A stretch of 64,000 nucleotides of DNA from Sphingobacteriia bacterium RIFOXYC2_FULL_35_18 (lineage in GTDB: Bacteria; Bacteroidota; Bacteroidia; Chitinophagales; Chitinophagaceae), in NCBI GenBank assembly GCA_001829005.1, contig MIAG01000001.1, positions 1-64,000 on the forward strand, read 5' to 3'. The position numbers and the translations under genes are program-made. Positions 1 through 64,000 of the stretch are shown here, in pieces; position 1 is the stretch's first letter, and each line of letters starts with the position of its first letter. The notes beneath the pieces were generated by a model. That model made no database searches and had not been told where the DNA came from. It saw only the letters and a program-made list of their open reading frames with translations.

Positions 1-726
1 GAAGGAATTACAAGTATTTATTTGCTAAACTCGAACCATGTTAACCTATCAAATATACTTTTCAATAATGGAACTGCTTTATTGAGCCTAGCTTTGTTAT
101 TTATTGCTCCTTTGGTAATGTGGTACTTCATCTCCGATACAATTAAAAAAGCCAAAGAGAGCCGGTTTGCAACATCAGCGCTATCTCGAATTAAAAACGA
201 CCCCGCTATTTTTAATACACTTCTAGAAAAGCAGGATGAGATTGGAGAACTGCCTAAAAACTTAGGAATCATAATTGGAGATCAAAATGCAAAACATCGA
301 ATTGTAAAAATATGCAACCCGCATTGCGGCCCCTGTGCCAAAATGCATGTAAAACTTGAGCAATTATTGGCGCAGTTTAAAGATGTATCAGTACAAATTA
401 TATTTAATACACCTTTAAATACTAAAGACAGGCGGTATTTACCAACGAAACATTTATTAGCCATCGCCAACTCTGGCAAAGCAAATCATTCATTAAACCA
501 TGCATTAGATGACTGGTACACAGCACCGGTAAAACTGTATGATGCCTTTGCTGAAAAATACCCTGTAGACAACTTAGAAGACGAAAGACTTGATGATTGT
601 ATTAAAACTATGAGCAATTGGTGCAACCACCATAATATTTCAGCTACCCCTATTGTTTTTATTAACGGTTATAAATTACCAAAAAACTATTCAATCAATG
701 AACTGGCGCATATTTTGAAAGATTAA
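1..726 (+). CDS. Membrane thioredoxin-fold protein, C-terminal part (5' end outside window)
   Basis: The reading frame is open from the first base of the window, so the true start lies to the left. Visible parts are one hydrophobic membrane segment (about bases 70-135), a charged linker, and a thioredoxin-like domain with the redox motif CGPC (NPHCGPC, bases 316-336). Further on there is a TPIVFINGYKLP stretch, the usual cis-Pro region of DsbA/DsbG-like folds. In Bacteroidota this C-terminal arrangement is typical of proteins that fuse a vitamin K epoxide reductase membrane domain, sometimes with a C39 peptidase domain, to a thioredoxin domain, often beside exporters of GG-leader peptides. 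The membrane reductase part is not visible here, so that identity is inference. The thioredoxin domain itself is clear. It probably oxidises or isomerises disulfides of the Cys-rich peptide encoded at 2368-2622. Confidence 0.75.
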   Translation, partial: EGITSIYLLNSNHVNLSNILFNNGTALLSLALLFIAPLVMWYFISDTIKKAKESRFATSALSRIKNDPAIFNTLLEKQDEIGELPKNLGIIIGDQNAKHRIVKICNPHCGPCAKMHVKLEQLLAQFKDVSVQIIFNTPLNTKDRRYLPTKHLLAIANSGKANHSLNHALDDWYTAPVKLYDAFAEKYPVDNLEDERLDDCIKTMSNWCNHHNISATPIVFINGYKLPKNYSINELAHILKD

Positions 727-826
727 TATTTGCGAAGTAACTAGCTTAAAATTAATTGTTTTATTAAGTTAATCAATGCAAAGTAGTTATGCAATTTAAT
801 CGAAATATTAAACTGAATAATTGGGT

Positions 827-2314
827 CTATTCCATTTTAACTATTTTCAATATTTCCTCATATAAAACGCTTTCTGAGCTTGGTCTTGATAAATTCATAT
901 AGAATTTATCTTTTAGTTTATCGAAAATAAAGTACTGAGGTATATTCAATCCTCCTGACTCTTTCCTTTGTAAAAGATGTTCTAAAATTTCAACTTGGAT
1001 TTTCTTATCTGCAATATAATGGTAGCCATTTAAATAATATTTTTTTATTATTTCTTTCCACTTCGTTGAATCCCTTCTTTCATCAATAGATAAGTAAATT
1101 TTTTTAATCTTTAAAGAGTCTAATTGTTTTTCTAATTGACTTGTATAAGCAAATTCACCAATACAAGGTGCGCACCAAGTAGCCCAAACATCAATAAAGA
1201 AAAATCGTTCTTTATGAAAATTGAAAATCTCTTTTAATGAATTATAATTTTTTAATATTATTTCTTGATGGCTATATGCTTTTTGTCGAACCATTTTTAT
1301 TGAGTCATAAATGGCATTCATTTTTTTCAAGTACATAGAATTTGGGTAGTACTTAGCAAATACTATAGCATTTGCTTTATTTGACAAATTTTCATTATAA
1401 GGGGATATGATTGCTGGTAATAAAACTGAGTTTCCCCATGCGTTTTCCCTGTAAGTACTATCAAATAAAAAGAAATAATTTTCATAGATTTTCTTTAATA
1501 AAGTATCTTTTATTTTTAAATTACTTTTGATTTTTTCTGTTAAATATGTTTCATGAAACCTACTCCCTATATAAGTTTTTAATAAATACTTATCTGAAGC
1601 CCCTTGCTCTATAAATATCTTTTGAATTAAAGAATCGTAAAGATTTAGCATGGAACTTGATTTTGATCTTGCTTTTTTGTTTAAAAAATACCTAACAAGG
1701 TAACGATTCATACCTGCTTTTGTGTCAGAAAAATATAAATTATAAACTGGTGATGAAATTTTTTTCAATATTAATAATGAATCCCAAACCTTTAATTTCT
1801 GATTTAAAATTTCTTTATACTTCTCATACAATTCAAAAATATTTTCGTTACTAGATTCATTTATTATGCTGTCAATTGAAGGAAATGTTTTTGAAATAGG
1901 ATTAAATCTATCTCTATAAATATTATGAGCCACATAATTTGATTTTGCTAAACTAATTTTATAACTAGGTTTGCCAGTATTTTTTAAATCTGAATCTTTT
2001 GCTATTGTAACATCAACATCAATTGTATCACCTGGATTAACAGCCAATATTGCACCTCTCTGATTATTAAAAAGTAATCTAAAAAAGATTTCTGAATTTC
2101 GATCTAATTCTATTTGCATAGTTGAATCCATATGTTTTGTTATACTACCTTCATAATATGCTAAATCCAAAAAGTAATCATTATGTATATAATTACTATA
2201 TTTAATTGTATTATTATTAGATCCATGAATTCGAATATTTATTAACGATTTTTGACCAATACAGTTTGAAACTAATAGTACTCCGAATAAAAAGTAAATC
2301 AAATTGATTTTCAT
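827..2314 (-). CDS. Secreted TlpA-like thiol-disulfide oxidoreductase
   Basis: 495 residues. An N-terminal hydrophobic signal (residues 1-20, ending near SNC; the Cys could be lipidated but the lipobox is poor) precedes a long region of unknown fold. A C-terminal thioredoxin domain starts near residue 371 with FIDVWATWCAPC; the active cysteines are Cys381 and Cys384. An IPQYFIFDK stretch supplies the expected cis-Pro. This layout is typical of Bacteroidota TlpA/ResA-like periplasmic reductases. It lies downstream of the GG-leader peptide gene on the same strand, 53 bp away with a hairpin between them, so it may keep cysteines of that peptide, or of the export machinery, in the right redox state. 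The gene is strikingly AT-rich. A degraded paralogue of its last 80 codons lies at 6626-6868. Confidence 0.85.
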   Translation of the reverse strand: MKINLIYFLFGVLLVSNCIGQKSLINIRIHGSNNNTIKYSNYIHNDYFLDLAYYEGSITKHMDSTMQIELDRNSEIFFRLLFNNQRGAILAVNPGDTIDVDVTIAKDSDLKNTGKPSYKISLAKSNYVAHNIYRDRFNPISKTFPSIDSIINESSNENIFELYEKYKEILNQKLKVWDSLLILKKISSPVYNLYFSDTKAGMNRYLVRYFLNKKARSKSSSMLNLYDSLIQKIFIEQGASDKYLLKTYIGSRFHETYLTEKIKSNLKIKDTLLKKIYENYFFLFDSTYRENAWGNSVLLPAIISPYNENLSNKANAIVFAKYYPNSMYLKKMNAIYDSIKMVRQKAYSHQEIILKNYNSLKEIFNFHKERFFFIDVWATWCAPCIGEFAYTSQLEKQLDSLKIKKIYLSIDERRDSTKWKEIIKKYYLNGYHYIADKKIQVEILEHLLQRKESGGLNIPQYFIFDKLKDKFYMNLSRPSSESVLYEEILKIVKME

Positions 2315-2340
2315 AAACTAACTTAAAAAGTAAAAATTTA

Positions 2341-2369
2341 AAAGGCTATCCTAAGATAGCCTTTTTTTT
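2341..2369 (-). terminator. Hairpin between precursor peptide gene and TlpA gene
   Basis: A perfect stem AAAGGCTATC/GATAGCCTTT with a CTAA loop lies between the stop of the peptide gene (2368) and the start of the TlpA-like gene (2314). Read on the minus strand it is followed by a T-rich run (TTTTAAATTTTT), so it can act as an intrinsic or partial terminator. On the plus strand it is followed by eight or nine T. Such attenuating hairpins after a precursor gene would let the small peptide be made in excess over the downstream enzyme; that role is inferred. Confidence 0.7.
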
Positions 2370-2622
2370 AAAAGTTTGTACAACCTGTACAAGTTCCAAT
2401 ACCTTCTTCGCAATTTACTGTAAGATCATTCATTATAGCTTGTGAAGACGGTTGGGCAGGGCTATTCGGCTCATTATGAGCAGTATAATGCCATTGACCT
2501 GAACCGTAAGTACAAGTGCACTCACAAAAACTGTCATGCCCACCCTTTACTTTTTTCATTTGCAAACGAGTAAGGATGTCTGAACTTTCAAAGCTCATTT
2601 TTTCGAAAGAAATTGTTTTCAT
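2368..2622 (-). CDS. Cys-rich peptide precursor with GG leader (RiPP-like)
   Basis: 84 residues. The N-terminus (MKTISFEKMS) and the LQMKKVKGG end of the leader match the Bacteroidota natural-product precursor pattern, in which a K(x)KGG double glycine is cut by a C39 peptidase/ABC exporter. Predicted cleavage after Gly28 leaves a 56-residue core. The core has six cysteines: Cys33, 35 and 37 in FCECTC near the start, and Cys71, 78 and 81 near the end (GTCTGC). The middle is rich in Ser, Thr, Pro, Asn and Gln, with no charged clusters. The start ATG is preceded by an A/T-rich leader as is usual in this phylum. Neighbours encode two thioredoxin-fold proteins and, divergently, glycosyltransferases. 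The core looks like a disulfide-stabilised and possibly glycosylated secreted peptide. No known peptide is recognised, and the activity is unknown. Confidence 0.8.
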   Translation of the reverse strand: MKTISFEKMSFESSDILTRLQMKKVKGGHDSFCECTCTYGSGQWHYTAHNEPNSPAQPSSQAIMNDLTVNCEEGIGTCTGCTNF

Positions 2623-2707
2623 TTTTTATATTTTTTTGGTTAACAATAAATGCAATTTCAAAAAGCAGAGTCTAATATTATCGGACTCAGTTTAATGAAT
2701 TTTGGGT

Positions 2708-3700
2708 ATGCCTATAGTAACCGTTCAGAACCAATACTTAACATTTTTCCCTCCTCAGAATCTAACAACTAGTTATGTACTTACAACTAATTGGTTGTTA
2801 AAGCCTCATGAATCAGGCTTCCCAGAAGAATTAACCTACAAAGCTTATGATAACTGTAATGGACTTCAAGTAAAGAAATCATTAGAAAAAAAGAGCAAAC
2901 TAAGAGTAACATATATTTCAAATAGTGGAGATAATGAGGAATTATACTTTCTCATGCGTATTATTTCTTTATTTAATAAAATGTCTTCTATTCAAAGAAC
3001 GATTTATTGTGGCAAGACTGATATTGAATACTTAAAGCAAATATCGAATGAAGGAATTGAATTTGTTTTAAGAGAGGAGCAACAACAACTAGAAACAGAA
3101 GTAATTCTATGTTTTGGCTCTTCGACAATTCATTTTCTGAAATCAGGTTTACCCGTAATTATAGTAGGTACATATGGACTGGGCGGTCATATCACACCTG
3201 AAAATTTCGAATTTCTGTTAAAAAAGGGGTTTATGGGAAGGCCTGGTGGTGCATATAATGAGGAGATACCTATTGAATTACTTGCTGAAGAAATACTTGA
3301 AGTGCAACATAGTAGGATATTAATAAACCAAAATAAGCAAATACAGGCACTAATAAAAAAGAATCAAATTCCCGATTACGATACTTTATATAATCATTTA
3401 GAATTGTTTAGTATTGAGTATTGGATTAGTGATATCAAAAGGAGATGGCAATTGGATATGCAGTTAGCTAGTAATATTCAAATACTTACAAATGGCAAGA
3501 AAACTTTCTTAGTTCGACAACATATAAACGATGTTATGGCATCATTTAACGAAGTAGAGGCGTTGTTTTTTAAATATCTTTTAGAAAAGAGGTCCTCTAA
3601 GGAAGCTTATAACAAAGCAGCAATTCCTATAAAAGACTTCTGGCTAATGGTATCTGTATTGTGGGATAAAAAAATAATTATTCTTTATGCTAAGAGTTAG
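2708..3700 (+). CDS. GT-B glycosyltransferase-like protein with possible C-terminal winged-helix domain
   Basis: About 330 residues. I chose the ATG at 2708; a TTG two codons upstream is the only alternative before an in-frame stop. Roughly residues 65-210 look like the nucleotide-sugar half of a GT-B fold: a beta-strand/helix pattern followed by VILCFGSSTIHFLKSGLPVI, then a glycine-rich GTYGLGGHITPENF segment of the kind that binds the sugar nucleotide. The first ~60 residues are too short for a full acceptor domain. The last ~70 residues (from ILTNGKKTFLV to the end) have the pattern of a small winged-helix or PqqD-like domain, used in some RiPP enzymes for leader binding. I infer that only from pattern. 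It heads a plus-strand operon divergent from the peptide gene and overlaps or abuts the next gene. Confidence 0.5.
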   Translation: MPIVTVQNQYLTFFPPQNLTTSYVLTTNWLLKPHESGFPEELTYKAYDNCNGLQVKKSLEKKSKLRVTYISNSGDNEELYFLMRIISLFNKMSSIQRTIYCGKTDIEYLKQISNEGIEFVLREEQQQLETEVILCFGSSTIHFLKSGLPVIIVGTYGLGGHITPENFEFLLKKGFMGRPGGAYNEEIPIELLAEEILEVQHSRILINQNKQIQALIKKNQIPDYDTLYNHLELFSIEYWISDIKRRWQLDMQLASNIQILTNGKKTFLVRQHINDVMASFNEVEALFFKYLLEKRSSKEAYNKAAIPIKDFWLMVSVLWDKKIIILYAKS

Positions 3701-3722
3701 CGATTTGGAGCTTTCAGCTCAA

Positions 3723-5126
3723 ATGGAAGTGAGTATAATACTACCGTTGCTTACACTTTCTAGAATGCATAAAACTTGGATTCAAAACGATACCTTCTTT
3801 AGAACTGGTAATTTTGTAGAGTTAATAATTGTTACCAAGACGAAAAATAGAGCTAAAATAGAAAGTTGGATTTCTCAGGCCTTGCCTGCAAATTTATCAG
3901 TTATTTTTTTAGACTCAGTTTCAATTACAGACTGTTATCATAATGGGATTCGAAGATCGTCTTTTAATAATATTTTACTAATAACTCCTGAAAATATTGC
4001 ATCGAATGTTTCATTGCTTGAATTACTCCGACTAAAAAAAAACTATTCTAATAGTTATATTTTTTCTGTGGGAGTAACTAATACTCAGAAACAGAATATG
4101 GCACAATCATTATTGCTATCTAAGGTAGATATTCAGCAGATAAAATTAGAAAACTACGTATACTCAAACACCAATCAGTTTTTTGACAGTGTTCGAGTCT
4201 TATTGGGACAGTTTGGAAAATTAGAAATTAAAAGAGATGAAGTCTGTAATAACTATTTCCCCAAAACCTTTATCAAACCTTCAATAAAACACTTTGAAAA
4301 TCATACTAAAATAGAAAAAAATAAGCCTTCTGTAGATCCTGTTAATGGGCTTTCAAGTAATATAAAACTAATAAGCAATAAGTTTAAAAAGCTTATAGTT
4401 TATCCTCCACAAAAAATAAAAAATAAGCATAACATTATCTGTTTATTACAAGTTAAAAATGAAGCTCTCATCATTAAAGAAGCATTGGATCATTTTTCAG
4501 AACATTTCGACGGGATAATACTATTAGACGATGGAAGTACAGATAAAACCTTTGAAATTGCAACTACACCAAAACTACTATGTAAAGCTCAGAAGAAAAA
4601 TATAAATAAAGGCTTTAATGACCTAGAGAATAGAAATCTGTTATTAGAGATGGCATTTTTCTTCAAATCTGATTGGCTCATTTTTTTAGACGCAGATGAA
4701 AGACTTCACCATAAATATGATAATTTAAAGGATATATTACAAAGAACCCAAGCAAATGTTCTTGAATTTAAATGTGTGCATTTATGGGACTCAGCCGAAA
4801 AATATCGAGTTGATATACCTGAAGGTAGTAATGGGATAATGTCTCGGTGTAGGATGTTTCGGAATAAGGGTTGGATGCAAATTTACAGTAATAGAGAAAT
4901 ATATTTTACTGCTGTACCTTTCTTGAAAAACACTCAATCTGTGCCAATTCTAATTTTGCATTATGGATTAATGGATAAAGAAACACGACAAAGAAAATAT
5001 GATTTATATAAGTCCCAAGATAAAGAAGCGAAAAAACAGGGATATGATTATGAATATTTACTAGATGATGATCCTGCATTGGCAGATATTGAGCTTATTA
5101 AACTATCTACAGATAAAGTAATATGA
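3723..5126 (+). CDS. Two-domain family 2 glycosyltransferase
   Basis: 467 residues from the ATG at 3723 (MEVSIILPLL is a natural GT2 start). An ATG at 3687 would add 12 residues and overlap the previous gene by 14 bp. Residues ~1-190 have the alternating strand/helix look of a GT-A fold but lack a clear DxD and are probably non-catalytic. The second half is a good GT2 domain: NIICLLQVKNEALIIKEAL, then LLDDGSTDKT (bases ~4520-4550) and a DADER motif (4689-4703) that fits the metal/nucleotide-binding DxD. There is no membrane segment, so the enzyme is likely cytoplasmic and transfers a sugar from a nucleotide donor. The acceptor is unknown. By context it could be the Cys-rich peptide, a surface glycan or a lipid carrier. 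The next gene overlaps by 4 bp (ATGA), so the two are cotranscribed. Confidence 0.75.
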   Translation: MEVSIILPLLTLSRMHKTWIQNDTFFRTGNFVELIIVTKTKNRAKIESWISQALPANLSVIFLDSVSITDCYHNGIRRSSFNNILLITPENIASNVSLLELLRLKKNYSNSYIFSVGVTNTQKQNMAQSLLLSKVDIQQIKLENYVYSNTNQFFDSVRVLLGQFGKLEIKRDEVCNNYFPKTFIKPSIKHFENHTKIEKNKPSVDPVNGLSSNIKLISNKFKKLIVYPPQKIKNKHNIICLLQVKNEALIIKEALDHFSEHFDGIILLDDGSTDKTFEIATTPKLLCKAQKKNINKGFNDLENRNLLLEMAFFFKSDWLIFLDADERLHHKYDNLKDILQRTQANVLEFKCVHLWDSAEKYRVDIPEGSNGIMSRCRMFRNKGWMQIYSNREIYFTAVPFLKNTQSVPILILHYGLMDKETRQRKYDLYKSQDKEAKKQGYDYEYLLDDDPALADIELIKLSTDKVI

Positions 5127-6475
5127 TGAGATACTTTAAATGTTTGTTGTACTTTTTTTTATTGCTATTTCTTACCATTTTAAAAAATGGTAAAGGGATA
5201 AGAAAAATAGAGCAATATTTGATTGATAAAATAAACAACCAAGGTATATTTCATTTGAATGTAAGTTCTATTGAATATTTATTCCCTACTAAGTTTGTTC
5301 TAGATATACTACAAGTAAATAAAATCAATAGCTTTTCAATTGAGTTGAAAGAGTTTACTATTAAAGTTTCTTCACCTTTTTCCTTACAATTCTACACTCA
5401 ACAAATTAATATTTACAATAATGGTTCACTAGACATTAGCCTGCAAGATTGTAGCTGCAGAATAAGTGTTATTCCTTCTTTAGTGGGCATTAAAGTAATA
5501 ATACGTAATGAAATAGGAATCAAAAAGTTCATAATAGAAACCTTGATTGCAAGAAACTTTATTGCTAAAACAGTTGCAATTAATATAAATACTGGAGGAA
5601 TAGCTATACAACAAATACTATCGATTTTTCAAAGACTAAGCTTCCCTAAGCTGAAAAATATTAAGATTTCTGGTAGAAAAACTTTTCAATTACAATTTGT
5701 TTATGCATCTAATAAACCAATGAATTATTCATTTAAATATAATGAAACTGGTGTTTATGAAGTTAATAGTAAAAATATACACGAATTTAATTACTTGCAA
5801 AACAACAAAGCTCACACAATAATTGACAATAATAACAATATAAAAACATTTTTATTTAATGAAATGGACGAGGAATTCATATCCATAGTTGATATTCCTG
5901 ACATAGTACTTAAAACTATTATTACAACTGAAGATCCCAATTTTTTATTTCATAATGGGTTTGATATCGACTGTTTTGGCTTTGCGTTGGCTACAAATAT
6001 AGAAACCAGAAAATTAGCAAGAGGGGGCAGTACAATTACTATGCAATTGATTCGCAATCTTTATCTTGACAATAGTAAAACATTTAGTAGAAAAATGGAG
6101 GAAATTATTCTTACGTGGATTATTGAAGATCAGCTTCATGTTCCAAAAGATAAAATTCTTGAATTATATTTCAATAGAATAGAAATGGGCCCGGCTTTAT
6201 ATGGAATTAAAAATGCAGCTATGTTCTACTTTAATAAGCGAGTAGAAGATCTTACTTTATTAGACAGCCTCGTTTTGTCGTATATTATACCTAGACCGAA
6301 GTTCTTTTTGCCCGCTTTAATTAGCCAATCTCAAATACTTAAGAAAAATTTAAAATTACATTTAAAGAAATATGCTTTAATAATGAGTCAAAGAGAACTT
6401 ATAACAAAAGATGAGTTTAAAAAAATACAGTATACTATTCAATTTTCAAAGAGATTAGGTAAGCTTGAATTATAG
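5123..6475 (+). CDS. Monofunctional GT51 peptidoglycan transglycosylase-like protein
   Basis: 450 residues. A single N-terminal membrane segment (residues ~5-20) is followed by ~230 residues with no recognised fold, rich in beta-strand patterns. A GT51 glycosyltransferase domain then fills about residues 265-420. The family motifs are present in order: TTEDPNFLFHNGFD (with the catalytic Glu), GGSTITMQLIRN, RKMEEIILTWIIED and KDKILELYFNRIEMG. There is no transpeptidase domain, so it resembles MtgA-type enzymes that polymerise lipid II, but is longer because of the extra middle domain. The GGSTITMQL segment has Met where most GT51 proteins have Gln. It overlaps the GT2 gene by 4 bp. Why a cell-wall polymerase sits in a peptide locus is unclear: self-protection, target decoy or simple hitch-hiking are all possible. 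Confidence 0.8.
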   Translation: MMRYFKCLLYFFLLLFLTILKNGKGIRKIEQYLIDKINNQGIFHLNVSSIEYLFPTKFVLDILQVNKINSFSIELKEFTIKVSSPFSLQFYTQQINIYNNGSLDISLQDCSCRISVIPSLVGIKVIIRNEIGIKKFIIETLIARNFIAKTVAININTGGIAIQQILSIFQRLSFPKLKNIKISGRKTFQLQFVYASNKPMNYSFKYNETGVYEVNSKNIHEFNYLQNNKAHTIIDNNNNIKTFLFNEMDEEFISIVDIPDIVLKTIITTEDPNFLFHNGFDIDCFGFALATNIETRKLARGGSTITMQLIRNLYLDNSKTFSRKMEEIILTWIIEDQLHVPKDKILELYFNRIEMGPALYGIKNAAMFYFNKRVEDLTLLDSLVLSYIIPRPKFFLPALISQSQILKKNLKLHLKKYALIMSQRELITKDEFKKIQYTIQFSKRLGKLEL

Positions 6476-6625
6476 TTTTTATAAGGGCAAATACTATTAG
6501 CCTGTTGCCACTTCTATACAATGATTTTAGTAATATTCATAAATTTAAAAAGGGCGGAAATTTGAAAAAAATCAACCATAGAAATTCCAAAGATTTCTAA
6601 AAGATTAATTTGATCAAGAAGTTGA

Positions 6626-6868
6626 CTAATTTGCAAGAGAAACAATTTTCTTAACTTCTTCGTATAAAATATCCTTTGAACTAGGCCTTGATAAATTCAT
6701 GTAATATTTATTTTTGAACTTATCATAAAGAATATATTGAGGTATAGTTAAGCTCCCATTTTCATTCTTCTTTAATAATCTTTTTAGTATGTCGGCTTGT
6801 ATGCCATTTCCTGCTAGAAAGTGACTCCCTTTTAAAATGTACTTAGTGATTGCACTTTTCCATTTACT
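6626..6868 (-). pseudogene. Remnant of a second TlpA-like gene (last 80 codons)
   Basis: On the minus strand the frame runs from SKWKSAITKY to an intact stop at 6626-6628 and aligns without gaps to the last ~78 residues of the TlpA-like protein encoded at 827-2314. By hand I count about 43 identities in 78, including IPQY, YMNLSRPSS and LYEE. The frame meets a stop immediately upstream (near 6875), and no start codon, signal sequence or CxxC motif remains. It is therefore a 5'-truncated gene, not an expressed protein. Its upstream end coincides within a few bases with the end of comM homology, marking a recombination junction. The 150 bases between the GT51 stop and this remnant show nothing recognisable. 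Confidence 0.85.
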
Positions 6869-6930
6869 TCTATACTAATGGTGATGGCATCTACCCCTTG
6901 CACCGAACTGCCAAATGCTTTAACAAACAT
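6862..6930 (-). pseudogene. comM: First ~23 codons of yifB/comM, truncated
   Basis: Reading leftward from the ATG at 6930, the first 23 codons are MFVKAFGSSVQGVDAITISI followed by EVN. This is the highly conserved N-terminus of YifB/ComM, the Mg-chelatase-like AAA+ helicase (usually ~510 residues) that promotes branch migration during natural transformation. After codon 23 the similarity stops and the sequence becomes the tail of a TlpA-like gene in another frame; the comM frame ends within about nine more codons. The two homologies share 7 bases (AGTAAAT) at the junction. The rest of comM is not in the window and could lie beyond the left edge if the island was inserted, or be deleted. Confidence 0.75.
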
Positions 6931-6944
6931 GTTCTTGTTTTAAT

Positions 6945-6967
6945 AGCACAAAATCAGCATTTGTGCT
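6945..6967. promoter_or_regulatory. Inverted repeat between comM remnant and metallophosphoesterase gene
   Basis: Perfect 8-bp arms AGCACAAA/TTTGTGCT separated by 7 bases. It lies in the 73-bp divergent spacer upstream of the gene at 7004 and of the old comM start at 6930. It could be an operator for either direction or a small hairpin. A weak -7-like TAACTTTC follows at 6992-6999, just before the ATG at 7004. Confidence 0.35.
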
Positions 6968-7003
6968 GGTATAATTATTGGTGTTTATACCTAACTTTCG
7001 CCC

Positions 7004-8854
7004 ATGAAAAAACGGTGGCTATTATTCATTTTGTTGATTGCAATGGTGCAAGTAAATGCACAGTGGAAACCTTTTCGTTTTGCGTTTATATCAGACACAC
7101 ATATTGGGTCTCCTAACGGAAGTGCTGAAGAAGATTTACGCAGAACGGTAGCTGATATCAATAGCATGAATGATATTGCATTTGTTGTACTCACTGGAGA
7201 TATTACCGAATTAGGAACGGATGCAGAAATTAAATTAGCCAAAGAAATACTAGCTGAATTAAAAGTACCTTATTATATCATAGCGGGCAATCATGATACT
7301 GGTTGGAGTGAGAGTGGTGGCGTTAGTTTTGGAAAAATTTTCGGCTACGATAAATTCAGTTTTAATTTCAATGGCATTCAATTTATTGGTTGCGCTTCGG
7401 GTCCTTATGTTAGAATGAGTGATGGTCATATTCCACGTGATGCAGTGAATTGGTTAGACCTAGAATTAAAAAAATTACAAACCAATCAACCCGTTGTTTT
7501 TTTAAATCATTATCCATTAGACAAAGATTTAGATAATTGGTATGAAGCAGTAGATCGTTTAAAGAACCATCGCACATTGGCCGTATTGAATGGACATTGG
7601 CATACCAATAGAAGAATGCAGTATGAAGATTTACCAGCAGTAGTGGGCAGGTCCAATCTTAGGGCCAAAGCGGCTTATGGCGGATATAATTTGGTAGACG
7701 TACGATTAGACTCTATGATTTTTGCAGAACGCACACCTGGCATTGAAACTAAAAAAGCATGGACAGGCATAGACTTAACCAAGAAAGATTTTAGCCCCAA
7801 CAAAAAAAATTATCGCCCTGATTATTCCATGAACGATAGCTTTCCATCTGTAAAAGCTCGTTGGGTATATGCATCTGATGCCAATGTAATTTCAACACCT
7901 GCAGTTACTAGCAGCTTAGTCATTTTTGGAAATAGTTTAGGAAGCATAGATGCCATTTCAAAATCAACAGGAAAAAAGAAATGGTCTTATAAAACAAAGG
8001 GTGCTATTTATTCAAGCCCTGCTATTGTACAAAATAAAGTAGTAGTTGCTTCAGGTGATGGCAGTATCTATTGTTTAAATTCCAATAATGGAAAACTCAT
8101 TTGGCAATTCAAAGCGGAAACTGCTGTATTAGGCTCTCCTTTAATTCATGACAACAAAGTTTATATAGGTGGAAGTGATCATCATTTTAGGTGCATCGAC
8201 CTTGCCACTGGCAAACAGCGTTGGAGTTTTGGGGAGTTAGACGGACCAGTGGTGAGTACCCCTGTATTCAGTAATGGTAAAATTATTTTTGGTTCTTGGG
8301 ATCGTCACTTATATGCATTAGATGCTTATACAGGAAGCCTTTCATGGAAATGGAACAATGGTTCAATGGTGCGGAATTTTGCACCCGCTTCTTGTATTCC
8401 TGTGGTGCAAGATGATATTGTATACATAGTTGCTCCCGATCGTTTTTTAACAGCCATCGATTTAAACAATGGCAATACTTTATGGAGAACAAAGGAAGTA
8501 AGTGTACGAGAATCAATTGGTATTTCTGCTGATGGTAAATGGTTGTATTGCAAAACTATGTCGGATGGATTTGCGGTATTTCCAACAGGAAGAACATTGC
8601 AAACATTGGCTTGGAAAAAAGATTTTGGCTTTGGATATGAACATGTGCCCAACATGCCTATTGAAAAAGATGGCAAAGTTTATTTTGGTACCAAGAATGG
8701 CATCGTGTATGGAATAGATCCTTATACCCGAGAAAAATTATGGCGTTACCGAATTGATAATTCAATGGTCAATACCATCAACCTTAGCAATGCCAATGAA
8801 TTAGTAGCGGCTACAATGGATGGGAAAGTTACCTTACTCGATTTAAAATATTAA
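7004..8854 (+). CDS. Secreted metallophosphoesterase with PQQ-like beta-propeller
   Basis: 616 residues. A signal peptide (residues 1-19, ending VNAQ) is followed by a calcineurin-like phosphoesterase domain, residues ~24-220. Its metal-binding motifs are FISDTHIG, VLTGDITE, IIAGNHDTG, LNHYPL and NGHWHTN, and all the usual Asp/His/Asn ligands are there. From ~280 to the end there are at least six PQQ/WD-like blades with repeated patterns such as GSIYCLNSNNGKLIWQF and GIVYGIDPYTREKLW, forming a beta-propeller. The family hydrolyses phosphoesters; the substrate cannot be told from the sequence. The propeller probably mediates binding. The protein should act in the periplasm or at the cell surface. 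It ends 4 bp into the convergent CoA-binding gene. Confidence 0.88.
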   Translation: MKKRWLLFILLIAMVQVNAQWKPFRFAFISDTHIGSPNGSAEEDLRRTVADINSMNDIAFVVLTGDITELGTDAEIKLAKEILAELKVPYYIIAGNHDTGWSESGGVSFGKIFGYDKFSFNFNGIQFIGCASGPYVRMSDGHIPRDAVNWLDLELKKLQTNQPVVFLNHYPLDKDLDNWYEAVDRLKNHRTLAVLNGHWHTNRRMQYEDLPAVVGRSNLRAKAAYGGYNLVDVRLDSMIFAERTPGIETKKAWTGIDLTKKDFSPNKKNYRPDYSMNDSFPSVKARWVYASDANVISTPAVTSSLVIFGNSLGSIDAISKSTGKKKWSYKTKGAIYSSPAIVQNKVVVASGDGSIYCLNSNNGKLIWQFKAETAVLGSPLIHDNKVYIGGSDHHFRCIDLATGKQRWSFGELDGPVVSTPVFSNGKIIFGSWDRHLYALDAYTGSLSWKWNNGSMVRNFAPASCIPVVQDDIVYIVAPDRFLTAIDLNNGNTLWRTKEVSVRESIGISADGKWLYCKTMSDGFAVFPTGRTLQTLAWKKDFGFGYEHVPNMPIEKDGKVYFGTKNGIVYGIDPYTREKLWRYRIDNSMVNTINLSNANELVAATMDGKVTLLDLKY

Positions 8855-9210
8855 TACTGACCCGTATTCAACATCACCAATGTGCATGCTTCTATAGCAG
8901 CAATGCCGTTTTGTTGAGCAAGTTCTTCGAGTTCCTCGTTTTCCGTTCCGGGATTAAAGATGATGCGCTTGGGATGGAGCGACAAAATAAAATCGTAGTA
9001 GGCTTTTTGCGCAGTTGGGTTTAAGTATAAAGTAACCGTATCAATATCATTGATTACCGGTGGCTCTGTTTCAATTTGCACTCCTGCAACCACAGCGGCT
9101 TTTCTTCCCACAGCCACTACTTCATGCCCATGTTTACGCAAACGCGTAACTGCTTCAAAACTATACCTGGCGGGGTTTTCAGACGCACCAAGGACCAATG
9201 TTTTTTTCAT
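8851..9210 (-). CDS. CoA-binding domain protein (YccU-like)
   Basis: 119 residues, a single Rossmann-type CoA-binding domain. The start MKKTLVLGASENPARYS carries the nucleotide-binding GASxNP loop, and PKRIIFNPGTENEELEELA with the following EACTLVML segment is typical of the stand-alone CoA-binding family related to succinyl-CoA synthetase alpha. These small proteins bind CoA but their metabolic role is not settled. The ATG overlaps the stop of the CDGSH gene by one base (TAATG), so the two are translated from one message. Confidence 0.85.
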   Translation of the reverse strand: MKKTLVLGASENPARYSFEAVTRLRKHGHEVVAVGRKAAVVAGVQIETEPPVINDIDTVTLYLNPTAQKAYYDFILSLHPKRIIFNPGTENEELEELAQQNGIAAIEACTLVMLNTGQY

Positions 9211-9419
9211 TATTCGTTCTCCTTAATCAACTGCTTATGCGAAGCATCGCAATAAGGTTTATTCATAGACATACCACAACCACAAAGCGATACTTTCTCT
9301 TTTACATCCACCGTACCATCAGGCTTATGAATATAAGATTTAGAAGTAATTACAATCGGGCCCAATGGCTTTATTAAAATATCTACACCGTCTTTTACAA
9401 TTGCTTGTTCTTGTTCCAT
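9210..9419 (-). CDS. CDGSH iron-sulfur domain protein
   Basis: 69 residues. The C-terminal half carries CGCGMSMNKPYCDASHK, which matches the CDGSH pattern C-x-C-x2-(S/T)-x3-P-x-C-D-x-(S/A/T)-H. It has three Cys and one His to hold a 2Fe-2S cluster, with Ala replacing the second Gly of the name motif. The N-terminal part is short beta-strand sequence, as in small bacterial CDGSH proteins. It is cytoplasmic and probably serves in redox or cluster transfer. It overlaps the downstream CoA-binding gene by one base. Confidence 0.9.
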   Translation of the reverse strand: MEQEQAIVKDGVDILIKPLGPIVITSKSYIHKPDGTVDVKEKVSLCGCGMSMNKPYCDASHKQLIKENE

Positions 9420-9439
9420 GCAATAAAGATACGAAGGCT

Positions 9440-11533
9440 TTATTTGATGGTGTAACGTATTCCTAAAAAACCTCGAATACCCTGATTAGGCGCAAACATA
9501 TAAGTAGGATCAAAACTGAGTGCGTAGGGGTTGTCTGCGGTTGCTCTAACTTGTCCATTAGGTTGAAACTGTACTGCTTTATCAAATGGATCATTGGCCC
9601 TTGCAATCAAAAATGGGCTATACCGAGTGGGTAAAAAGTTCAAGAGATTTTTTACACCACCATACAATTCAAAACCATGCCAATAATGAAAAGTAAACTG
9701 GATATTTTGTAAGCTATACCAGGGGGAGTAAGACTGCCGTGGATCGAGCGGTCCTAACAAAGGCAAACGCATAGGACTGTAAACATTGCCCGTGTAATCA
9801 ATGTCTAAATGAATGGAAGGAATACGATAAGACAAAGACCAAGTACCAGAAAATCGTTCAGTTAATATTTGTTGTTCTTTTTGTTGGTTATTGTACAATG
9901 CTACATCCATATAAGTAGCACCAATATTTAGTTTGATTCCATTGTTCAACGCAATATCTGCATTGGCAGAAACGCCTTTGCTTATGGCATGTCCTTTTAA
10001 ATTGGAATAAATAATTTGATTAGGATCAGTTTCAAAGTCGCCTACAATTCGATTGTTAAAATACGTGTAGAACGCACTAAAATCAAGGGTTGTGGCAGCT
10101 GTGCCCTTTCCATAGATTTTATGGATATAATTCAAATTGATATTGAAAGATTGTTCTGGTTTGAGTTGTTCAGTCAATACTACTTTTCTAGCGCCTGATA
10201 ATGCCGCATGGTCTTCTGTAAATAAATTCACTACCCTAAAACCAGTTCCCATATTCAATCGAAGGAACTGTTGATTGTTAATCGTGTACTTATAAGCAAT
10301 GCGTGGCGTGAAAATATTTCCATGCGCCGAATTATAATCGTAGCGAAGCCCTACTAATAATTTGTGTTGATTGTTAAAACTAATTTCATCTTGTGCAAAA
10401 ATGCCTGGTAAAATAATTCGCTGTGGGGACGTTCCCATTTTAGTGCGATCTGTTGAACCTGTTGCAGGGGTATTGTCGTTGTAATAAGTAAAACGTAATG
10501 CAGTACCTAATAAGAAATCATGCTTGCTAATTGTTTTATCCCATACCATTTGCGCAAAACCTACTTGTTGTTTGGCCATATACAAAGTATTGCCATACAT
10601 GCTATTTTGATGATGGTGATTCAACGAAAAAGCAAGACTAATTTTTTCAGTAGTGGGTAACTGATAATTGCCTAATAATTCAACACGGTTGGTGTAGATG
10701 CTTTCTCCATAAACAGAATCTGTTCCTCTGAAACCTTTGTTCCAATTCATTTGCCCGCCCCAACGATCTTCATAAAAATATCTAGCAGCTAGATTCAAGG
10801 TTCTGTTTTGCTTTTGTTGAATTGACCATTTTTGAAAAAGGGAGACGCGTTGCTGCAAAGTCAAATCGGTAAATCCATCTTTATTGTTATCGATGGGATT
10901 ACTGTAATTGAAATAATTAATGCCTGTTAACACGGTCGCTTTGCTCCCCACATTGCTAGTAAAACCTAAATCGGTGTTGACTTCCCCCCAAGTGGTAGCC
11001 ATCATATCTGCAGATATATGAGGAGCGGTTCCTGTTTTTTTAGTGATCACATTAATGAGTCCACCAATGGCTTCACTCCCATATAAAGTAGATGCTGGTC
11101 CTTTTACTATTTCAATTCTTTCAACCATGGAAGCAGGTATACCCGATAAACCATAAACGGTAGATAAACTACTTACTATGGGCATTCCATCAATTAATAC
11201 CATGGTATAAGCACCAGGTAGTCCATTGATTCTGATTTCGCCTGTATTACAAATATTACAATTGCTTTGCGGCCTTACTCCATTCACATGGAGTAGCCCT
11301 TCAAAAATATGAAAGGCAGGATTCTTCTTTAAGAAAGCAGCTGAATATACTTCAACAGGAACTGGGCTTTCCACTCTTTTCACTTCTTTTAAAGTGCCTG
11401 TAACTACTACTTCAGCCAACTCTGCTTGCATGGGTTTGAGCAAGCGAGAAGTATCGGCAGGCAGCTGTGCCATAGTGCTAAAGCTGTTGCCTATTACCAA
11501 TGATATGACCGATATAATTGCCGAAAATTTCAT
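9440..11533 (-). CDS. TonB-dependent outer-membrane receptor, probably for a metal chelate
   Basis: 697 residues. A signal peptide (ends near TMAQ) is followed by a TonB-box/linker, then the plug domain from about residue 40. It contains NCNICNTGEIRING, LIDGMPIVSS, VERIEIVKGPASTLYGSEAI and GGLINVITKK, all conserved in TonB receptors. The rest is the 22-strand barrel, ending with an aromatic-type LGIRYTIK C-terminus. The plug has a CxxC pair. No SusD partner or carboxypeptidase-like N-terminal domain is present, so a siderophore, haem or metal-complex receptor is more likely than a glycan receptor. It is transcribed away from a DtxR/MntR-type regulator with an 18-20 bp palindrome between, which points to metal-responsive repression. 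Confidence 0.9.
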   Translation of the reverse strand: MKFSAIISVISLVIGNSFSTMAQLPADTSRLLKPMQAELAEVVVTGTLKEVKRVESPVPVEVYSAAFLKKNPAFHIFEGLLHVNGVRPQSNCNICNTGEIRINGLPGAYTMVLIDGMPIVSSLSTVYGLSGIPASMVERIEIVKGPASTLYGSEAIGGLINVITKKTGTAPHISADMMATTWGEVNTDLGFTSNVGSKATVLTGINYFNYSNPIDNNKDGFTDLTLQQRVSLFQKWSIQQKQNRTLNLAARYFYEDRWGGQMNWNKGFRGTDSVYGESIYTNRVELLGNYQLPTTEKISLAFSLNHHHQNSMYGNTLYMAKQQVGFAQMVWDKTISKHDFLLGTALRFTYYNDNTPATGSTDRTKMGTSPQRIILPGIFAQDEISFNNQHKLLVGLRYDYNSAHGNIFTPRIAYKYTINNQQFLRLNMGTGFRVVNLFTEDHAALSGARKVVLTEQLKPEQSFNINLNYIHKIYGKGTAATTLDFSAFYTYFNNRIVGDFETDPNQIIYSNLKGHAISKGVSANADIALNNGIKLNIGATYMDVALYNNQQKEQQILTERFSGTWSLSYRIPSIHLDIDYTGNVYSPMRLPLLGPLDPRQSYSPWYSLQNIQFTFHYWHGFELYGGVKNLLNFLPTRYSPFLIARANDPFDKAVQFQPNGQVRATADNPYALSFDPTYMFAPNQGIRGFLGIRYTIK

Positions 11534-11555
11534 CTTTCTGAACGTAAAAGTATAA

Positions 11556-11575
11556 TTGTTAGACTAGCCTAACAA
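11556..11575. promoter_or_regulatory. DtxR/MntR-type operator
   Basis: The palindrome TTGTTAGACTAGCCTAACAA has perfect 7-bp arms (TTGTTAG/CTAACAA) and a nearly symmetric centre (ACTAGC). It closely resembles the DtxR/IdeR box, a palindrome built on TTAGG...CCTAA. It sits in the 74-bp spacer between the TonB receptor and the regulator gene, where it could control both promoters. Confidence 0.75.
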
Positions 11576-11607
11576 ATTTTATTTAGATTTTCACTTATTT
11601 TTAGGGC

Positions 11608-12291
11608 ATGCAAGTACTTTCTTATACGGAGGAGAATTACCTAAAGGGGATTTTTAAGTTGACCATTGAAATGGCCGATAAAACCGAAGCAGGTACCAAT
11701 GAAATTGCAACCCACTTAGGCGTAAAGCCCGCTACGGTAAACGATATGCTGAAGAAACTGAAGGATAAAAAGCTTATTCATTACGAACGTTATGGTAAAT
11801 CTTCTTTAACCAAAGAGGGTAAAAAAAGAGCTATTGAGATTGTAAGAAAGCACCGATTATGGGAAACTTTTTTACACGAGAAGTTAGCATTTAACTGGGA
11901 CGAAGTGCATGAAGTTGCAGAGCAGTTAGAACATATACAAAGCAAAAAATTAATTGATAAATTAGATCAGTTTCTAAACTATCCATCAGCAGATCCACAT
12001 GGTGATCTTATTCCCAATGCAAAGGGCGAGCTCAGTATTCTTCCCCGTAAAACCTTAATAGAAGAATTAGTAGGGCATCAATGTAAAATGGTAGGTGTAA
12101 AAGATAATTCAGCAGAATTCTTAAAATACGTAGATAAATTAGGCCTATCTATTAACCAACCCATCAAGGTAAAAGCAAAACAAGCTTACGATAATCAAAT
12201 TGATATTGAAGTAAATGGCAAGAAGCACAGTATCAGCCCCAAGTTTGCCGAGCAGATCATTATTGTATGCCCAACTTGTAATAAAAAATAA
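11608..12291 (+). CDS. DtxR/MntR-family metal-dependent regulator
   Basis: 227 residues. Residues 1-65 are the winged helix-turn-helix (NEIATHLGVKPATVNDMLKKL is the recognition region). Residues ~66-140 are the metal-binding/dimerisation domain with the family signature HRLWETFLHEKL, then WDEVHEVAEQLEH and DPHGDLIPN, which supply the His/Glu/Asp metal ligands. Residues ~150-220 form a FeoA/SH3-like domain. Known relatives repress metal-uptake genes when bound to Mn(II) or Fe(II). The gene is divergent from a TonB receptor and shares the operator at 11556-11575, so autoregulation plus control of the receptor is likely. Whether iron or manganese is sensed cannot be decided from sequence. Confidence 0.9.
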   Translation: MQVLSYTEENYLKGIFKLTIEMADKTEAGTNEIATHLGVKPATVNDMLKKLKDKKLIHYERYGKSSLTKEGKKRAIEIVRKHRLWETFLHEKLAFNWDEVHEVAEQLEHIQSKKLIDKLDQFLNYPSADPHGDLIPNAKGELSILPRKTLIEELVGHQCKMVGVKDNSAEFLKYVDKLGLSINQPIKVKAKQAYDNQIDIEVNGKKHSISPKFAEQIIIVCPTCNKK

Positions 12292-12303
12292 ATAAAGAAA
12301 ACC

Positions 12304-13710
12304 TTAATCGATATTTACTTCGCCCTGTTTCATTTTATTCAATACTGTTTCATATGCTGCAGTAGAAAAACGCATAGTAGATCTTAGTTTAATGGCTTTT
12401 TCTTCCCAATTAATGGCTTCCACTTTATTGCCTGTTCTATATAGTAACCTTGCATAAGTATCTATCAATTCTGCTGATTCAAAAAACTCTAATCCTCGTT
12501 TAGCTAATAATAAGGCCTTACTTAAGTATGCAGGATTTTTAGAAAAAGTATATACATCCCATGCGCCTTCATTCAACGCATTGGCATAAAATTGTCCTCG
12601 GGGTGTAAATTGTATCATATTACGTTGTACGCCTTGAACAGGAGCGTTTTTATTTAATTTAATACGAATGCTATCGGGAATTTGAGCAAAAATTTCAGGA
12701 GGAATTCCCGAACCAGCAGTTTTGAGCAACTTTATTTGCGCCAATGAATCTTCTTTGCGAATATCTTCAGGCTTTATATTCATGAAGTAACGTTCATAAA
12801 AAGAAAATACATTACGCATATAATTAACAGTATCATTAACGCCTTTATAATAGGTAAGCATTAGTTGCATATTGGCTTTAGGCCCTTCTTCAGGTTTATC
12901 GGTAGTAAAAGTATTTTGCCTAAATGCAGCAACTTGATACGCAAAAGGGAGGTTTTTATCTTCAATTGCTTTATTGATAGACTTAAAGGTAATTCTACTA
13001 TTAATGACCTGACGTTCTCTCAAAGGCATATTATACCAAGCTATCATGTAATTATCTTTTTGCTTTTCTACAAATTTTTGTGCAATAGAACCAACAATAG
13101 GTGCGCATCTCAAAACATATTGAAGAAAAGTAATAGCAGTTGCTGAATCATCAGGTGCTTTTTGTGTGAGTTCGTCAATAAGATCGGGATGAGGTTCAAA
13201 TCCAATCTTTAATACTTTATCTACAAGCTTACGAATCACTACAAAATCACCAACTTTATTATAGTAATTGTGTTTCAATTCTTTAAACGAACCAGTATTC
13301 GAACGCATTTCTGCAATGGCACGTTGAATACCTTGAATATAGGGATATGCCATTGTAGAGCTTGAAGGTAATATTTGTAAAATGTTCAACTGTGCATCAA
13401 ACCAAATAATACCAAAAAAATCTTTAGGTACTATATAAATAGAATTTGCTACATTCAACTCAACAGGAAAACGAGGTTGACGTATTAAAATACAATTGCT
13501 ATCTATACTTTTCTTTGCAGCCACCAATCCTGCTTCGGCAACGTCATTACACTGAACACATTTTTCCGATGTAATTACCAGCATTACTAATTTATTTTCC
13601 TTATCAGCTTTTTTAGCAGCTTCTTCAAAAGTAAGTGTAGAAAAATGAGGCTGTGCAAATACACCAACTGAGCATAATGCCAAAAGGATAAAGAAATAAG
13701 ACTTTAACAT
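12304..13710 (-). CDS. Secreted protein with N-terminal thioredoxin-like domain
   Basis: 468 residues. The signal peptide ends at FAQ (about residue 19). Residues ~25-150 are a thioredoxin-like fold with KLVMLVITSEKCVQC, where the CVQC motif takes the active-site place, and a VPKDFFGIIWFD stretch. The rest is helical and without a recognised domain; the last ~100 residues have a TPR-like look (KALLLAKRGLEFFESAEL, LLYRTGNKVEAINWEEKAIKL). It may be a periplasmic disulfide or heme-handling protein; the function is not known. It lies 30 bp downstream of dnaX and could be read from the same message. Confidence 0.65.
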   Translation of the reverse strand: MLKSYFFILLALCSVGVFAQPHFSTLTFEEAAKKADKENKLVMLVITSEKCVQCNDVAEAGLVAAKKSIDSNCILIRQPRFPVELNVANSIYIVPKDFFGIIWFDAQLNILQILPSSSTMAYPYIQGIQRAIAEMRSNTGSFKELKHNYYNKVGDFVVIRKLVDKVLKIGFEPHPDLIDELTQKAPDDSATAITFLQYVLRCAPIVGSIAQKFVEKQKDNYMIAWYNMPLRERQVINSRITFKSINKAIEDKNLPFAYQVAAFRQNTFTTDKPEEGPKANMQLMLTYYKGVNDTVNYMRNVFSFYERYFMNIKPEDIRKEDSLAQIKLLKTAGSGIPPEIFAQIPDSIRIKLNKNAPVQGVQRNMIQFTPRGQFYANALNEGAWDVYTFSKNPAYLSKALLLAKRGLEFFESAELIDTYARLLYRTGNKVEAINWEEKAIKLRSTMRFSTAAYETVLNKMKQGEVNID

Positions 13711-13740
13711 AGATTGATTATTGGAACATAAATATAAGGA

Positions 13741-15552
13741 TCAATAATCAATCTCCAATCGTAGCTTATCGCGCAGTTCTCTAACCAATGGATACTGCTC
13801 AGCAATGCGTTCAAATTTTTGCTTACTGTTTAATCGCATATGCAATGGCACGTCTTCTCTTTCCCCTTCTTCTACTAAGATGGTAAAATTAATGGCTCTG
13901 TTATTGAACTGCGTTTGTAACTGATCTATCAAAACCATTTTTTCACTCTCAATAAATTTCTGTGCAGTAACTGCAGAAACGCGAACGGTAAAATGGATAT
14001 CACTTTCAATTTCTAAACTGGCAATTCTGAATGTACCAACCGCAGAATGTTTTAATTGTTGTTCCAATTGAACTATGTAAGCATCCCAAAAAGCACGAAG
14101 ACTTTCCTCAGTTAAAGGCATGGCTTCTTTAACTTCTTCAATTTGGTAATTACTGCCCGCTTTTTCTTTGAGTGCTTCTAATAAAGATTTCTTAGGCCCA
14201 GTTTTAATTGTACCAACGGGAGCGGGTGCAGCGGTTTGCGCAACAAACAATTTCGCACCAGCTGAAGTATTTGTATTACCGGGTTCCGCATTTATAATTG
14301 GCTGCGATGCATTGCTAGCGGGCTTCACAGCAGGTTGCCTAGAAGATACAGGTGGTGCTGGTGGTGCCAGCGACTGAATCATTTTTGTTTTAAAGGCAAT
14401 GGGTCCGTCAAGTCGTTTTTTTTTAACTACAGTTCCCTTATCGGTGGTGAGTTCTATGGCTTGTTGCAAAAAGCTGAGCTTAATTAATGCAAGCTCCACG
14501 TGTAAGCGCTTATTGCGCGCCATTTTATAATTGACTTCAGTGTCGTTTAAAATATTTAATGCACTCACTAAATAGCTTAATGAGGTTTGACCAGCAACTT
14601 GAACATATTTGGCCTGCATTCCTTCTACTACTTCTAATAAAGAAGCCGACTTAGCATCTTTACATACCAGAAGATTACGAATAAATTCTGCAAAACCATT
14701 TAATACCAAATCACCTTCAAATCCTTTGCGATTAATTTGATCAAACAGCAGCATTGCTCCTGCCATATCCTGCTTTTGCATACAATCTAGCAGTTGAAAA
14801 AAATAATCCTCATCTAAAATATTTAAATGCTCAAGTGTATTTTGATAAGTAACCGTACCATTGGTAAAGCTGACAATTTTATCAAGAATACTCAATGAGT
14901 CTCGCATACAGCCCTCACTCTTTTGAGCAATTACTTGCAGTGCTGCTTTCTCTGCATTGATTTTTTCTTTGTCTACAATTTCTTGTAAGTGTTCAACCGT
15001 ATCGTTGTTGGTTATTCTTTTGAAGTCAAAAATTTGACACCGACTTAAAATGGTCGGTAAAATTTTATGCTTCTCTGTAGTAGCTAAAATAAAAATAGCA
15101 TAAGGAGGTGGCTCTTCCAGTGTTTTCAGAAATGCATTGAATGCACTTGAACTGAGCATATGAACCTCATCTACTATATATACTTTGTATTTTCCTGCTT
15201 GTGGAGCAAAACGTACTTGTTCTACTAGTGCGCGAATATCATCCACCGAGTTATTACTGGCCGCATCCAATTCATGAATATTCATGGAAGTACCTGCATC
15301 AAAAGATACACAACTATTACAAGTATTACAAGCTTCGCCGTCTGCTGTTTGATTGGTACAGTTAATGGTTTTAGCCAAGATACGGGCACAGGTTGTTTTA
15401 CCCACTCCTCTTGGTCCGCAAAATAAAAATGCATGCGCCAACTGATTATTGCGAATGGCATTCTTTAGCGTAGTGGTAATATGTTGTTGCCCCACTACTG
15501 TATTAAAGTTTTGGGGACGATACTTACGTGCTGATACTATAAAATTATCCAT
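13741..15552 (-). CDS. dnaX: DNA polymerase III subunit gamma/tau
   Basis: 603 residues, the clamp-loader ATPase of the replisome. Domains in order: AAA+ module with Walker A GPRGVGKTT (around residue 45), a four-Cys zinc module (NCTNQTADGEACNTCNSC), Walker B YIVDEVHMLS, sensor 1 ATTEKHKILPTILSRC, the lid domain, and a collar domain to about residue 360. A Pro/Ala-rich linker (~380-430) leads to a C-terminal tau-like region. Both key ATPase motifs and the arginine-finger SRC are intact. The length fits the tau form in this phylum. I saw no clear slippery site for a separate gamma form. Confidence 0.96.
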   Translation of the reverse strand: MDNFIVSARKYRPQNFNTVVGQQHITTTLKNAIRNNQLAHAFLFCGPRGVGKTTCARILAKTINCTNQTADGEACNTCNSCVSFDAGTSMNIHELDAASNNSVDDIRALVEQVRFAPQAGKYKVYIVDEVHMLSSSAFNAFLKTLEEPPPYAIFILATTEKHKILPTILSRCQIFDFKRITNNDTVEHLQEIVDKEKINAEKAALQVIAQKSEGCMRDSLSILDKIVSFTNGTVTYQNTLEHLNILDEDYFFQLLDCMQKQDMAGAMLLFDQINRKGFEGDLVLNGFAEFIRNLLVCKDAKSASLLEVVEGMQAKYVQVAGQTSLSYLVSALNILNDTEVNYKMARNKRLHVELALIKLSFLQQAIELTTDKGTVVKKKRLDGPIAFKTKMIQSLAPPAPPVSSRQPAVKPASNASQPIINAEPGNTNTSAGAKLFVAQTAAPAPVGTIKTGPKKSLLEALKEKAGSNYQIEEVKEAMPLTEESLRAFWDAYIVQLEQQLKHSAVGTFRIASLEIESDIHFTVRVSAVTAQKFIESEKMVLIDQLQTQFNNRAINFTILVEEGEREDVPLHMRLNSKQKFERIAEQYPLVRELRDKLRLEIDY

Positions 15553-15572
15553 AGAAATTGCTGCAATATAAC

Positions 15573-16745
15573 TTATTTATAATCCATCTCGGGGTGCCTT
15601 TCAAAAGGATATTTTTCGTTGAATATATAACGGAAAGTAACCATTCTTCGGCTCTGCGTTCCTCCAAGGCTTTTGTAAATATTCACCATTTTAGGGTTCC
15701 AATCTCCCGCCCATCCCATTTCATATTGTTCATACCAACCTTTGCCTTGTAGATGTAACCCTGCTGCATAGATTAAGTAACTGTCTACCCCCAATGCTTG
15801 GTATTTTGGCACAACCCCAAAAGCCAATCCGGTTAATCGTTTATTGGTGCCCCTCCATTTCATCCATAATAATTGTAATTTTTGGAATAGTCCAAACTGT
15901 CCATTAAAATGTTTGAAATATTGATTTAAATCGGGAATATTAATAAACATGGCAATGGGCTCGTCTTTGTAATATGCAAACCAAACCACTCGCTCATCCA
16001 TGATGGGCTTCATTTTATTAAACAGCTTCATTACCTGTTCTTTAGTAATTTCTTTAGCCTCTCCATGTTGTGCCCATGCTGCATTGTAAACAGTTGCAAA
16101 ATCACCTGCATATTTATTTAGTTCACTCAACTTTACGTGCTTGGCTGAATAATCTGGCTTAGCATTAAACTTAGCATACCGTTCTGGAAATTTTTCAGGC
16201 AATGGATCGTCTACATTCATGTAATAGTAATACTGATTGTAGTAATTCTTAAAACCATATCCTTCAAACAAGGCTTCATAGTAAGCGGGATTAAATGACA
16301 TCCCATACATGGGTTCTTTGTTAAAGCCCTCCACCATTAAGCCCCACCATTTATCACGATCACCAAAATTGATTGGACCATCCATGGCTTCCATACCCAT
16401 TGAGCTTAACCACTCTTTGGCTGTATCAAATAATAAATTGGCTGTAGCTTGATCATTGATGCTATCAAAAAATCCAACTCCACCTGTTTTGAAATCAGTT
16501 CCTTTATTAAGGTATTTGTCATTGGTAAAGGCTGCAATTCTACCAACCAGATCTCCATTATCTGTATAGGCAACCCAACGCTTAGCTTGCCCCCATTTAA
16601 AATTTTTATTTTTTGCAGGATCAAACACTTCATTCACTTCATTGTCTAAAGCACGGATATAGCAGGGGTTTTCCGCATTCATGATTGCATTTACTGCCAA
16701 AAAATCTTTGCCTAGTTCTACATCTTTTACTTCTACTATTTGCAT
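15573..16745 (-). CDS. GNAT-like acyltransferase family protein
   Basis: 390 residues from the ATG at 16745 (MQIVEVKDVELGKDFL). A longer frame to 16826 would run into the upstream L,D-transpeptidase gene and is unlikely. The N-terminal region has a GNAT-like core (WVAYTDNGDLVGRIAAF, GGVGFFDSINDQATANLLFDTAKEWL), followed by MDGPINFGDRDKWWGLMVEGF. The second half is another acyltransferase-like unit ending in GLHLQGKGWYEQYEMGWAGD. This is a family widespread in Bacteroidota and usually annotated only as a hypothetical or GNAT-domain protein. Substrate unknown. It starts 10 bp after the L,D-transpeptidase stop. Confidence 0.7.
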   Translation of the reverse strand: MQIVEVKDVELGKDFLAVNAIMNAENPCYIRALDNEVNEVFDPAKNKNFKWGQAKRWVAYTDNGDLVGRIAAFTNDKYLNKGTDFKTGGVGFFDSINDQATANLLFDTAKEWLSSMGMEAMDGPINFGDRDKWWGLMVEGFNKEPMYGMSFNPAYYEALFEGYGFKNYYNQYYYYMNVDDPLPEKFPERYAKFNAKPDYSAKHVKLSELNKYAGDFATVYNAAWAQHGEAKEITKEQVMKLFNKMKPIMDERVVWFAYYKDEPIAMFINIPDLNQYFKHFNGQFGLFQKLQLLWMKWRGTNKRLTGLAFGVVPKYQALGVDSYLIYAAGLHLQGKGWYEQYEMGWAGDWNPKMVNIYKSLGGTQSRRMVTFRYIFNEKYPFERHPEMDYK

Positions 16746-16755
16746 ACCCTTTGCT

Positions 16756-18354
16756 TTACTTTTGAAATAATTTTTCAGCCATTTTTTGATCGTGCTTGTA
16801 AATATCTCTTCTAAAATGCAACTCACCAGATTGATCTACCCATGCAGTAAAATACACCAGAAAAACGGGGATTTTCTTTTCTAAAGTAACCCATTTTTCT
16901 TTTTCCAAATACATTAAACTATCAATGGATTTGCTGGTATAATTAGGTTGATCACGCAATAAAAATTCAGCAAATTTTTTAGGTTCCGCAATTCTTATGC
17001 AACCGTGGCTTAATCCTCTATTGGTTTGTGTAAATAAATTTCGATTTGGAGTATCGTGTAAATAAATGCTGAAATTATTCGGAAACAAAAACTTAACCCT
17101 ACCCAATGCATTATTAGCACCCGGCTTTTGGCGAATTTGGGGGAGCCCTCCAATGTATTGGGTTATTTCCATATTATGCTTAGCAATATAACCTGGGTTT
17201 CTTCTGATAGCAGGTAAAATTTCATTGCGAACAATACTCTCTGGAACATTCCAGTAAGGACTAAATACTACATACTGTAAGTTGCCATTAAAAATAACAG
17301 TGTTATTGGCAGATGAACCCACAATTACATTCATTTGTAGTGCAATTTTGCCTTGTTCAAAAACACGCAATTTGAATTCTGGGATATTCACTAAAACAAA
17401 CGTGCTGTCTTGTTGCGGCGGCATCCACCTAGCCCTCTCCATATTAATGAGTAACTGCTCTACTCTCTTTTTAAGTGGGATATTTAAATCGGCAATTACT
17501 TTATTCCCAATAACTCCATCTACATCAATTCCATGTCGTTCCTGAAATTTTTTAACAGCCAATACCATGGTGGTATCATATATATTATTGTTGGTGAGAG
17601 GGTCTGTTTGCAAAAAAGTTAATCGCTTTTTGATGCGTCCAATTAATTCACTACTATCACCGGTTCTCAAGGATTTTTTTAAATTAGGCAAAGAATCGAG
17701 TACTTCATTTTTTTGCATATCCAATAAACGATACAACCATTGCTCCATTCTAGGATATTGCAAACTCACCGGTGCATAATTAATAGGTATGCTCGATTTC
17801 TTTTCTATTACAGAATCAAGTAGTGCATGCAGATTCACTTTTTTTCGAGGAATATACCATCCTAAATCTGCTAAATTAATATCGGCTCCCTTGTATACTT
17901 TGGCTGCATATTTAAAAAATTGTGCAGTAAAAAGTAGTTCTGTATTTAGTACATCTTTATTTTCTCTAATGGCATTTGCAGGCTTGTTGGCATAAACCTG
18001 ATACAGCCGTTGAAACTGTTTATTAAATAAACTGCTATCCGATAAACGCGTAATATGATCGTTTTGCAAATTGTAAAAATGGTGTGCTTGCTCAGATAGT
18101 CCAGTAGAATCGAACCAAGCATATTCAAAATTTCGATCAGTATAAAAATCAACCAACTGTTGCTCAAATTCTTTCACCCAACTATTTGTAGAAATAAATT
18201 GGACCAAAGAAATGCTATCTAAAAAAAGTGGATTATAGGAAGTAGCGAGAGTAATGGTACTATCTCTTGTAATTTTTTTCTTTGCTGAACCCGAATTACA
18301 AGAAAAAGAAAGAAATACCAGAATACCCAAATAACATACCAACTGATTACGCAT
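16756..18354 (-). CDS. L,D-transpeptidase (YcbB/LdtD-like)
   Basis: 532 residues from the ATG at 18354, which places a lipoprotein signal (LVCYLGILVFLSFSC) at the start; an ATG five codons earlier would give a poorer signal. The N-terminal part is helical, followed by a peptidoglycan-binding domain (VKKFQERHGIDVDGVIGNKV, residues ~265-290). A YkuD catalytic domain covers ~310-490. It has SIYLHDTP and the active-site motif SHGCIRI with the nucleophilic Cys, and an inserted substrate lid, as in YcbB. It forms 3-3 crosslinks in peptidoglycan or attaches proteins to it. It is anchored in a periplasm-facing membrane. Confidence 0.9.
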   Translation of the reverse strand: MRNQLVCYLGILVFLSFSCNSGSAKKKITRDSTITLATSYNPLFLDSISLVQFISTNSWVKEFEQQLVDFYTDRNFEYAWFDSTGLSEQAHHFYNLQNDHITRLSDSSLFNKQFQRLYQVYANKPANAIRENKDVLNTELLFTAQFFKYAAKVYKGADINLADLGWYIPRKKVNLHALLDSVIEKKSSIPINYAPVSLQYPRMEQWLYRLLDMQKNEVLDSLPNLKKSLRTGDSSELIGRIKKRLTFLQTDPLTNNNIYDTTMVLAVKKFQERHGIDVDGVIGNKVIADLNIPLKKRVEQLLINMERARWMPPQQDSTFVLVNIPEFKLRVFEQGKIALQMNVIVGSSANNTVIFNGNLQYVVFSPYWNVPESIVRNEILPAIRRNPGYIAKHNMEITQYIGGLPQIRQKPGANNALGRVKFLFPNNFSIYLHDTPNRNLFTQTNRGLSHGCIRIAEPKKFAEFLLRDQPNYTSKSIDSLMYLEKEKWVTLEKKIPVFLVYFTAWVDQSGELHFRRDIYKHDQKMAEKLFQK

Positions 18355-18381
18355 GCTGCTAAGGTACAAATTGTAAGAGGA

Positions 18382-19083
18382 TTATCTATGTTGTAAAAGC
18401 ACAGCAGCTGCAATTCCAGCAGTTTCAGTTCTGAGTCGAGTATTTCCTAAACCAATCATGGAAGCCCCAGCTTTAGCGGCCATTTCAATTTCGCTTGGGG
18501 TAAAATCCCCCTCTGGACCAATGAGCAACAAAGTATTTACAGACTGGTCAATCGATTGAATGGATTTTTTCTCGCCAGGCTCACAATGTGCTAAAAGTAG
18601 TTGGCCATTATGCGGTTGTTGAATCAGTTGTTTAAACTGAATAGGGTCGTGTAAAACAGGCTTATACGTTTGTTGACTTTGCAACATAGCCGATACCAAA
18701 ATTTGTTCCCAACGTTCTTTTTTAAAATGGGTTCGCTCAGTTCTGTCTGCAATTAAAGGATAGAATGCACTAATACCAATTTCTGTGGCTTTCTCTAGAA
18801 ACCATTCCATTCTAGCTGCATTTTTTACAAAAGAAATAGCAATACTGTTTTGAGGATTGGGTGAAGGCATTTGTTCAAAAGCAGACAATTGAACAACCGT
18901 CTTTTTTTTATCAGCAGTAACTATTTCACCTAAACATTTTAAACCAAGACCATTGGTTAATGCAATGGTAGTTCCTGTTTTCATTCTCAAAACAATACTA
19001 CAGTGCTTACTAGACTCCTCAGAAAGCGTGAACAAACCTGGGTTTGGTGGCAATAGTGCTTCGTAAAAAAAAGGAATAGACAT
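18382..19083 (-). CDS. rsmE: 16S rRNA m3U1498 methyltransferase RsmE
   Basis: 233 residues from the ATG at 19083 (MSIPFFYEALLPP); a start at 19110 would overlap dnaB. The N-terminal PUA-like domain (residues ~1-70) is followed by the SPOUT methyltransferase fold. The deep-knot motifs LLLIGPEGDFTPSEIE, GLGNTRLRTETA and the preceding FLEKATEIGI are all present. It methylates N3 of U1498 in 16S rRNA using S-adenosylmethionine. The gene follows dnaB with a 10-bp gap, suggesting cotranscription. Confidence 0.95.
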   Translation of the reverse strand: MSIPFFYEALLPPNPGLFTLSEESSKHCSIVLRMKTGTTIALTNGLGLKCLGEIVTADKKKTVVQLSAFEQMPSPNPQNSIAISFVKNAARMEWFLEKATEIGISAFYPLIADRTERTHFKKERWEQILVSAMLQSQQTYKPVLHDPIQFKQLIQQPHNGQLLLAHCEPGEKKSIQSIDQSVNTLLLIGPEGDFTPSEIEMAAKAGASMIGLGNTRLRTETAGIAAAVLLQHR

Positions 19084-19093
19084 AAGGATTTTA

Positions 19094-20650
19094 CTAGAAA
19101 GGTTGATCATTGTCTATGCCTTCATCAAAATCAGCAGAGTTATTCATCTTACTTCCTTTTTGAATAAAGAATGCTGTTTCTCCATTTCCCTGAGAGGCGG
19201 CAGTTGGGCCTACTGATTTCCAATTACTAGGACCAGATTCTGCTTCCATATCTTCAAATTTCTGAATCTCTAATTTCGCACGAAGTTTAATGGTTTCCAA
19301 AGAACCATTTCTATGCTTGGCAATTCGAATATGGGTTTCACCGCTTATGCTTTCGCCCATTTCATTGTTGTTTACTTCGTAATATTCAGGACGATAAATA
19401 AACATTACCATATCCGCATCTTGTTCAATGGCTCCCGATTCACGAAGGTCACTCAACTGAGGCATTTTACTTTCCTTTCTGGTTTCGACAGCACGGCTTA
19501 ACTGACTCAGTGCAATAATAGGCACTTTTAATTCCTTGGCCAGCGATTTTAAATTACGAGAGATATTACTGATTTCTTGCTCACGATTGCCTCCTCTATC
19601 GTTACTTCCACTCATCAATTGCAAATAGTCAATAATGATAATACCCACATTGTGCTTGTTCACCATTCTACGGGCTTTTGCACGAAACTCAAAGATATTT
19701 AAGGCAGCCGTATCATCAATATACAAAGGTGCATTCTCTAATTTCTTAATCCCTTTACTATGCAATTGCTGGTACTCATAGTCTTCCAATTTACCACGAC
19801 TAATTTTTTCCATTTTGATTTCACTTTCCGCACTTAAAATACGCTGCACCAATTGCGCAGCACTCATTTCAAGGGAGAAGAAACCAACTCCTACAGGTTT
19901 AGTTGGATGCAAAGCAGCATTACGAGCGAGGTTCAGGGCAAAAGCTGTTTTACCTACTGATGGACGCGCAGCCAAAATAATTAAATCGGTAGGCTGCCAA
20001 CCATAAGTTACTCGATCTAATGAAGCAAAGCCACTAGGTACCCCAGAAATCTCATCTGTTTTAGTTCTTAGTTCATCAATACGAGTGATGGCCTCAATTA
20101 AAACACCTCCTATATCTTCAAAGTTTTTCTTTAAATAGTTATTGGTGATATTGAACATTTTGGTTTCTGATTCATCTAATAAATCAAAAACATCTGTACC
20201 TTCTTCATAAGCATCTCCAATAATTTCACCACTAATTTTAATCAATTCACGTTGAATAAATTTTTGCAGTACTATACGAGCATGGGCATCAATATTCGCA
20301 GTAGAAACTACTGAGTTGGTGAGCTTGGTAACAAAATAAGGCCCCCCAATCAAATCTAATTTTTCCTGCATTTTCAATTCTTCCACCACCGTCAAAATAT
20401 CTATTGGTATAGATTTTTGTTGCAGGCTTTGCATAGCCAAGAAAATATATTGGTGTGCGTCTACATAAAAACACTCAGGCTTAATAATTTCCGATACCGT
20501 ATCAAAAGCACTTTTCTCTAACATCAATGCACCCAAAATAGCTTCCTCTAATTCCTTTGCTTGAGGGGGTACTTTACCATATACCATAGTGCTTAGATCT
20601 ATAGCTGGCTTTCTTCTTTTTCTGTCTTTATTTAAACTAGTAATCTCCAT
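19094..20650 (-). CDS. dnaB: Replicative DNA helicase DnaB
   Basis: 518 residues from the ATG at 20650; a TTG two codons upstream is less likely. The N-terminal primase-interacting domain spans residues ~20-130 (PPQAKELEEAILGALML). The RecA-like helicase domain follows, with Walker A ARPSVGKTAFALN, Walker B IIIIDYLQLMSG, the arginine-finger region and LSQLSRAVETR. There is no intein in the P-loop region, a common site. The C-terminal tail is short and acidic. It unwinds DNA ahead of the replication fork. It is transcribed away from a spacer that holds DnaA-box-like sites. Confidence 0.96.
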   Translation of the reverse strand: MEITSLNKDRKRRKPAIDLSTMVYGKVPPQAKELEEAILGALMLEKSAFDTVSEIIKPECFYVDAHQYIFLAMQSLQQKSIPIDILTVVEELKMQEKLDLIGGPYFVTKLTNSVVSTANIDAHARIVLQKFIQRELIKISGEIIGDAYEEGTDVFDLLDESETKMFNITNNYLKKNFEDIGGVLIEAITRIDELRTKTDEISGVPSGFASLDRVTYGWQPTDLIILAARPSVGKTAFALNLARNAALHPTKPVGVGFFSLEMSAAQLVQRILSAESEIKMEKISRGKLEDYEYQQLHSKGIKKLENAPLYIDDTAALNIFEFRAKARRMVNKHNVGIIIIDYLQLMSGSNDRGGNREQEISNISRNLKSLAKELKVPIIALSQLSRAVETRKESKMPQLSDLRESGAIEQDADMVMFIYRPEYYEVNNNEMGESISGETHIRIAKHRNGSLETIKLRAKLEIQKFEDMEAESGPSNWKSVGPTAASQGNGETAFFIQKGSKMNNSADFDEGIDNDQPF

Positions 20651-20784
20651 GCTCAATTTTGCTTATTCTTTTAAAAACTCCAGATGATTCCTCCAAACCA
20701 GTGTTACCGAATTGTTAACAGCTGAGTAAGGGGGAGCGAATATAATGGTATGGAATTGGTACTGGAAATTTTTTTGGGCTCTAT

Positions 20785-20860
20785 TTATTCCACAGCTAAT
20801 TCCCTGCTTATCCACAGCAATTACCCGTCTATTCACACAAAGTACTAAGCTTATCCCCCA
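20785..20860. promoter_or_regulatory. Cluster of DnaA-box-like sites upstream of dnaB
   Basis: The 351-bp gene-free stretch 20651-21001 contains a perfect DnaA box TTATCCACA (20808-20816). Close to it are near matches TTATTCCACA (20785-20794), CTATTCACA (20829-20837) and TTATCCCCC (20851-20859), all on the same strand. A GTTAACA-containing stretch lies further left and an AT-rich stretch (AAATTTTTTT) just before the boxes. The cluster may be a DnaA-regulated dnaB promoter or part of an origin. The remainder of the spacer shows nothing recognisable. Confidence 0.45.
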
Positions 20861-21001
20861 TTTTCAAAAGTTTTCCTCTATTATTTGGAGAAATTAACAT
20901 TCCTTGGTTAACAAAGAAAATTCAGAAAAATAGGGCTGGTTTCAAGGGAATAAACTAAGTATAAAGACAAATGGCTAAAACTTAGTCTACCTTTATAACC
21001 T

Positions 21002-21781
21002 ATGATACAAGTATACAATTACGATACAGTAAGTGAAGCCTTAAACGACTTAGCAAAGCGGGGCTTTACACACGACTTCAATATACATGAAGATGCAGAT
21101 TGTTTAATATGCACCAATACAATGACACAGCTATCTCCCGAAGAGTTTGAAATTGTAGAAACCTATCGTTTTGAAGGAGATACTGATCCTGCAGACGAAA
21201 TGATTGTATTTGCCATTTCTTCTATAAAGCACAACTTGAAAGGAACGCTATTAAATGCATATGGCATATATGCGGATGGGGCTACTTCCAAAATTGTAGC
21301 TAAGCTAGAAAAAAATGCATCTCCTGCAAAACCAATTAATCGTGCCGAATATTTAAAAAAATTAAGCCGTGAACACCACCATGGATTACTACTGGCCTGG
21401 AAAATAAAGACAGGTTTTTCTAAAAAAATACCAGCTGAACGTATAAAAAAATATACTGATTGGTTTTATACAGCACATTTGAAACGACATTTTCAAGAGG
21501 AAGAAAAGTACGTATTTCCCATATTAGGTAATGACAATATTTTAATACAAAAAGCAATTCAAGAACATCAACAACTTGCTCAACTTTTTAACGAAACAGA
21601 TAATTTAGAAATGGCATTAAAACAAATAGCCATTGATTTGGTAAACCATATTCGATTTGAAGAGCGGATTCTTTTTAATCAAATTCAAGCAAAAGCAACA
21701 CCAGAACAAATTACCATGACAGAAGCATTACATACGAGTGAATCCTTTATTGACAATACAACCGATCCATTTTGGAACTAA
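21002..21781 (+). CDS. Hemerythrin-domain protein fused to a small PRPP-synthetase-like domain
   Basis: 259 residues in two parts. Residues 1-~105 (YDTVSEALNDLAKRGFTHDF, EEFEIVETYRFEGDTDP, LLNAYGIYADG) match a small Bacteroidota family that databases label phosphoribosylpyrophosphate synthetase, though it lacks the catalytic loops of real PRPP synthetases. Residues ~120-250 are a hemerythrin/HHE four-helix bundle. Its diiron ligands are REHHHGLLLAW, HLKRHFQEEEKYVFP, IQEHQQL and LVNHIRFEERILF. Such domains bind oxygen, NO or iron. No signal peptide, so cytoplasmic. The following NDH-2 gene overlaps by 10 bp, which links it to respiration or stress. Confidence 0.82.
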   Translation: MIQVYNYDTVSEALNDLAKRGFTHDFNIHEDADCLICTNTMTQLSPEEFEIVETYRFEGDTDPADEMIVFAISSIKHNLKGTLLNAYGIYADGATSKIVAKLEKNASPAKPINRAEYLKKLSREHHHGLLLAWKIKTGFSKKIPAERIKKYTDWFYTAHLKRHFQEEEKYVFPILGNDNILIQKAIQEHQQLAQLFNETDNLEMALKQIAIDLVNHIRFEERILFNQIQAKATPEQITMTEALHTSESFIDNTTDPFWN

Positions 21782-23031
21782 ATACAAAAAAGAAAATCAT
21801 TGTTGTGGGGGGTGGTTTTGCAGGAGTACAACTCATTAAAAATTTAGATAAGAAGCTATTTGATATATTATTAATTGATAAAATTAATCACCATCAATTT
21901 CAACCACTATTTTATCAGGTAGCAGCTTCCCAGTTAGAACCAGCAAGCATTTCCTTCCCTTTAAGAAATATTTTTAAATACAAGAAAAACCTTCAAATCC
22001 GTTTAGCAGAACTACTTTCAATAAATAGTTCAGCTAATACAATTGAAACTTCAATTGGGGTATTCCATTATGATTTTTTAGTACTTGCAGTTGGCTGTAC
22101 CACCAACTTTTTCGGGAACGAAACAATAAGGCAGCACAGTTTTACTTTGAAAACAACTAATGATGCAATAGAAATTCGAAATCATATCCTTCAAACCTTT
22201 GAAGACATTATTTCTGCAGAAGAAAAAGACAAAGCTGCTTTATTAAATTTAACCATTGTGGGCGCAGGACCAACAGGGGTTGAATTAGCTGGAGCATTTG
22301 CAGAAATAAAAAAAGATATCTTACCTAAAGATTATCCAGGAATCAACTTTGGGCAATTCAGTATCAACTTAATAGAGGGCAGTAAGGATACATTAAATAG
22401 CATGAGTGAACTTGCAAAAAAGACTTCTAGAAAATACCTAGAAGAAATGGGCGTTCACATCATTACAGAAACATTTGTCAAAAATTATGATGGGCTTACA
22501 CTTGAATTAAGTAATGGAAATACACTGCAATCAAAAACAGTTATTTGGGCAGCGGGGGTAATTGGTAACAAAATAATTGGACTGCCTTCAACCGCTATGA
22601 AACAAGGAAATAGAATAGCAGTTAACAGAACCAATTTAGTTGATGGCAGTCAAAATATTTATGCAATTGGAGATATTGCTTTAATGGAAACACCCAAGTA
22701 CCCAAAAGGTCATCCACAATTAGCCAATGTAGCAATCAATCAAGCCAAGAACTTGGCAAAAAATCTGAAGCGCCAAGCGAATAATACTCCTCAAAAAGAA
22801 TTTGAGTATACAGACCTCGGATCTATGGCCACCATTGGTCGGAACAAAGCAGTAGTAGATTTACCCTTTTACCATTTCAAAGGATATTTTGCTTGGTTAG
22901 TTTGGATGTTCTTACACTTGATGCTCATTTTAAGCGTAAGAAACAAACTCATCATTTTTATTAATTGGGTTTGGGCTTATTTTACCAAAGACACATCTCT
23001 CAGGTTAATTTTAAAACAAAAGAATACCTGA
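21772..23031 (+). CDS. Type II NADH dehydrogenase (NDH-2) / NAD(P)/FAD oxidoreductase
   Basis: 419 residues. No ATG lies near the start, and the frame opens with TTG at 21772 inside the end of the hemerythrin gene, so TTG is the likely start (translational coupling). The FAD-binding Rossmann motif is KIIVVGGGFAGVQL, the NAD-binding motif LTIVGAGPTGVELAGAF, and YAIGDIALME is the second FAD contact. The C-terminal ~50 residues are amphipathic to hydrophobic (GYFAWLVWMFLHLMLIL), as in NDH-2, which uses such a tail for membrane attachment. It passes electrons from NADH to quinone without pumping protons. Confidence 0.9.
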   Translation: MELNTKKKIIVVGGGFAGVQLIKNLDKKLFDILLIDKINHHQFQPLFYQVAASQLEPASISFPLRNIFKYKKNLQIRLAELLSINSSANTIETSIGVFHYDFLVLAVGCTTNFFGNETIRQHSFTLKTTNDAIEIRNHILQTFEDIISAEEKDKAALLNLTIVGAGPTGVELAGAFAEIKKDILPKDYPGINFGQFSINLIEGSKDTLNSMSELAKKTSRKYLEEMGVHIITETFVKNYDGLTLELSNGNTLQSKTVIWAAGVIGNKIIGLPSTAMKQGNRIAVNRTNLVDGSQNIYAIGDIALMETPKYPKGHPQLANVAINQAKNLAKNLKRQANNTPQKEFEYTDLGSMATIGRNKAVVDLPFYHFKGYFAWLVWMFLHLMLILSVRNKLIIFINWVWAYFTKDTSLRLILKQKNT

Positions 23032-23040
23032 GTCAACTTC

Positions 23041-23451
23041 TTACTCTTTTCGCTTTTGATTAATTGTAAACTGCGGAGTTAGTGGGTCTACATTAATTAA
23101 TTGAAGCGATTTAACCATATGCAAAGTGCCATTTTTATACTTTAAAAAATGAGGTGTTTTTAAGTGCAATTCATATGCGGCTTTACTGGCATATACTTCT
23201 AAAATGGTAAAATGAGTGGGGCGCGAAACTTCAGACATTGGATAAATGGTGAGCACCCCGGGTTCTTTTTTTAGTGCTTGCTCCACGCCTTCTTTTAAAA
23301 AAGATTTGTACTCAGTTAAATAAGCAGAATCAACTTCCAATACTGCTAGTCTAGTGATGGTTTCTTTAGATTGAGCATTTGCTTGTTGAAAAGCTAGTAA
23401 TATGATAAGCACTAGGAGAATTGATTTAAAAAAAGTGTTTACCTGCTTCAT
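23041..23451 (-). CDS. Secreted antibiotic-biosynthesis-monooxygenase-like (ABM) protein
   Basis: 136 residues from the ATG at 23451, which gives a clean signal peptide (hydrophobic to FQQANAQ); a start at 23496 would bury it. The mature part is one ferredoxin-like ABM domain (ITRLAVLEVDSAYLTEYKSF, GVLTIYPMSE, HFTILEVYASKAAYELHLKT). Such domains are found in small oxygenases and quinone-modifying or heme-degrading enzymes. The substrate is unknown. Stands alone, convergent with NDH-2. Confidence 0.8.
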   Translation of the reverse strand: MKQVNTFFKSILLVLIILLAFQQANAQSKETITRLAVLEVDSAYLTEYKSFLKEGVEQALKKEPGVLTIYPMSEVSRPTHFTILEVYASKAAYELHLKTPHFLKYKNGTLHMVKSLQLINVDPLTPQFTINQKRKE

Positions 23452-23554
23452 TTTGAAATGATTGATGATTTTGCAAAAATCGTACATAAAGCCCAATCTC
23501 GCTCACTTACGCCGAATACCTTAAATTCGCATTTTTAACCATCGTCGCTTTACT

Positions 23555-25969
23555 ATGACTATCAGTTACAATTGGCTTTGTGAATATTTACCAGATGCAA
23601 TAGAACCTGCTCAATTGTCTAAAATCCTTACTTCTATTGGTTTAGAAGTAGAGAGTTTGGAGCAATATGAGAAAATTAAGGGCGGATTAGCGGGAGTGGT
23701 AATTGGAGAGGTATTGACTTGTGAGCAGCACCCCAATGCAGATAAACTAAAGTTGACTACTATCAATATTGGTAAAGAAGTACCATTGAAAGTAGTTTGT
23801 GGCGCAGCCAATGTAGCAGCATTGCAAAAAGTAGCTGTGGCAACGGTGGGAGCAACCATCTATCCAATGACAGGCGAACCCATGACCATGAAAGCCGCTA
23901 AAATTAGGGGCGAAGAAAGCCAGGGGATGATATGCGCAGAAGATGAATTGGGATTGGGTTACAGCCATGATGGTATTATGGTATTGCCGAACCACTTAAC
24001 ACCAGGCACCCCTGCTGCAGAATACTTTAAACCTTATTCAGATTATATTTTTGAAATTGGACTTACGCCTAATCGAATGGATGCCATGAGTCATTTAGGC
24101 GTTGCCCGTGATGTGGCTGCTTACTTAACGCACCATCAAAAAGAAACCCGCGTTAAGCAACCTTATGCCAATGGATTTAAAGCCGATAACAATGATGCAC
24201 CCATAAAAGTAACCGTTGAAAATACCAATGATTGCCCAAGGTATGCAGGGGTAACTATTTCAGGTGTTACCGTTGCACCTTCCCCTGAATGGCTGGTGAA
24301 TAAGTTGACTGCTATTGGGGTAAGAAGCATTAATAATATTGTAGACGTTACCAATTATATTTTACACGAAACAGGCCAACCCTTACACGCTTTCGATTTG
24401 AAAGCCGTTACAGGCAATGAAATCATTGTAAAGAATGTGGCCACCGGAACAAAGTTTACTACCCTTGACGATAAAGAAAGAAGTTTACATGCAGAAGATT
24501 TGATGATTTGCAATGCCAACGAAAGTATGTGTATTGCAGGTGTATTTGGCGGAAGCAAGAGTGGTGTAAACAATGAAACTAAGGCCATCTTTTTAGAGAG
24601 TGCATGTTTTCATTCAACTACCATTCGCAAAACATCTATGCGCCATGGTTTAAGAACCGATGCAGCAACTCGTTTTGAAAAGGGGATTGATATCTCTAAT
24701 ACGGCCAATGTGCTTAAACGTGCAGCGCTCTTAATTAAGGAAGTAGCAGGCGGAACCATTTCTTGTGACCTTATAGATGTTTACCCTAACCCTAAACCAA
24801 AAACAACGGTAACCATTAAGAATCACTATCTCAAAAAATTAAGTGGCAAGAATTATCATGCCGATAAAGTGAAGCGAATTTTAACTTCATTGGGTTTTGA
24901 AATAGCCAAAGAGGGATTAGACGAGCTAATGGTAGAAGTACCCTACAGCAAGCCAGACATCAGCATTCCAGCCGATTTAGTAGAAGAAATTTTACGCATA
25001 GATGGTTTAGACAATGTAGACATTCCGACCATGATCAGCATCAGCCCTTCAGTAGAAAAACTGGGCATCAAAGAAAACTTAAAAGAAAAAATTGCCCATT
25101 TCTTAGTAGGTAAAGGGTACACAGAAATATTAACCAATTCAATTACGAATAGTAAATATTTTGACGAAGCACATTCTAGTAATGTGGTTAAAATGATGAA
25201 TAATTTGAGCGCAGAATTAGACGTGATGCGCCCATCTATGTTAGAGAGTGGATTAGAAACTATTGCTTACAATGTGAATAGAAGAAATACCAATTTGCAG
25301 TTATTTGAATTTGGTAAAACTTATTTAGTAGACGGCGAAGGCTTTAAAGAAGAAGAACATTTTTGCATTTTCGCAACAGGTAATAGTGCGGAACAAGGTT
25401 GGAGAAACAAAACAACTCCTATAGATTTTTATAGCATGAAAGGATTGGCTACTGCTGTATTACAGTGGTGTGGCCTACAACATATTAGCATGGAAGAATT
25501 GGCTGAAACGGATGATACCGTTGCTATTTACGCTAATAAACAAATGTTGGGAACCTTACAAATGGTAGGCAAAAACAAATTGAATCAATTTGATTTAAAG
25601 CAGCCCGTTTATATGCTTGATCTTCCTTTCGCCAATTTGGTAAAAGCGGTACAGAAAATAAAAGTAGTGTACAAGGAAGTGAATAAGTTTCCAGCTGTAC
25701 AAAGAGACTTAGCATTGGTGGTAAACAAACAAACCCGTTACGAGCAAATTGAAAAAGCAGTGCAAGGGCTTAAAATAAATAAGCTGCAACAGATGAATTT
25801 GTTTGATGTGTTCGAAAGCGATAAACTCGGTGCCGATAAAAAATCAATGGCAGTTAACTTCACTTTTTCCGACGATACAAAAACACTCACTGATAACGAG
25901 ATTGATGCAATGATGAATAAATTGATCAAGTGTTTTGAAAAGGAAATAAATGCTGAAATCAGAAAATAA
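23555..25969 (+). CDS. pheT: Phenylalanyl-tRNA synthetase beta subunit
   Basis: 804 residues, the usual length. Domains in order: N-terminal tRNA-binding OB fold (GVVIGEVLTCEQHPNADKLKL), B3/B4 editing domain (residues ~200-395, with NDCPRYAGVTISGV and HAFDLKAV), B5 DNA-binding-like domain, the catalytic-like core and the C-terminal anticodon-binding FDX domain (VNKFPAVQRDLALVV). It pairs with PheS, which is not in the window, to charge tRNA-Phe. The ATG at 23555 follows directly after an A/T-rich leader. Confidence 0.96.
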   Translation: MTISYNWLCEYLPDAIEPAQLSKILTSIGLEVESLEQYEKIKGGLAGVVIGEVLTCEQHPNADKLKLTTINIGKEVPLKVVCGAANVAALQKVAVATVGATIYPMTGEPMTMKAAKIRGEESQGMICAEDELGLGYSHDGIMVLPNHLTPGTPAAEYFKPYSDYIFEIGLTPNRMDAMSHLGVARDVAAYLTHHQKETRVKQPYANGFKADNNDAPIKVTVENTNDCPRYAGVTISGVTVAPSPEWLVNKLTAIGVRSINNIVDVTNYILHETGQPLHAFDLKAVTGNEIIVKNVATGTKFTTLDDKERSLHAEDLMICNANESMCIAGVFGGSKSGVNNETKAIFLESACFHSTTIRKTSMRHGLRTDAATRFEKGIDISNTANVLKRAALLIKEVAGGTISCDLIDVYPNPKPKTTVTIKNHYLKKLSGKNYHADKVKRILTSLGFEIAKEGLDELMVEVPYSKPDISIPADLVEEILRIDGLDNVDIPTMISISPSVEKLGIKENLKEKIAHFLVGKGYTEILTNSITNSKYFDEAHSSNVVKMMNNLSAELDVMRPSMLESGLETIAYNVNRRNTNLQLFEFGKTYLVDGEGFKEEEHFCIFATGNSAEQGWRNKTTPIDFYSMKGLATAVLQWCGLQHISMEELAETDDTVAIYANKQMLGTLQMVGKNKLNQFDLKQPVYMLDLPFANLVKAVQKIKVVYKEVNKFPAVQRDLALVVNKQTRYEQIEKAVQGLKINKLQQMNLFDVFESDKLGADKKSMAVNFTFSDDTKTLTDNEIDAMMNKLIKCFEKEINAEIRK

Positions 25970-25985
25970 CGCCTAATTTTCTACT

Positions 25986-26273
25986 ATGGCTGTATTGAAT
26001 GAACATATTACTGAACTGCAAGAAAAACTGCAGGTACTGTTGAAAGCCTATCGCCAGGTTCAAAAAGAGAACCAACGACTTGAAAAAGAGTTGAGCACCA
26101 TTCAACAGTTGCAAGCGAGTAATACAGCTGCTTTATCTGTATTGGAACAAAAATTGGCAGCAGCCAGAATGAGTTCAGGCAGCTGGGATCCCGAAGAAAA
26201 ACTCAAATTGCAAAAACAAATCGATACCTATCTTAAAGAAATAGATAAATGCCTGGCGTTGCTGCACGCTTAA
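25986..26273 (+). CDS. Small coiled-coil protein upstream of zapA
   Basis: 95 residues, almost entirely heptad-patterned helix (LQEKLQVLLKAYRQVQKENQ, LEKELSTIQQLQ), with a short break and a second helix at the C-terminus. No known domain is recognised. It lies 16 bp after pheT and 4 bp before zapA. By size, coiled coil and position it may be a ZapB-like division factor or a ZapA partner, but that is inference from context. Confidence 0.7.
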   Translation: MAVLNEHITELQEKLQVLLKAYRQVQKENQRLEKELSTIQQLQASNTAALSVLEQKLAAARMSSGSWDPEEKLKLQKQIDTYLKEIDKCLALLHA

Positions 26274-26277
26274 TACC

Positions 26278-26574
26278 ATGTCTGAATTAATACCTGTAAA
26301 TATTGTTGTTGCCGACCGGAACTACCGATTAAAAATTGAAGCGGAAGACGAAGAAATGGTGCGCAAGACTGCCCAAACCATCAACGAAAAAATAGCCCAA
26401 TTCAAAACAGATTTTGCAGGCAAAGACACCCAAGACTACTTAGCCATGGTACTGCTTTGGTTTGCAACCGAGCAAAAAGACAATGCCAAACTGGCTTTAT
26501 TGGCCGATGAAACCGCCAAACAAATTAAAGAACTGGCACAATCCATTGATAAAGCATTGGAAGATCACCCCTAA
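26278..26574 (+). CDS. zapA: Cell division protein ZapA
   Basis: 98 residues. PVNIVVADRNYRLKIEAEDE at the start and VRKTAQTINEKIAQFK with the following MVLLWFATE are the ZapA head domain; the tail forms the dimerising coiled coil. ZapA bundles FtsZ filaments in the cytoplasm at the division site. It follows the coiled-coil gene with a 4-bp gap. The 127-bp gap to rny shows no confident RNA. Confidence 0.87.
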   Translation: MSELIPVNIVVADRNYRLKIEAEDEEMVRKTAQTINEKIAQFKTDFAGKDTQDYLAMVLLWFATEQKDNAKLALLADETAKQIKELAQSIDKALEDHP

Positions 26575-26701
26575 TTTATTGCTGTACTCAAAAATCTCCT
26601 ATCTTCTTGTTATCTTCGTAGCAAGTCAATTACTTATTATATATAAATGAGATTTGATCTGTTAAATAGAATTGTGAACGTTTTAAACCCTTGCCAAGAA
26701 C

Positions 26702-28267
26702 ATGGATCCAATAATTATTTCCATCATATCAGCTGTAGTAGCCCTAGTAGCGGGTGTTGTAGCGGGTAAAGTCATTTTTGCAAAAAACACCCAAAAACAA
26801 GTAGAAGACGCCGAATTACAGGCACAAACCATTTTAAAAGAAGCTGAACTAAGAGCAGAAACCATTAAAAAGGAGAAGCAATTAGAGGCAAAAGAAAGGT
26901 TTGTACAATTAAAATCGGAGTACGAGCGCGATGTAAATGAGCGCAATCGCAAGATTGGCGAAGTAGAAAATCGCATCAAGCAAAAAGAAATTACCATTAA
27001 CCAAAAGGAAGCCAGCATTGAAAAGCAGGTGAAAGAAAACGACGCCATCAAAGAAAACTTGAACCGTCAGATTGAGTTGGTTAATATCAAAAGAACAGAA
27101 TTAGAAAAGCACCAAGAAGAGCATATCCGCCGATTAGAAAAAGTGGCTGGCTTAACTGCTGAGGACGCTAAAGCCCAGTTAATTGAAAGCTTAAAGCAGG
27201 AAGCGCACACACAGGCTTTGTCATTGCAACAAGAAATTATTGAAGACGCCAAACAAAAAGCCAATAAAGAAGCTCGCAAGATTGTTATTCAGTCTATACA
27301 ACGTACCGCTGCAGAGCATACTATTGAAAATACCGTTACCGTTTTCAACTTAGAAACCGACGAAATAAAAGGTCAAATCATTGGTAGAGAAGGTCGTAAT
27401 ATCCGCGCCATTGAAGCCGCTACTGGAGTTGATTTAATTGTGGATGATACGCCGGAAGCCATTATACTCAGCAGTTTTGATCCACTTAGAAGAGAAATTG
27501 CCCGATTGAGTTTACAGCGCTTGGTATCCGATGGACGTATTCACCCAGCACGTATTGAAGAAGTGGTAGAGAAAACCCGTCGTCAATTAGAAGACCAGGT
27601 AATGGAAATTGGAGAGCGCACTGTGATTGAAATGGGCATCCATGGTTTACACAAAGAGCTAATTAGAATTGTAGGTAAAATGCGTTTCCGTTCTTCTTAC
27701 GGCCAAAACCTATTGATGCATAGCCGTGAAACAGCCAATTTATGTGGGATTATGGCCTCCGAGTTAGGCATGAACCCTAAACTGGCTAAAAGAGCGGGAT
27801 TATTGCACGATATAGGCAAGGTTCCTGATGAAGAAACCGAATTGAGTCACGCATTATTAGGGGCTAAATTGGCCGAGAAATATGGCGAAAACCCTGCGGT
27901 TGTAAACGCAATTGGGGCTCACCACGATGAAATGGAAATGTTGTACGTGATTTCTCCGATTGTTCAGGCTTGTGATGCCATCAGTGGTGCAAGACCTGGT
28001 GCTAGAAGGGAAATTATGCAGCAATACCTGCAAAGAATTAAAGATTTAGAGAACCTAGCATTGGCTTACCAAGGGGTAGAAAAAGCGTATGCAATTCAAG
28101 CAGGACGTGAGTTACGCGTGATTGTAGAAGCAGATAAAGTAAGCGATGTAGACAGCGATAAACTCAGTTTTGAAATAGCACAAAAAATACAAACAGAAAT
28201 GACCTATCCAGGTCAAATTAGGGTGACGGTAATTAGGGAAAAGAGGGCTGTAAACGTAGCTCGATAG
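26702..28267 (+). CDS. rny: Ribonuclease Y
   Basis: 521 residues, the expected length. One N-terminal membrane anchor (residues ~4-24), a long coiled coil to ~200, a KH domain with [17 protein letters not shown] (about 225-245), and an HD domain with LLHDIGKV and HHDEMEM (His-Asp metal ligands). It is a membrane-bound endoribonuclease that starts mRNA decay. The initiator is ATG at 26702. Confidence 0.96.
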
Positions 28268-28282
28268 AAAATTCATGAAAAT

Positions 28283-28314
28283 TTGCATTTTTTAAAATAT
28301 TCCCATTACCTTTG
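28283..28314 (+). promoter_or_regulatory. Promoter of rplS
   Basis: A -33 TTG (28283-28285), a 21-bp spacer and TACCTTTG at 28307-28314, which is a full match to the Bacteroidota -7 consensus TAnnTTTG. Transcription would start near 28320, about 17 nt before the rplS ATG. This argues against the longer reading frame that begins at 28283. Confidence 0.7.
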
Positions 28315-28336
28315 CCGTCCGATAAAAATAAATGTT

Positions 28337-28687
28337 ATGCAGGCAGCAGTACAGTTTGTTCACGAACAATTGACCACGAAAAGAGAATTACCTAGCTTCA
28401 AAGCTGGTGATAATATTACCGTTAACTATAAGATTGTAGAGGGTGGTAAAGAGCGTATCCAGTCTTTCCGCGGAGATGTTATTAAACTACAAGGTGTAGG
28501 AGCTACTGCTTCATTTACCGTACGTAAAATCTCTGATGGTGTAGGTGTTGAGCGTTTGTTCCCCATCCAATCTCCAAATATTGAGTCAGTTATCTTAAAC
28601 AAAAAAGGTAAAGTACGTCGTGCGAAGTTGTTTTACCTACGTGAAAGAAGCGGTAAAAGTGCTCGTATTAAAGAAAAACGTTTCTAG
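28337..28687 (+). CDS. rplS: 50S ribosomal protein L19
   Basis: 116 residues from ATG 28337 (MQAAVQFVHEQLTTKRELPS); an upstream frame extension to 28283 lies over the promoter. The protein has the L19 core: FKAGDNITVNYKIVEGGKER, IQSFRGDVI, and SFTVRKISDGVGVERLFP with the basic C-terminal KVRRAKLFYLRERSGKSARI. It sits at the 30S-50S interface. An intrinsic terminator follows, so it is monocistronic here. Confidence 0.97.
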   Translation: MQAAVQFVHEQLTTKRELPSFKAGDNITVNYKIVEGGKERIQSFRGDVIKLQGVGATASFTVRKISDGVGVERLFPIQSPNIESVILNKKGKVRRAKLFYLRERSGKSARIKEKRF

Positions 28688-28705
28688 TAGAACGATAAAT
28701 TATAT

Positions 28706-28740
28706 AAAAAAGCGTCCCGAATTATCGAGGCGCTTTTTTT
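28706..28740 (+). terminator. Intrinsic terminator after rplS
   Basis: AAAAAAGCGTC and GGCGCTTTTTTT form a stem (one G-T pair) around a CCGAATTATCGA loop, with a run of seven T. Confidence 0.85.
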
Positions 28741-28747
28741 ATTGGGT

Positions 28748-28774
28748 TTGTGGTACAGTTTTGCCTTAACTTTA
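28748..28774 (+). promoter_or_regulatory. Candidate promoter of tatA-gatA-lytic transglycosylase
   Basis: TTG at 28748-28750 and TAACTTTA at 28767-28774, one base from the Bacteroidota -7 consensus, with a 16-bp spacer. Placed between the rplS terminator and the tatA ATG at 28794, it would give a ~14-nt leader. Confidence 0.5.
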
Positions 28775-28793
28775 CGGCATTAAATAATATACT

Positions 28794-28982
28794 ATGGGAA
28801 GTTTAGGTTTTCAGGAATTACTGATCATTGGTATCGTAGTCCTAGTTTTATTTGGTGGAAGAAAAATTCCTGAGTTCATGAGAGGTCTTGGTAAAGGTAT
28901 CCGTGAATTTAACGACGCCAAGAACAACGTGAAGAAAGAATTAGAAGAAGGCATTAAAGAAAAAGACAGCACAACCGCGTAA
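28794..28982 (+). CDS. tatA: Twin-arginine translocase subunit TatA/TatE
   Basis: 62 residues. A short N-terminal membrane helix ([13 protein letters not shown]), the [20 protein letters not shown] hinge and amphipathic helix, and a charged tail. This is the pore-forming subunit family of the Tat export system. TatC is not in the window. The stop overlaps the gatA ATG (TAATG), an unusual partnership that looks like simple operon packing. Confidence 0.93.
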
Positions 28983-30451
28983 TGTTTGGTTTTACTACAA
29001 TCAAAGCATTTCATACAGCATTGCAAAACGGCCAAACCACTTGTGTGGAGGCCGTTCTTTTTTATACTAAGGCCATCGCTGAACATGCACACTTAAATGC
29101 ATTTTTGGAAGTGTATGAAACCGAAGCAGTAGAAAGAGCAATGCAGTTAGATGCAGCAGCAGCCAGTGGAGCGCTGACTGGTCCATTACACGGTGTGGTA
29201 GTGGGGCTAAAAGATGTGATTGCCCATAAAGGGCATACATTAACTGCGAGCTCAAAAATGTTGGGCAATTTTGAATCCGTTTACAACGCCACTGTTACCG
29301 AAAAATTATTAGCCGCGGGAGCCATTATTATTGGTCGTCAAAACTGCGATGAATTTGCCATGGGCAGCAGCAATGAAAATTCTGCATTCGGTCCGGTGCT
29401 CAATGCAGCCGATAACAATAAAGTTTCCGGAGGCTCATCGGGGGGATCGGCAGTTGCCGTGCAAGCAGGGCTCTGCATGATTAGTTTGGGCAGCGATACA
29501 GGCGGCTCTGTAAGACAACCAGCAGATTTTTGTGGCGTAGTGGGAATTAAACCCAGCTACGGAAGAATTTCGAGATATGGGTTGATTGCGTATGCTTCTT
29601 CCTTTGATCAGATTGGAATTTTTTCTACCACAGTTGAAGATGCCGCATTGGTATTGGAAGTAATTGCGGGTGCCGATGAATATGATAGTACGGTTTCTCA
29701 ACGACCAGTAGAACCCTATAGCCAAGCAGTTGCGAGTGGAATGTCTATTGCTGCGAGCGAATCAGACAGCAGTGCAAAAAAATATAAACTAGCTTATTTT
29801 AAAGAAGCACTGTATCATCCTTCCTTAGACCCAGCAATACAAGCACAAATATTGTCATTCATACAAAGCATGCAAGCAGCAGGGCATACAGTTGAACCGA
29901 TTGATTTTAATTTATTGGAATACGTAGTGCCCACTTATTATGTATTAACTACTGCAGAAGCATCTAGCAATTTATCTAGATACGATGGAGTTCGCTTTGG
30001 TCATAGAACCAATAAAGAAGGAATTGATTTAACCGAAATGTACAAAGCTTCTCGCTCTGAGGGGTTTGGAGAAGAAGTAAAAAGAAGAATATTACTTGGA
30101 ACATTTGTATTGAGTGAAGGATTTTTTGACGCTTATTTTACCAAAGCACAACAAGTTCGTCAATTGTTGAAACAACGTACTGATGCCATTTTCAGCGAAT
30201 ACGATGCCATCCTATCTCCAACTGTTCCAGCAACCGCATTTGCTATTGGCGCAAAATCGGATGACCCCATTGAAATGTTCTTAGCAGATATTTACACGGT
30301 GTATCCCAATTTAGTTGGTATACCCGCTATTTCCATTCCATTGTTTACACATCCCAATGGAATGCCCTTTGGTTTGCAACTCATGACGCGTTCTTTTGAT
30401 GAAATGAATCTATTACAATTGAGTGCTCAATTGATGAAGCTTAAATCATGA
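28982..30451 (+). CDS. gatA: Glutamyl/aspartyl-tRNA amidotransferase subunit A
   Basis: 489 residues. The amidase signature is complete: the catalytic Lys in VGLKDVI, KVSGGSSGGSAVAV with the cis-Ser, and SLGSDTGGSVRQPADFCG with the nucleophilic Ser. GatA frees ammonia from glutamine for GatB, converting Glu-tRNA-Gln or Asp-tRNA-Asn. Subunits B and C are not in the window. It overlaps tatA by one base and the next gene by 4 bp (ATGA). Confidence 0.95.
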   Translation: MFGFTTIKAFHTALQNGQTTCVEAVLFYTKAIAEHAHLNAFLEVYETEAVERAMQLDAAAASGALTGPLHGVVVGLKDVIAHKGHTLTASSKMLGNFESVYNATVTEKLLAAGAIIIGRQNCDEFAMGSSNENSAFGPVLNAADNNKVSGGSSGGSAVAVQAGLCMISLGSDTGGSVRQPADFCGVVGIKPSYGRISRYGLIAYASSFDQIGIFSTTVEDAALVLEVIAGADEYDSTVSQRPVEPYSQAVASGMSIAASESDSSAKKYKLAYFKEALYHPSLDPAIQAQILSFIQSMQAAGHTVEPIDFNLLEYVVPTYYVLTTAEASSNLSRYDGVRFGHRTNKEGIDLTEMYKASRSEGFGEEVKRRILLGTFVLSEGFFDAYFTKAQQVRQLLKQRTDAIFSEYDAILSPTVPATAFAIGAKSDDPIEMFLADIYTVYPNLVGIPAISIPLFTHPNGMPFGLQLMTRSFDEMNLLQLSAQLMKLKS

Positions 30452-31470
30452 AAAAGGGCAGTTATAATCCACCAATAAAAAATCTATTGCGCATCTATGT
30501 GCAAGCAATATTATTAGGATTGTGCATGCTTCCAACCATTAGTACTCATGCACAAAAAGACAGCACGACCGATAAATTTGGATTTAAGTCTTTATTCAAA
30601 AATAAGTTTGATGCATCCAAGCCTTATGCCGCACAACTCAATCCCAGAGCGGTTTCCTTTGTGCAAGAATATATGCGTAAGCATACCAAATCTTTAGAAA
30701 AAATGAAGCAATGGGGCAAGCCCTATTTTGATTTGTACGATGCAGTATTGGCGCAATATGGCATTCCTAAAGAAATGAAATACCTCAGCGTTATCGAAAG
30801 TAATTTAGGTGCAGGAGTAGTTTCCTGGGCAGGTGCAGCAGGCCCTTGGCAAATCATGGACTTTGAGGCAAAGCGTTTTGGATTAAGTGTGCGCAATCCA
30901 GACGAACGCATGGATTACAACAAGAGCACCCATGTGGCAGCTAAAATTATGCGCGAATTATTTGCGCAGTTTAACGATTGGCTCTTAGTCGTAGCAGGCT
31001 ACAACGGAGGCGCAGGAAGGGTTAAGCAAGCTATACGCAAAACCGGCAGTAGAGATTTTTGGCAATTACAATATCATTTACCAGAAGAAACTCGCAATCA
31101 TGTAAAAAAATTTATTGCAACGCATTATGTAATGGAAGGTGGTGGTGGATGGACAACCATGACCGCAGCGGAAACCAAATACCAGAAAGAGAATACGCCA
31201 CAAAACGGAAATACTTCTTTATTAAGTGCAGAAGAATTGGCCAACTCTACAGAAATCAAAATTACTGGCAGGTATCAATCATTGGTGATTGCCAACGAGC
31301 TTAGTTTAGACATTCAACAGTTTAATAAATGGAACCCCGGATTTGAAAAAGCTTTGTCTGCAGGAAAAGAATATTCCATGCGCTTACCAAAAGATAAGGC
31401 ACCATTATTTGAAGTAAAAAAACAAGCCCTGCTAGCCGCATCTTTGCGGGCATTATTACAGAACTTTTAA
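30448..31470 (+). CDS. Periplasmic lytic transglycosylase (MltD/SLT-like)
   Basis: 340 residues. A signal peptide ending STHAQ is followed by an SLT domain (residues ~85-230). It has YLSVIESNLG with the catalytic Glu, AGAAGPWQIMDFEAKRFGL, and LLVVAGYNGGAGRV. The C-terminal ~80 residues look like a degenerate LysM or peptidoglycan-binding unit (YQSLVIANELSLDIQQFNKW). It cleaves the MurNAc-GlcNAc bond to form 1,6-anhydroMurNAc. It overlaps gatA by 4 bp. Confidence 0.88.
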   Translation: MKKGSYNPPIKNLLRIYVQAILLGLCMLPTISTHAQKDSTTDKFGFKSLFKNKFDASKPYAAQLNPRAVSFVQEYMRKHTKSLEKMKQWGKPYFDLYDAVLAQYGIPKEMKYLSVIESNLGAGVVSWAGAAGPWQIMDFEAKRFGLSVRNPDERMDYNKSTHVAAKIMRELFAQFNDWLLVVAGYNGGAGRVKQAIRKTGSRDFWQLQYHLPEETRNHVKKFIATHYVMEGGGGWTTMTAAETKYQKENTPQNGNTSLLSAEELANSTEIKITGRYQSLVIANELSLDIQQFNKWNPGFEKALSAGKEYSMRLPKDKAPLFEVKKQALLAASLRALLQNF

Positions 31471-31480
31471 TAAGGTTTTT

Positions 31481-31954
31481 TTAGTTCACTGCTTTGTCTG
31501 CACAACAACTGCTGGCAAATGCATCTGGCTTGGCTTTGAAGGCAAAACCCATTCCCAATATATATCCCATTGCTTCACGCAATGCATCATTGCTTTTAAA
31601 CATGGGGTTGGTATTGATGTCGGCATGCACTTCCATTTCAATATGATGCTCAATAAACAAAGGGCAAAGTTCGTAGGCAATTTCAATGCTCTTGGCCACT
31701 TCGGTAAGCATTCTTTCTTTTAAATGATACCGCTGTTTGGTTTTTTCGTTGTGGATGTACATAAAGCCACCACTGTGTTCGCGCAAGAATACAATCACAG
31801 TTGCAAACTCGGTGTCTTCTCCTTTAACCTGGCTGTCGGTGCCAATACAAACTTTTAGTTTAGTGCCATTTGCGGTTTCTCTTTTGATGGCTTCTTCTAC
31901 CGCATCTTTAATAGGTAATACGATGTTTTCTCCATTGAATTTTCTCCAACGCAT
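31481..31954 (-). CDS. YkuK-family RNase H-like protein (DUF458)
   Basis: 157 residues. The start MRWRKFNGENIVLPI is followed by an RNase H-like fold: CIGTDSQVKGEDTEFATVIV (first acidic residue), FMYIHNEKTKQRYHLKERM, and HADINTNPMFKSNDALREAMGYILGMG. This matches the YkuK family, in which no enzyme activity has been firmly shown as far as I know. The gene is convergent with the transglycosylase and alone on its strand. Confidence 0.85.
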   Translation of the reverse strand: MRWRKFNGENIVLPIKDAVEEAIKRETANGTKLKVCIGTDSQVKGEDTEFATVIVFLREHSGGFMYIHNEKTKQRYHLKERMLTEVAKSIEIAYELCPLFIEHHIEMEVHADINTNPMFKSNDALREAMGYILGMGFAFKAKPDAFASSCCADKAVN

Positions 31955-32049
31955 AAAATAGGGTTTTCTGAAGTTACCAACTAAAAGCCCTTATTACCGC
32001 AAATCCATATCATCTTATTATTAACAGTGGTGGATAATGCCTCAAATGG

Positions 32050-32057
32050 TAACTTTG
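32050..32057 (+). promoter_or_regulatory. -7 element of the ABC transporter gene
   Basis: TAACTTTG is a perfect TAnnTTTG match ending 8 bases before the ATG at 32066. The message would be nearly leaderless. It supports the start at 32066, because the alternative ATG/GTG-type start at 32027 lies upstream of this element. No convincing -33 TTG is visible. Confidence 0.5.
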
Positions 32058-32065
32058 CCCCTATC

Positions 32066-33856
32066 ATGAAATTACTGCTACAATACCTCAAACCTTATAA
32101 ATGGCTGATTGGTCTGGCATTGCTATTGGCGGCCATCAACCAGAGTTTCAGCATGCTCGATCCATACTTTTTTGGAAAGCTATTAGACCAATATGGAATG
32201 CATCCTTTGCAAACCGGTTACTTTAATGAACAAAAACAATTTGTTGCAACAGGCACTCGAACCGAATCTGAATTTATTTGGGGCGTATTGGGCTTTTTAG
32301 GCATATTGATTAGTGTAGCAATGATCTCAAGAATTGCTAAAGCTTTTCAAGATTATATGAGCAATGTTATTGTTCAAAAATTTGGTGCTAAAATTTTTAC
32401 GGATGGATTAAAGCATTCGATGCAGTTGCCTTATCAAGAATTTGAAGATCAAAGAAGTGGCGAAACCTTGTCTATTCTTTCTAAAGTAAGAACTGATACA
32501 GAAAAATTTATCATCGCATTTATTAATGTGCTCTTTAGCATTTTAGTAGGTATTGTATTTATTTCTGTTTACTCATTCCGATTGCATTGGAGCATCATGC
32601 CCATTTATGCAGTGGGGATTGTATTTCTTTCTTTGCTTACCAGCTTTTTAAGTAAGCGCATTAAAGCCATACAAAAAGATATTGTAAAAGAGACCACTAC
32701 TCTAGCGGGCACAACCACAGAGAGTTTGCGCAATATAGAGTTGGTGAAAAGTTTGGGATTAACCGAACAAGAAATTAGCCGACTCAATAAAAACACTTAC
32801 AAAATTTTAGGGCTAGAATTAAGAAAAGTAAAAAGTATTCGATCACTCAGTTTTGTGCAAGGCACATTTGTAAACTTACTCAGACAAATTATTATGTTCA
32901 CTTTATTGTGGTTGGTATTTCAAGGAAAGCTAACAGCAGGAGAAGTGATGACATTAACATTTTACTCTTTCTTTATTTTTGGACCATTGCAAGAAATTGG
33001 CAATATCATTTTAAGTTATCGCGAAGCTGAAGCATCCTTGAATAATTTTCACAAGTTGATGCAAAAGCCATCAGAACCTAAGCCTGCCAGTCCTAAAGCT
33101 ATTGGCCCAATTAGCCATTTAGCATTCAATGATATTCGTTTTAAACACCAAACTGCAGGATTCTACGCTTTGGATGGAATATCCTTTCAGGCAAAAAAAG
33201 GAGAAACCATTGCTTTTGTAGGACCATCCGGTGCGGGCAAGAGTACCTTGGTTAAATTATTAGTAGGCTTATACCATACCCAAGAGGGATCCGTGGATTA
33301 CAATGGCATACATGGCCATGAGATTGATATGGAAGAACTCCGCAATCAAATTGGCTTTGTAACCCAAGACACTCAATTGTTTGCGGGTACCTTAAAAGAG
33401 AACTTATTGTTTGTGGCGCCCAATGCCACTGATGAAGAAATAAAAGCCGCATTACATAAAGCCAGCTGCGATAACCTATTGGCCAAAGCCAACGATGGCA
33501 TTGATTCATTAATTGGCGAAAGCGGATTAAAATTAAGTGGAGGCGAAAAACAACGTTTATCCATTGCCCGAGCCTTAATTAGGCAACCCAAACTCTTGAT
33601 TTTTGATGAAGCCACATCGGCCTTAGATAGTATTACCGAAGAGGAAATTACCAATACTATCCGTTCTATTTCTGCTTTAAAAGAGCAAATCACCATCATG
33701 ATTGCCCATCGCTTAAGTACCATCATGCATGCCGACCGCATTTATGTACTAGAAAAGGGCAAAGTGGTAGAAACTGGAAGCCATGCCGAGTTACTAACTG
33801 AAAAAGGATTGTATTACGCCATGTGGCGCCAACAAATTGGAGAAAGGAAGGGATAG
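32066..33856 (+). CDS. ABC transporter with fused membrane and ATPase domains
   Basis: 596 residues from the ATG at 32066 (MKLLLQYLKPYKWLIGLAL). The membrane domain has six helices (residues ~1-320). The nucleotide-binding domain has Walker A FVGPSGAGKSTL, signature LKLSGGEKQR, Walker B LLIFDEATSALD and the switch His in IMIAHRLST. It is a homodimeric type IV exporter half-transporter. There is no C39 peptidase domain, so it is not a GG-peptide exporter. The substrate (lipid, drug or peptide) is unknown. Confidence 0.93.
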   Translation: MKLLLQYLKPYKWLIGLALLLAAINQSFSMLDPYFFGKLLDQYGMHPLQTGYFNEQKQFVATGTRTESEFIWGVLGFLGILISVAMISRIAKAFQDYMSNVIVQKFGAKIFTDGLKHSMQLPYQEFEDQRSGETLSILSKVRTDTEKFIIAFINVLFSILVGIVFISVYSFRLHWSIMPIYAVGIVFLSLLTSFLSKRIKAIQKDIVKETTTLAGTTTESLRNIELVKSLGLTEQEISRLNKNTYKILGLELRKVKSIRSLSFVQGTFVNLLRQIIMFTLLWLVFQGKLTAGEVMTLTFYSFFIFGPLQEIGNIILSYREAEASLNNFHKLMQKPSEPKPASPKAIGPISHLAFNDIRFKHQTAGFYALDGISFQAKKGETIAFVGPSGAGKSTLVKLLVGLYHTQEGSVDYNGIHGHEIDMEELRNQIGFVTQDTQLFAGTLKENLLFVAPNATDEEIKAALHKASCDNLLAKANDGIDSLIGESGLKLSGGEKQRLSIARALIRQPKLLIFDEATSALDSITEEEITNTIRSISALKEQITIMIAHRLSTIMHADRIYVLEKGKVVETGSHAELLTEKGLYYAMWRQQIGERKG

Positions 33857-33903
33857 GTTATTGGCCTAAGCTTGAAAAAAAGCCAACCACCTTCTAGTGC
33901 AAT

Positions 33904-34007
33904 CCCCCCCCGGAAACTTCACTGGTCAGTGGCTGGCTAGATTGTCAAAATCTGACACTAAATAAACGATTATAATCCCCCTAACTAATAATAAAGGTTA
34001 AGTAACC
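33904..34007. other. Spacer with poly-C tract and three inverted repeats
   Basis: Between the ABC transporter stop and the next gene lie C8 (33904-33911), the inverted repeat CACTG-GT-CAGTG (33920-33931), TGTCA-AAATC-TGACA (33943-33957) and GGTTA-AG-TAACC (33996-34007). They could be operators or small hairpins. No terminator with a T-run is visible. Confidence 0.4.
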
Positions 34008-34068
34008 AGTAAACAAATAGGTTATTTCCTATATTTTGCAGAAGATTTCGACCAATTCCTGCAATCAA

Positions 34069-35472
34069 ATGAAAAAACTGCTTGTTTTATTAATAGGGCT
34101 ACTTGTTTCAGGTTCCGTGTTTTCCGAGGAGATTGATAGCGTATTAATACTCAAGAACTCACCGTTTTTTACTGATTTGATTCGGAGAGAAGCACTTATT
34201 CAACCATTACGGTCTCCTGAATTCAATTTTGTAAACCCCGAGTTCAAGCACCTGAAAACCAGGCGTTACCAATTTTTTAAAAGCGGCCCCGACTTTTTTA
34301 TTCATTTTAACGGGTCTGGGTTCTTGTACAAATTGGACAATCCCAATGACTCCGTTTTAACTTTTAAGCGTATAGACGATACCGAAAACTATAATTATAA
34401 TATTGAAGCTTTTCTATTTACCCATCAAAGGGAGATATACAATATTGGGGGATATGGATTCTGGCGCTCCAGTGGCACTCTCAGAAAATACAATAAAAAA
34501 GATCAAGAATGGGATGCTGAGCCTATTGATCAGGAAATTCATTTGCCATACGCCAACCAACTAGGAACTTCTGGTCAGCTGTCCTGGTTTAATACCCAAA
34601 CGCAATATTTATTTATTCCATATCAAACCATTATCAATTCAGGTATTAAATCAATTGATAAAGATGATGAAATAGTAAAAAATGTTTATCGCTTAGATCT
34701 ATCATCTAAGACTTGGAAAAAATTGGGCAAAACCCATCCTGATTATTTTGACATGTTACAAAAAACAAAATGGGTATTGGCCACCGATTCTGGTCAACTT
34801 ATCTGTTTTAACCACAAAGTATATCAAATCAATTTTGAAGAAAATATCATTAAAGAATATACTGAACCAAGCCTTGCACAAAGCTTAGAAAGAATTAATA
34901 ACAATCATCTTGCCTATTATCATAACCAAACCATTTACTATTTGAATGGAAAGACTTGGCTATATGATTCTGTAAAAGTAGATACTTCAAAATTTGAGAA
35001 AGCGAATTTTAAAGTTTGGAAGAAAAACAATGGATTCTTTACTTTTTGGATTATTCTGATTGTTCTTTTTGGTGGAGCAGCAGGAAGAAAAGAAGTTCAA
35101 AAAAGAAGAAAAAAACTCCTCGAAGATGCTGCCAATAAGGTTCCTATCTCTTCTGCTGTAAAAATAAAGTTCAATGAAACAGAGAAGCAATTGCTTAATT
35201 TATTACTAGAGAAATCTAAGCAAAACAGCACCACTACTATTGCAGAGATCAATTATGTACTGGGCATCAAAGACAAGAATGTAGGCCTGCAGAAAAAAGT
35301 AAGGAGTGATGTAATGAAAAGCATCAATGAAAAATTCAACTTCTTACAAGATGGCGATACTGAACTGGTTTGCAATATCAGAAGCCAAGCAGATAAGCGT
35401 TTCTTTGAATACTATATAGACAAGGAGAATATTGCATTGCTGGAGATTATGCTTAGAGTGGAGAATGAGTAA
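34069..35472 (+). CDS. Kelch-like sensor protein with one membrane helix and cytoplasmic domain
   Basis: 467 residues from the ATG at 34069 (MKKLLVLLIGLLVSGSVFS signal peptide). Residues ~40-310 are rich in beta-strand and have kelch-like turns (YNIGGYGFWRSSGTLRKYNK, YRLDLSSKTWKKLGKTH). A membrane segment follows (TFWIILIVLFGGAAG), then a basic stretch and a C-terminal ~110-residue domain (FNETEKQLLNLLLEKSKQNS, INYVLGIKDKNVGLQKKVRS) with a helix-turn-helix feel. The plan, outside propeller-membrane helix-inside DNA- or protein-binding domain, suggests a one-component membrane sensor. I do not recognise the family. Confidence 0.6.
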   Translation: MKKLLVLLIGLLVSGSVFSEEIDSVLILKNSPFFTDLIRREALIQPLRSPEFNFVNPEFKHLKTRRYQFFKSGPDFFIHFNGSGFLYKLDNPNDSVLTFKRIDDTENYNYNIEAFLFTHQREIYNIGGYGFWRSSGTLRKYNKKDQEWDAEPIDQEIHLPYANQLGTSGQLSWFNTQTQYLFIPYQTIINSGIKSIDKDDEIVKNVYRLDLSSKTWKKLGKTHPDYFDMLQKTKWVLATDSGQLICFNHKVYQINFEENIIKEYTEPSLAQSLERINNNHLAYYHNQTIYYLNGKTWLYDSVKVDTSKFEKANFKVWKKNNGFFTFWIILIVLFGGAAGRKEVQKRRKKLLEDAANKVPISSAVKIKFNETEKQLLNLLLEKSKQNSTTTIAEINYVLGIKDKNVGLQKKVRSDVMKSINEKFNFLQDGDTELVCNIRSQADKRFFEYYIDKENIALLEIMLRVENE

Positions 35473-36612
35473 TTAAATAATTTTATTAGCCCATAACTTT
35501 TCTAAGAAAACTTTCCATGGCATCACTGTTATATCGCCCATTTTTCTTTCAAGTGGATCGTTACTTACGACTATTAATTTCTTTACTTTATACTCCTCAG
35601 AAAAACTTTTGAGCCCTTTTATATGACGAGATTGAACATTATCTGTTCCTTTTACTTCTACAGCAACTTCATGGTCGCCTAATATAAAATCAACTTCAAT
35701 TTGTGAAGTAGTTCTCCAATATGAAATCGGGTAATTTATATCAGCATAATTGCTGTGTGCATACAACTCTTGGTAAATAAAATGTTCAAATGCATGTCCA
35801 AAAGACTCACTGCCCATTTCAATTTTACCACGCTTTAATAAGTTGTTTGCAATTCCAATATCGAAATAATAGAACTTAGGTGCAACAATAACTCTACGCT
35901 TAGGCTTTTTCTGAAAAGCAGGCACGAATCGACCAATTAATGTATCTACTAAAATTTGAAAATAGTCTTTTACAGTATGATAGCTTACACCACATTCGGA
36001 TGCTATATTTGAATAATTAACCATTTCCCCATTTGAAAAAGCAGCTGCTTCTAAAAATTGAGTAAATGCATTGATATTTCTAATTTTTGCTTCAGCAATA
36101 ATTTCATCTTTTAAATAATTACCTATATAAGCATCTATCAACTTTTTGGGATTGTCTGATAAATAATGCCTTGGCAACAACCCATTGTTTAAAGCTCTAA
36201 TTAAATCGAAATCAGGAATTTCAGATTGCAATAGCGGATATAGTTCATAACGAAGTGCCCTACCCCCTAATAAATTTGAACCTGCTCTTATAATTTTTCT
36301 TGGACTAGATCCACTCAATATAAACTGAATGGGATGATTCACAATGAGCCAATGTATTTCATCTAGTAATTCTGGAATTTTTTGAATTTCATCAACAATT
36401 ACAATATTATTTGTTTCACTTGCTAATATGGTCTCTCGAAACTGAGCAGGGTTTGCTTGATATCTTCTATATATGTCAGATTTAAGTAAATCAAACCAAA
36501 TAGCATTAGGGAAAAGCGATTTTAAAAGGGTGCTTTTGCCAGTTTGACGGGCACCCCAAAGGAAAAGGCTTTCTTTACCAGCTCCCTCAAATACTTGCTT
36601 TCTTGTGAACAT
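35473..36612 (-). CDS. ATP-binding protein with DUF4143 domain
   Basis: 379 residues. An AAA-type ATPase half has Walker A WGARQTGKSTLLK and Walker B IVIVDEIQKIPELLDEI, then QFILSGSSPRKI as a sensor. A helix-turn-helix region (YSNIASECGVSYHTVKDYF) and a C-terminal DUF4143 domain follow. That domain has a nuclease-like pattern (YWRTTSQIEVDFILGDHEVAVEVKG), possibly PD-(D/E)xK-derived. Proteins of this family are patchily distributed and often carried as accessory genes; their job is not settled. It starts next to a pair of direct repeats and is convergent with the kelch-like gene, the two stop codons abutting. Confidence 0.88.
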   Translation of the reverse strand: MFTRKQVFEGAGKESLFLWGARQTGKSTLLKSLFPNAIWFDLLKSDIYRRYQANPAQFRETILASETNNIVIVDEIQKIPELLDEIHWLIVNHPIQFILSGSSPRKIIRAGSNLLGGRALRYELYPLLQSEIPDFDLIRALNNGLLPRHYLSDNPKKLIDAYIGNYLKDEIIAEAKIRNINAFTQFLEAAAFSNGEMVNYSNIASECGVSYHTVKDYFQILVDTLIGRFVPAFQKKPKRRVIVAPKFYYFDIGIANNLLKRGKIEMGSESFGHAFEHFIYQELYAHSNYADINYPISYWRTTSQIEVDFILGDHEVAVEVKGTDNVQSRHIKGLKSFSEEYKVKKLIVVSNDPLERKMGDITVMPWKVFLEKLWANKII

Positions 36613-36638
36613 ATGCCAATAAATTACTTACTATATTA

Positions 36639-36682
36639 CATGATATTTAGAGGTAATAGTTCTAATTATCATGATATTTAGA
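36639..36682 (-). repeat. Direct repeat pair upstream of the DUF4143 ATPase gene
   Basis: CATGATATTTAGA occurs at 36639-36651 and again at 36670-36682, 31 bp apart, about three helical turns. The second copy extends into a palindrome (ATATCATGATAT-like). Both lie within 75 bp of the ATG of the ATPase gene, the place for a regulator bound twice on one face of the helix. Confidence 0.55.
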
Positions 36683-36696
36683 AGTCAAATATACTC

Positions 36697-37146
36697 CTAA
36701 TCCTTGTCTTTATCAAACTTGCTCTTGATGTATTCTATAACGGTTGGGTCTTCTAATCCCTCCATATCACTTAATTCTAGCTCGAGGGCTTTGGTACTTA
36801 ATTGAATTTCCCAGAGTGATAAAGCCAGCGAACAAGAAAAACTGAGTAAGCTGAAGGCAAAAACCCAATGGCTCATGATCATCCATTCAATATAAATAAA
36901 ATACATACAGATGATGCAGCTTAAAAATGCCATCACTCCCAGCGCTTGCATTTGCTTGATGAGCTTAATTCTAAAACGGAGATTTTTAATTTGTCCGTGT
37001 ACCACTTTATTGTTTTCCGTTTTATTGTACTCACCGTGTAAACTTCTTACTCGTGTTGCCAATGCTAGAAATCGATTGGTATATGCCAACATAATTAAGC
37101 TAATTGCAGGGAATAAAAGTGCAGGAGTATTGATGCTTATGTCCAT
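36697..37146 (-). CDS. DUF2721-like membrane protein
   Basis: 149 residues from the ATG at 37146 (MDISINTPALLFPAISLIML); a TTG three codons upstream is less likely. There are three hydrophobic segments: one at the N-terminus, and two after a basic helical loop (ALGVMAFLSCIICMYFIYI and HWVFAFSLLSFSCSLALSLW). The NRFLALATRVRSLH segment and the layout fit the DUF2721 family. The function is unknown. Confidence 0.78.
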   Translation of the reverse strand: MDISINTPALLFPAISLIMLAYTNRFLALATRVRSLHGEYNKTENNKVVHGQIKNLRFRIKLIKQMQALGVMAFLSCIICMYFIYIEWMIMSHWVFAFSLLSFSCSLALSLWEIQLSTKALELELSDMEGLEDPTVIEYIKSKFDKDKD

Positions 37147-37230
37147 ATAGTTCAAGTTACAAATTTATATTTTAACCATATCAAAACTTGCCTTACTAAC
37201 GTGCGTAAGTAAAAGGGTTTTTTGAAACAA

Positions 37231-37254
37231 TCATGTAGTTGAAAACCTACATGA
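37231..37254. promoter_or_regulatory. Inverted repeat and poly-C upstream of the T9SS cargo gene
   Basis: TCATGTAG and CTACATGA, 8-bp perfect arms around an 8-base loop, lie 111 bp upstream of the ATG at 37366. There is no T-run, so it is more likely an operator than a terminator. A C7 tract (37355-37361) ends four bases before the ATG. Confidence 0.4.
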
Positions 37255-37365
37255 AATCCTTTAAAAACGTTTAAAATCAGGGGCAGCAGGGAATAGATAT
37301 ATTTTATCTTGCTGAAACTAAAACGTTCATAAAAGCGTTTATAAAATACTCAGACCCCCCCGGTT

Positions 37366-37905
37366 ATGAAATTTATAAAACTGACTGCATTGTTGATGCT
37401 GGCATTTAATGCGCAGGCTCAACTATTAGAACCTGGAACCCTTAATTCCACTGGTGGCAACTATGTATTTAGAGGAGCCCCCACTATTCCCAATTTTAGT
37501 TTAGTATGGAGTGTAGGTGAATCTACCCTTATTGAAACTTTTTCTGTTAATGGAGGAATGTACTTGCTTACACAAGGAGTGCTACAACCCTTTGTACCCT
37601 TGGATTTACAAACTGTACCCATTCAAGGATGGAACAAAGAAGAAGTAAAATACTATCCCAACCCGGTAAGCACTCAACTACAATTTGACTTATTCAGCAA
37701 CGATACAGGTAGAGTGGTCTTACGAATTCTAGATTTATTAGGCAATACGCATGGTGTAAGAGAATTTGAATACAAAACATTACCCGTTAACCAAAAAATC
37801 GATTTCAGCAAATATGCATCAGGACCCTATTACTTGATGCTTTCACTATACAGCAAGGGCCAATTAAAAAAACACAGTGTGTTTAAAATATTAAAATTAC
37901 GGTAA
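37366..37905 (+). CDS. Small secreted protein with T9SS sorting domain
   Basis: 179 residues. A signal peptide (ends NAQAQ) is followed by ~70 residues of beta-strand sequence (WSVGESTLIETFSVNGGMYL) and then a type A T9SS C-terminal sorting domain, residues ~95-179. It begins VKYYPNPVSTQLQFDL, then has VVLRILDLLGN and ends GPYYLMLSLYSKGQLKKHSVFKILK. The signal sends it across the outer membrane via the Gld/Por machine, which is encoded at 53.2-58.0 kb. The rest of the protein is of unknown function. It lies 14 bp before the large repetitive gene and is probably co-transcribed with it. Confidence 0.85.
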   Translation: MKFIKLTALLMLAFNAQAQLLEPGTLNSTGGNYVFRGAPTIPNFSLVWSVGESTLIETFSVNGGMYLLTQGVLQPFVPLDLQTVPIQGWNKEEVKYYPNPVSTQLQFDLFSNDTGRVVLRILDLLGNTHGVREFEYKTLPVNQKIDFSKYASGPYYLMLSLYSKGQLKKHSVFKILKLR

Positions 37906-37919
37906 GTAAATATCAAATT

Positions 37920-40900
37920 ATGTGTAAGAGAATTTTTGTGATTATGTTGATGTTGGTAGTATTTGGGATGATGCAAGCCGATGCACAACAACTAAACTAC
38001 CAAGCAATTGCCAGAAATGCCAATGGCGTTGCGCTCACTTTTAGAGATGTAGGTATTCGATTGAGTATACGAGATGGGTCTCCGAATGGATCGATTGTTT
38101 TTTCCGAATCAAGAAATATTAGAACCAATCAATTTGGTTTGTTTACCGTGGTGATAGGAAGCCCTGGAGCAACTAATGTTTTAGGAAGCATGGCATCTAT
38201 TAATTGGATCAGTGGCAATAAATATTTACAAGTAGAAATTGATCCTGAAGGAGGAACCAATTATTTTCAAGCAGGCACTTCACAATTACAAGCTGTACCC
38301 TATGCATTGTTTGCCAACGCCGCTTACCCTGTTGGCCCTGCAGGCGGAGACTTATTGGGATCAACCTACCCCAATCCCATCATTGCCCCTCTTGCTGTAA
38401 CTACAGGAAAAATTGCCAATCAAGCAATCACTACTCCAAAAATTGCAGACTTAAATGTAACAACTCCTAAGCTGGCAGACCAAGCAGTAACTAATGCAAA
38501 AATTCAAGACAACACCATTGCAAATATTAAATTAGTTAACAGCAGAGTAACATTGAATGGCTTGATATTAAACTTGGGTGACGCACAAGATTTTGCCATC
38601 GGCACCAATGGTATTGATGTCAATATTGTTTCCGCAGGTAATACCCATACATTTAATTTTCCGGATGCGTCTATTGCTAATAGAGGATTAATCACACCCA
38701 ATGCACAAACCATTGGAGGAAATAAAACATTCAACAATGATATCACTGCGGCTCGCATCATTAGAGCAGGTGGATTAGCTGCACAATTTTTAAAAGCCGA
38801 TGGATCGGTTGACAATAATATTTATTTAACAGAGAATCAACCCATTATTGTTACTGCAACCGGAGATGCAACAGGTGTTTCTACTAGTAGCAGAACCGCT
38901 CCTGTATTGCCTTTAACCCTTGCAACAGTAAATAGTGCAGTAGGTACTTATGGAACCAATATAGTTATTCCTTCTATTACAGTAAACAACAAAGGTTTGG
39001 TAACCAATGTAATTGCTAACCCCATTCCTACTGCAACTGCTATCACTAGTGGATTACTCACCGTAGGTGATTGGAATATTTTCAACAACAAACAAAACGC
39101 TATTCCATTAGGATCAGCAGCACAATATTTCAGAGGAGATCTTACCTTAAGTAATTTTCAAACTGATGTAAGAAATCAATTAAGTGCGGGCACCAATATC
39201 ACGTATGCAAATGGAAATATAGGACTCACTAATAACAGTGTTACACTCAATACATTGCCATTAACATTAGGAGGCTCTCAAACATTTGCTACAGGAACCA
39301 CTGGTGTAGATTTTAATATTAGTTCAGTAGGATCAGTACATACATTTAATATTCCCACCGCCTCTGTTTTTGCTAGAGGCTTAATCAGTAGTACCGATTA
39401 CACCAATTTTAATGCAGCATATACCAATAGAATAGCCAGCCTTACTACTACAGGAACCAGTGGTGTAGCCACTTTGAGCGGGAATGTGTTGAATATTCCG
39501 AATTACACCATTGCAGGATTGGGTGGAGAAAATACAATTGTCCCAGGCACTACATTGCAATATTGGAGAGGTGATAAAACTTGGCAAACGCTTAATTCAT
39601 CGGTTGTACCTGAAGGAACTAATTTTTATTATACAGATACCCGATCAAGAAATGCCTTTTCCATTACTACTAGTGGAAGCAATGGCGCTGCAACTTATAA
39701 TAGTTCAACAGGTGCATTTAATATACCTGCATACACATTAAATGGTTTAGGTGGTGTACCTACTAGCAGATTAATTAATGGTTTAGACTTATCGGCTGAC
39801 AGAACATTTAGTACATCAGATATTGCAGAAGGAAGTAGACAATATTTTACTGCTGCAAGAGCAAGAACTTCAATAAGCTTAACAACAGTTGGTACAGGTG
39901 GATTATCTACTTATGATAACACAACAGGTGTTTTAAATATCCCCAATTATACAGTAACAGGTTTAGGGGCAGAACCAAGCATTACTGCTGGTAATTCATT
40001 ACAATATTGGAGAGGAGACAAAACTTGGCAAACATTAAATACTACCATTGTTCCTGAAGGAACAAATGAATATTTTACTCAAGCAAAAGCAAGATCATCT
40101 ATTAGCTTAACCACAACTGGCACTAGTGGCTCTGCAGTATATAGCCCTGCAACTGGTATTTTGAATGTTCCTAGTTATACATTAGGTGGACTAGGTGGTG
40201 AAACAGCAATCACTCCTGGAAGTATCACTCAATATTGGAGAGGTGATAAAACTTGGCAAACACTAAACTCTGATGCTACAACCGAAGGATCAACTAATTT
40301 ATTCTTCACAAATTCCAGGGCTCAGAATGCAATTACACTTACAACAAATAATAATAGTGGGGTAGCATCTTATACTGGAGGAACCTTAAATATTCCAAAC
40401 TATACAATTGCAGGTTTAGGTGGAGAAGCTGCAATTACTGCAGGAATTGCTTCGCAATACTGGAGAGGCGATAAAACCTGGCAAACACTAAACTCTGATG
40501 CTACTACCGAAGGTTCAACTAATCTTTACTTCACAAATGCAAGAGCAAGAACTGCATTAAGTTTAAGCGTTACTGGCACTAGTGGAGCTTCCAACTACAA
40601 TAATACTACTGGTGTACTAACTATTCCTAACTATACACTTGCAGGGCTAGGCGGCGAAGCAAGTATAACTCCAGGAACAACTGCTCAATATTGGAGAGGC
40701 GACAAAACCTGGCAAACCTTAAACTCTGATGCAACAACGGAAGGATCAACAAATCTTTACTTTACAAATGCAAGAGCACAGAATGCAATTACTTTAACAA
40801 CCAATAATAATAGTGGGGTAGCAACTTATGCAAGTGGCACATTAAATATTCCCAACTATACGATAGGAGGTTTAGGTGGCGAACCAAGTATTACGGCCGG

Positions 40901-42722
40901 AACAACAGCCCAATATTGGAGAGGTGATAAAACTTGGCAAACGCTAAATTCAGATGCAGCAACTGAAGGCTCAACAAATCTTTACTTCACAAATGCAAGA
41001 GCAAGAACTGCATTGAGTTTAAGTGTTACCGGTACTAGCGGAGCTTCCAACTATAATAATGCTACAGGGGTACTAACTATTCCTAACTACACACTCGCAG
41101 GACTAGGGGGCGAAGCAAGTATTACTTCAGGGACAACTGCTCAATATTGGAGAGGTGATAAAACATGGCAAACCTTAAACTCTGATGCAGCAACAGAAGG
41201 CTCAACAAATCTTTACTTTACAAATGCAAGAGCTCAGAATGCAATCACTTTAACAACTAATAATAATAGTGGGGTTGCAACTTATGCAAGTGGCACATTA
41301 AATATACCCAACTATACAATTGGAGGTTTAGGTGGCGAACCAAGCATTACAGCAGGGACTGCTACGCAATATTGGAGAGGAGACAAAACTTGGCAAACGC
41401 TTAATTCAGATGCAGTAACTGAAGGCTCGACAAATCTTTACTTTACTAATTCAAGAGCAAGAACCGCATTAGCTTTGACTACAACGGGAAGTAGTGGTTC
41501 CGCAACTTATGATAATTCAACTGGCGCTTTAAATATTCCTACTTACACATTTAATGGTTTATCTCCCATGTCCGCAACTGGTGATATTATATTTAGAAAT
41601 TCACTTGGAAATGCAACTGCATTGCCCGCAGGGAGTAATGGACAAGTATTAACATTAGCATCAGGTATTCCATCTTGGGCAAGTTATTCTGGATGGACAA
41701 CAAATGGAAACACTGGTCTGACAGCAGGAACGCATTTTTTAGGTACCAGAGATTTTGCACCATTAAGATTTAAAGTCAACGATATTTGGGCAGGAGAAAT
41801 TAATCCAGTTACTACTAATACAAGTTTTGGATATGAATCTGGTTTGAATAATACAGCAACCTCCAATACTTCTAATAATACTTCAATTGGATTTAGATCT
41901 CTTAAATTCACAACTATAAATGGGGAAGATAATACAGCAATAGGCCAAGGTGCATTAGAAAATAATGCCGATGGTGATAACAATACTGCGGTTGGCCAAG
42001 GTGCTTTAAATGTAAATTTAGGTACAAGTAATACTGCAGTTGGCCAAGCCGCAATTAGGTTACATACTGCAGGCAATAGGAATACAGCAATTGGTAGATC
42101 AGCGATAGAAAGTGTTACTGATGGTGAAGATGCAACTGTATTAGGATATATTGCAGGAAGAAATTATGGTAGCACATTTATTGATGGTAATACAGTTAAC
42201 ACTTTTTCACAAGGTGTTATGATTGGAAGTAATACTAGATCACTTTCTAATGTAAGTGTAAATGAAATCGTAATTGGTTATAACGCAGTAGGTAATGGGA
42301 ATAATACAATGCAACTTGGGAACACCTCAATAACCAAGGTAAATACATCTGGATCAATGAATGCCACAAAATTTGTAGGGAAAGCAGGAACAGTAGCAAC
42401 AACAATTTCATCAAGCGATCCAAGTGTTAGCACATTAAGCCTTGTTGGAAACGATGCTGCAGGTGTAATTACTTTTTCAACATCCGGTGGTGTTGGGGCA
42501 GGAAATTTTATTACTTTAACATTTGGCAGTGCATATGAGACTGCTCCGGTTGTAATTATTCAAGCTATGCAAAATGGAGGATCTACAGCCTCTAGATTAC
42601 TTGATACAAATATTTATTGCATGCCATCAAATACAACAACAACGACTTTTATTATTTCTGCTACAACACCAATATCAACAGGTTTAAATTACCAAATCGC
42701 CTACCACGTTATCGGTCGTTAA
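37920..42722 (+). CDS. Giant repetitive fibre/adhesin-like surface protein
   Basis: 1600 residues. A signal peptide (ends ADAQ) is followed by LNYQAIARNANGVALTFRDV, a conserved N-terminal module seen in Bacteroidota tail-fibre-like proteins. The middle (about residues 450-1220) is built from ~76-residue units, each with YWRGDKTWQTLN, EGSTNLYFTNARA and a GVLTIPNYT-type turn. Such units are also common in phage tail fibres. Residues ~1330-1430 carry a different short repeat, NTAIGQGAL/NTAVGQGAL, like the head repeats of trimeric adhesins. The C-terminal ~90 residues form a small beta-rich domain. No T9SS sorting domain and no S74 peptidase domain is evident. It likely forms a trimeric or fibrous surface structure. 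Confidence 0.85.
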   Translation: MCKRIFVIMLMLVVFGMMQADAQQLNYQAIARNANGVALTFRDVGIRLSIRDGSPNGSIVFSESRNIRTNQFGLFTVVIGSPGATNVLGSMASINWISGNKYLQVEIDPEGGTNYFQAGTSQLQAVPYALFANAAYPVGPAGGDLLGSTYPNPIIAPLAVTTGKIANQAITTPKIADLNVTTPKLADQAVTNAKIQDNTIANIKLVNSRVTLNGLILNLGDAQDFAIGTNGIDVNIVSAGNTHTFNFPDASIANRGLITPNAQTIGGNKTFNNDITAARIIRAGGLAAQFLKADGSVDNNIYLTENQPIIVTATGDATGVSTSSRTAPVLPLTLATVNSAVGTYGTNIVIPSITVNNKGLVTNVIANPIPTATAITSGLLTVGDWNIFNNKQNAIPLGSAAQYFRGDLTLSNFQTDVRNQLSAGTNITYANGNIGLTNNSVTLNTLPLTLGGSQTFATGTTGVDFNISSVGSVHTFNIPTASVFARGLISSTDYTNFNAAYTNRIASLTTTGTSGVATLSGNVLNIPNYTIAGLGGENTIVPGTTLQYWRGDKTWQTLNSSVVPEGTNFYYTDTRSRNAFSITTSGSNGAATYNSSTGAFNIPAYTLNGLGGVPTSRLINGLDLSADRTFSTSDIAEGSRQYFTAARARTSISLTTVGTGGLSTYDNTTGVLNIPNYTVTGLGAEPSITAGNSLQYWRGDKTWQTLNTTIVPEGTNEYFTQAKARSSISLTTTGTSGSAVYSPATGILNVPSYTLGGLGGETAITPGSITQYWRGDKTWQTLNSDATTEGSTNLFFTNSRAQNAITLTTNNNSGVASYTGGTLNIPNYTIAGLGGEAAITAGIASQYWRGDKTWQTLNSDATTEGSTNLYFTNARARTALSLSVTGTSGASNYNNTTGVLTIPNYTLAGLGGEASITPGTTAQYWRGDKTWQTLNSDATTEGSTNLYFTNARAQNAITLTTNNNSGVATYASGTLNIPNYTIGGLGGEPSITAGTTAQYWRGDKTWQTLNSDAATEGSTNLYFTNARARTALSLSVTGTSGASNYNNATGVLTIPNYTLAGLGGEASITSGTTAQYWRGDKTWQTLNSDAATEGSTNLYFTNARAQNAITLTTNNNSGVATYASGTLNIPNYTIGGLGGEPSITAGTATQYWRGDKTWQTLNSDAVTEGSTNLYFTNSRARTALALTTTGSSGSATYDNSTGALNIPTYTFNGLSPMSATGDIIFRNSLGNATALPAGSNGQVLTLASGIPSWASYSGWTTNGNTGLTAGTHFLGTRDFAPLRFKVNDIWAGEINPVTTNTSFGYESGLNNTATSNTSNNTSIGFRSLKFTTINGEDNTAIGQGALENNADGDNNTAVGQGALNVNLGTSNTAVGQAAIRLHTAGNRNTAIGRSAIESVTDGEDATVLGYIAGRNYGSTFIDGNTVNTFSQGVMIGSNTRSLSNVSVNEIVIGYNAVGNGNNTMQLGNTSITKVNTSGSMNATKFVGKAGTVATTISSSDPSVSTLSLVGNDAAGVITFSTSGGVGAGNFITLTFGSAYETAPVVIIQAMQNGGSTASRLLDTNIYCMPSNTTTTTFIISATTPISTGLNYQIAYHVIGR
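39561..41590 (+). repeat. Coding tandem repeat array, ~228-bp units
   Basis: The codons for YWRGDKTW start at 39561, 40005, 40233, 40458, 40689, 40914, 41145 and 41370. The 444-bp gap between the first two holds one unit that lost the motif. Units alternate 225 and 231 bp, so the last part is a tandem of a 456-bp dimer: 40458-40913 and 40914-41369 are nearly identical in sequence. Type A units read SLSVTGTSGASNYNN and type B units TLTTNNNSGVATYASG. Confidence 0.92.
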
Positions 42723-42727
42723 TAAAC

Positions 42728-42757
42728 AAGAGCGTCCTTCTATCGAAGGACGCTCTT
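42728..42757 (+). terminator. Strong hairpin after the fibre gene
   Basis: A perfect 13-bp stem, AAGAGCGTCCTTC and its complement around a TATC loop, 6 bp after the stop at 42722. The T-run is short (CTTTCATCTTTG). The symmetric stem could also slow transcription from the TonB receptor gene that converges on it. Confidence 0.85.
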
Positions 42758-42790
42758 TCATCTTTGTAAAACCAAACCAACAAAAAAAAA

Positions 42791-45184
42791 CTATTTTAAT
42801 TTCCACTCTAGTGGTATGTTTAATCTTAGGGTAAAGTTGCGGCCCATATTAAATACACCTGCACGGCCTGTTACTAAATTATCTGCTGTATATTTTAATC
42901 TGCTTAAGTGATTTTGATAAGCTACGTCGGTAATATTATTTGCTGCTAAATTGATGGTAGCAAATGTTCTTCCCTTGCTTTGGATATCGGCACCAATTCC
43001 GAAATTGAGTAAAGAAAATCCTTGTGTAGCAGTTTCTGTATTGTAAGTAGTGAACACTCGGTTTTGTGTAAACATATTATCCAACTCTAGCTTCACATAA
43101 AAATTTCTTAATGCACCATTGGCTGCTTTTCCAAAATCACCTCTTAATTCAGTGGTCCATCTTGCAGGTGGTATAAAAGGCAAGCGATTGTTTCCTTCGT
43201 AAGGGGTATTGAATCTACCTGCTACATAAGAGAAAGTGCTCGCCAAGTGCAACCAGTCTAATGGATGTGGATGTATATCTATCTTGGTTTCAAAGCCATA
43301 CAATCTTGCATTGTTTTGTCTGAACTGAAATGCCATCATATCTTCTCCATCTACATTTACCAAAGAATCTCCGCCAAACACACTATTCAACTTAGCATAG
43401 AAAATATAATTGCTGATGCTATTGTAGAACGCTGTTACTTGAAAACTAAAATGTTGGGTGTTTACTTCAATACCCGCATCGGCTTGTATAGAAGTTTCGT
43501 TCTTCAAATTTTGATCACCATGTTCGTATCTATTCGTTCCCTCATGTGTACCATTACTCGCTAACTCAGATACAGAAGGCGCTCTATAGCCTCTTGACAA
43601 ATTCGCTTTTAGTGTTACTGCTTCAGATGCATTGTAACTTAATCCTACAGATCCACTGATATTGCTAAAGGTTTTGCTGAAAGTATTAAACTTCACTTCT
43701 GTTCCTTCAGTAAATCCTTCGCTGTTTAATTTTCTATAATCGCTTCTTAGTCCTCCACTCAATGTTAATTTATCATTGAATGTTTTACGTGTATACACAA
43801 ATACCCCTGCATCAAATAATTTGTATTCAGGAATCAATACTTCATCTGCTTTGTTTTGATTTTGTTGTTGCATTCCATTTACACCTATACTGGTCTTCCA
43901 TCCGTTCATATCTGCAAAATGATATTGTAGATTATAATTTATGGTACGCAAATCAAAATACAATTCAGGACTGGTGGGCGCTTCAGGGTCTCCAAATTCT
44001 TTTCTTTGGTTTCTTTGATAGCCAATATTCAATTGAAGTCTGCCTGATCCCAATGCAATATTATTATCTAATGCAATTTTGAAATGATTAATGCCTTGTG
44101 ATGGAGTTTGTAACTGGCGTGAATTCAAATCTGCATCAGTTGCAATTCTCTCGAGTGGGGAACCTGCAAACAAAATAAATTTTCCAGTTGCATCATCTCT
44201 ATCTCCTTCTACTAATCCAAGGTTTTGATTAAAATTACTAACCATCAAATGGCTGTATCCCCAACTTTTATTGATGCCAATATATCCACCAAAGTTTCGC
44301 TCATTAAATCTGCTTCCTAATACCCTGCCATCGTATTTATTTTGATAGTCTTTTGCACTTTTAAATGAACCATACATATTGTAATTAAATCCATTTTTAA
44401 AATGACCTGCAGTATTAAAATTGTTGCTGATCAATCCATTGTTGCTATTGGTTGATACATTGTAATTGGCTCTAATGCGGCCCTGTTCTACTGGTACGTT
44501 CGTAATAATATTAACTACTCCTCCCATTCCATCTGATCCATATAATAAAGAGGCTGGCCCTTTCAATACTTCTACTCTTTGCACACTGGCTTCATCAATT
44601 TCAATTCCATGTTCGTCTCCCCATTGCTGTCCTTCTTGTCTAACTCCATCGTTGATTGTAATTACTCTATTGTATCCTAATCCCCTGATGATGGGCTTGC
44701 TAATTGCAGGACCTGTACTCAATGCGCCCACACCTGGCACTAATTTGCTCAATGCATCAATAATATTGGTTGAACTTCCACGCATCAAATCGGTTTTTCT
44801 GATAACGGAAATGGCTTGTGGATTTTGTGAAATTCTAACAGCAGATGCAACCCCTGTAACAGTTACCGCTTCGTGCTCTACTACTGATTGCTTTAATGCA
44901 ATGTCTAAAACCTGATCTTGGGAAATGGCAATCGTTTTTAAGAATGCGCTGTACCCCATAAAACTTACTTCAACCAAATATTTTCCTGAAGGGATTTGGG
45001 CTGTCTGATAACTTCCATCAGCCCCTGTGATGGTACCCGTTTTTAACTCATGTAAATAAATGGACGCTCCCACCAATGGCTTGCCCGTTTGCGCATCGGT
45101 CACTTTACCTTTTAATGAACCATTGGCTAAAGCGGTGGCTGTAATCCAACCTAAACAAAACATGGTCAACACAATTGATTTCAT
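42791..45184 (-). CDS. TonB-dependent receptor with N-terminal carboxypeptidase-like domain
   Basis: 797 residues. Signal peptide (to ALANG), then a carboxypeptidase D regulatory-like domain, residues ~22-100 (LKGKVTDAQTGKPLVGASIY), a TonB-plug domain (INDGVRQEGQQWGDEHGIEI, VERVEVLKGPASLLYGSDGMGG) and the outer-membrane barrel. No SusD homologue lies next to it. The plug segment GQQWGDEHGIEID is common in receptors for metal complexes, but the ligand cannot be told. The mature protein spans the outer membrane and draws energy from TonB. Confidence 0.92.
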   Translation of the reverse strand: MKSIVLTMFCLGWITATALANGSLKGKVTDAQTGKPLVGASIYLHELKTGTITGADGSYQTAQIPSGKYLVEVSFMGYSAFLKTIAISQDQVLDIALKQSVVEHEAVTVTGVASAVRISQNPQAISVIRKTDLMRGSSTNIIDALSKLVPGVGALSTGPAISKPIIRGLGYNRVITINDGVRQEGQQWGDEHGIEIDEASVQRVEVLKGPASLLYGSDGMGGVVNIITNVPVEQGRIRANYNVSTNSNNGLISNNFNTAGHFKNGFNYNMYGSFKSAKDYQNKYDGRVLGSRFNERNFGGYIGINKSWGYSHLMVSNFNQNLGLVEGDRDDATGKFILFAGSPLERIATDADLNSRQLQTPSQGINHFKIALDNNIALGSGRLQLNIGYQRNQRKEFGDPEAPTSPELYFDLRTINYNLQYHFADMNGWKTSIGVNGMQQQNQNKADEVLIPEYKLFDAGVFVYTRKTFNDKLTLSGGLRSDYRKLNSEGFTEGTEVKFNTFSKTFSNISGSVGLSYNASEAVTLKANLSRGYRAPSVSELASNGTHEGTNRYEHGDQNLKNETSIQADAGIEVNTQHFSFQVTAFYNSISNYIFYAKLNSVFGGDSLVNVDGEDMMAFQFRQNNARLYGFETKIDIHPHPLDWLHLASTFSYVAGRFNTPYEGNNRLPFIPPARWTTELRGDFGKAANGALRNFYVKLELDNMFTQNRVFTTYNTETATQGFSLLNFGIGADIQSKGRTFATINLAANNITDVAYQNHLSRLKYTADNLVTGRAGVFNMGRNFTLRLNIPLEWKLK

Positions 45185-45271
45185 ATGCTTCTATTTTTGC
45201 TACTATGTTGCAAATATAGGGATGCATTTGAATTTTTACATCATTGTTGCAAATTTTTTTATAAATGGATC

Positions 45272-46846
45272 TTACCTGACTTTTAGCATAGGCCTTACTT
45301 GCTGTACGGAAAGGTTTTGGAAGCGGGCATAATAGACTCCGGTTGGTAAAAAGCCACTATTGAATGTAACCGTGTAAGTTCCTGCTGGATACTCTTTATC
45401 GGTTAACACTGCTAGCACTCTTCCGCTTGTGTCAATAATTTGTATCAGTGTATGTCCGCCGGCTGTTTTGAAAGTAATAACGGTACTTGACGTAAATGGA
45501 TTGGGATAATTACTTACCAATTGCTCTGTTGCCAATGGCTGTGGTTTCTTACATGCAGCTCCACTTACCAAAGGAAGGTTCTGGTAATTTTTGAGCATGA
45601 TTTGTTGTAAATCGTTGTCGTCTACACATAACCAATTACTCAAGAGCGTAGAATACACCGATCTAAAATCGTATTGGAAAGGAACGTTGTCGCCCACTCC
45701 TACGCTTGCGCCAAAACTGGGGGTATTACCTGTTATGCCCCCAATCACTTGTTTGCCAAATACAATTATGGGTGCGGCTGCGCCGTGATCGGTGCCGCTA
45801 CTTGCATTGCTCTTGATGCGTCTTCCAAATTCTGAGAATGTCATGCCCACTACTTTATCATCCACTCCCAAAAATGCTAAATCAGTTTGAAAAGCCTTAA
45901 TGGCATCACTTACTCTTGCTAATAGATTTGCATGATTTCCAGTTGTAGTGTCGCCAGCATTTACTTGTGATGCATGCGTGTCAAAGCCTCCCGTACTTAC
46001 CATATACACACGGGTTTGCAATCCACCTTTAATTAATCTAGCTACAATTTTTAATTGATCACCCAAAGAATTGTTGGTTGGATAAGTTGATTGCGTAGGC
46101 ACTTTTGCAGCTGCTTCTTTTATAACTGTTGCATACTGTTGTGTTTGTTGGGTAATCTGTCTTATATAAGTTAATTCTTTTCCTGCTGGTGTAGCTGGTG
46201 CTGGATCTTGCACTCCATTAATTAAGTTGTAAAAATTATTGGTGTTACTAATACTCATGGCCATATTCACTGCAGGCCCTTGCATAGTAAGGCTGGTAGC
46301 CGATCCTATTTGTATGGCCAATGGATCTTTCATGGTTGCATTGGGGTATCCTGTTGGAAAATTAGGATATTGATAATCAAGGTATCTACCCGCCCATCCA
46401 CTATTCACTACTGTGTTTGAATCACTTGCACTCATCCAAATATCTGTGGCCCTGAAATGGGAGAAACTAGGTTGTGGGTAGCCCACCGATTGTATAATAT
46501 TTACTTTTCCATCGTTGTACAAACTTTGTAATCCAGTCATGGCTGGATGCAATCCTGCTTTATCTACTCCTGCTAACTTTAGCACTTTATTTTCTGGAAT
46601 AAAAATATTGGGACGTGCATTGGCATAGTTGGCAAAGTTTTCAATTGGCACCACCATATTTAATCCATCATTACCGCCGTTCAATTGTATGATGACTAAA
46701 ATATGATCATTCTCTTCAGCTTGCATTTGTAGTGCTGCTGCAAAAACAGAAGATGCACCAAATACTTTGAATGAAAAGCCACTCACTAACGAGGGCAGCA
46801 GAATACCAGCAGGGACGGTGTTTTTTAAGAAGTCTCTCCTTTTCAT
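45272..46846 (-). CDS. DUF1501 protein with T9SS sorting domain
   Basis: 524 residues. It begins MKRRDFLKNTVPAGILLPSL, a twin-arginine-like signal, followed by the DUF1501 (sulfatase-like) domain from ~45 to 430 (LVIIQLNGGNDGLNMVVP, GFDTHASQVNAGDTT, FGRRIKSNASSGTDHGAAAP). The C-terminal ~85 residues are a type A T9SS sorting domain (NYPNPFTSSTVITF, LIQIIDTSGRV, GVYYARFQNLSVQQVRPMLKV). DUF1501 proteins are alkaline-phosphatase-superfamily members of unknown substrate and often pair with DUF1800, which is the next gene. The pair is likely exported to the surface by the Gld/Por system. Confidence 0.9.
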   Translation of the reverse strand: MKRRDFLKNTVPAGILLPSLVSGFSFKVFGASSVFAAALQMQAEENDHILVIIQLNGGNDGLNMVVPIENFANYANARPNIFIPENKVLKLAGVDKAGLHPAMTGLQSLYNDGKVNIIQSVGYPQPSFSHFRATDIWMSASDSNTVVNSGWAGRYLDYQYPNFPTGYPNATMKDPLAIQIGSATSLTMQGPAVNMAMSISNTNNFYNLINGVQDPAPATPAGKELTYIRQITQQTQQYATVIKEAAAKVPTQSTYPTNNSLGDQLKIVARLIKGGLQTRVYMVSTGGFDTHASQVNAGDTTTGNHANLLARVSDAIKAFQTDLAFLGVDDKVVGMTFSEFGRRIKSNASSGTDHGAAAPIIVFGKQVIGGITGNTPSFGASVGVGDNVPFQYDFRSVYSTLLSNWLCVDDNDLQQIMLKNYQNLPLVSGAACKKPQPLATEQLVSNYPNPFTSSTVITFKTAGGHTLIQIIDTSGRVLAVLTDKEYPAGTYTVTFNSGFLPTGVYYARFQNLSVQQVRPMLKVR

Positions 46847-46856
46847 AGATTTGGTT

Positions 46857-48533
46857 TTAGGCGAGTTGGTATTCGGCCAGGTTCATTAAATATTTGATGA
46901 GGTCGCGTACTTTGTTGCGCACTGTTGTTGCATTAGCAGTGTTACTTGGTGTACTGATAAATAAATTCCAAGCATCGGTCCAATAATGATCACTGCTTTG
47001 TCCACTTAATAAAATATCTCTTTTTAATTGCGTTTTAGATGCATCGGAAATATCGAGTCTAAAAATATGCGCAGTTAAATCGTTAATTAAAACGTTTGGA
47101 TCTGCAGGATTGCTAAGGGTTCTAGCAAATGCAATACCATCAATTTGTATTCGCTTTCCTCCAAAACTATATCCACTTACAATCATGGTATCGGTAAACT
47201 GATTTCGTTTTGGAAGCGTATCGCTGTTGATCCAAATTTGGTAAAACTGTGGTTCTTGGTAATACGCTTTCCAGCCACTTACATCGGGCGGATCACCAAT
47301 ATTTTGTTGCATATTGCTCACCCATGTAACCATATAATTCCAATGCGCATAGTTGGTTACATAATCACTGCTCGGTTGAAATTGAATATTAAATTCTCTA
47401 CACATGCCCACTACTAAATCTACTGGGCTTTTAATTTGGCATCCGCGTGATAATGTATCAAAAAAATGTTCGCTTTGCAATAATGCTTGAAGCACTGGTT
47501 TTATTTCATAATTATTGCTTCTAAAAATATTGGCCAATGGGGTAATAATATTGGATTCTACTGATGCATCAATATCGTAATACACAAACCATCTGTAAAT
47601 ACGTCGGCAAATATATTTAGCTACTTCCTGCACATTAAAAATCATGTTCAGCATTTCATCCAATTCAATATCACCTGCAGTTGCACCCGTTCTTCCTGCA
47701 ATGACAGTGTTATTATAAAAAGAAGAAAATGCTTTAGGAGTAGTGTCGTGTCGGGTAGCATCAAAATAAGAAGTCATGGTGGTATTATTGTTCCTCCATC
47801 CCGTTAAAACCCTTGCTGCTGCTTTAACATCGGCTTCTGTGTATAATGAGTCTGGTCCCTTCCCACAGCAAAATAATTCTTGTATTTCTCTGGCATAATT
47901 TTCATCGGGTGCTGTTCTTGTATTCAATTGTCCATTCAAATAAACCAGCATGGCTGAATCTACTGTTACGGCTCTTGTTAGCACTTTAAAATTTCCCAAT
48001 GAATGGGTTCTCAATAACTGATGGTGCCTATAAATATATTGCGCGTTACCAATATCATTCGACTCTGTAGCAAAATGATTATGCCAGAACAGCGTCATTT
48101 TTTCTAAAATAGATCGGTCTTGGTTGATCATTAATCCCATCCACCATTTTTTAAAAGAAGCCCTGCGTTGGCTTTGAACTGTTCCATCATTATTTAAATC
48201 GCCCACCCAAGTGCTTCCTTGTGCAATGGCTGTATCGGGTGCAGATGCTGAGGTTGATGTAGCATATTCTTTAATTGGGGGTGCTGGTGCGGTAGTGATT
48301 GGATTCAGTAGTTCATTTAATACAACCGCCAATGATTTGCCACTAAAATAAGTGAGGTCATCCTTACTCGCCCCAAACATGGTTCGCTTTAATAGATGCT
48401 GTAATTCAAGCTGGGTAAAATTACCTGTGTAAGGGGTAAGTCCAGTAAGTGGTGGGGGTATAAATTGGCTATCCATATGCAGAATTGGTAATAGTATGAC
48501 GCTAAATAAAGCTTTTATGCAGCTTTTTAACAT
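46857..48533 (-). CDS. DUF1800 protein
   Basis: 558 residues from the ATG at 48533 (MLKSCIKALFSVILLPIL, a signal peptide); a longer frame to 48581 runs through the promoter region. The DUF1800 core is visible: QLELQHLLKRTMFGASKDDL, MTLFWHNHFATESNDIGNAQ, ENYAREIQELFCCGKGPDSL and GWRNNNTTMTSYFD. DUF1800 and DUF1501 genes occur as pairs in many bacteria with unknown function. The upstream end is divergent from an ECF sigma factor with a 36-bp spacer, and the DUF1501 gene follows after 10 bp. Confidence 0.9.
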   Translation of the reverse strand: MLKSCIKALFSVILLPILHMDSQFIPPPLTGLTPYTGNFTQLELQHLLKRTMFGASKDDLTYFSGKSLAVVLNELLNPITTAPAPPIKEYATSTSASAPDTAIAQGSTWVGDLNNDGTVQSQRRASFKKWWMGLMINQDRSILEKMTLFWHNHFATESNDIGNAQYIYRHHQLLRTHSLGNFKVLTRAVTVDSAMLVYLNGQLNTRTAPDENYAREIQELFCCGKGPDSLYTEADVKAAARVLTGWRNNNTTMTSYFDATRHDTTPKAFSSFYNNTVIAGRTGATAGDIELDEMLNMIFNVQEVAKYICRRIYRWFVYYDIDASVESNIITPLANIFRSNNYEIKPVLQALLQSEHFFDTLSRGCQIKSPVDLVVGMCREFNIQFQPSSDYVTNYAHWNYMVTWVSNMQQNIGDPPDVSGWKAYYQEPQFYQIWINSDTLPKRNQFTDTMIVSGYSFGGKRIQIDGIAFARTLSNPADPNVLINDLTAHIFRLDISDASKTQLKRDILLSGQSSDHYWTDAWNLFISTPSNTANATTVRNKVRDLIKYLMNLAEYQLA

Positions 48534-48569
48534 TAAAATTGTCTTATATTTAGGGAAATAAACCCCCAA

Positions 48570-49148
48570 ATGACCGAGCAAACCATTCTGGTAGGCTGTA
48601 TAAATAATGACCCCTCAGCGCAGCGGGAACTGTACAATCGATACAGTCCTAAGATGCTGAGTGTATGTTATAGATTCGGCAATAGCAGAGAAGATGCAGA
48701 GGACATGTTGCAAGAAGGCTTTATTAAAATCTTTACGCAAATACATACATTTCAGAACAAGGGTGCATTTGAAGGTTGGATTAGAAGAATCATTGTTCAT
48801 ACTTGTATTAATTTTTTAAAGAAGAATAAAAAGTTCAGCAACAGTATTGATCTTGATCAAGCAGATTATTTAGAAGTAAAAGAAGAAACCATGCCTTCAG
48901 TAATGCAGGCAAGACAAATTATAGAATGTATTAGACAATTGCCTTTGGGGTATAGAACGGTGTTGAACTTATATGCAATGGAAGGCTATAGTCATAAAGA
49001 GATTGCAGACATGCTCGATATAGAAGAAAGCACCAGCAGAAGTCAATACACCAGGGCAAAAGTGATGTTAGAAGGTATTTTAATTAAGAAAAGAATTATA
49101 GAACAACCAAGAGAACGTTTCAATTGGGCGGCTGCTTTTAAGAAGTAG
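48570..49148 (+). CDS. ECF-type RNA polymerase sigma factor
   Basis: 192 residues. Region 2 (NRYSPKMLSVCYRFGNSREDAEDMLQEGFIKIF) and region 4 (CIRQLPLGYRTVLNLYAMEG, SHKEIADMLDIEESTSRSQY) of an extracytoplasmic-function sigma factor are both complete. The next gene, starting 10 bp downstream, carries a membrane segment and may act as the regulator or anti-sigma. Divergent from the DUF1800/DUF1501 pair, which is a plausible target. Confidence 0.92.
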   Translation: MTEQTILVGCINNDPSAQRELYNRYSPKMLSVCYRFGNSREDAEDMLQEGFIKIFTQIHTFQNKGAFEGWIRRIIVHTCINFLKKNKKFSNSIDLDQADYLEVKEETMPSVMQARQIIECIRQLPLGYRTVLNLYAMEGYSHKEIADMLDIEESTSRSQYTRAKVMLEGILIKKRIIEQPRERFNWAAAFKK

Positions 49149-49158
49149 CATTTAGTAT

Positions 49159-50592
49159 ATGGATCGCAAGTATTACCAAGACAACGAATTTGAGCAATTC
49201 TTACAAGAAGAGCTGAAGGATCATCGCATGTATCCTGCAGATGAAGCGTGGAATAATATCCGTACTCAAATGCATGGTAATCCTGCTTGGCCTGCGCTTA
49301 CGGTAATCTCTTTATTAGTAATTGTTAGCTTAACTATTTCCACTTTATTAATTGCACCCTCTGCAGACCGTTTCCGTTTTGTAGTCAGCAATAATCCCAC
49401 CAAATCAATTGCTGCACCCGTTGAAACACGCATGCATGCTCCTGCTCCGGAAGAAGCTTATTATCATGCCATAGAGCCCAACCATATTACAGAGCAAACA
49501 ATTACGCATTTAAGAGAACCTATTGCAACTGTTCCAACTGGAACTAATACAGATTGGCAGATGGGGATTACTACCATTAATAATAGTGTAATCACTACCG
49601 TTCCTGCAATGAATGAAGTATTGGTAGTAAAAAATGAAACAAAGAAAGAAATAGAAGAAAATGTTGAAGCACTTCCTTTAGCATTAAAACTAAATGCAAC
49701 AGAAACAATTTCTAGTACGGCTGCTACCCTTAGTGGAATCAGTCAATTGCAATTGGCTAAATCTGCAGAAGAAAATGCATTGAGTATTAATTTGAATGAT
49801 GAAAAAAGAACACAGCCAATAAATAATACCATCAGTGTACCTATCCCGAATAAGCGCATAGGATTTCAATTTTACATAACTCCTTCAACCAGTTATCGTT
49901 CATTGTCCGATGCACAGGTTAAAGAAATTTATCAGCCAAATAATATAGCGGCTTCACAAAACGTACCATTGGCTTTAAACTATACTGCTGGGGTAAATGA
50001 AGTAGTTCGTCATCGTCCTGGAATGGGCTTAGAAGTTGGATTAGCGGCATTATATAATATCAATTCAAGATTGAAATTTAAAACAGGTATTCAAGTAAAT
50101 ATTCGCCACTATCATATTGAAACATTCAGGGCCAATACCGGTTTAGCCACTGTTTCGTTACTTAACAATGGGAACGTAGAAAACTTCAACATGTTCTCGA
50201 ATTATAATAATGCTGGTGGATTTAAACAAGAACAATTAGACAATAAGAGTTTTCAAGTTGCATTGCCCGTAGGTGTTCAATGGGATATTATAAAAGGGAA
50301 ACAATTTGGTATTAGTGCAGAAGCAACCGTACAACCCACTTATTCTTTTAACTCAAATGTATTTTTACTTTCTACCGATTTTAAAAATTATGCCGATGGC
50401 AATGATTTTGTACGCAGGTGGAATATCAATACCAGTGCAGGTATTCATGTCAACTTTAAATCGGGTTCCAACCTTTGGCAGTTAGGTCCTCAAATCAGGT
50501 ACCAACACTTGCCAACTTATACCAATCGCTATCCAATTAAAGAATACCTAATGGATTATGGTATTCGCTTGGCATTTACTAAGCAACGCTAA
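49159..50592 (+). CDS. Membrane protein linked to ECF sigma factor, beta-rich C-terminus
   Basis: 477 residues. A cytoplasmic N-terminal ~45 residues (FEQFLQEELKDHRMYPADEA) comes first, then a single membrane helix (ALTVISLLVIVSLTISTLLI), a ~170-residue low-complexity periplasmic linker rich in Thr/Glu/Ala, and a beta-rich C-terminal part (residues ~235-477) with outer-membrane-barrel-like strands (MGLEVGLAALYNINSRLKFK). This resembles Bacteroidota proteins that couple an anti-sigma-like cytoplasmic tail to a periplasmic porin-like domain. The function is inferred from the adjacent sigma factor. Confidence 0.7.
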   Translation: MDRKYYQDNEFEQFLQEELKDHRMYPADEAWNNIRTQMHGNPAWPALTVISLLVIVSLTISTLLIAPSADRFRFVVSNNPTKSIAAPVETRMHAPAPEEAYYHAIEPNHITEQTITHLREPIATVPTGTNTDWQMGITTINNSVITTVPAMNEVLVVKNETKKEIEENVEALPLALKLNATETISSTAATLSGISQLQLAKSAEENALSINLNDEKRTQPINNTISVPIPNKRIGFQFYITPSTSYRSLSDAQVKEIYQPNNIAASQNVPLALNYTAGVNEVVRHRPGMGLEVGLAALYNINSRLKFKTGIQVNIRHYHIETFRANTGLATVSLLNNGNVENFNMFSNYNNAGGFKQEQLDNKSFQVALPVGVQWDIIKGKQFGISAEATVQPTYSFNSNVFLLSTDFKNYADGNDFVRRWNINTSAGIHVNFKSGSNLWQLGPQIRYQHLPTYTNRYPIKEYLMDYGIRLAFTKQR

Positions 50593-50619
50593 TTGCTGGT
50601 TTTTGGATAGTTTTGCTCC

Positions 50620-51207
50620 ATGAATATTTTTCTTCGCATTGGTTCATTTTGCTTTTTATACTGGGGGATTATGGCTTGTAATAACAATAAGCCCGCCGAT
50701 AGCTTGAGCAATAAAGTAGTGGCGGATACTGCCAAATATTATCCGATTGCTAATTTTATTTCAGACGAAATGAAATATGTAGACTTACGCAATTTTACTA
50801 TTGTAGAAAAGATATCCAAAGGCATCGATACCAGTTCACGCAAAATAAGCAAAGACGATTTTCTTTCTGCTGCTTCAATTGTATTACAACAGGCCCAGTG
50901 GTTTACAGCAAATAAAAATTTATTCATAGAATCTGTTTTTCAAGACCTTGGTACTGAAAGTTATACCATCAACTACAGCAGTTCTAAAGCCCCTATCAAA
51001 AACATTGATCTGCTTTTGAATCAGCAAACCAATTTGCCCAAGCGTTTGTTTATAAGAGTAATTCAACAATCCGCAGATACTACCATTACGGAACAATTCA
51101 GTTGGATAGCCAATAAGCAATTTGTTATAAATAGTTCTAAAAGAACGCAACAAGGCTATACTGAAAGTAGCATCAAGGAAATTAGTTGGAAAAACCAAGA
51201 TCAATAA
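50620..51207 (+). CDS. Putative lipoprotein
   Basis: 195 residues. A lipoprotein signal peptide ends in the lipobox GIMAC (Cys at residue ~20). The mature part is beta-strand-rich with no recognised family (FISDEMKYVDLRNFTIVEK, NLPKRLFIRVIQQSADTTIT). Its stop overlaps the uvrC start (TAATG). No clear link to UvrC is apparent beyond position. Confidence 0.65.
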   Translation: MNIFLRIGSFCFLYWGIMACNNNKPADSLSNKVVADTAKYYPIANFISDEMKYVDLRNFTIVEKISKGIDTSSRKISKDDFLSAASIVLQQAQWFTANKNLFIESVFQDLGTESYTINYSSSKAPIKNIDLLLNQQTNLPKRLFIRVIQQSADTTITEQFSWIANKQFVINSSKRTQQGYTESSIKEISWKNQDQ

Positions 51208-53015
51208 TGACGCAAGAAGCTTTTCAACAAATAGCCCATACGATTCCTTTACAACCCGGTATTTATAAATACTACGATAAAGAGCATACGCTTTTGTATG
51301 TAGGAAAAGCAAAAAGTTTACGCAAAAGAGTCAGCTCCTATTTTAGTAAAAGTTTTGTTGGATATAAAACGCATGAATTGGTTAAACGAATTCATCAAAT
51401 TGAATTCACCATTGTAGATTCTGAACAAGATGCATTTTTATTAGAGAACGCTTTAATTAAGGAATATAAACCCAAGTATAATATTGAACTTAAGGACGAC
51501 AAAACCTATCCTTATATAGTTGTAAAACGGGAAGCATTTCCAAGAATATTTTTAACCCGTAGAAAAATTAATGATGGGTCAGAATATATTGGACCATTCA
51601 CTTCTGCTGGTAAAGTAAGAGAGCTGATAGAATTTGTAAAGCAATATATTCCATTAAGAAGTTGTAAGCTCAACTTAAGTAAAGAAAATATTGCAGCGGG
51701 AAAATTTAAAGTTTGTTTAGAATACCATTTAGGCAATTGCAAAGGGCCTTGCGAAGGTTTGCAATCCTTGGAAGATTATCAAAACGGTATTCAACAAATG
51801 CGCAATATTCTAAAAGGAAATCTTGGTTCGGTGATTGCGCAGTTTAAAGAAGAAATGCAGCAATATGCAATGGGTCTTGAATTTGAGAAAGCCGAATTAA
51901 TTCGAAAAAAGATTGATCATTTAGAAAACTATCAATCTTCTTCGGTAGTGGTAAGCAAGCATTTAACCAATATTGATGTATTCAGTATTGCCAAGGACGA
52001 TAACAAAGCTTATGTAAACTATTTGATGGTTCAAAATGGTACCATTGTTCAAACCCATTCTGTTCCCATTGAAACCAAATTAGAAGAAACAGAAGAAGAA
52101 GTTTTGGTTTGGGTAATTGGAGAATTGCGCAACACATTTAATAGTATGGCCAAGGAACTGATTGTTCCCTTCCCGATTGAATATCCTGATCCTTCAATTA
52201 TCATTACCATACCTAAAGCGGGTGATAAAAGAAAATTATTAGACCTCTCTTTAAAAAACGTCGCTTATTTTAAAGAAGAGTTGCGAAAGAAAAAAATATT
52301 ACGATTGGAGGGCAAAACAGATGACGAGCAAAAAAAGGTATTGTACGAATTACAGCAGTACTTACAATTAGATGAAGTACCCATTCATATAGAATGCTTT
52401 GATAACTCTAATTTTCAAGGTGCTTTTCCGGTAAGTGCAATGGTTTGCTTTAAAAATGGCATCCCTTCTAAAAACGACTATCGCAGGTTCAATGTAAAAA
52501 CAGTTGAAGGCATAAATGATTTTGCTACCATGAAAGAAGTGGTTTACAGGCGCTACAAACGCTTAAAAGAAGAAGCCCTGCCATTTCCTCAATTAGTGAT
52601 TATAGATGGTGGAAAGGGGCAACTAAGCTCTGCAATGGAGGCTTTTAAAGAACTCAACATAGTAGGTGTAACTACCGTTGTAGGCTTAGCAAAAAATGAA
52701 GAAGAAATATTTTTCCCAGGAGATTCGGAATCATTTAAACTGCCCATGAGTAGCGACTCATTAAAATTAGTTAGAAGAATTAGAGATGAAGTGCATCGTT
52801 TTGGCATCACTTTTCATAGAAACCAACGTTCAAAAGGCACATTCAAAAATGAGTTAGAACAAGTGCCTGGTATAGGAAAAGCAACCATTGATGAATTATT
52901 GCGAAATTTTAAATCGGTAAAAAATATTAAACTTCAATCTGAACAAGCGCTGGCAATGGTGGTTGGCGTTAATAGAGCAACCATTCTAACGAAGTATTTT
53001 AAGGGTAAGGAATAA
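51207..53015 (+). CDS. uvrC: UvrABC excision nuclease subunit C
   Basis: 602 residues from the ATG at 51207, which overlaps the preceding stop by one base. An upstream frame start at 51186 is not needed. N-terminal GIY-YIG nuclease domain (GIYKYYDKEHTLLYVGKAKS), a central UVR motif (FEKAELIRKKIDHLE), the C-terminal RNase H-like nuclease domain (VIIDGGKGQLSSAMEAF) and the helix-hairpin-helix end (LEQVPGIGKATIDELL). It makes both incisions around a DNA lesion. UvrA and UvrB are not in the window. Confidence 0.96.
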   Translation: MTQEAFQQIAHTIPLQPGIYKYYDKEHTLLYVGKAKSLRKRVSSYFSKSFVGYKTHELVKRIHQIEFTIVDSEQDAFLLENALIKEYKPKYNIELKDDKTYPYIVVKREAFPRIFLTRRKINDGSEYIGPFTSAGKVRELIEFVKQYIPLRSCKLNLSKENIAAGKFKVCLEYHLGNCKGPCEGLQSLEDYQNGIQQMRNILKGNLGSVIAQFKEEMQQYAMGLEFEKAELIRKKIDHLENYQSSSVVVSKHLTNIDVFSIAKDDNKAYVNYLMVQNGTIVQTHSVPIETKLEETEEEVLVWVIGELRNTFNSMAKELIVPFPIEYPDPSIIITIPKAGDKRKLLDLSLKNVAYFKEELRKKKILRLEGKTDDEQKKVLYELQQYLQLDEVPIHIECFDNSNFQGAFPVSAMVCFKNGIPSKNDYRRFNVKTVEGINDFATMKEVVYRRYKRLKEEALPFPQLVIIDGGKGQLSSAMEAFKELNIVGVTTVVGLAKNEEEIFFPGDSESFKLPMSSDSLKLVRRIRDEVHRFGITFHRNQRSKGTFKNELEQVPGIGKATIDELLRNFKSVKNIKLQSEQALAMVVGVNRATILTKYFKGKE

Positions 53016-53020
53016 AAAAA

Positions 53021-53050
53021 GGGCCAGGATAGAAATCCAGCCCCGTTTTT
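53021..53050 (+). terminator. Terminator after uvrC
   Basis: GGGCCAGGAT and ATCCAGCCC pair (two mismatches) around AGAA, followed by CGTTTTT, a few bases after the uvrC stop. Confidence 0.7.
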
Positions 53051-53151
53051 AAAATCCAATATCCTATGAAAAACCGAGGTGAAATTACAGTTTCCTTTAT
53101 AAAATATAAAAAAAACTTTATCCATTTACTGTTAATAAGATTTTGAAAATA

Positions 53152-53176
53152 AAAAAGGGGCCGAAGGCCCCTTTTT
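53152..53176. terminator. Bidirectional terminator between uvrC and gldN
   Basis: A perfect stem AAAAAGGGGCC/GGCCCCTTTTT around GAA. It has a T-run in both directions, so it ends both the plus-strand uvrC message and the minus-strand gldKLMN operon. Confidence 0.92.
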
Positions 53177-53202
53177 GTGGAAACAAATGATATTAAATAG
53201 AC

Positions 53203-54366
53203 TTAATAAGCCCACAAATCTTGCTCGTAGTTCATAATCTTCGCCTTGATATTCTCTCCTTCTAACAACCTGAACAAAGGATCTTTTATGAATGCACTTA
53301 AAGATTTGTCACCTGGGTTATTAATGGTGCTCTTAATAATATAGCTACTGAAGAAACGGCTTTCAAATAATTCTTCCCAAGTCATTCTAGCAGCAATATT
53401 CTTTGGGTTGTACACATCAAATTTGGTTAAAGATGCTCTAATGTCTGGATAATATACCCAGAATAAAACCCTTGGTAAAGACTTACCAGCTACTACTTGT
53501 TTAGCAATAGGAGCAATTCCTAAAATGCGCGTAAACATTCTGCTGCTTTCTTTGTCGAATATGATTTGCTCTTTAATTCTGAATGTATATACAGAGTCAG
53601 GGCTAAACTTAGGTTTCTTAGTGATTACTTTTTCAACTGCTCCAGTTGCAGGATCAACCACATCAACAGTATCTAAAGCACCACTTACCATCGACATCAC
53701 TTGAGAAGTGGTAAGCGGGGTGGTGAATCGATCGTTGTCTGCAGAAAACGCAGTTACACTATCATTTTTTATTGCACTTAATAATAAAGAGAAAAAGCGT
53801 TGGTCACCATTATCATCTTTGCCTGGATACATAAATGATTGATTGATTTTTTCTCTAGCATCAATCTCTCTCCAAATAAAATGACTGAATACCGCATCGT
53901 CTTCACGCAGGTCTTCATATTCCAAAGGTTTACGATCTCTCACCTGCGTTCTAAGCATTGCGTAATTGTTTCTTAACGAAACTTCAGGCTTTGCATCAAA
54001 ACCTCCTTGAACCGTAGTATCAAAACTAAATGTAACAGGGGCAGAAGGATTAGTAGTTGTGGTACCAGTTCCTAGTGCTGTATTATTATTGGTAGTTCTA
54101 TATCTAGAAGTTCCCGTAACAGGTTCTGTTGGTGTTATTGTAGTATCTGCAGCAGGGTTTACCTGATTGATCTTGGTTTTAGCAGCTGCATATTTTGATG
54201 TAGGCTTTTTTGCAGCTGTTTTGGTTGCTGCAGGCTTTGCAGTAGTTGTAGCTGGCTTAGCGGTTGCAGGTTTCTTATATTTAGACTGCGCCATCGCACC
54301 AATTGCTACTACCAAAGCAGCAGTCATCAATAATCCTGAATAAACAATCTTTTTCATACGCACCAT
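53203..54366 (-). CDS. gldN: Gliding motility/T9SS protein GldN
   Basis: 387 residues. The ATG at 54366 overlaps the gldM stop (TAATG); a second ATG three codons in is also possible. A signal peptide (ALVVAIGAMAQ) is followed by a Lys/Ala/Thr/Pro-rich linker (~25-95), then the GldN/PorN domain (residues ~140-387) with EYEDLREDDAVFSHFIWREI and TFRIKEQIIFDKESSRMFTR. GldN and GldK form the periplasmic ring attached to the outer membrane in the type IX secretion complex. Confidence 0.95.
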   Translation of the reverse strand: MVRMKKIVYSGLLMTAALVVAIGAMAQSKYKKPATAKPATTTAKPAATKTAAKKPTSKYAAAKTKINQVNPAADTTITPTEPVTGTSRYRTTNNNTALGTGTTTTNPSAPVTFSFDTTVQGGFDAKPEVSLRNNYAMLRTQVRDRKPLEYEDLREDDAVFSHFIWREIDAREKINQSFMYPGKDDNGDQRFFSLLLSAIKNDSVTAFSADNDRFTTPLTTSQVMSMVSGALDTVDVVDPATGAVEKVITKKPKFSPDSVYTFRIKEQIIFDKESSRMFTRILGIAPIAKQVVAGKSLPRVLFWVYYPDIRASLTKFDVYNPKNIAARMTWEELFESRFFSSYIIKSTINNPGDKSLSAFIKDPLFRLLEGENIKAKIMNYEQDLWAY

Positions 54367-55907
54367 TATTGTAGAGTAAATGAAATATTTTGATCCAATA
54401 ATCTAGTTCCACCTGGACCGTTCACTTTAATTTCGTCAATCACCACCGTTGATCCAGCCTGACATTTATTTAATAAAGCTTTTGCTTCAGCACTAAAATA
54501 TTGACCACCTACTTCAGCAATACCAAATCCGCTTTCTTCAAAGCCGCGACCTGTGCAAATAAGTGTGAAGGATACCACTTCATATCTAACCCCTTCAAAC
54601 ACGAAATCTTTTAATTCTGCGGCCACCCCTTTTTGTACTCTAAATACATTAGCAGCAATTGGTCCACCGGCTTTACCGCCGACTGTTGCTAATGGATTGG
54701 GAACACGCTTAATAGGTATTACAATCTTCTGGGTATTCTTACCATCAGTTGCATTCACAGTGGCTGAACCCAATGCAGAAGCAGTAACTATATATTGACC
54801 AGGACCGGCTTTACGGAATCCAATTCCTGCTCCTTCAATAGATACATTCACTTTCTCGTCTCCACTTCCACCAGTAACACTTAATGGATTGTCTAAGCCC
54901 TGATAAAATACACGGGTTTTATCGGTAGATACTACTAATCCTGAAGGAACACCTACGGTGTATTTAATTTCTTTGGTTACTGAAGCCGTTGTACCGTCTG
55001 GTTTAACAAATGAAATGGTTACATTTTTAGAACCACTACCTGTTGGTCTAAACTTGTATTCGAATGAGCCATCAGGTGTAGGTGTTGCAGATGCACCATC
55101 TACTGATACTTTTGGTTGAGAAGCACTATTGAAAGCACCCACACCAGCATTAATAATAATTTCTTCTCCAGGCATTACATAACTGGCATTCGCATTAGCA
55201 ATTGCCTGAAACTGGTCGTATACTAATTCTACTTCACCAATTTCTTTATGGCAATATTCAACCGCTTGTGATTCACTGTTCTTAATATCGTTTTGAAACT
55301 TACTTAACATAGTGATACCCGCAACAGTAGGTGTCATATGAAAGAAAGTATAGGCCCATTCTTCCTTGTCTTTTTCATTTTTTACTGCTGGTAAACTTAA
55401 AGGCAAGTTGGCACCAATAGCAGCAGCCATTTCAGGGTCAATGGCTAATAATTGTTTTTTGAAATTATCTAACTTATCAAATAATTCTTTGCCCTTTCCT
55501 TTTCCCGATGGGGGTGCAGAAACAAACAAACGAGTAGCCGCATCCAAATCATCTTCTTTAAAATCTTCCTTACCATCCACCATCTTGAGGCCTGCTTCTC
55601 TTTTTAATTCTGCTTTTAAAGATTCAATATAGTTGTACACTTCATCAGAAAGTGTTTTTGCTTTTTGTGCTTTTGGCAACCATACTTCTGCTTTATCTCT
55701 AGTAGTTGGGTCTTCAATTTTTTTCTGGAACGATTTAAAAATCTCTGAATTCTTTTTTTCCGCAACACCAGTAGCCGTCATCAGGCTTTTGTCTACGGTT
55801 TTAAAAGCATTCAATATTTCTGAAGAAACGTTCAAAGCAAGCAAAGCCGTTAACACGAGATACATCATGTTAATCATCTTCTGCCGCGGTTCCTTGGGTA
55901 ATGACAT
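54366..55907 (-). CDS. gldM: T9SS motor protein GldM
   Basis: 513 residues. The N-terminal membrane helix (MINMMYLVLTALLALNVSSEIL) has the conserved Glu of the motor near its end. The periplasmic part has the helical D1 domain and later immunoglobulin-like beta domains. GldM forms, with GldL, the proton-driven rotary motor that powers secretion and gliding. The stop is shared with the gldN ATG. Confidence 0.96.
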   Translation of the reverse strand: MSLPKEPRQKMINMMYLVLTALLALNVSSEILNAFKTVDKSLMTATGVAEKKNSEIFKSFQKKIEDPTTRDKAEVWLPKAQKAKTLSDEVYNYIESLKAELKREAGLKMVDGKEDFKEDDLDAATRLFVSAPPSGKGKGKELFDKLDNFKKQLLAIDPEMAAAIGANLPLSLPAVKNEKDKEEWAYTFFHMTPTVAGITMLSKFQNDIKNSESQAVEYCHKEIGEVELVYDQFQAIANANASYVMPGEEIIINAGVGAFNSASQPKVSVDGASATPTPDGSFEYKFRPTGSGSKNVTISFVKPDGTTASVTKEIKYTVGVPSGLVVSTDKTRVFYQGLDNPLSVTGGSGDEKVNVSIEGAGIGFRKAGPGQYIVTASALGSATVNATDGKNTQKIVIPIKRVPNPLATVGGKAGGPIAANVFRVQKGVAAELKDFVFEGVRYEVVSFTLICTGRGFEESGFGIAEVGGQYFSAEAKALLNKCQAGSTVVIDEIKVNGPGGTRLLDQNISFTLQ

Positions 55908-55959
55908 ACTATCTTTTGTTTATCTAAATACGTTTGATCAATTCAGTTTACTATTCAGC

Positions 55960-56703
55960 TTATCTACCCTGCATTGCAGTAAGCATACTACCATATACCT
56001 GATTTAATTTGGTCAGGTTATTGGCCAATGCTGCTATTTGTTCTTTTGCTCTATTTGCATCTTCTGCAGTATTATTCATTGCCTCAGAAGCCGCAGATAA
56101 CTTACCATAAAACTGGTTTAATGCTTTAAGGTGATTATTGCTCTCTTGTAATTCTAATTCGTAAATAGTATTTAAAGAAGATAAGTTTTTAGTTAACCCT
56201 TGAACCTGCATATGAAACTGCTTATTGCTTTCAGCTGCTGCTTCAAAGCTAGACAATGAATGTACTGCACCATTTACTGCTGTAGCTACAGAACCCAATG
56301 CAGTTGCTGCTGCTTTTGAGTTAGCAGAGAAATCACCAGTAGATTTTACTACATCACTGATTTCTCCCATTTTCTCTACAGTGGTTCCTAATTTCTTAAA
56401 GCCTTCGCTTAACTTTCCTAAGTTGGCAGGAGTAATATCGGCTTCAGCCAACATTTTTTCCATGCTTTTTAATGCAGGATTACCCGCATCTGCTGCTACT
56501 GCAGGTGCACCCATATCTGGAGGAGGCAATATCGCATAGATAATAAATATCAAAGCCTCGGTTGTTAAACCAATTTTTAATGCCCAGTCTGCCCAAGATA
56601 AGTGAAGTATTTTTGCCATTGCACCAAAGATCACCACGGCTGCACCAAGAGATACAACAACGTTTACCGCGCGATTAACTGTAGGAGAAACACCTGAAGC
56701 CAT
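55960..56703 (-). CDS. gldL: T9SS motor protein GldL
   Basis: 247 residues. Two membrane helices near the N-terminus (VNVVVSLGAAVVIFGAMAKI with HLSWADWALKIGL, and TEALIFIIYAILPPP) contain conserved Glu/Lys positions of the motor. A long cytoplasmic helical tail (~90-247) follows. Partner of GldM. Confidence 0.95.
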   Translation of the reverse strand: MASGVSPTVNRAVNVVVSLGAAVVIFGAMAKILHLSWADWALKIGLTTEALIFIIYAILPPPDMGAPAVAADAGNPALKSMEKMLAEADITPANLGKLSEGFKKLGTTVEKMGEISDVVKSTGDFSANSKAAATALGSVATAVNGAVHSLSSFEAAAESNKQFHMQVQGLTKNLSSLNTIYELELQESNNHLKALNQFYGKLSAASEAMNNTAEDANRAKEQIAALANNLTKLNQVYGSMLTAMQGR

Positions 56704-56728
56704 AACTTTATTTTTTGTAGTTTATTTT

Positions 56729-58015
56729 TTACTTTTTCATTTTTGGAGCCAAATCAATCACACAACGGAAACCTATATATGATTTTGCCGTGTCTTGGTA
56801 TTCATAGTTACGAGTACTTACCTGAATTTGGTATTGGGTATCTTTCCATGAACCACCTCTAATTACTTTACGCTTTTCGCGAGGACGGTCTGAATCCTTT
56901 GCATCATAACGAACATCAGGACTCATATCAGAAAGGAAATTATAAGACCCTTCATAGAAATAAGAACCAGTCCACTCTGCAACGTTACCACTCATATTAT
57001 ATAAGCCATAATCGTTGGGCCAATAAGCATCTGCTCTTACTGTATAGAAACCTCCATCTTCTGCGTAATTACCTCTGCCGGGCTTAAAGTTGGCCAATAA
57101 GCATCCTTTCTTATTTCTGGTATAATAGTTACCCCAAGGGAACATAGAATTGGTTCTTCCACCGCGAGCTGCATATTCCCATTCTGCTTCTGATGGTAAA
57201 CGATAGTCTCCATCAAATGCCAAGTTCTTTTTACCTAAATAAGCATTTTGATAATGCGTTCTCCAGCTACAAAAAGCCATGGCTTGTTTCCAAGTAACAC
57301 CAACCACTGGATAGTTTCCAAATGATGGATGAGAGAAATATCTTTTAGTCATTGGCTCGTTATAAGAGTAAGAGAAATCTCTCATCCATACCAATGTATC
57401 TGGATATACTTTTTGATTGCGCTTAACAATAAAGTTTTTGCGAGGCTGTCCTGCATTTTCTCTTTTTGCCGCTTCTGCTAAGTCAAAATATTCTATTCTA
57501 TAAATCAATTTATCAGGATCAATTTCTGGCTTCCCATATAAACGGTTGTCTGGAGCTAGGTTTAATTCGTTTAACTGTTCCACTGTTTTTCTATCCCACT
57601 TAATGGTTTTTACCTTGGCCCAATCTACTGCCATGGTATCATCATCTTTATTAATCCCTTGTCCAAATAGAATCTTGAAAGAAAGAGAATCTCTCACCCA
57701 GTTTACAAACTGGCGATAGTCATTATTAGTGATTTCTGTGGCATCCATCCAAAAACCTGGAATAGACACTTGTCTGTTTCTAGTAGTATATTGATAGCTG
57801 ATATCCTCATCGCTTGGTCCCATATGAAAGGTCCCTGGTTGTATATACACCATATTCCTTGGAGGATTCATATTCTGCTTTGCATTAGGCGAAACCCCAT
57901 GAAGTTGGCCATCGTCTGGCAATCCCTTCTTGGCACCCTTCCCTTTGATTAAGCCACACGAGGTAACAGTTAACGCACAAAATGCCGTAATAACCAAATA
58001 AAAATGTCTTTTCAT
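56729..58015 (-). CDS. gldK: T9SS lipoprotein GldK
   Basis: 428 residues from the ATG at 58015, consistent with a -7 element at 58040-58047; a frame start at 58042 would overlap that promoter. A lipobox (LTVTSC) is followed by a formylglycine-generating-enzyme-like (SUMF1) domain with MVYIQPGTFHMG, WMDATEITNNDYRQFV, GVTWKQAMAFCSWRT, RLPSEAEWEYAARGG and GNVAEWT. GldK/PorK forms the outer-membrane-associated ring with GldN. First gene of the operon gldK-gldL-gldM-gldN. Confidence 0.96.
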   Translation of the reverse strand: MKRHFYLVITAFCALTVTSCGLIKGKGAKKGLPDDGQLHGVSPNAKQNMNPPRNMVYIQPGTFHMGPSDEDISYQYTTRNRQVSIPGFWMDATEITNNDYRQFVNWVRDSLSFKILFGQGINKDDDTMAVDWAKVKTIKWDRKTVEQLNELNLAPDNRLYGKPEIDPDKLIYRIEYFDLAEAAKRENAGQPRKNFIVKRNQKVYPDTLVWMRDFSYSYNEPMTKRYFSHPSFGNYPVVGVTWKQAMAFCSWRTHYQNAYLGKKNLAFDGDYRLPSEAEWEYAARGGRTNSMFPWGNYYTRNKKGCLLANFKPGRGNYAEDGGFYTVRADAYWPNDYGLYNMSGNVAEWTGSYFYEGSYNFLSDMSPDVRYDAKDSDRPREKRKVIRGGSWKDTQYQIQVSTRNYEYQDTAKSYIGFRCVIDLAPKMKK

Positions 58016-58039
58016 GACCACAATTGATTTTGACAGGAG

Positions 58040-58047
58040 CAAATATA
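58040..58047 (-). promoter_or_regulatory. -7 element of the gldKLMN operon
   Basis: On the minus strand this reads TATATTTG, a perfect TAnnTTTG match, about 25 bp upstream of the gldK ATG at 58015. No good -33 TTG is visible at the usual distance. Confidence 0.55.
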
Positions 58048-58253
58048 TGTTTCAAATGACTTGGTACTACTAAAAGTGCCTTGTCTTATTGGTTTTTAAG
58101 TAAAATTTACAATCAATAGTAACTAATTAATTTCTAGTAAAATAGGTTTGTTCATAGGGCCTGTCCAAAGCAAATTACTTATAAAGTTGTTACATAATTG
58201 CTAAAGATAGTTTAGAACGGAAAAAAAGGCCAAATGTTGCCTGTTGATAAAAA

Positions 58254-58280
58254 GAAACCCCTCATTAGAGGGGTTCTTCT
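58254..58280 (-). terminator. Terminator after the hemD-like gene
   Basis: AACCCCTC/GAGGGGTT around an ATTA loop, lying just after the stop at 58288 on the minus strand. On that strand the run is TTTCTTTTT. Confidence 0.8.
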
Positions 58281-58287
58281 TAAACAA

Positions 58288-59133
58288 TTATTTTGTTGCT
58301 TTTGCTGATTTTTTTGTTGGGGCTTTTTTACTGGCAGACTTTACTACCGGCGCAGCAGCTAAAAATTGGTCTAAAGCAGCCACCATGCTGGGTCGTTGTG
58401 GGCTGGGTACTTGAATTTCTAGATTGAAGCCAGCTTCTACAACAGCTTTTGAAGTATTGCTACCAAATGCGGTGAGAACAGTACCATTTTGCTTGAAGTC
58501 AGGAAAATTATCCAATAAGCTTTTTACTCCACTTGGGGTAAAAAAGCAAATCATATCATAATCGTTCTTTTGTAAAACGGGCTTGATATCATTGCTGATG
58601 GTTCGGTACATATATGCCAACTGGAAGTCGCATTTATTGTTTTTTAACCAACTACAAATTTCACTGTCCTGTTGGTTTTCACTGCATACATATAAAAACT
58701 TCTCGGCTTCTTTATGCTTGTTAATTACGTCTAACATGCTCTTATTGGTACCATCTGCACCATAAAAAACCTTACGCTTTCTATAAAGAATAAACTTTTG
58801 CAAATAGAGGGCCACCGCTTCAGTAATACAGAAATACTTGGTATCCTGAGCAATACTCAATTTTAATTCTTCGCTCATTCTAAAGAAATGATCGATGGCA
58901 TTACGGCTGGTGAAAATGATGCCAGAGTATTGCTGCACATCAATTTTTTGTTTGCGAAAATCTCTAGCAGGAATTCCTTCTAACACAATGAATGGATGAA
59001 ATACCAATTCAACATTGTGCTTTCTTTCTAAGTCAAAGTAAGGAGATCTTTCACTCTCTGGCTTTGGCTGTGAAATAAGAATCTTTCTGGCTGTTTTCGA
59101 ATTTACTTCTTGCTTAGATCCGTTTTTGCTCAT
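58288..59133 (-). CDS. Uroporphyrinogen-III synthase family protein
   Basis: 281 residues. The HemD-like fold is seen in ILISQPKPESERSPYFDLER, GIIFTSRNAIDHFF, FLYVCSENQQDSEICSWLKN, YDMICFFTPSGVKSLLDNF and VLTAFGSNTSKAVVEAGF. The enzyme would close hydroxymethylbilane to uroporphyrinogen III. A Lys/Ala-rich tail (KSASKKAPTKKSAKATK) is added at the C-terminus, typical for Bacteroidota. The gene lies next to gldK and DUF4271, a conserved neighbourhood in this phylum. Confidence 0.85.
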   Translation of the reverse strand: MSKNGSKQEVNSKTARKILISQPKPESERSPYFDLERKHNVELVFHPFIVLEGIPARDFRKQKIDVQQYSGIIFTSRNAIDHFFRMSEELKLSIAQDTKYFCITEAVALYLQKFILYRKRKVFYGADGTNKSMLDVINKHKEAEKFLYVCSENQQDSEICSWLKNNKCDFQLAYMYRTISNDIKPVLQKNDYDMICFFTPSGVKSLLDNFPDFKQNGTVLTAFGSNTSKAVVEAGFNLEIQVPSPQRPSMVAALDQFLAAAPVVKSASKKAPTKKSAKATK

Positions 59134-59165
59134 TGCTTGCTCTTGTATTTTGCAAATGTAAAATA

Positions 59166-59957
59166 TCAGCCCATATTTTCTACCAATAGCTTATAAATCA
59201 GGGCCATTGGTAAAATTTCCACGGCGCAAAGGTAAAGGAAAAAATGAAAAGGATTCAGTTGAAGATCAGTTCTAAGAAGGCCAAATGACACCAGGTACCG
59301 GTAAATAAATAACAATGTTACAACACCGAAAGAGATGGTGGCAACAATCCCGCCAATTGTTGGGTCAGCAAAAGCCAATAATACAGTTAGGGGGAGCAAT
59401 ACCACTCCCATTATTCGGTTTACAACTGCAACCAAAAATAAATAGGATGCAGCAGATGCGCTATTATTAAAAACCCAGCCTGCAAATGAAATAAAAAGGT
59501 ATTTACCTAAATAGATAATACCCAAAACAGCAGTAACATATGCATAAAGCAACCAAAATTGCAAACTTGCCCACTGGTTGTATTGAATTACCAGAGTGAT
59601 AAACATTCCAGTGGATAGCAAGAAAAGTAAGTTGATGAGCAAGGATGCAAAACTATCCTGTGTTAACTGTTCCTTAGTTTGCTTTTGTCTTAATGAAGTT
59701 TGAAAAAACAGTTTGAATAGATTTTGAAAATATTTAGGAAAGGCCGACTTTATAAAACCTAATAAAAAAACCAAGACAACCAGGGTATAAAAAAGCGCGT
59801 CCTTCGATTCTTTTTGGTGATAATCTACCACCATATAAATAGCGCGCTTATTTAATGGTAGGTATGGATGAAATGGCAAGAGGCTTGTATCCTGCTGCGC
59901 AGAAACCAATAGCCCCATTGTTGCAAAAAATAAAATCAAAAAAAGTCGCAGCTGCAT
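59166..59957 (-). CDS. DUF4271 integral membrane protein
   Basis: 263 residues with a signal-like N-terminus and about six membrane segments (FYTLVVLVFLLGFI, LLINLLFLLSTGMFITLVI, FWLLYAYVTAVLGIIYLGKYL, ATISFGVVTLLFIYRYLV, LYLCAVEILPMALIYKLLV). It fits DUF4271, found beside the uroporphyrinogen-III synthase and gldK genes in Bacteroidota. The function is unknown, though the conserved neighbourhood suggests a link to the T9SS. Confidence 0.85.
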   Translation of the reverse strand: MQLRLFLILFFATMGLLVSAQQDTSLLPFHPYLPLNKRAIYMVVDYHQKESKDALFYTLVVLVFLLGFIKSAFPKYFQNLFKLFFQTSLRQKQTKEQLTQDSFASLLINLLFLLSTGMFITLVIQYNQWASLQFWLLYAYVTAVLGIIYLGKYLFISFAGWVFNNSASAASYLFLVAVVNRIMGVVLLPLTVLLAFADPTIGGIVATISFGVVTLLFIYRYLVSFGLLRTDLQLNPFHFFLYLCAVEILPMALIYKLLVENMG

Positions 59958-60035
59958 TCCTACAAAATTATTGATTGATAATGATTAAACGTTCAGGTTA
60001 GCAGAACAATGCTAATTTTAATTTTTAAATAGCAA

Positions 60036-61172
60036 ATGGCAGGTATTTATATTCATATCCCTTTTTGTAGAAAAGCTTGCAACTATTGTAATTTTCATTT
60101 TTCTACCAATCATCAATTGATTGATCAAGTGATTAAAGCAATTATTCATGAAATAGAACTACAAAAAACCTATCTCTCTGAACCCATTGAAACCCTTTAT
60201 TTTGGGGGAGGTACCCCGTCATTGTTGAATCGAGCCCATTTAGCTAAAATCATGGATGCAGTTAAACTGCACTTCAATTTAATGCCTCATGCAGAAATAA
60301 CACTGGAGGCTAATCCTGATGATATTAATGATGAGCAACTAAATTATTGGGTTGAATTAGGCATTAATCGTTTGAGTATCGGCATTCAGTCTTTCAGAGA
60401 AGAAGATCTTCAATGGATGGGGCGCGCGCACAATGCTGATCAAGCATTGGCTTGTATTGGTTTAGCACAATCAGCAGGAATTCAAAATATTTCGATTGAT
60501 TTAATTTATGGTGGACCAAGTTTATCGAATAAAGATTGGATACAGAATCTTGAAATTGCCATTAAAATGGGAGTTCCCCATTTATCCTGTTATGCTTTAA
60601 CGGTAGAACCCAAAACTGCACTAGCGCATAAAATTAATAAGCAAGAACTACCCAATGTAGATGCTGCACACCAAGCTGCTCATTTTGCCATTTTACAAGA
60701 AATGACTGCTGCTGCTGGATTTGAACAATATGAAATTTCCAATTTTTCACTGCCTGGCAAAAGAAGTATACACAACTCCAATTATTGGTCAGGACAATTT
60801 TATTTAGGGATTGGACCTGCTGCCCATTCTTTTAACGGCCTAAGCAGGCAGTGGAATATTAGTAATAATGCTTTATATATTAAATCTTTAGCCCAAAGTA
60901 CCGTTCCTTTCGAAAAGGAAGAACTAACCCTTGTTCAACAAACGAATGAATACATCATGACTGCCCTCAGAACCATTGAGGGTATTGATGCAAATAGATT
61001 GGATGCTATTGCTGGCAAAGAAACTTTTGATGTCATTTTAAAAGATGCCGCCCACAATATAAAAGACGGCTTGTTGGTGTATAATCATCCACACTTATGC
61101 CTTTCATCTGCTGGCAAGTTTATGGCAGATGGAATTGCTGCGCACTTATTTAGAGAGGAGGAAGCCAATTAA
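60036..61172 (+). CDS. hemW: Radical SAM heme chaperone HemW
   Basis: 378 residues. The radical-SAM cluster motif is CRKACNYC (CxxxCxxC) near residue 11, within GIYIHIPFCRKACNYCNFHF. Further motifs are TLYFGGGTPSLL, ITLEANPDD, RLSIGIQSF, HFAILQEMTAAAGFEQYEIS and the HemW-type C-terminal domain (GIGPAAHSFNG). HemW lacks the extra Cys of HemN and is a heme-binding chaperone, not a coproporphyrinogen oxidase; the CxxxCxxC followed by NF rather than a fourth Cys fits that. Confidence 0.93.
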   Translation: MAGIYIHIPFCRKACNYCNFHFSTNHQLIDQVIKAIIHEIELQKTYLSEPIETLYFGGGTPSLLNRAHLAKIMDAVKLHFNLMPHAEITLEANPDDINDEQLNYWVELGINRLSIGIQSFREEDLQWMGRAHNADQALACIGLAQSAGIQNISIDLIYGGPSLSNKDWIQNLEIAIKMGVPHLSCYALTVEPKTALAHKINKQELPNVDAAHQAAHFAILQEMTAAAGFEQYEISNFSLPGKRSIHNSNYWSGQFYLGIGPAAHSFNGLSRQWNISNNALYIKSLAQSTVPFEKEELTLVQQTNEYIMTALRTIEGIDANRLDAIAGKETFDVILKDAAHNIKDGLLVYNHPHLCLSSAGKFMADGIAAHLFREEEAN

Positions 61173-61174
61173 TC

Positions 61175-61546
61175 TTAGTGAATATTGTCAACGGTTGTAT
61201 CTACTGTTTGCAATAAACTCATGACAATTGGATAGAAATCGTGTTTCTGTGGATGCTTCTCATTCAACTTGTCGGCAATCTGATTGATGGCCATTAACAA
61301 ATTGTCTTTATTTATACTTTCAGTATGAATATGATTGGGCTTATGTATTTCAAAGTCGTCTCTCAATAATTCCATTAATGAAACCTCTAAAATTTTAGAC
61401 AACTCTTTGATATGCTTCACGGTAAGTTGGGTATAACCATTCTCGATTTTGCTGTATGCATTTTGAGAGATACCCATTTGTTTTGCTACAAAATCTTGGG
61501 TGTAATTTCTTTGTTCTCTTACTTTTCTTATAATCGTTTCTGGCAC
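61175..61546 (-). CDS. XRE-family transcriptional regulator
   Basis: 123 residues. The start codon is GTG at 61546 (CAC on the plus strand). A helix-turn-helix of the Cro/CI type spans residues ~8-62 (VREQRNYTQDFVAKQMGISQ, YSKIENGYTQLTVKHIKELS). The C-terminal half is helical without a known domain. It ends 3 bp from the convergent hemW stop. The target is unknown. Confidence 0.88.
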   Translation of the reverse strand: MPETIIRKVREQRNYTQDFVAKQMGISQNAYSKIENGYTQLTVKHIKELSKILEVSLMELLRDDFEIHKPNHIHTESINKDNLLMAINQIADKLNEKHPQKHDFYPIVMSLLQTVDTTVDNIH

Positions 61547-61596
61547 TGTTGATAGTTTAGCTATTAATTACATATTTTAATATATTTTGTTTAAAA

Positions 61597-62592
61597 CTAT
61601 ATTAAAAAACTTTCAATTTGTTTAAACCCATCTTCTGCTGGCAGTTGTTCCCATAGGATGGAATAGATGGCACTGGCAATAGGCATATTGGCTAAAATCG
61701 TATTATTGGTTTTATGAATACACTTACTGGCAAAGTAGCCTTCGGGCAACATATTGAGTTCAAGTTGTGCCGATTTAACTGAATACCCCTTACCCAACAT
61801 ATTACCAAATGTGCGGTTCCTACTGAATAAAGAATAACAGGTTACCAATAGATCTCCCAAATAAACAGAAGCCGTATAATTTTTTTCGATACAGGTTCCA
61901 GGGGCAACCTTTTCTAAAAATCCGCCCATTTCGTTGGCACAATTGGCAATATATACACTCAGAAAATTATCGCCATATTCTAAGCCATGCGCAATACCTG
62001 CACCTAAAGCATAAATATTTTTCATTACCGCTGCATACTGCACTCCTACTACATCGGTATTCACTACCGTATTAATATAATCAGTTTTAAAACATGCAGC
62101 AATGGCAGCAGTTTCTACTTCATCGGCACCTGAAAAAGTGAGATAAGATAATTTTTCCGCAGCTACTTCTTCAGCATGACAGGGTCCTAATAAAGTAAAA
62201 TAATTGTTCAATGGAAACTGAACAGTCTCTGCTAAATACTCGTGTAATAATTGGTTCTTAGTAGGCGTAATTCCTTTTACGGCAGAAACAATTTTTTTAC
62301 CCACCCATTTTTCTGCAGAAACCTGCATCAAAGCATCTTCCACATAAGCAGAAGGAACGGCAATTACTATTACATCTGAGGCTTCAATTACCGCATTAAT
62401 ATCAGTAGTCAATTGTAACTGTGCGGGATTAAAATAAGCGGTGCTTAAGTAATGAGGATTGTGTTTTCTCTTTTTAAAATAATGAATACTATCCTCGTTT
62501 CGGATAAACCAATGAATGGTATTGCCGCTATCGGTGAGAATTTTAGCTAAAGCAGTTGCCCAGCTTCCACCTCCAATAATTCCAAACTGCAT
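61597..62592 (-). CDS. gpsA: Glycerol-3-phosphate dehydrogenase [NAD(P)+]
   Basis: 331 residues, standard length. N-terminal Rossmann motif FGIIGGGSWATALAKIL, the NAD contacts VIVIAVPSAYVEDAL, and the catalytic Lys in the AAVMKNIYALGAGIAHGLE segment. It makes sn-glycerol-3-phosphate for phospholipid synthesis. It lies downstream of the efflux adaptor gene, separated by a terminator hairpin. Confidence 0.95.
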   Translation of the reverse strand: MQFGIIGGGSWATALAKILTDSGNTIHWFIRNEDSIHYFKKRKHNPHYLSTAYFNPAQLQLTTDINAVIEASDVIVIAVPSAYVEDALMQVSAEKWVGKKIVSAVKGITPTKNQLLHEYLAETVQFPLNNYFTLLGPCHAEEVAAEKLSYLTFSGADEVETAAIAACFKTDYINTVVNTDVVGVQYAAVMKNIYALGAGIAHGLEYGDNFLSVYIANCANEMGGFLEKVAPGTCIEKNYTASVYLGDLLVTCYSLFSRNRTFGNMLGKGYSVKSAQLELNMLPEGYFASKCIHKTNNTILANMPIASAIYSILWEQLPAEDGFKQIESFLI

Positions 62593-62637
62593 ATGGCTGT
62601 TTTATCGCTAATAATTCAGCAAACATACAGAAAAACA

Positions 62638-62662
62638 AATGGACGGTAATTAGCCGTCCATT
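62638..62662 (-). terminator. Terminator after the efflux adaptor gene
   Basis: AATGGACGG/CCGTCCATT, a perfect 9-bp stem around TAATTAG, with TGTTTTTCTG following on the minus strand. Confidence 0.8.
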
Positions 62663-62683
62663 GTTGAAATATTATCTAAAAAA

Positions 62684-64000
62684 TTAATCTTTTTTCTTTT
62701 CTTCAAATAACTTGTCTTTTTCTACAACAGTAACCAAGTTGCCATCCTTTAGCATCTTGCTTACAATAGAGTAAGGACCAGTAATTACTTTATCGCCTTC
62801 TTTCAGACCTTCAGTAATTTCAATATTGTTCAAATCTTGAATGGCAGTTTTTACTTTTACCTTCTTCACTTTATTATCTGCCTGCAAAATAAATACCACT
62901 TCTTCAATTGAGTCATCAGAAGAAACAGATTTTTGTTCTACTTTTTCAACTTGAGCTACTTTGTTGTCGGTTTTCTTCTCGTCTTTTTTCTCTTTCTGGT
63001 CTTCTTTACTATCTCTTGTGGTAACGGCATTCAAAGGAACAGACAGTACATTGTATTTACTCTTTGTTTGTATATCAGCACTTGCAGTCATACCCGGACG
63101 GAAAGGAAAAGATCTACCAGGAATAACCAAGTCTTTATAACTTTCTTGCAATAAACGAATATGCACTTTGTAGTTGGTTACTTCGGCACTTGCATTGGCA
63201 GTAAGTGTATTACCTGTGCTAGGATTTGCAATTTTATATACAATGCCTTTGAACTTTCTGCTGGTATAGGCGTCTACTTCTACAATAGCTGTATCGCCTA
63301 ATTTAACTTTAGGAATATCATTTTCACCCACGTCAACCCTTACTTCAAAACTACGCATATCTGCCACTCGCATCATTTCGGTACCAACGTTAAAGCTGTT
63401 ACCTGCAACACGCTCTCCTTTTTTAATAGCCAACAAACTAATCACCCCATCCATTGGTGAAGTAATTAATGTTCTTCCAATATCTTTATTGGCTCTGTTT
63501 AATTGCGCTTGAACACTTTGCACACCCGCTTTTGCGCTTTTGATTCCTTCCATTGCAGCATTGTAATTGGCTCTTGCACTTTTAACTGCTTGCTCAGCTT
63601 GTTCAAATTCTAAGCGGCTGATTACTTTCTCATCCAATAATTTCTTTTGGCGATTGTATTGTGTTTCAGCTTGATCTAATGTGGCTTTAATTGCCGCAGA
63701 CTGCGCGGTTGTGTTTGAAACCTGTGCTTGTTGCTGACTAACGCCTGCAGCCACCTGATCTCTTTGAGAGTTTAATATGTCTGCATAAATTCTAGCCAAC
63801 ACTTGTCCTCTTTTAACAGTGTCACCTTCAGCAACAGTTAATTCAACTATTTCACCGCTTACGTCGGGACTTATTTTTACTTCAATTTCAGGATATACTT
63901 TTCCACTCGCATTTACTGTTTCAATAATTGTTCTGCGTTGTACCGCTTCAGCAGTAACTTTTATTCCTTCTTCTTTACCTATTACTCCTGCTTTCTTTAG
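62684..64000 (-). CDS. HlyD/MacA-type periplasmic adaptor of an efflux system (5' end outside window)
   Basis: The frame is open to base 64000, so the start lies outside; at least 438 residues are visible. The first lipoyl/biotinyl half (VNASGKVYPEIEVKISPDVS, GEIVELTVAEGDTVKRGQVL) is followed by an alpha-helical hairpin (~residues 90-170 of the visible part, AETQYNRQKKLLDEKVISRL), the second lipoyl half (GRTLITSPMDGVISLLAIKK) and a beta-barrel domain. A charged Lys/Glu-rich insert (DSKEDQKEKKDEKKTDNK) and a C-terminal membrane-proximal domain follow. It would link an inner-membrane ABC or RND pump to a TolC-like channel. The pump gene is probably further along the operon, outside the window or elsewhere. 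Confidence 0.88.
   Translation of the reverse strand, partial: LKKAGVIGKEEGIKVTAEAVQRRTIIETVNASGKVYPEIEVKISPDVSGEIVELTVAEGDTVKRGQVLARIYADILNSQRDQVAAGVSQQQAQVSNTTAQSAAIKATLDQAETQYNRQKKLLDEKVISRLEFEQAEQAVKSARANYNAAMEGIKSAKAGVQSVQAQLNRANKDIGRTLITSPMDGVISLLAIKKGERVAGNSFNVGTEMMRVADMRSFEVRVDVGENDIPKVKLGDTAIVEVDAYTSRKFKGIVYKIANPSTGNTLTANASAEVTNYKVHIRLLQESYKDLVIPGRSFPFRPGMTASADIQTKSKYNVLSVPLNAVTTRDSKEDQKEKKDEKKTDNKVAQVEKVEQKSVSSDDSIEEVVFILQADNKVKKVKVKTAIQDLNNIEITEGLKEGDKVITGPYSIVSKMLKDGNLVTVVEKDKLFEEKKKD

Follow-up and report, generated by a model that had tools for sequence, protein, structure and literature searches.

As an integration hotspot, comM is best known from the resistance islands of Acinetobacter. 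The parts of the cited papers that deal with this gene describe its interruption by large islands at a preferred point, i.e., by transposons of the Tn6022/AbaR type with tni transposition genes, 26-bp inverted repeats, and 5-bp target duplications, and place the AbaR islands between comM bases 835 and 836 (PMC8767349, PMC12904642, PMC11406308). They also describe a 14-kb segment with XerC-type genes that interrupts Acinetobacter comM and a novel ICE in the comM of two Acinetobacter genomes (PMC8767349, PMC12904642). A review table has Tn6022 targeting and inactivating comM, and the text of the review names the gene as an att site of a CRISPR-associated Tn7-like group (PMC11406308); the word comM is absent from the main text of a survey of Tn7-like cargo (PMC8649781). 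A sequence-only reading of the DNA analyzed here had suggested that comM is a hotspot outside Acinetobacter, too, and this indeed turned out to be the case: integrations into the gene recur across more than one class of the same phylum, with other machinery, namely a large serine recombinase (LSR) at the breaks examined.

The locus that led to this result lies near the left end of a 64,000-nucleotide stretch, hereafter the window, which starts at base 1 of contig C1 in the 13-contig assembly of Sphingobacteriia bacterium RIFOXYC2_FULL_35_18 (G000). On the minus strand, codons 1-23 of comM (6862..6930), recognized as the 5' remnant of a resident gene by their identity to a full-length copy on contig C12, run into the 78-codon tail of a second TlpA-like gene (6635..6868, minus strand), which lost its front part at the joint. 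All 23 residues read from 6930 to 6862 are found unchanged at the N-terminus of the genome's own full-length ComM (tblastn, E 5e-7), the leader and comM start together give a 172-bp DNA match of 96.5% to that copy, and the TlpA tail (6868-6635) shares 43 of its 78 residues with the C-terminal end of the TlpA-like product of 827-2314. The tail is read in a different frame from the comM start, so that no fusion protein results. Comparing the scar with the full-length comM and the TlpA-like gene, we found that both homologies share the 8 bases AGTAAATG at ca. 6861..6868 (minus strand), a microhomology common to comM and the TlpA tail that we read as an illegitimate joint; taken by itself, an overlap of 8 bases says little about the mechanism. 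The earlier reading was thus right that a true comM N-terminus of ca. 23 codons stands here and that joint and overlap are real, but its figures of 7 bases and 80 TlpA codons are to be replaced by 8 and 78.

A full-length comM lies at C12:6583-8145 in the same genome. Its open frame of 523 aa matches the TIGR00368 profile at C12:6601-8094 with 631 bits against a cut-off of 362.4, which makes it a member of the ComM/YifB family, and the protein has all of the ChlI, Mg_chelatase, and Mg_chelatase_C domains and matches the solved ComM 8RXD (E 4e-124). A 3' comM remnant follows 15 kb beyond this copy at C12:23306-23696 and consists of resident codons 353-389 and 420-518 (TIGR00368 match at C12:23294-23670, with a stop); codons 24-352 of the resident gene are missing. 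The left end of C12 (C12:3-869) holds residues 1-289 of a VKOR-thioredoxin protein that is resumed at C1:1, where the C-terminal half of the gene is cut by the contig end (1..726, plus strand). Both halves align to consecutive parts of the homologues at C1:708692 and C1:712286 (38-41% identity), with ca. 80 nt unseen between the contig ends as judged from homologue spacing. The split of this gene over the two contig ends puts the full copy and the two remnants in one locus, with the full-length comM in the middle. This locus runs from MPE through comM codons 1-23, the TlpA tail, and ca. 13 kb with peptide-export genes to an MPE fragment and the full comM, and from there over another 15 kb to the comM piece beginning at codon 353 and to MAO, with the MPE side in the window and the MAO side after the 3' remnant on C12. 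MPE (7004..8854, plus strand; Pfam) is a metallophosphoesterase with a PQQ-type propeller and the native neighbor of comM, divergent from it. The two homologous VKOR-thioredoxin genes, ca. 3.6 kb apart on C1 and with equal scores, perhaps mark a second, tandem peptide-export locus.

Two expectations of the sequence-only reading change with this arrangement. It had looked for the rest of comM to the left of the window, which begins at the first base of its contig; the resident remainder is instead the 3' remnant on C12. It had also expected impaired natural transformation, which does not follow, as the genome keeps a full-length open comM that is predicted to be probably working; ComM is thus not obviously lost. 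An intact comM elsewhere in the genome had been seen as speaking against a scar of this kind, and such a copy does exist, but the N-terminal similarity stems neither from an unrelated gene family nor from an unrelated site. An N-terminal scar beside an island therefore does not mean that the gene has been lost.

The foreign DNA between scar and full copy comprises ca. 13 kb of cargo with VKOR, a VanY-type peptidase, HlyD, a peptidase-C39 ABC exporter, and a response regulator. In the window, it further includes the TlpA-like thioredoxin-fold protein (827..2314, minus strand; AhpC-TSA, E 8e-6) and an 84-aa frame with a VKGG motif (2368..2622, minus strand), which from its sequence is a possible exported-peptide precursor and has no Pfam match. 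Three genes on the plus strand follow: one with no family matched in a Pfam search (2702..3700), one with a glycosyltransferase family 2 domain (3687..5126; Pfam), and one with a transglycosylase domain (5123..6475; Pfam). Taken together, window 1-6475 and C12:1-6143 resemble a peptide-export cluster, with C39 ABC exporter, HlyD, VKOR, TlpA, and the short VKGG frame, that is accompanied by the glycosyltransferase and transglycosylase genes.

To the right of the scar, the window is collinear with a close relative of the same genus (G011; 94.9% over 9648 bp of window 6858-16497), so that this side is native. G011 carries one whole comM, to the stop codon, between the same neighbors as in G000 and in the order MPE, comM, 3.3 kb, MAO, amidase, and MutS-like gene. 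The alignment to relatives with an intact comM beside the metallophosphoesterase gene, which the earlier reading had proposed, thus bears it out in that the N-terminal similarity is true comM at its true site. MPE, comM, and MAO follow in the same order in G017, G254, and G206, with 0.03, 1.6, and 9 kb, respectively, from comM to the complete MAO and, in G206, an extra MAO piece in between. In G206 (L183), a different cargo is flanked by duplications of 377 bp of the comM 3' end and 870 bp of MAO (99.7-99.8% identity), which reflect a recent additive recombination at the same locus.

The two comM copies of G000 can be compared with G011 over codons 420-512. At 21 sites, the 3' remnant sides with G011 and the full copy stands apart, agreeing with G206 at 9 of them; remnant and full copy are alike and differ from G011 at 7 sites, and full copy and G011 are alike and differ from the remnant at 6. 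Of the 7 sites uniting remnant and full copy, six fall in the last ca. 80 bases, where the two have probably exchanged sequence, and the allele test is therefore not clean. Out of 56 codons of the MPE fragment next to the full copy, 16 depart from native MPE, 12 of them synonymously, compared with 5 differences, all synonymous, between native MPE and G011 over the same codons, and this divergence indicates that the fragment, too, comes from another lineage. Based on the allele sites and the divergent MPE fragment, the full-length comM is most likely an imported foreign allele, and the 3' remnant resembles G011. The 5' half of the full copy is 94.1% identical to G011 and gives no placement of where homologous exchange began, and the 5' leader with codons 1-23 does not separate the comM copies.

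The recurrent break point became apparent across genomes. We searched 248 genomes of the order, G000 included, of which 28 gave at least two comM pieces; coordinates were taken for 34 genomes, i.e., 25 of these 28 and 9 with one weak or short match, and the remaining three (G000, G010, and G026) were examined separately. Both halves of comM split at codon 352/353 are found in 10 of the 248 genomes, on one contig and 22 to 76 kb apart in seven (G046, G087, G094, G098, G149, G204, G219) and on two contigs in three (G068, G161, G208). In addition, G129 has a 3' piece from codon 353 with a 5' piece that ends earlier, and G120 has such a 3' piece only; the remaining genomes show frameshifts, contig ends, other break points, or shorter extra pieces beside full comM (G053, G059, G206). 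The insertion site is MNP^CPCG with a TG core, the left joint reads comM..CCN-TG-arm, the right joint reads arm-TG-YCCNTGYGG, and the arms form inverted repeats around the core, with NNNNTGYGTTGCC as their common rough consensus. Our joint tables comprise 7 left and 16 right joints matching regular expressions, with junctions that miss them (e.g., the 3' junction of G204) absent and further left joints read separately. We also considered that the C-terminal pieces could be cargo that regenerates comM in the style of tRNA-site elements, but the left and right arms, which are inverted repeats of each other, contain nothing of comM.

An LSR gene of one family stands at the break in nine of the ten genomes with split comM (not in G087), beside the 3' half in G098 and beside the 5' half in the other eight. 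Family members are 45-56% identical to the G204 copy, which has Resolvase and Recombinase domains (Pfam). Across the order, 13 of 248 genomes carry 15 copies of the family, of which 9 adjoin broken comM and another two lie inside the G087 island. A sample of the phylum gave 8 copies in 6 of 296 genomes, five of them beyond the class, with four copies adjoining broken comM (one being G098 again). In three genomes of other classes (G316, G386, G434), for which the 5' halves were examined, the 5' half of comM breaks off at codon 352-355, and the left joint is the same. Other copies sit elsewhere, so that the family is not confined to comM. At the right end of the G204 element lies a gene with two helix-turn-helix stretches (L163:3699-4145; Pfam), and similar frames were seen by eye at the same place in G149 (L164, near attR) and G026 (L039:11751-12305); this gene is a possible candidate for a directionality factor. 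Breaks at other points of comM were observed near codon 278 in G132 and G180 and at the Walker A motif near codon 222 in G166 (L189, L190, and L188), in each case with another LSR within 1 kb that belongs outside the main family.

In G000, the 3' remnant starts exactly after MNP (codon 352), as 3' pieces of other genomes do, and so do two 3' pieces of G010 and one of G026 that lie downstream of a full-length comM reading, which in G010 contains stops. Using a 20-base arm profile built without these three genomes, we scored the right arm next to codon 353 of G000 at 14.5 bits, a value reached by 3 of 311,348 positions, itself included, and exceeding two of the training arms. The score of the G026 arm is reached by itself alone and that of the first G010 arm by 14 positions, so that the G010 case rests mainly on position. 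These are fossil attachment sites beside full-length comM, and the 3' remnant of G000, judged by its sequence, starts at an attR-like fossil of LSR elements. A left attachment site was not found in G000 and a genome search gave no LSR of the main family, which means that G000 holds a fossil and not an element. Its only LSR fragment (C12:15355-15768) was considered as the integrase of the fossil and discarded, as it has no match to the comM-site family. Among 80 named loci that were fetched with the full-length protein, two have a further clear comM piece nearby, comprising codons 353-391 in L095 (Phaeodactylibacter sp.) and 282-511 in L125 (Muribaculaceae), and a third candidate (L100) gave only a weak 65-residue match. 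As a separate observation, comM codons ca. 277-352 are inverted in place in G010 (L037:6653-6907), and the ends of this inversion are the MNP^CPCG site and the RSPHHT motif (codon ca. 278), where other LSRs also cut.

We therefore favor, with a probability of roughly 0.6, that the comM locus of G000 was hit at least twice, by an LSR insertion and then by an imported cluster with intact comM, joined by microhomology at codon 23. An LSR integrative element would first have inserted into resident comM at codon 352/353 (MNP^CPCG, core TG), with the right attachment site and comM from codon 353 onward (C12:23306) as survivors. The attR-like fossil and the 3' remnant are present as described, and the element that made them presumably belonged to the LSR family found in the other genomes. 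A segment from a related lineage would then have brought the peptide-export cluster, the MPE fragment, and an intact comM and replaced resident codons 24-352, with one end paired by homology in or near comM and the other joined via the 8-base microhomology to resident codon 23, leaving a full-length comM flanked by both ends of its broken predecessor. Microhomology, two alleles, and contig adjacency are observed; we infer in which order the events took place, that the second was a single one, and that the DNA was taken up by natural transformation. ComEC is present in G000, and the G206 duplications are a recent event of a related kind. The scar in the window is neither an integration point nor a recombinase site but most likely the microhomology-joined end of this later import.

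Four other explanations were weighed against this two-event history. The one that survives best, though still unlikely, is additive recombination, in which circularised or concatenated cargo with comM ends enters by a single homologous crossover and leaves duplicated ends on both sides. The G206 duplications show that this form occurs, but G000 lacks resident codons 24-352, and its 3' remnant starts at the attachment site and not within a repeat. We consider it improbable that a single island went straight into or through comM at the junction in the window, thereby inactivating the gene, as the sequence-only reading had it. A comM end does lie on each side of the foreign DNA in matching orientation, and foreign DNA did enter the comM locus, but the full-length comM stands inside that DNA, the window joint combines microhomology with a truncated cargo gene at codon 23, and the recurrent recombinase site is codon 352/353, with its fossil on the other contig. 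Duplication of comM in place with decay of one copy would account for two copies in one locus but is very improbable, as most changes fall in the full copy and not in the scar (21 sites versus 6) and the G026 copies differ, unlike under decay, by 24 synonymous and 2 non-synonymous codons. An assembly artefact or contamination is just as improbable even though the locus spans a contig break in a 13-contig assembly, because contamination is given as 0.22, the break interrupts a gene whose two halves align one after the other to a single homologue, and similar 3' scars occur in the one-contig genome G010.

Beyond the two-event history of G000, scars elsewhere suggest repeated cycles in which comM is broken and restored. 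Full copy and scar of G026 differ at 26 of 162 codons (24 synonymous, 2 non-synonymous), and G046 has, besides split comM, two 3' copies, each behind its own attR-like arm, that differ from one another at 71 of 162 codons (66 synonymous, 5 non-synonymous). In G010, the full reading differs from scar 1 at 69 synonymous and 26 non-synonymous codons and from scar 2 at 51 and 50, and the two scars differ at 40 and 38, so that scar 2 is decaying. The synonymous excess in G026 and G046 indicates copies that diverged as working genes and were then brought together, and we rejected on these grounds that 3' pieces are decayed copies of the full one, with G010 partly showing the opposite. Among the 3' pieces, 17 begin at profile positions 334-346 and extend to the end; 15 of these are open frames, and those of G000 and G094 have a stop. 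Detached open 3' pieces of ca. 170-220 aa were observed in G026, G046, G068, G087, G098, G129, G149, G208, G219, and others; alternatively, such pieces may still be used as a separate C-terminal ComM protein. Tentatively, and at somewhat less than even odds, comM may thus be a battleground in which LSRs of the phylum repeatedly split it at MNP^CPCG and hosts repeatedly regain a working comM through a foreign allele, leaving fossils of attR plus 3' end. If so, G046 would represent a full cycle of breakage, restoration, and renewed breakage. ComM helps to integrate DNA that has been taken up, and the element would therefore disarm a process able to remove it, which the host would rearm.

What the split comM genes add to the picture from Acinetobacter is a different recombinase, in another bacterial group, that uses comM as well, at a target site that is exactly delimited and occurs in more than one class, and they provide a serine recombinase whose site in a conserved gene is defined. 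The pattern fits the idea that mobile elements gain by breaking the transformation machinery of their hosts, and the scars, as a countable record of restoration, make this idea testable. As far as the Tn6022/AbaR islands are described in the parts of the literature considered here, the systems are alike in that comM is repeatedly interrupted by large islands at a preferred point and differ in that the break lies at codon 352/353 and involves a serine recombinase, inverted arms, and a 2-bp TG core. The AbaR point (bases 835/836, codon 279 in the numbering of the Acinetobacter gene) differs from the breaks of G000 at codons 23 and 353, and the second LSR site near codon 278 may lie near it. Elements with large serine recombinases (serine integrases) share the Resolvase and Recombinase domains, the location of the gene at the element end, the 2-bp core, and the symmetric arms, and the difference lies in comM as the target. 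Homology-facilitated illegitimate recombination in natural transformation joins foreign cargo beside a homologous gene through a few bases of microhomology at one end. The AGTAAATG microhomology at one joint of G000 is alike, with the difference that the process is here deduced from a fossil seam, for which the homologous gene would be comM and the cargo ca. 13 kb.
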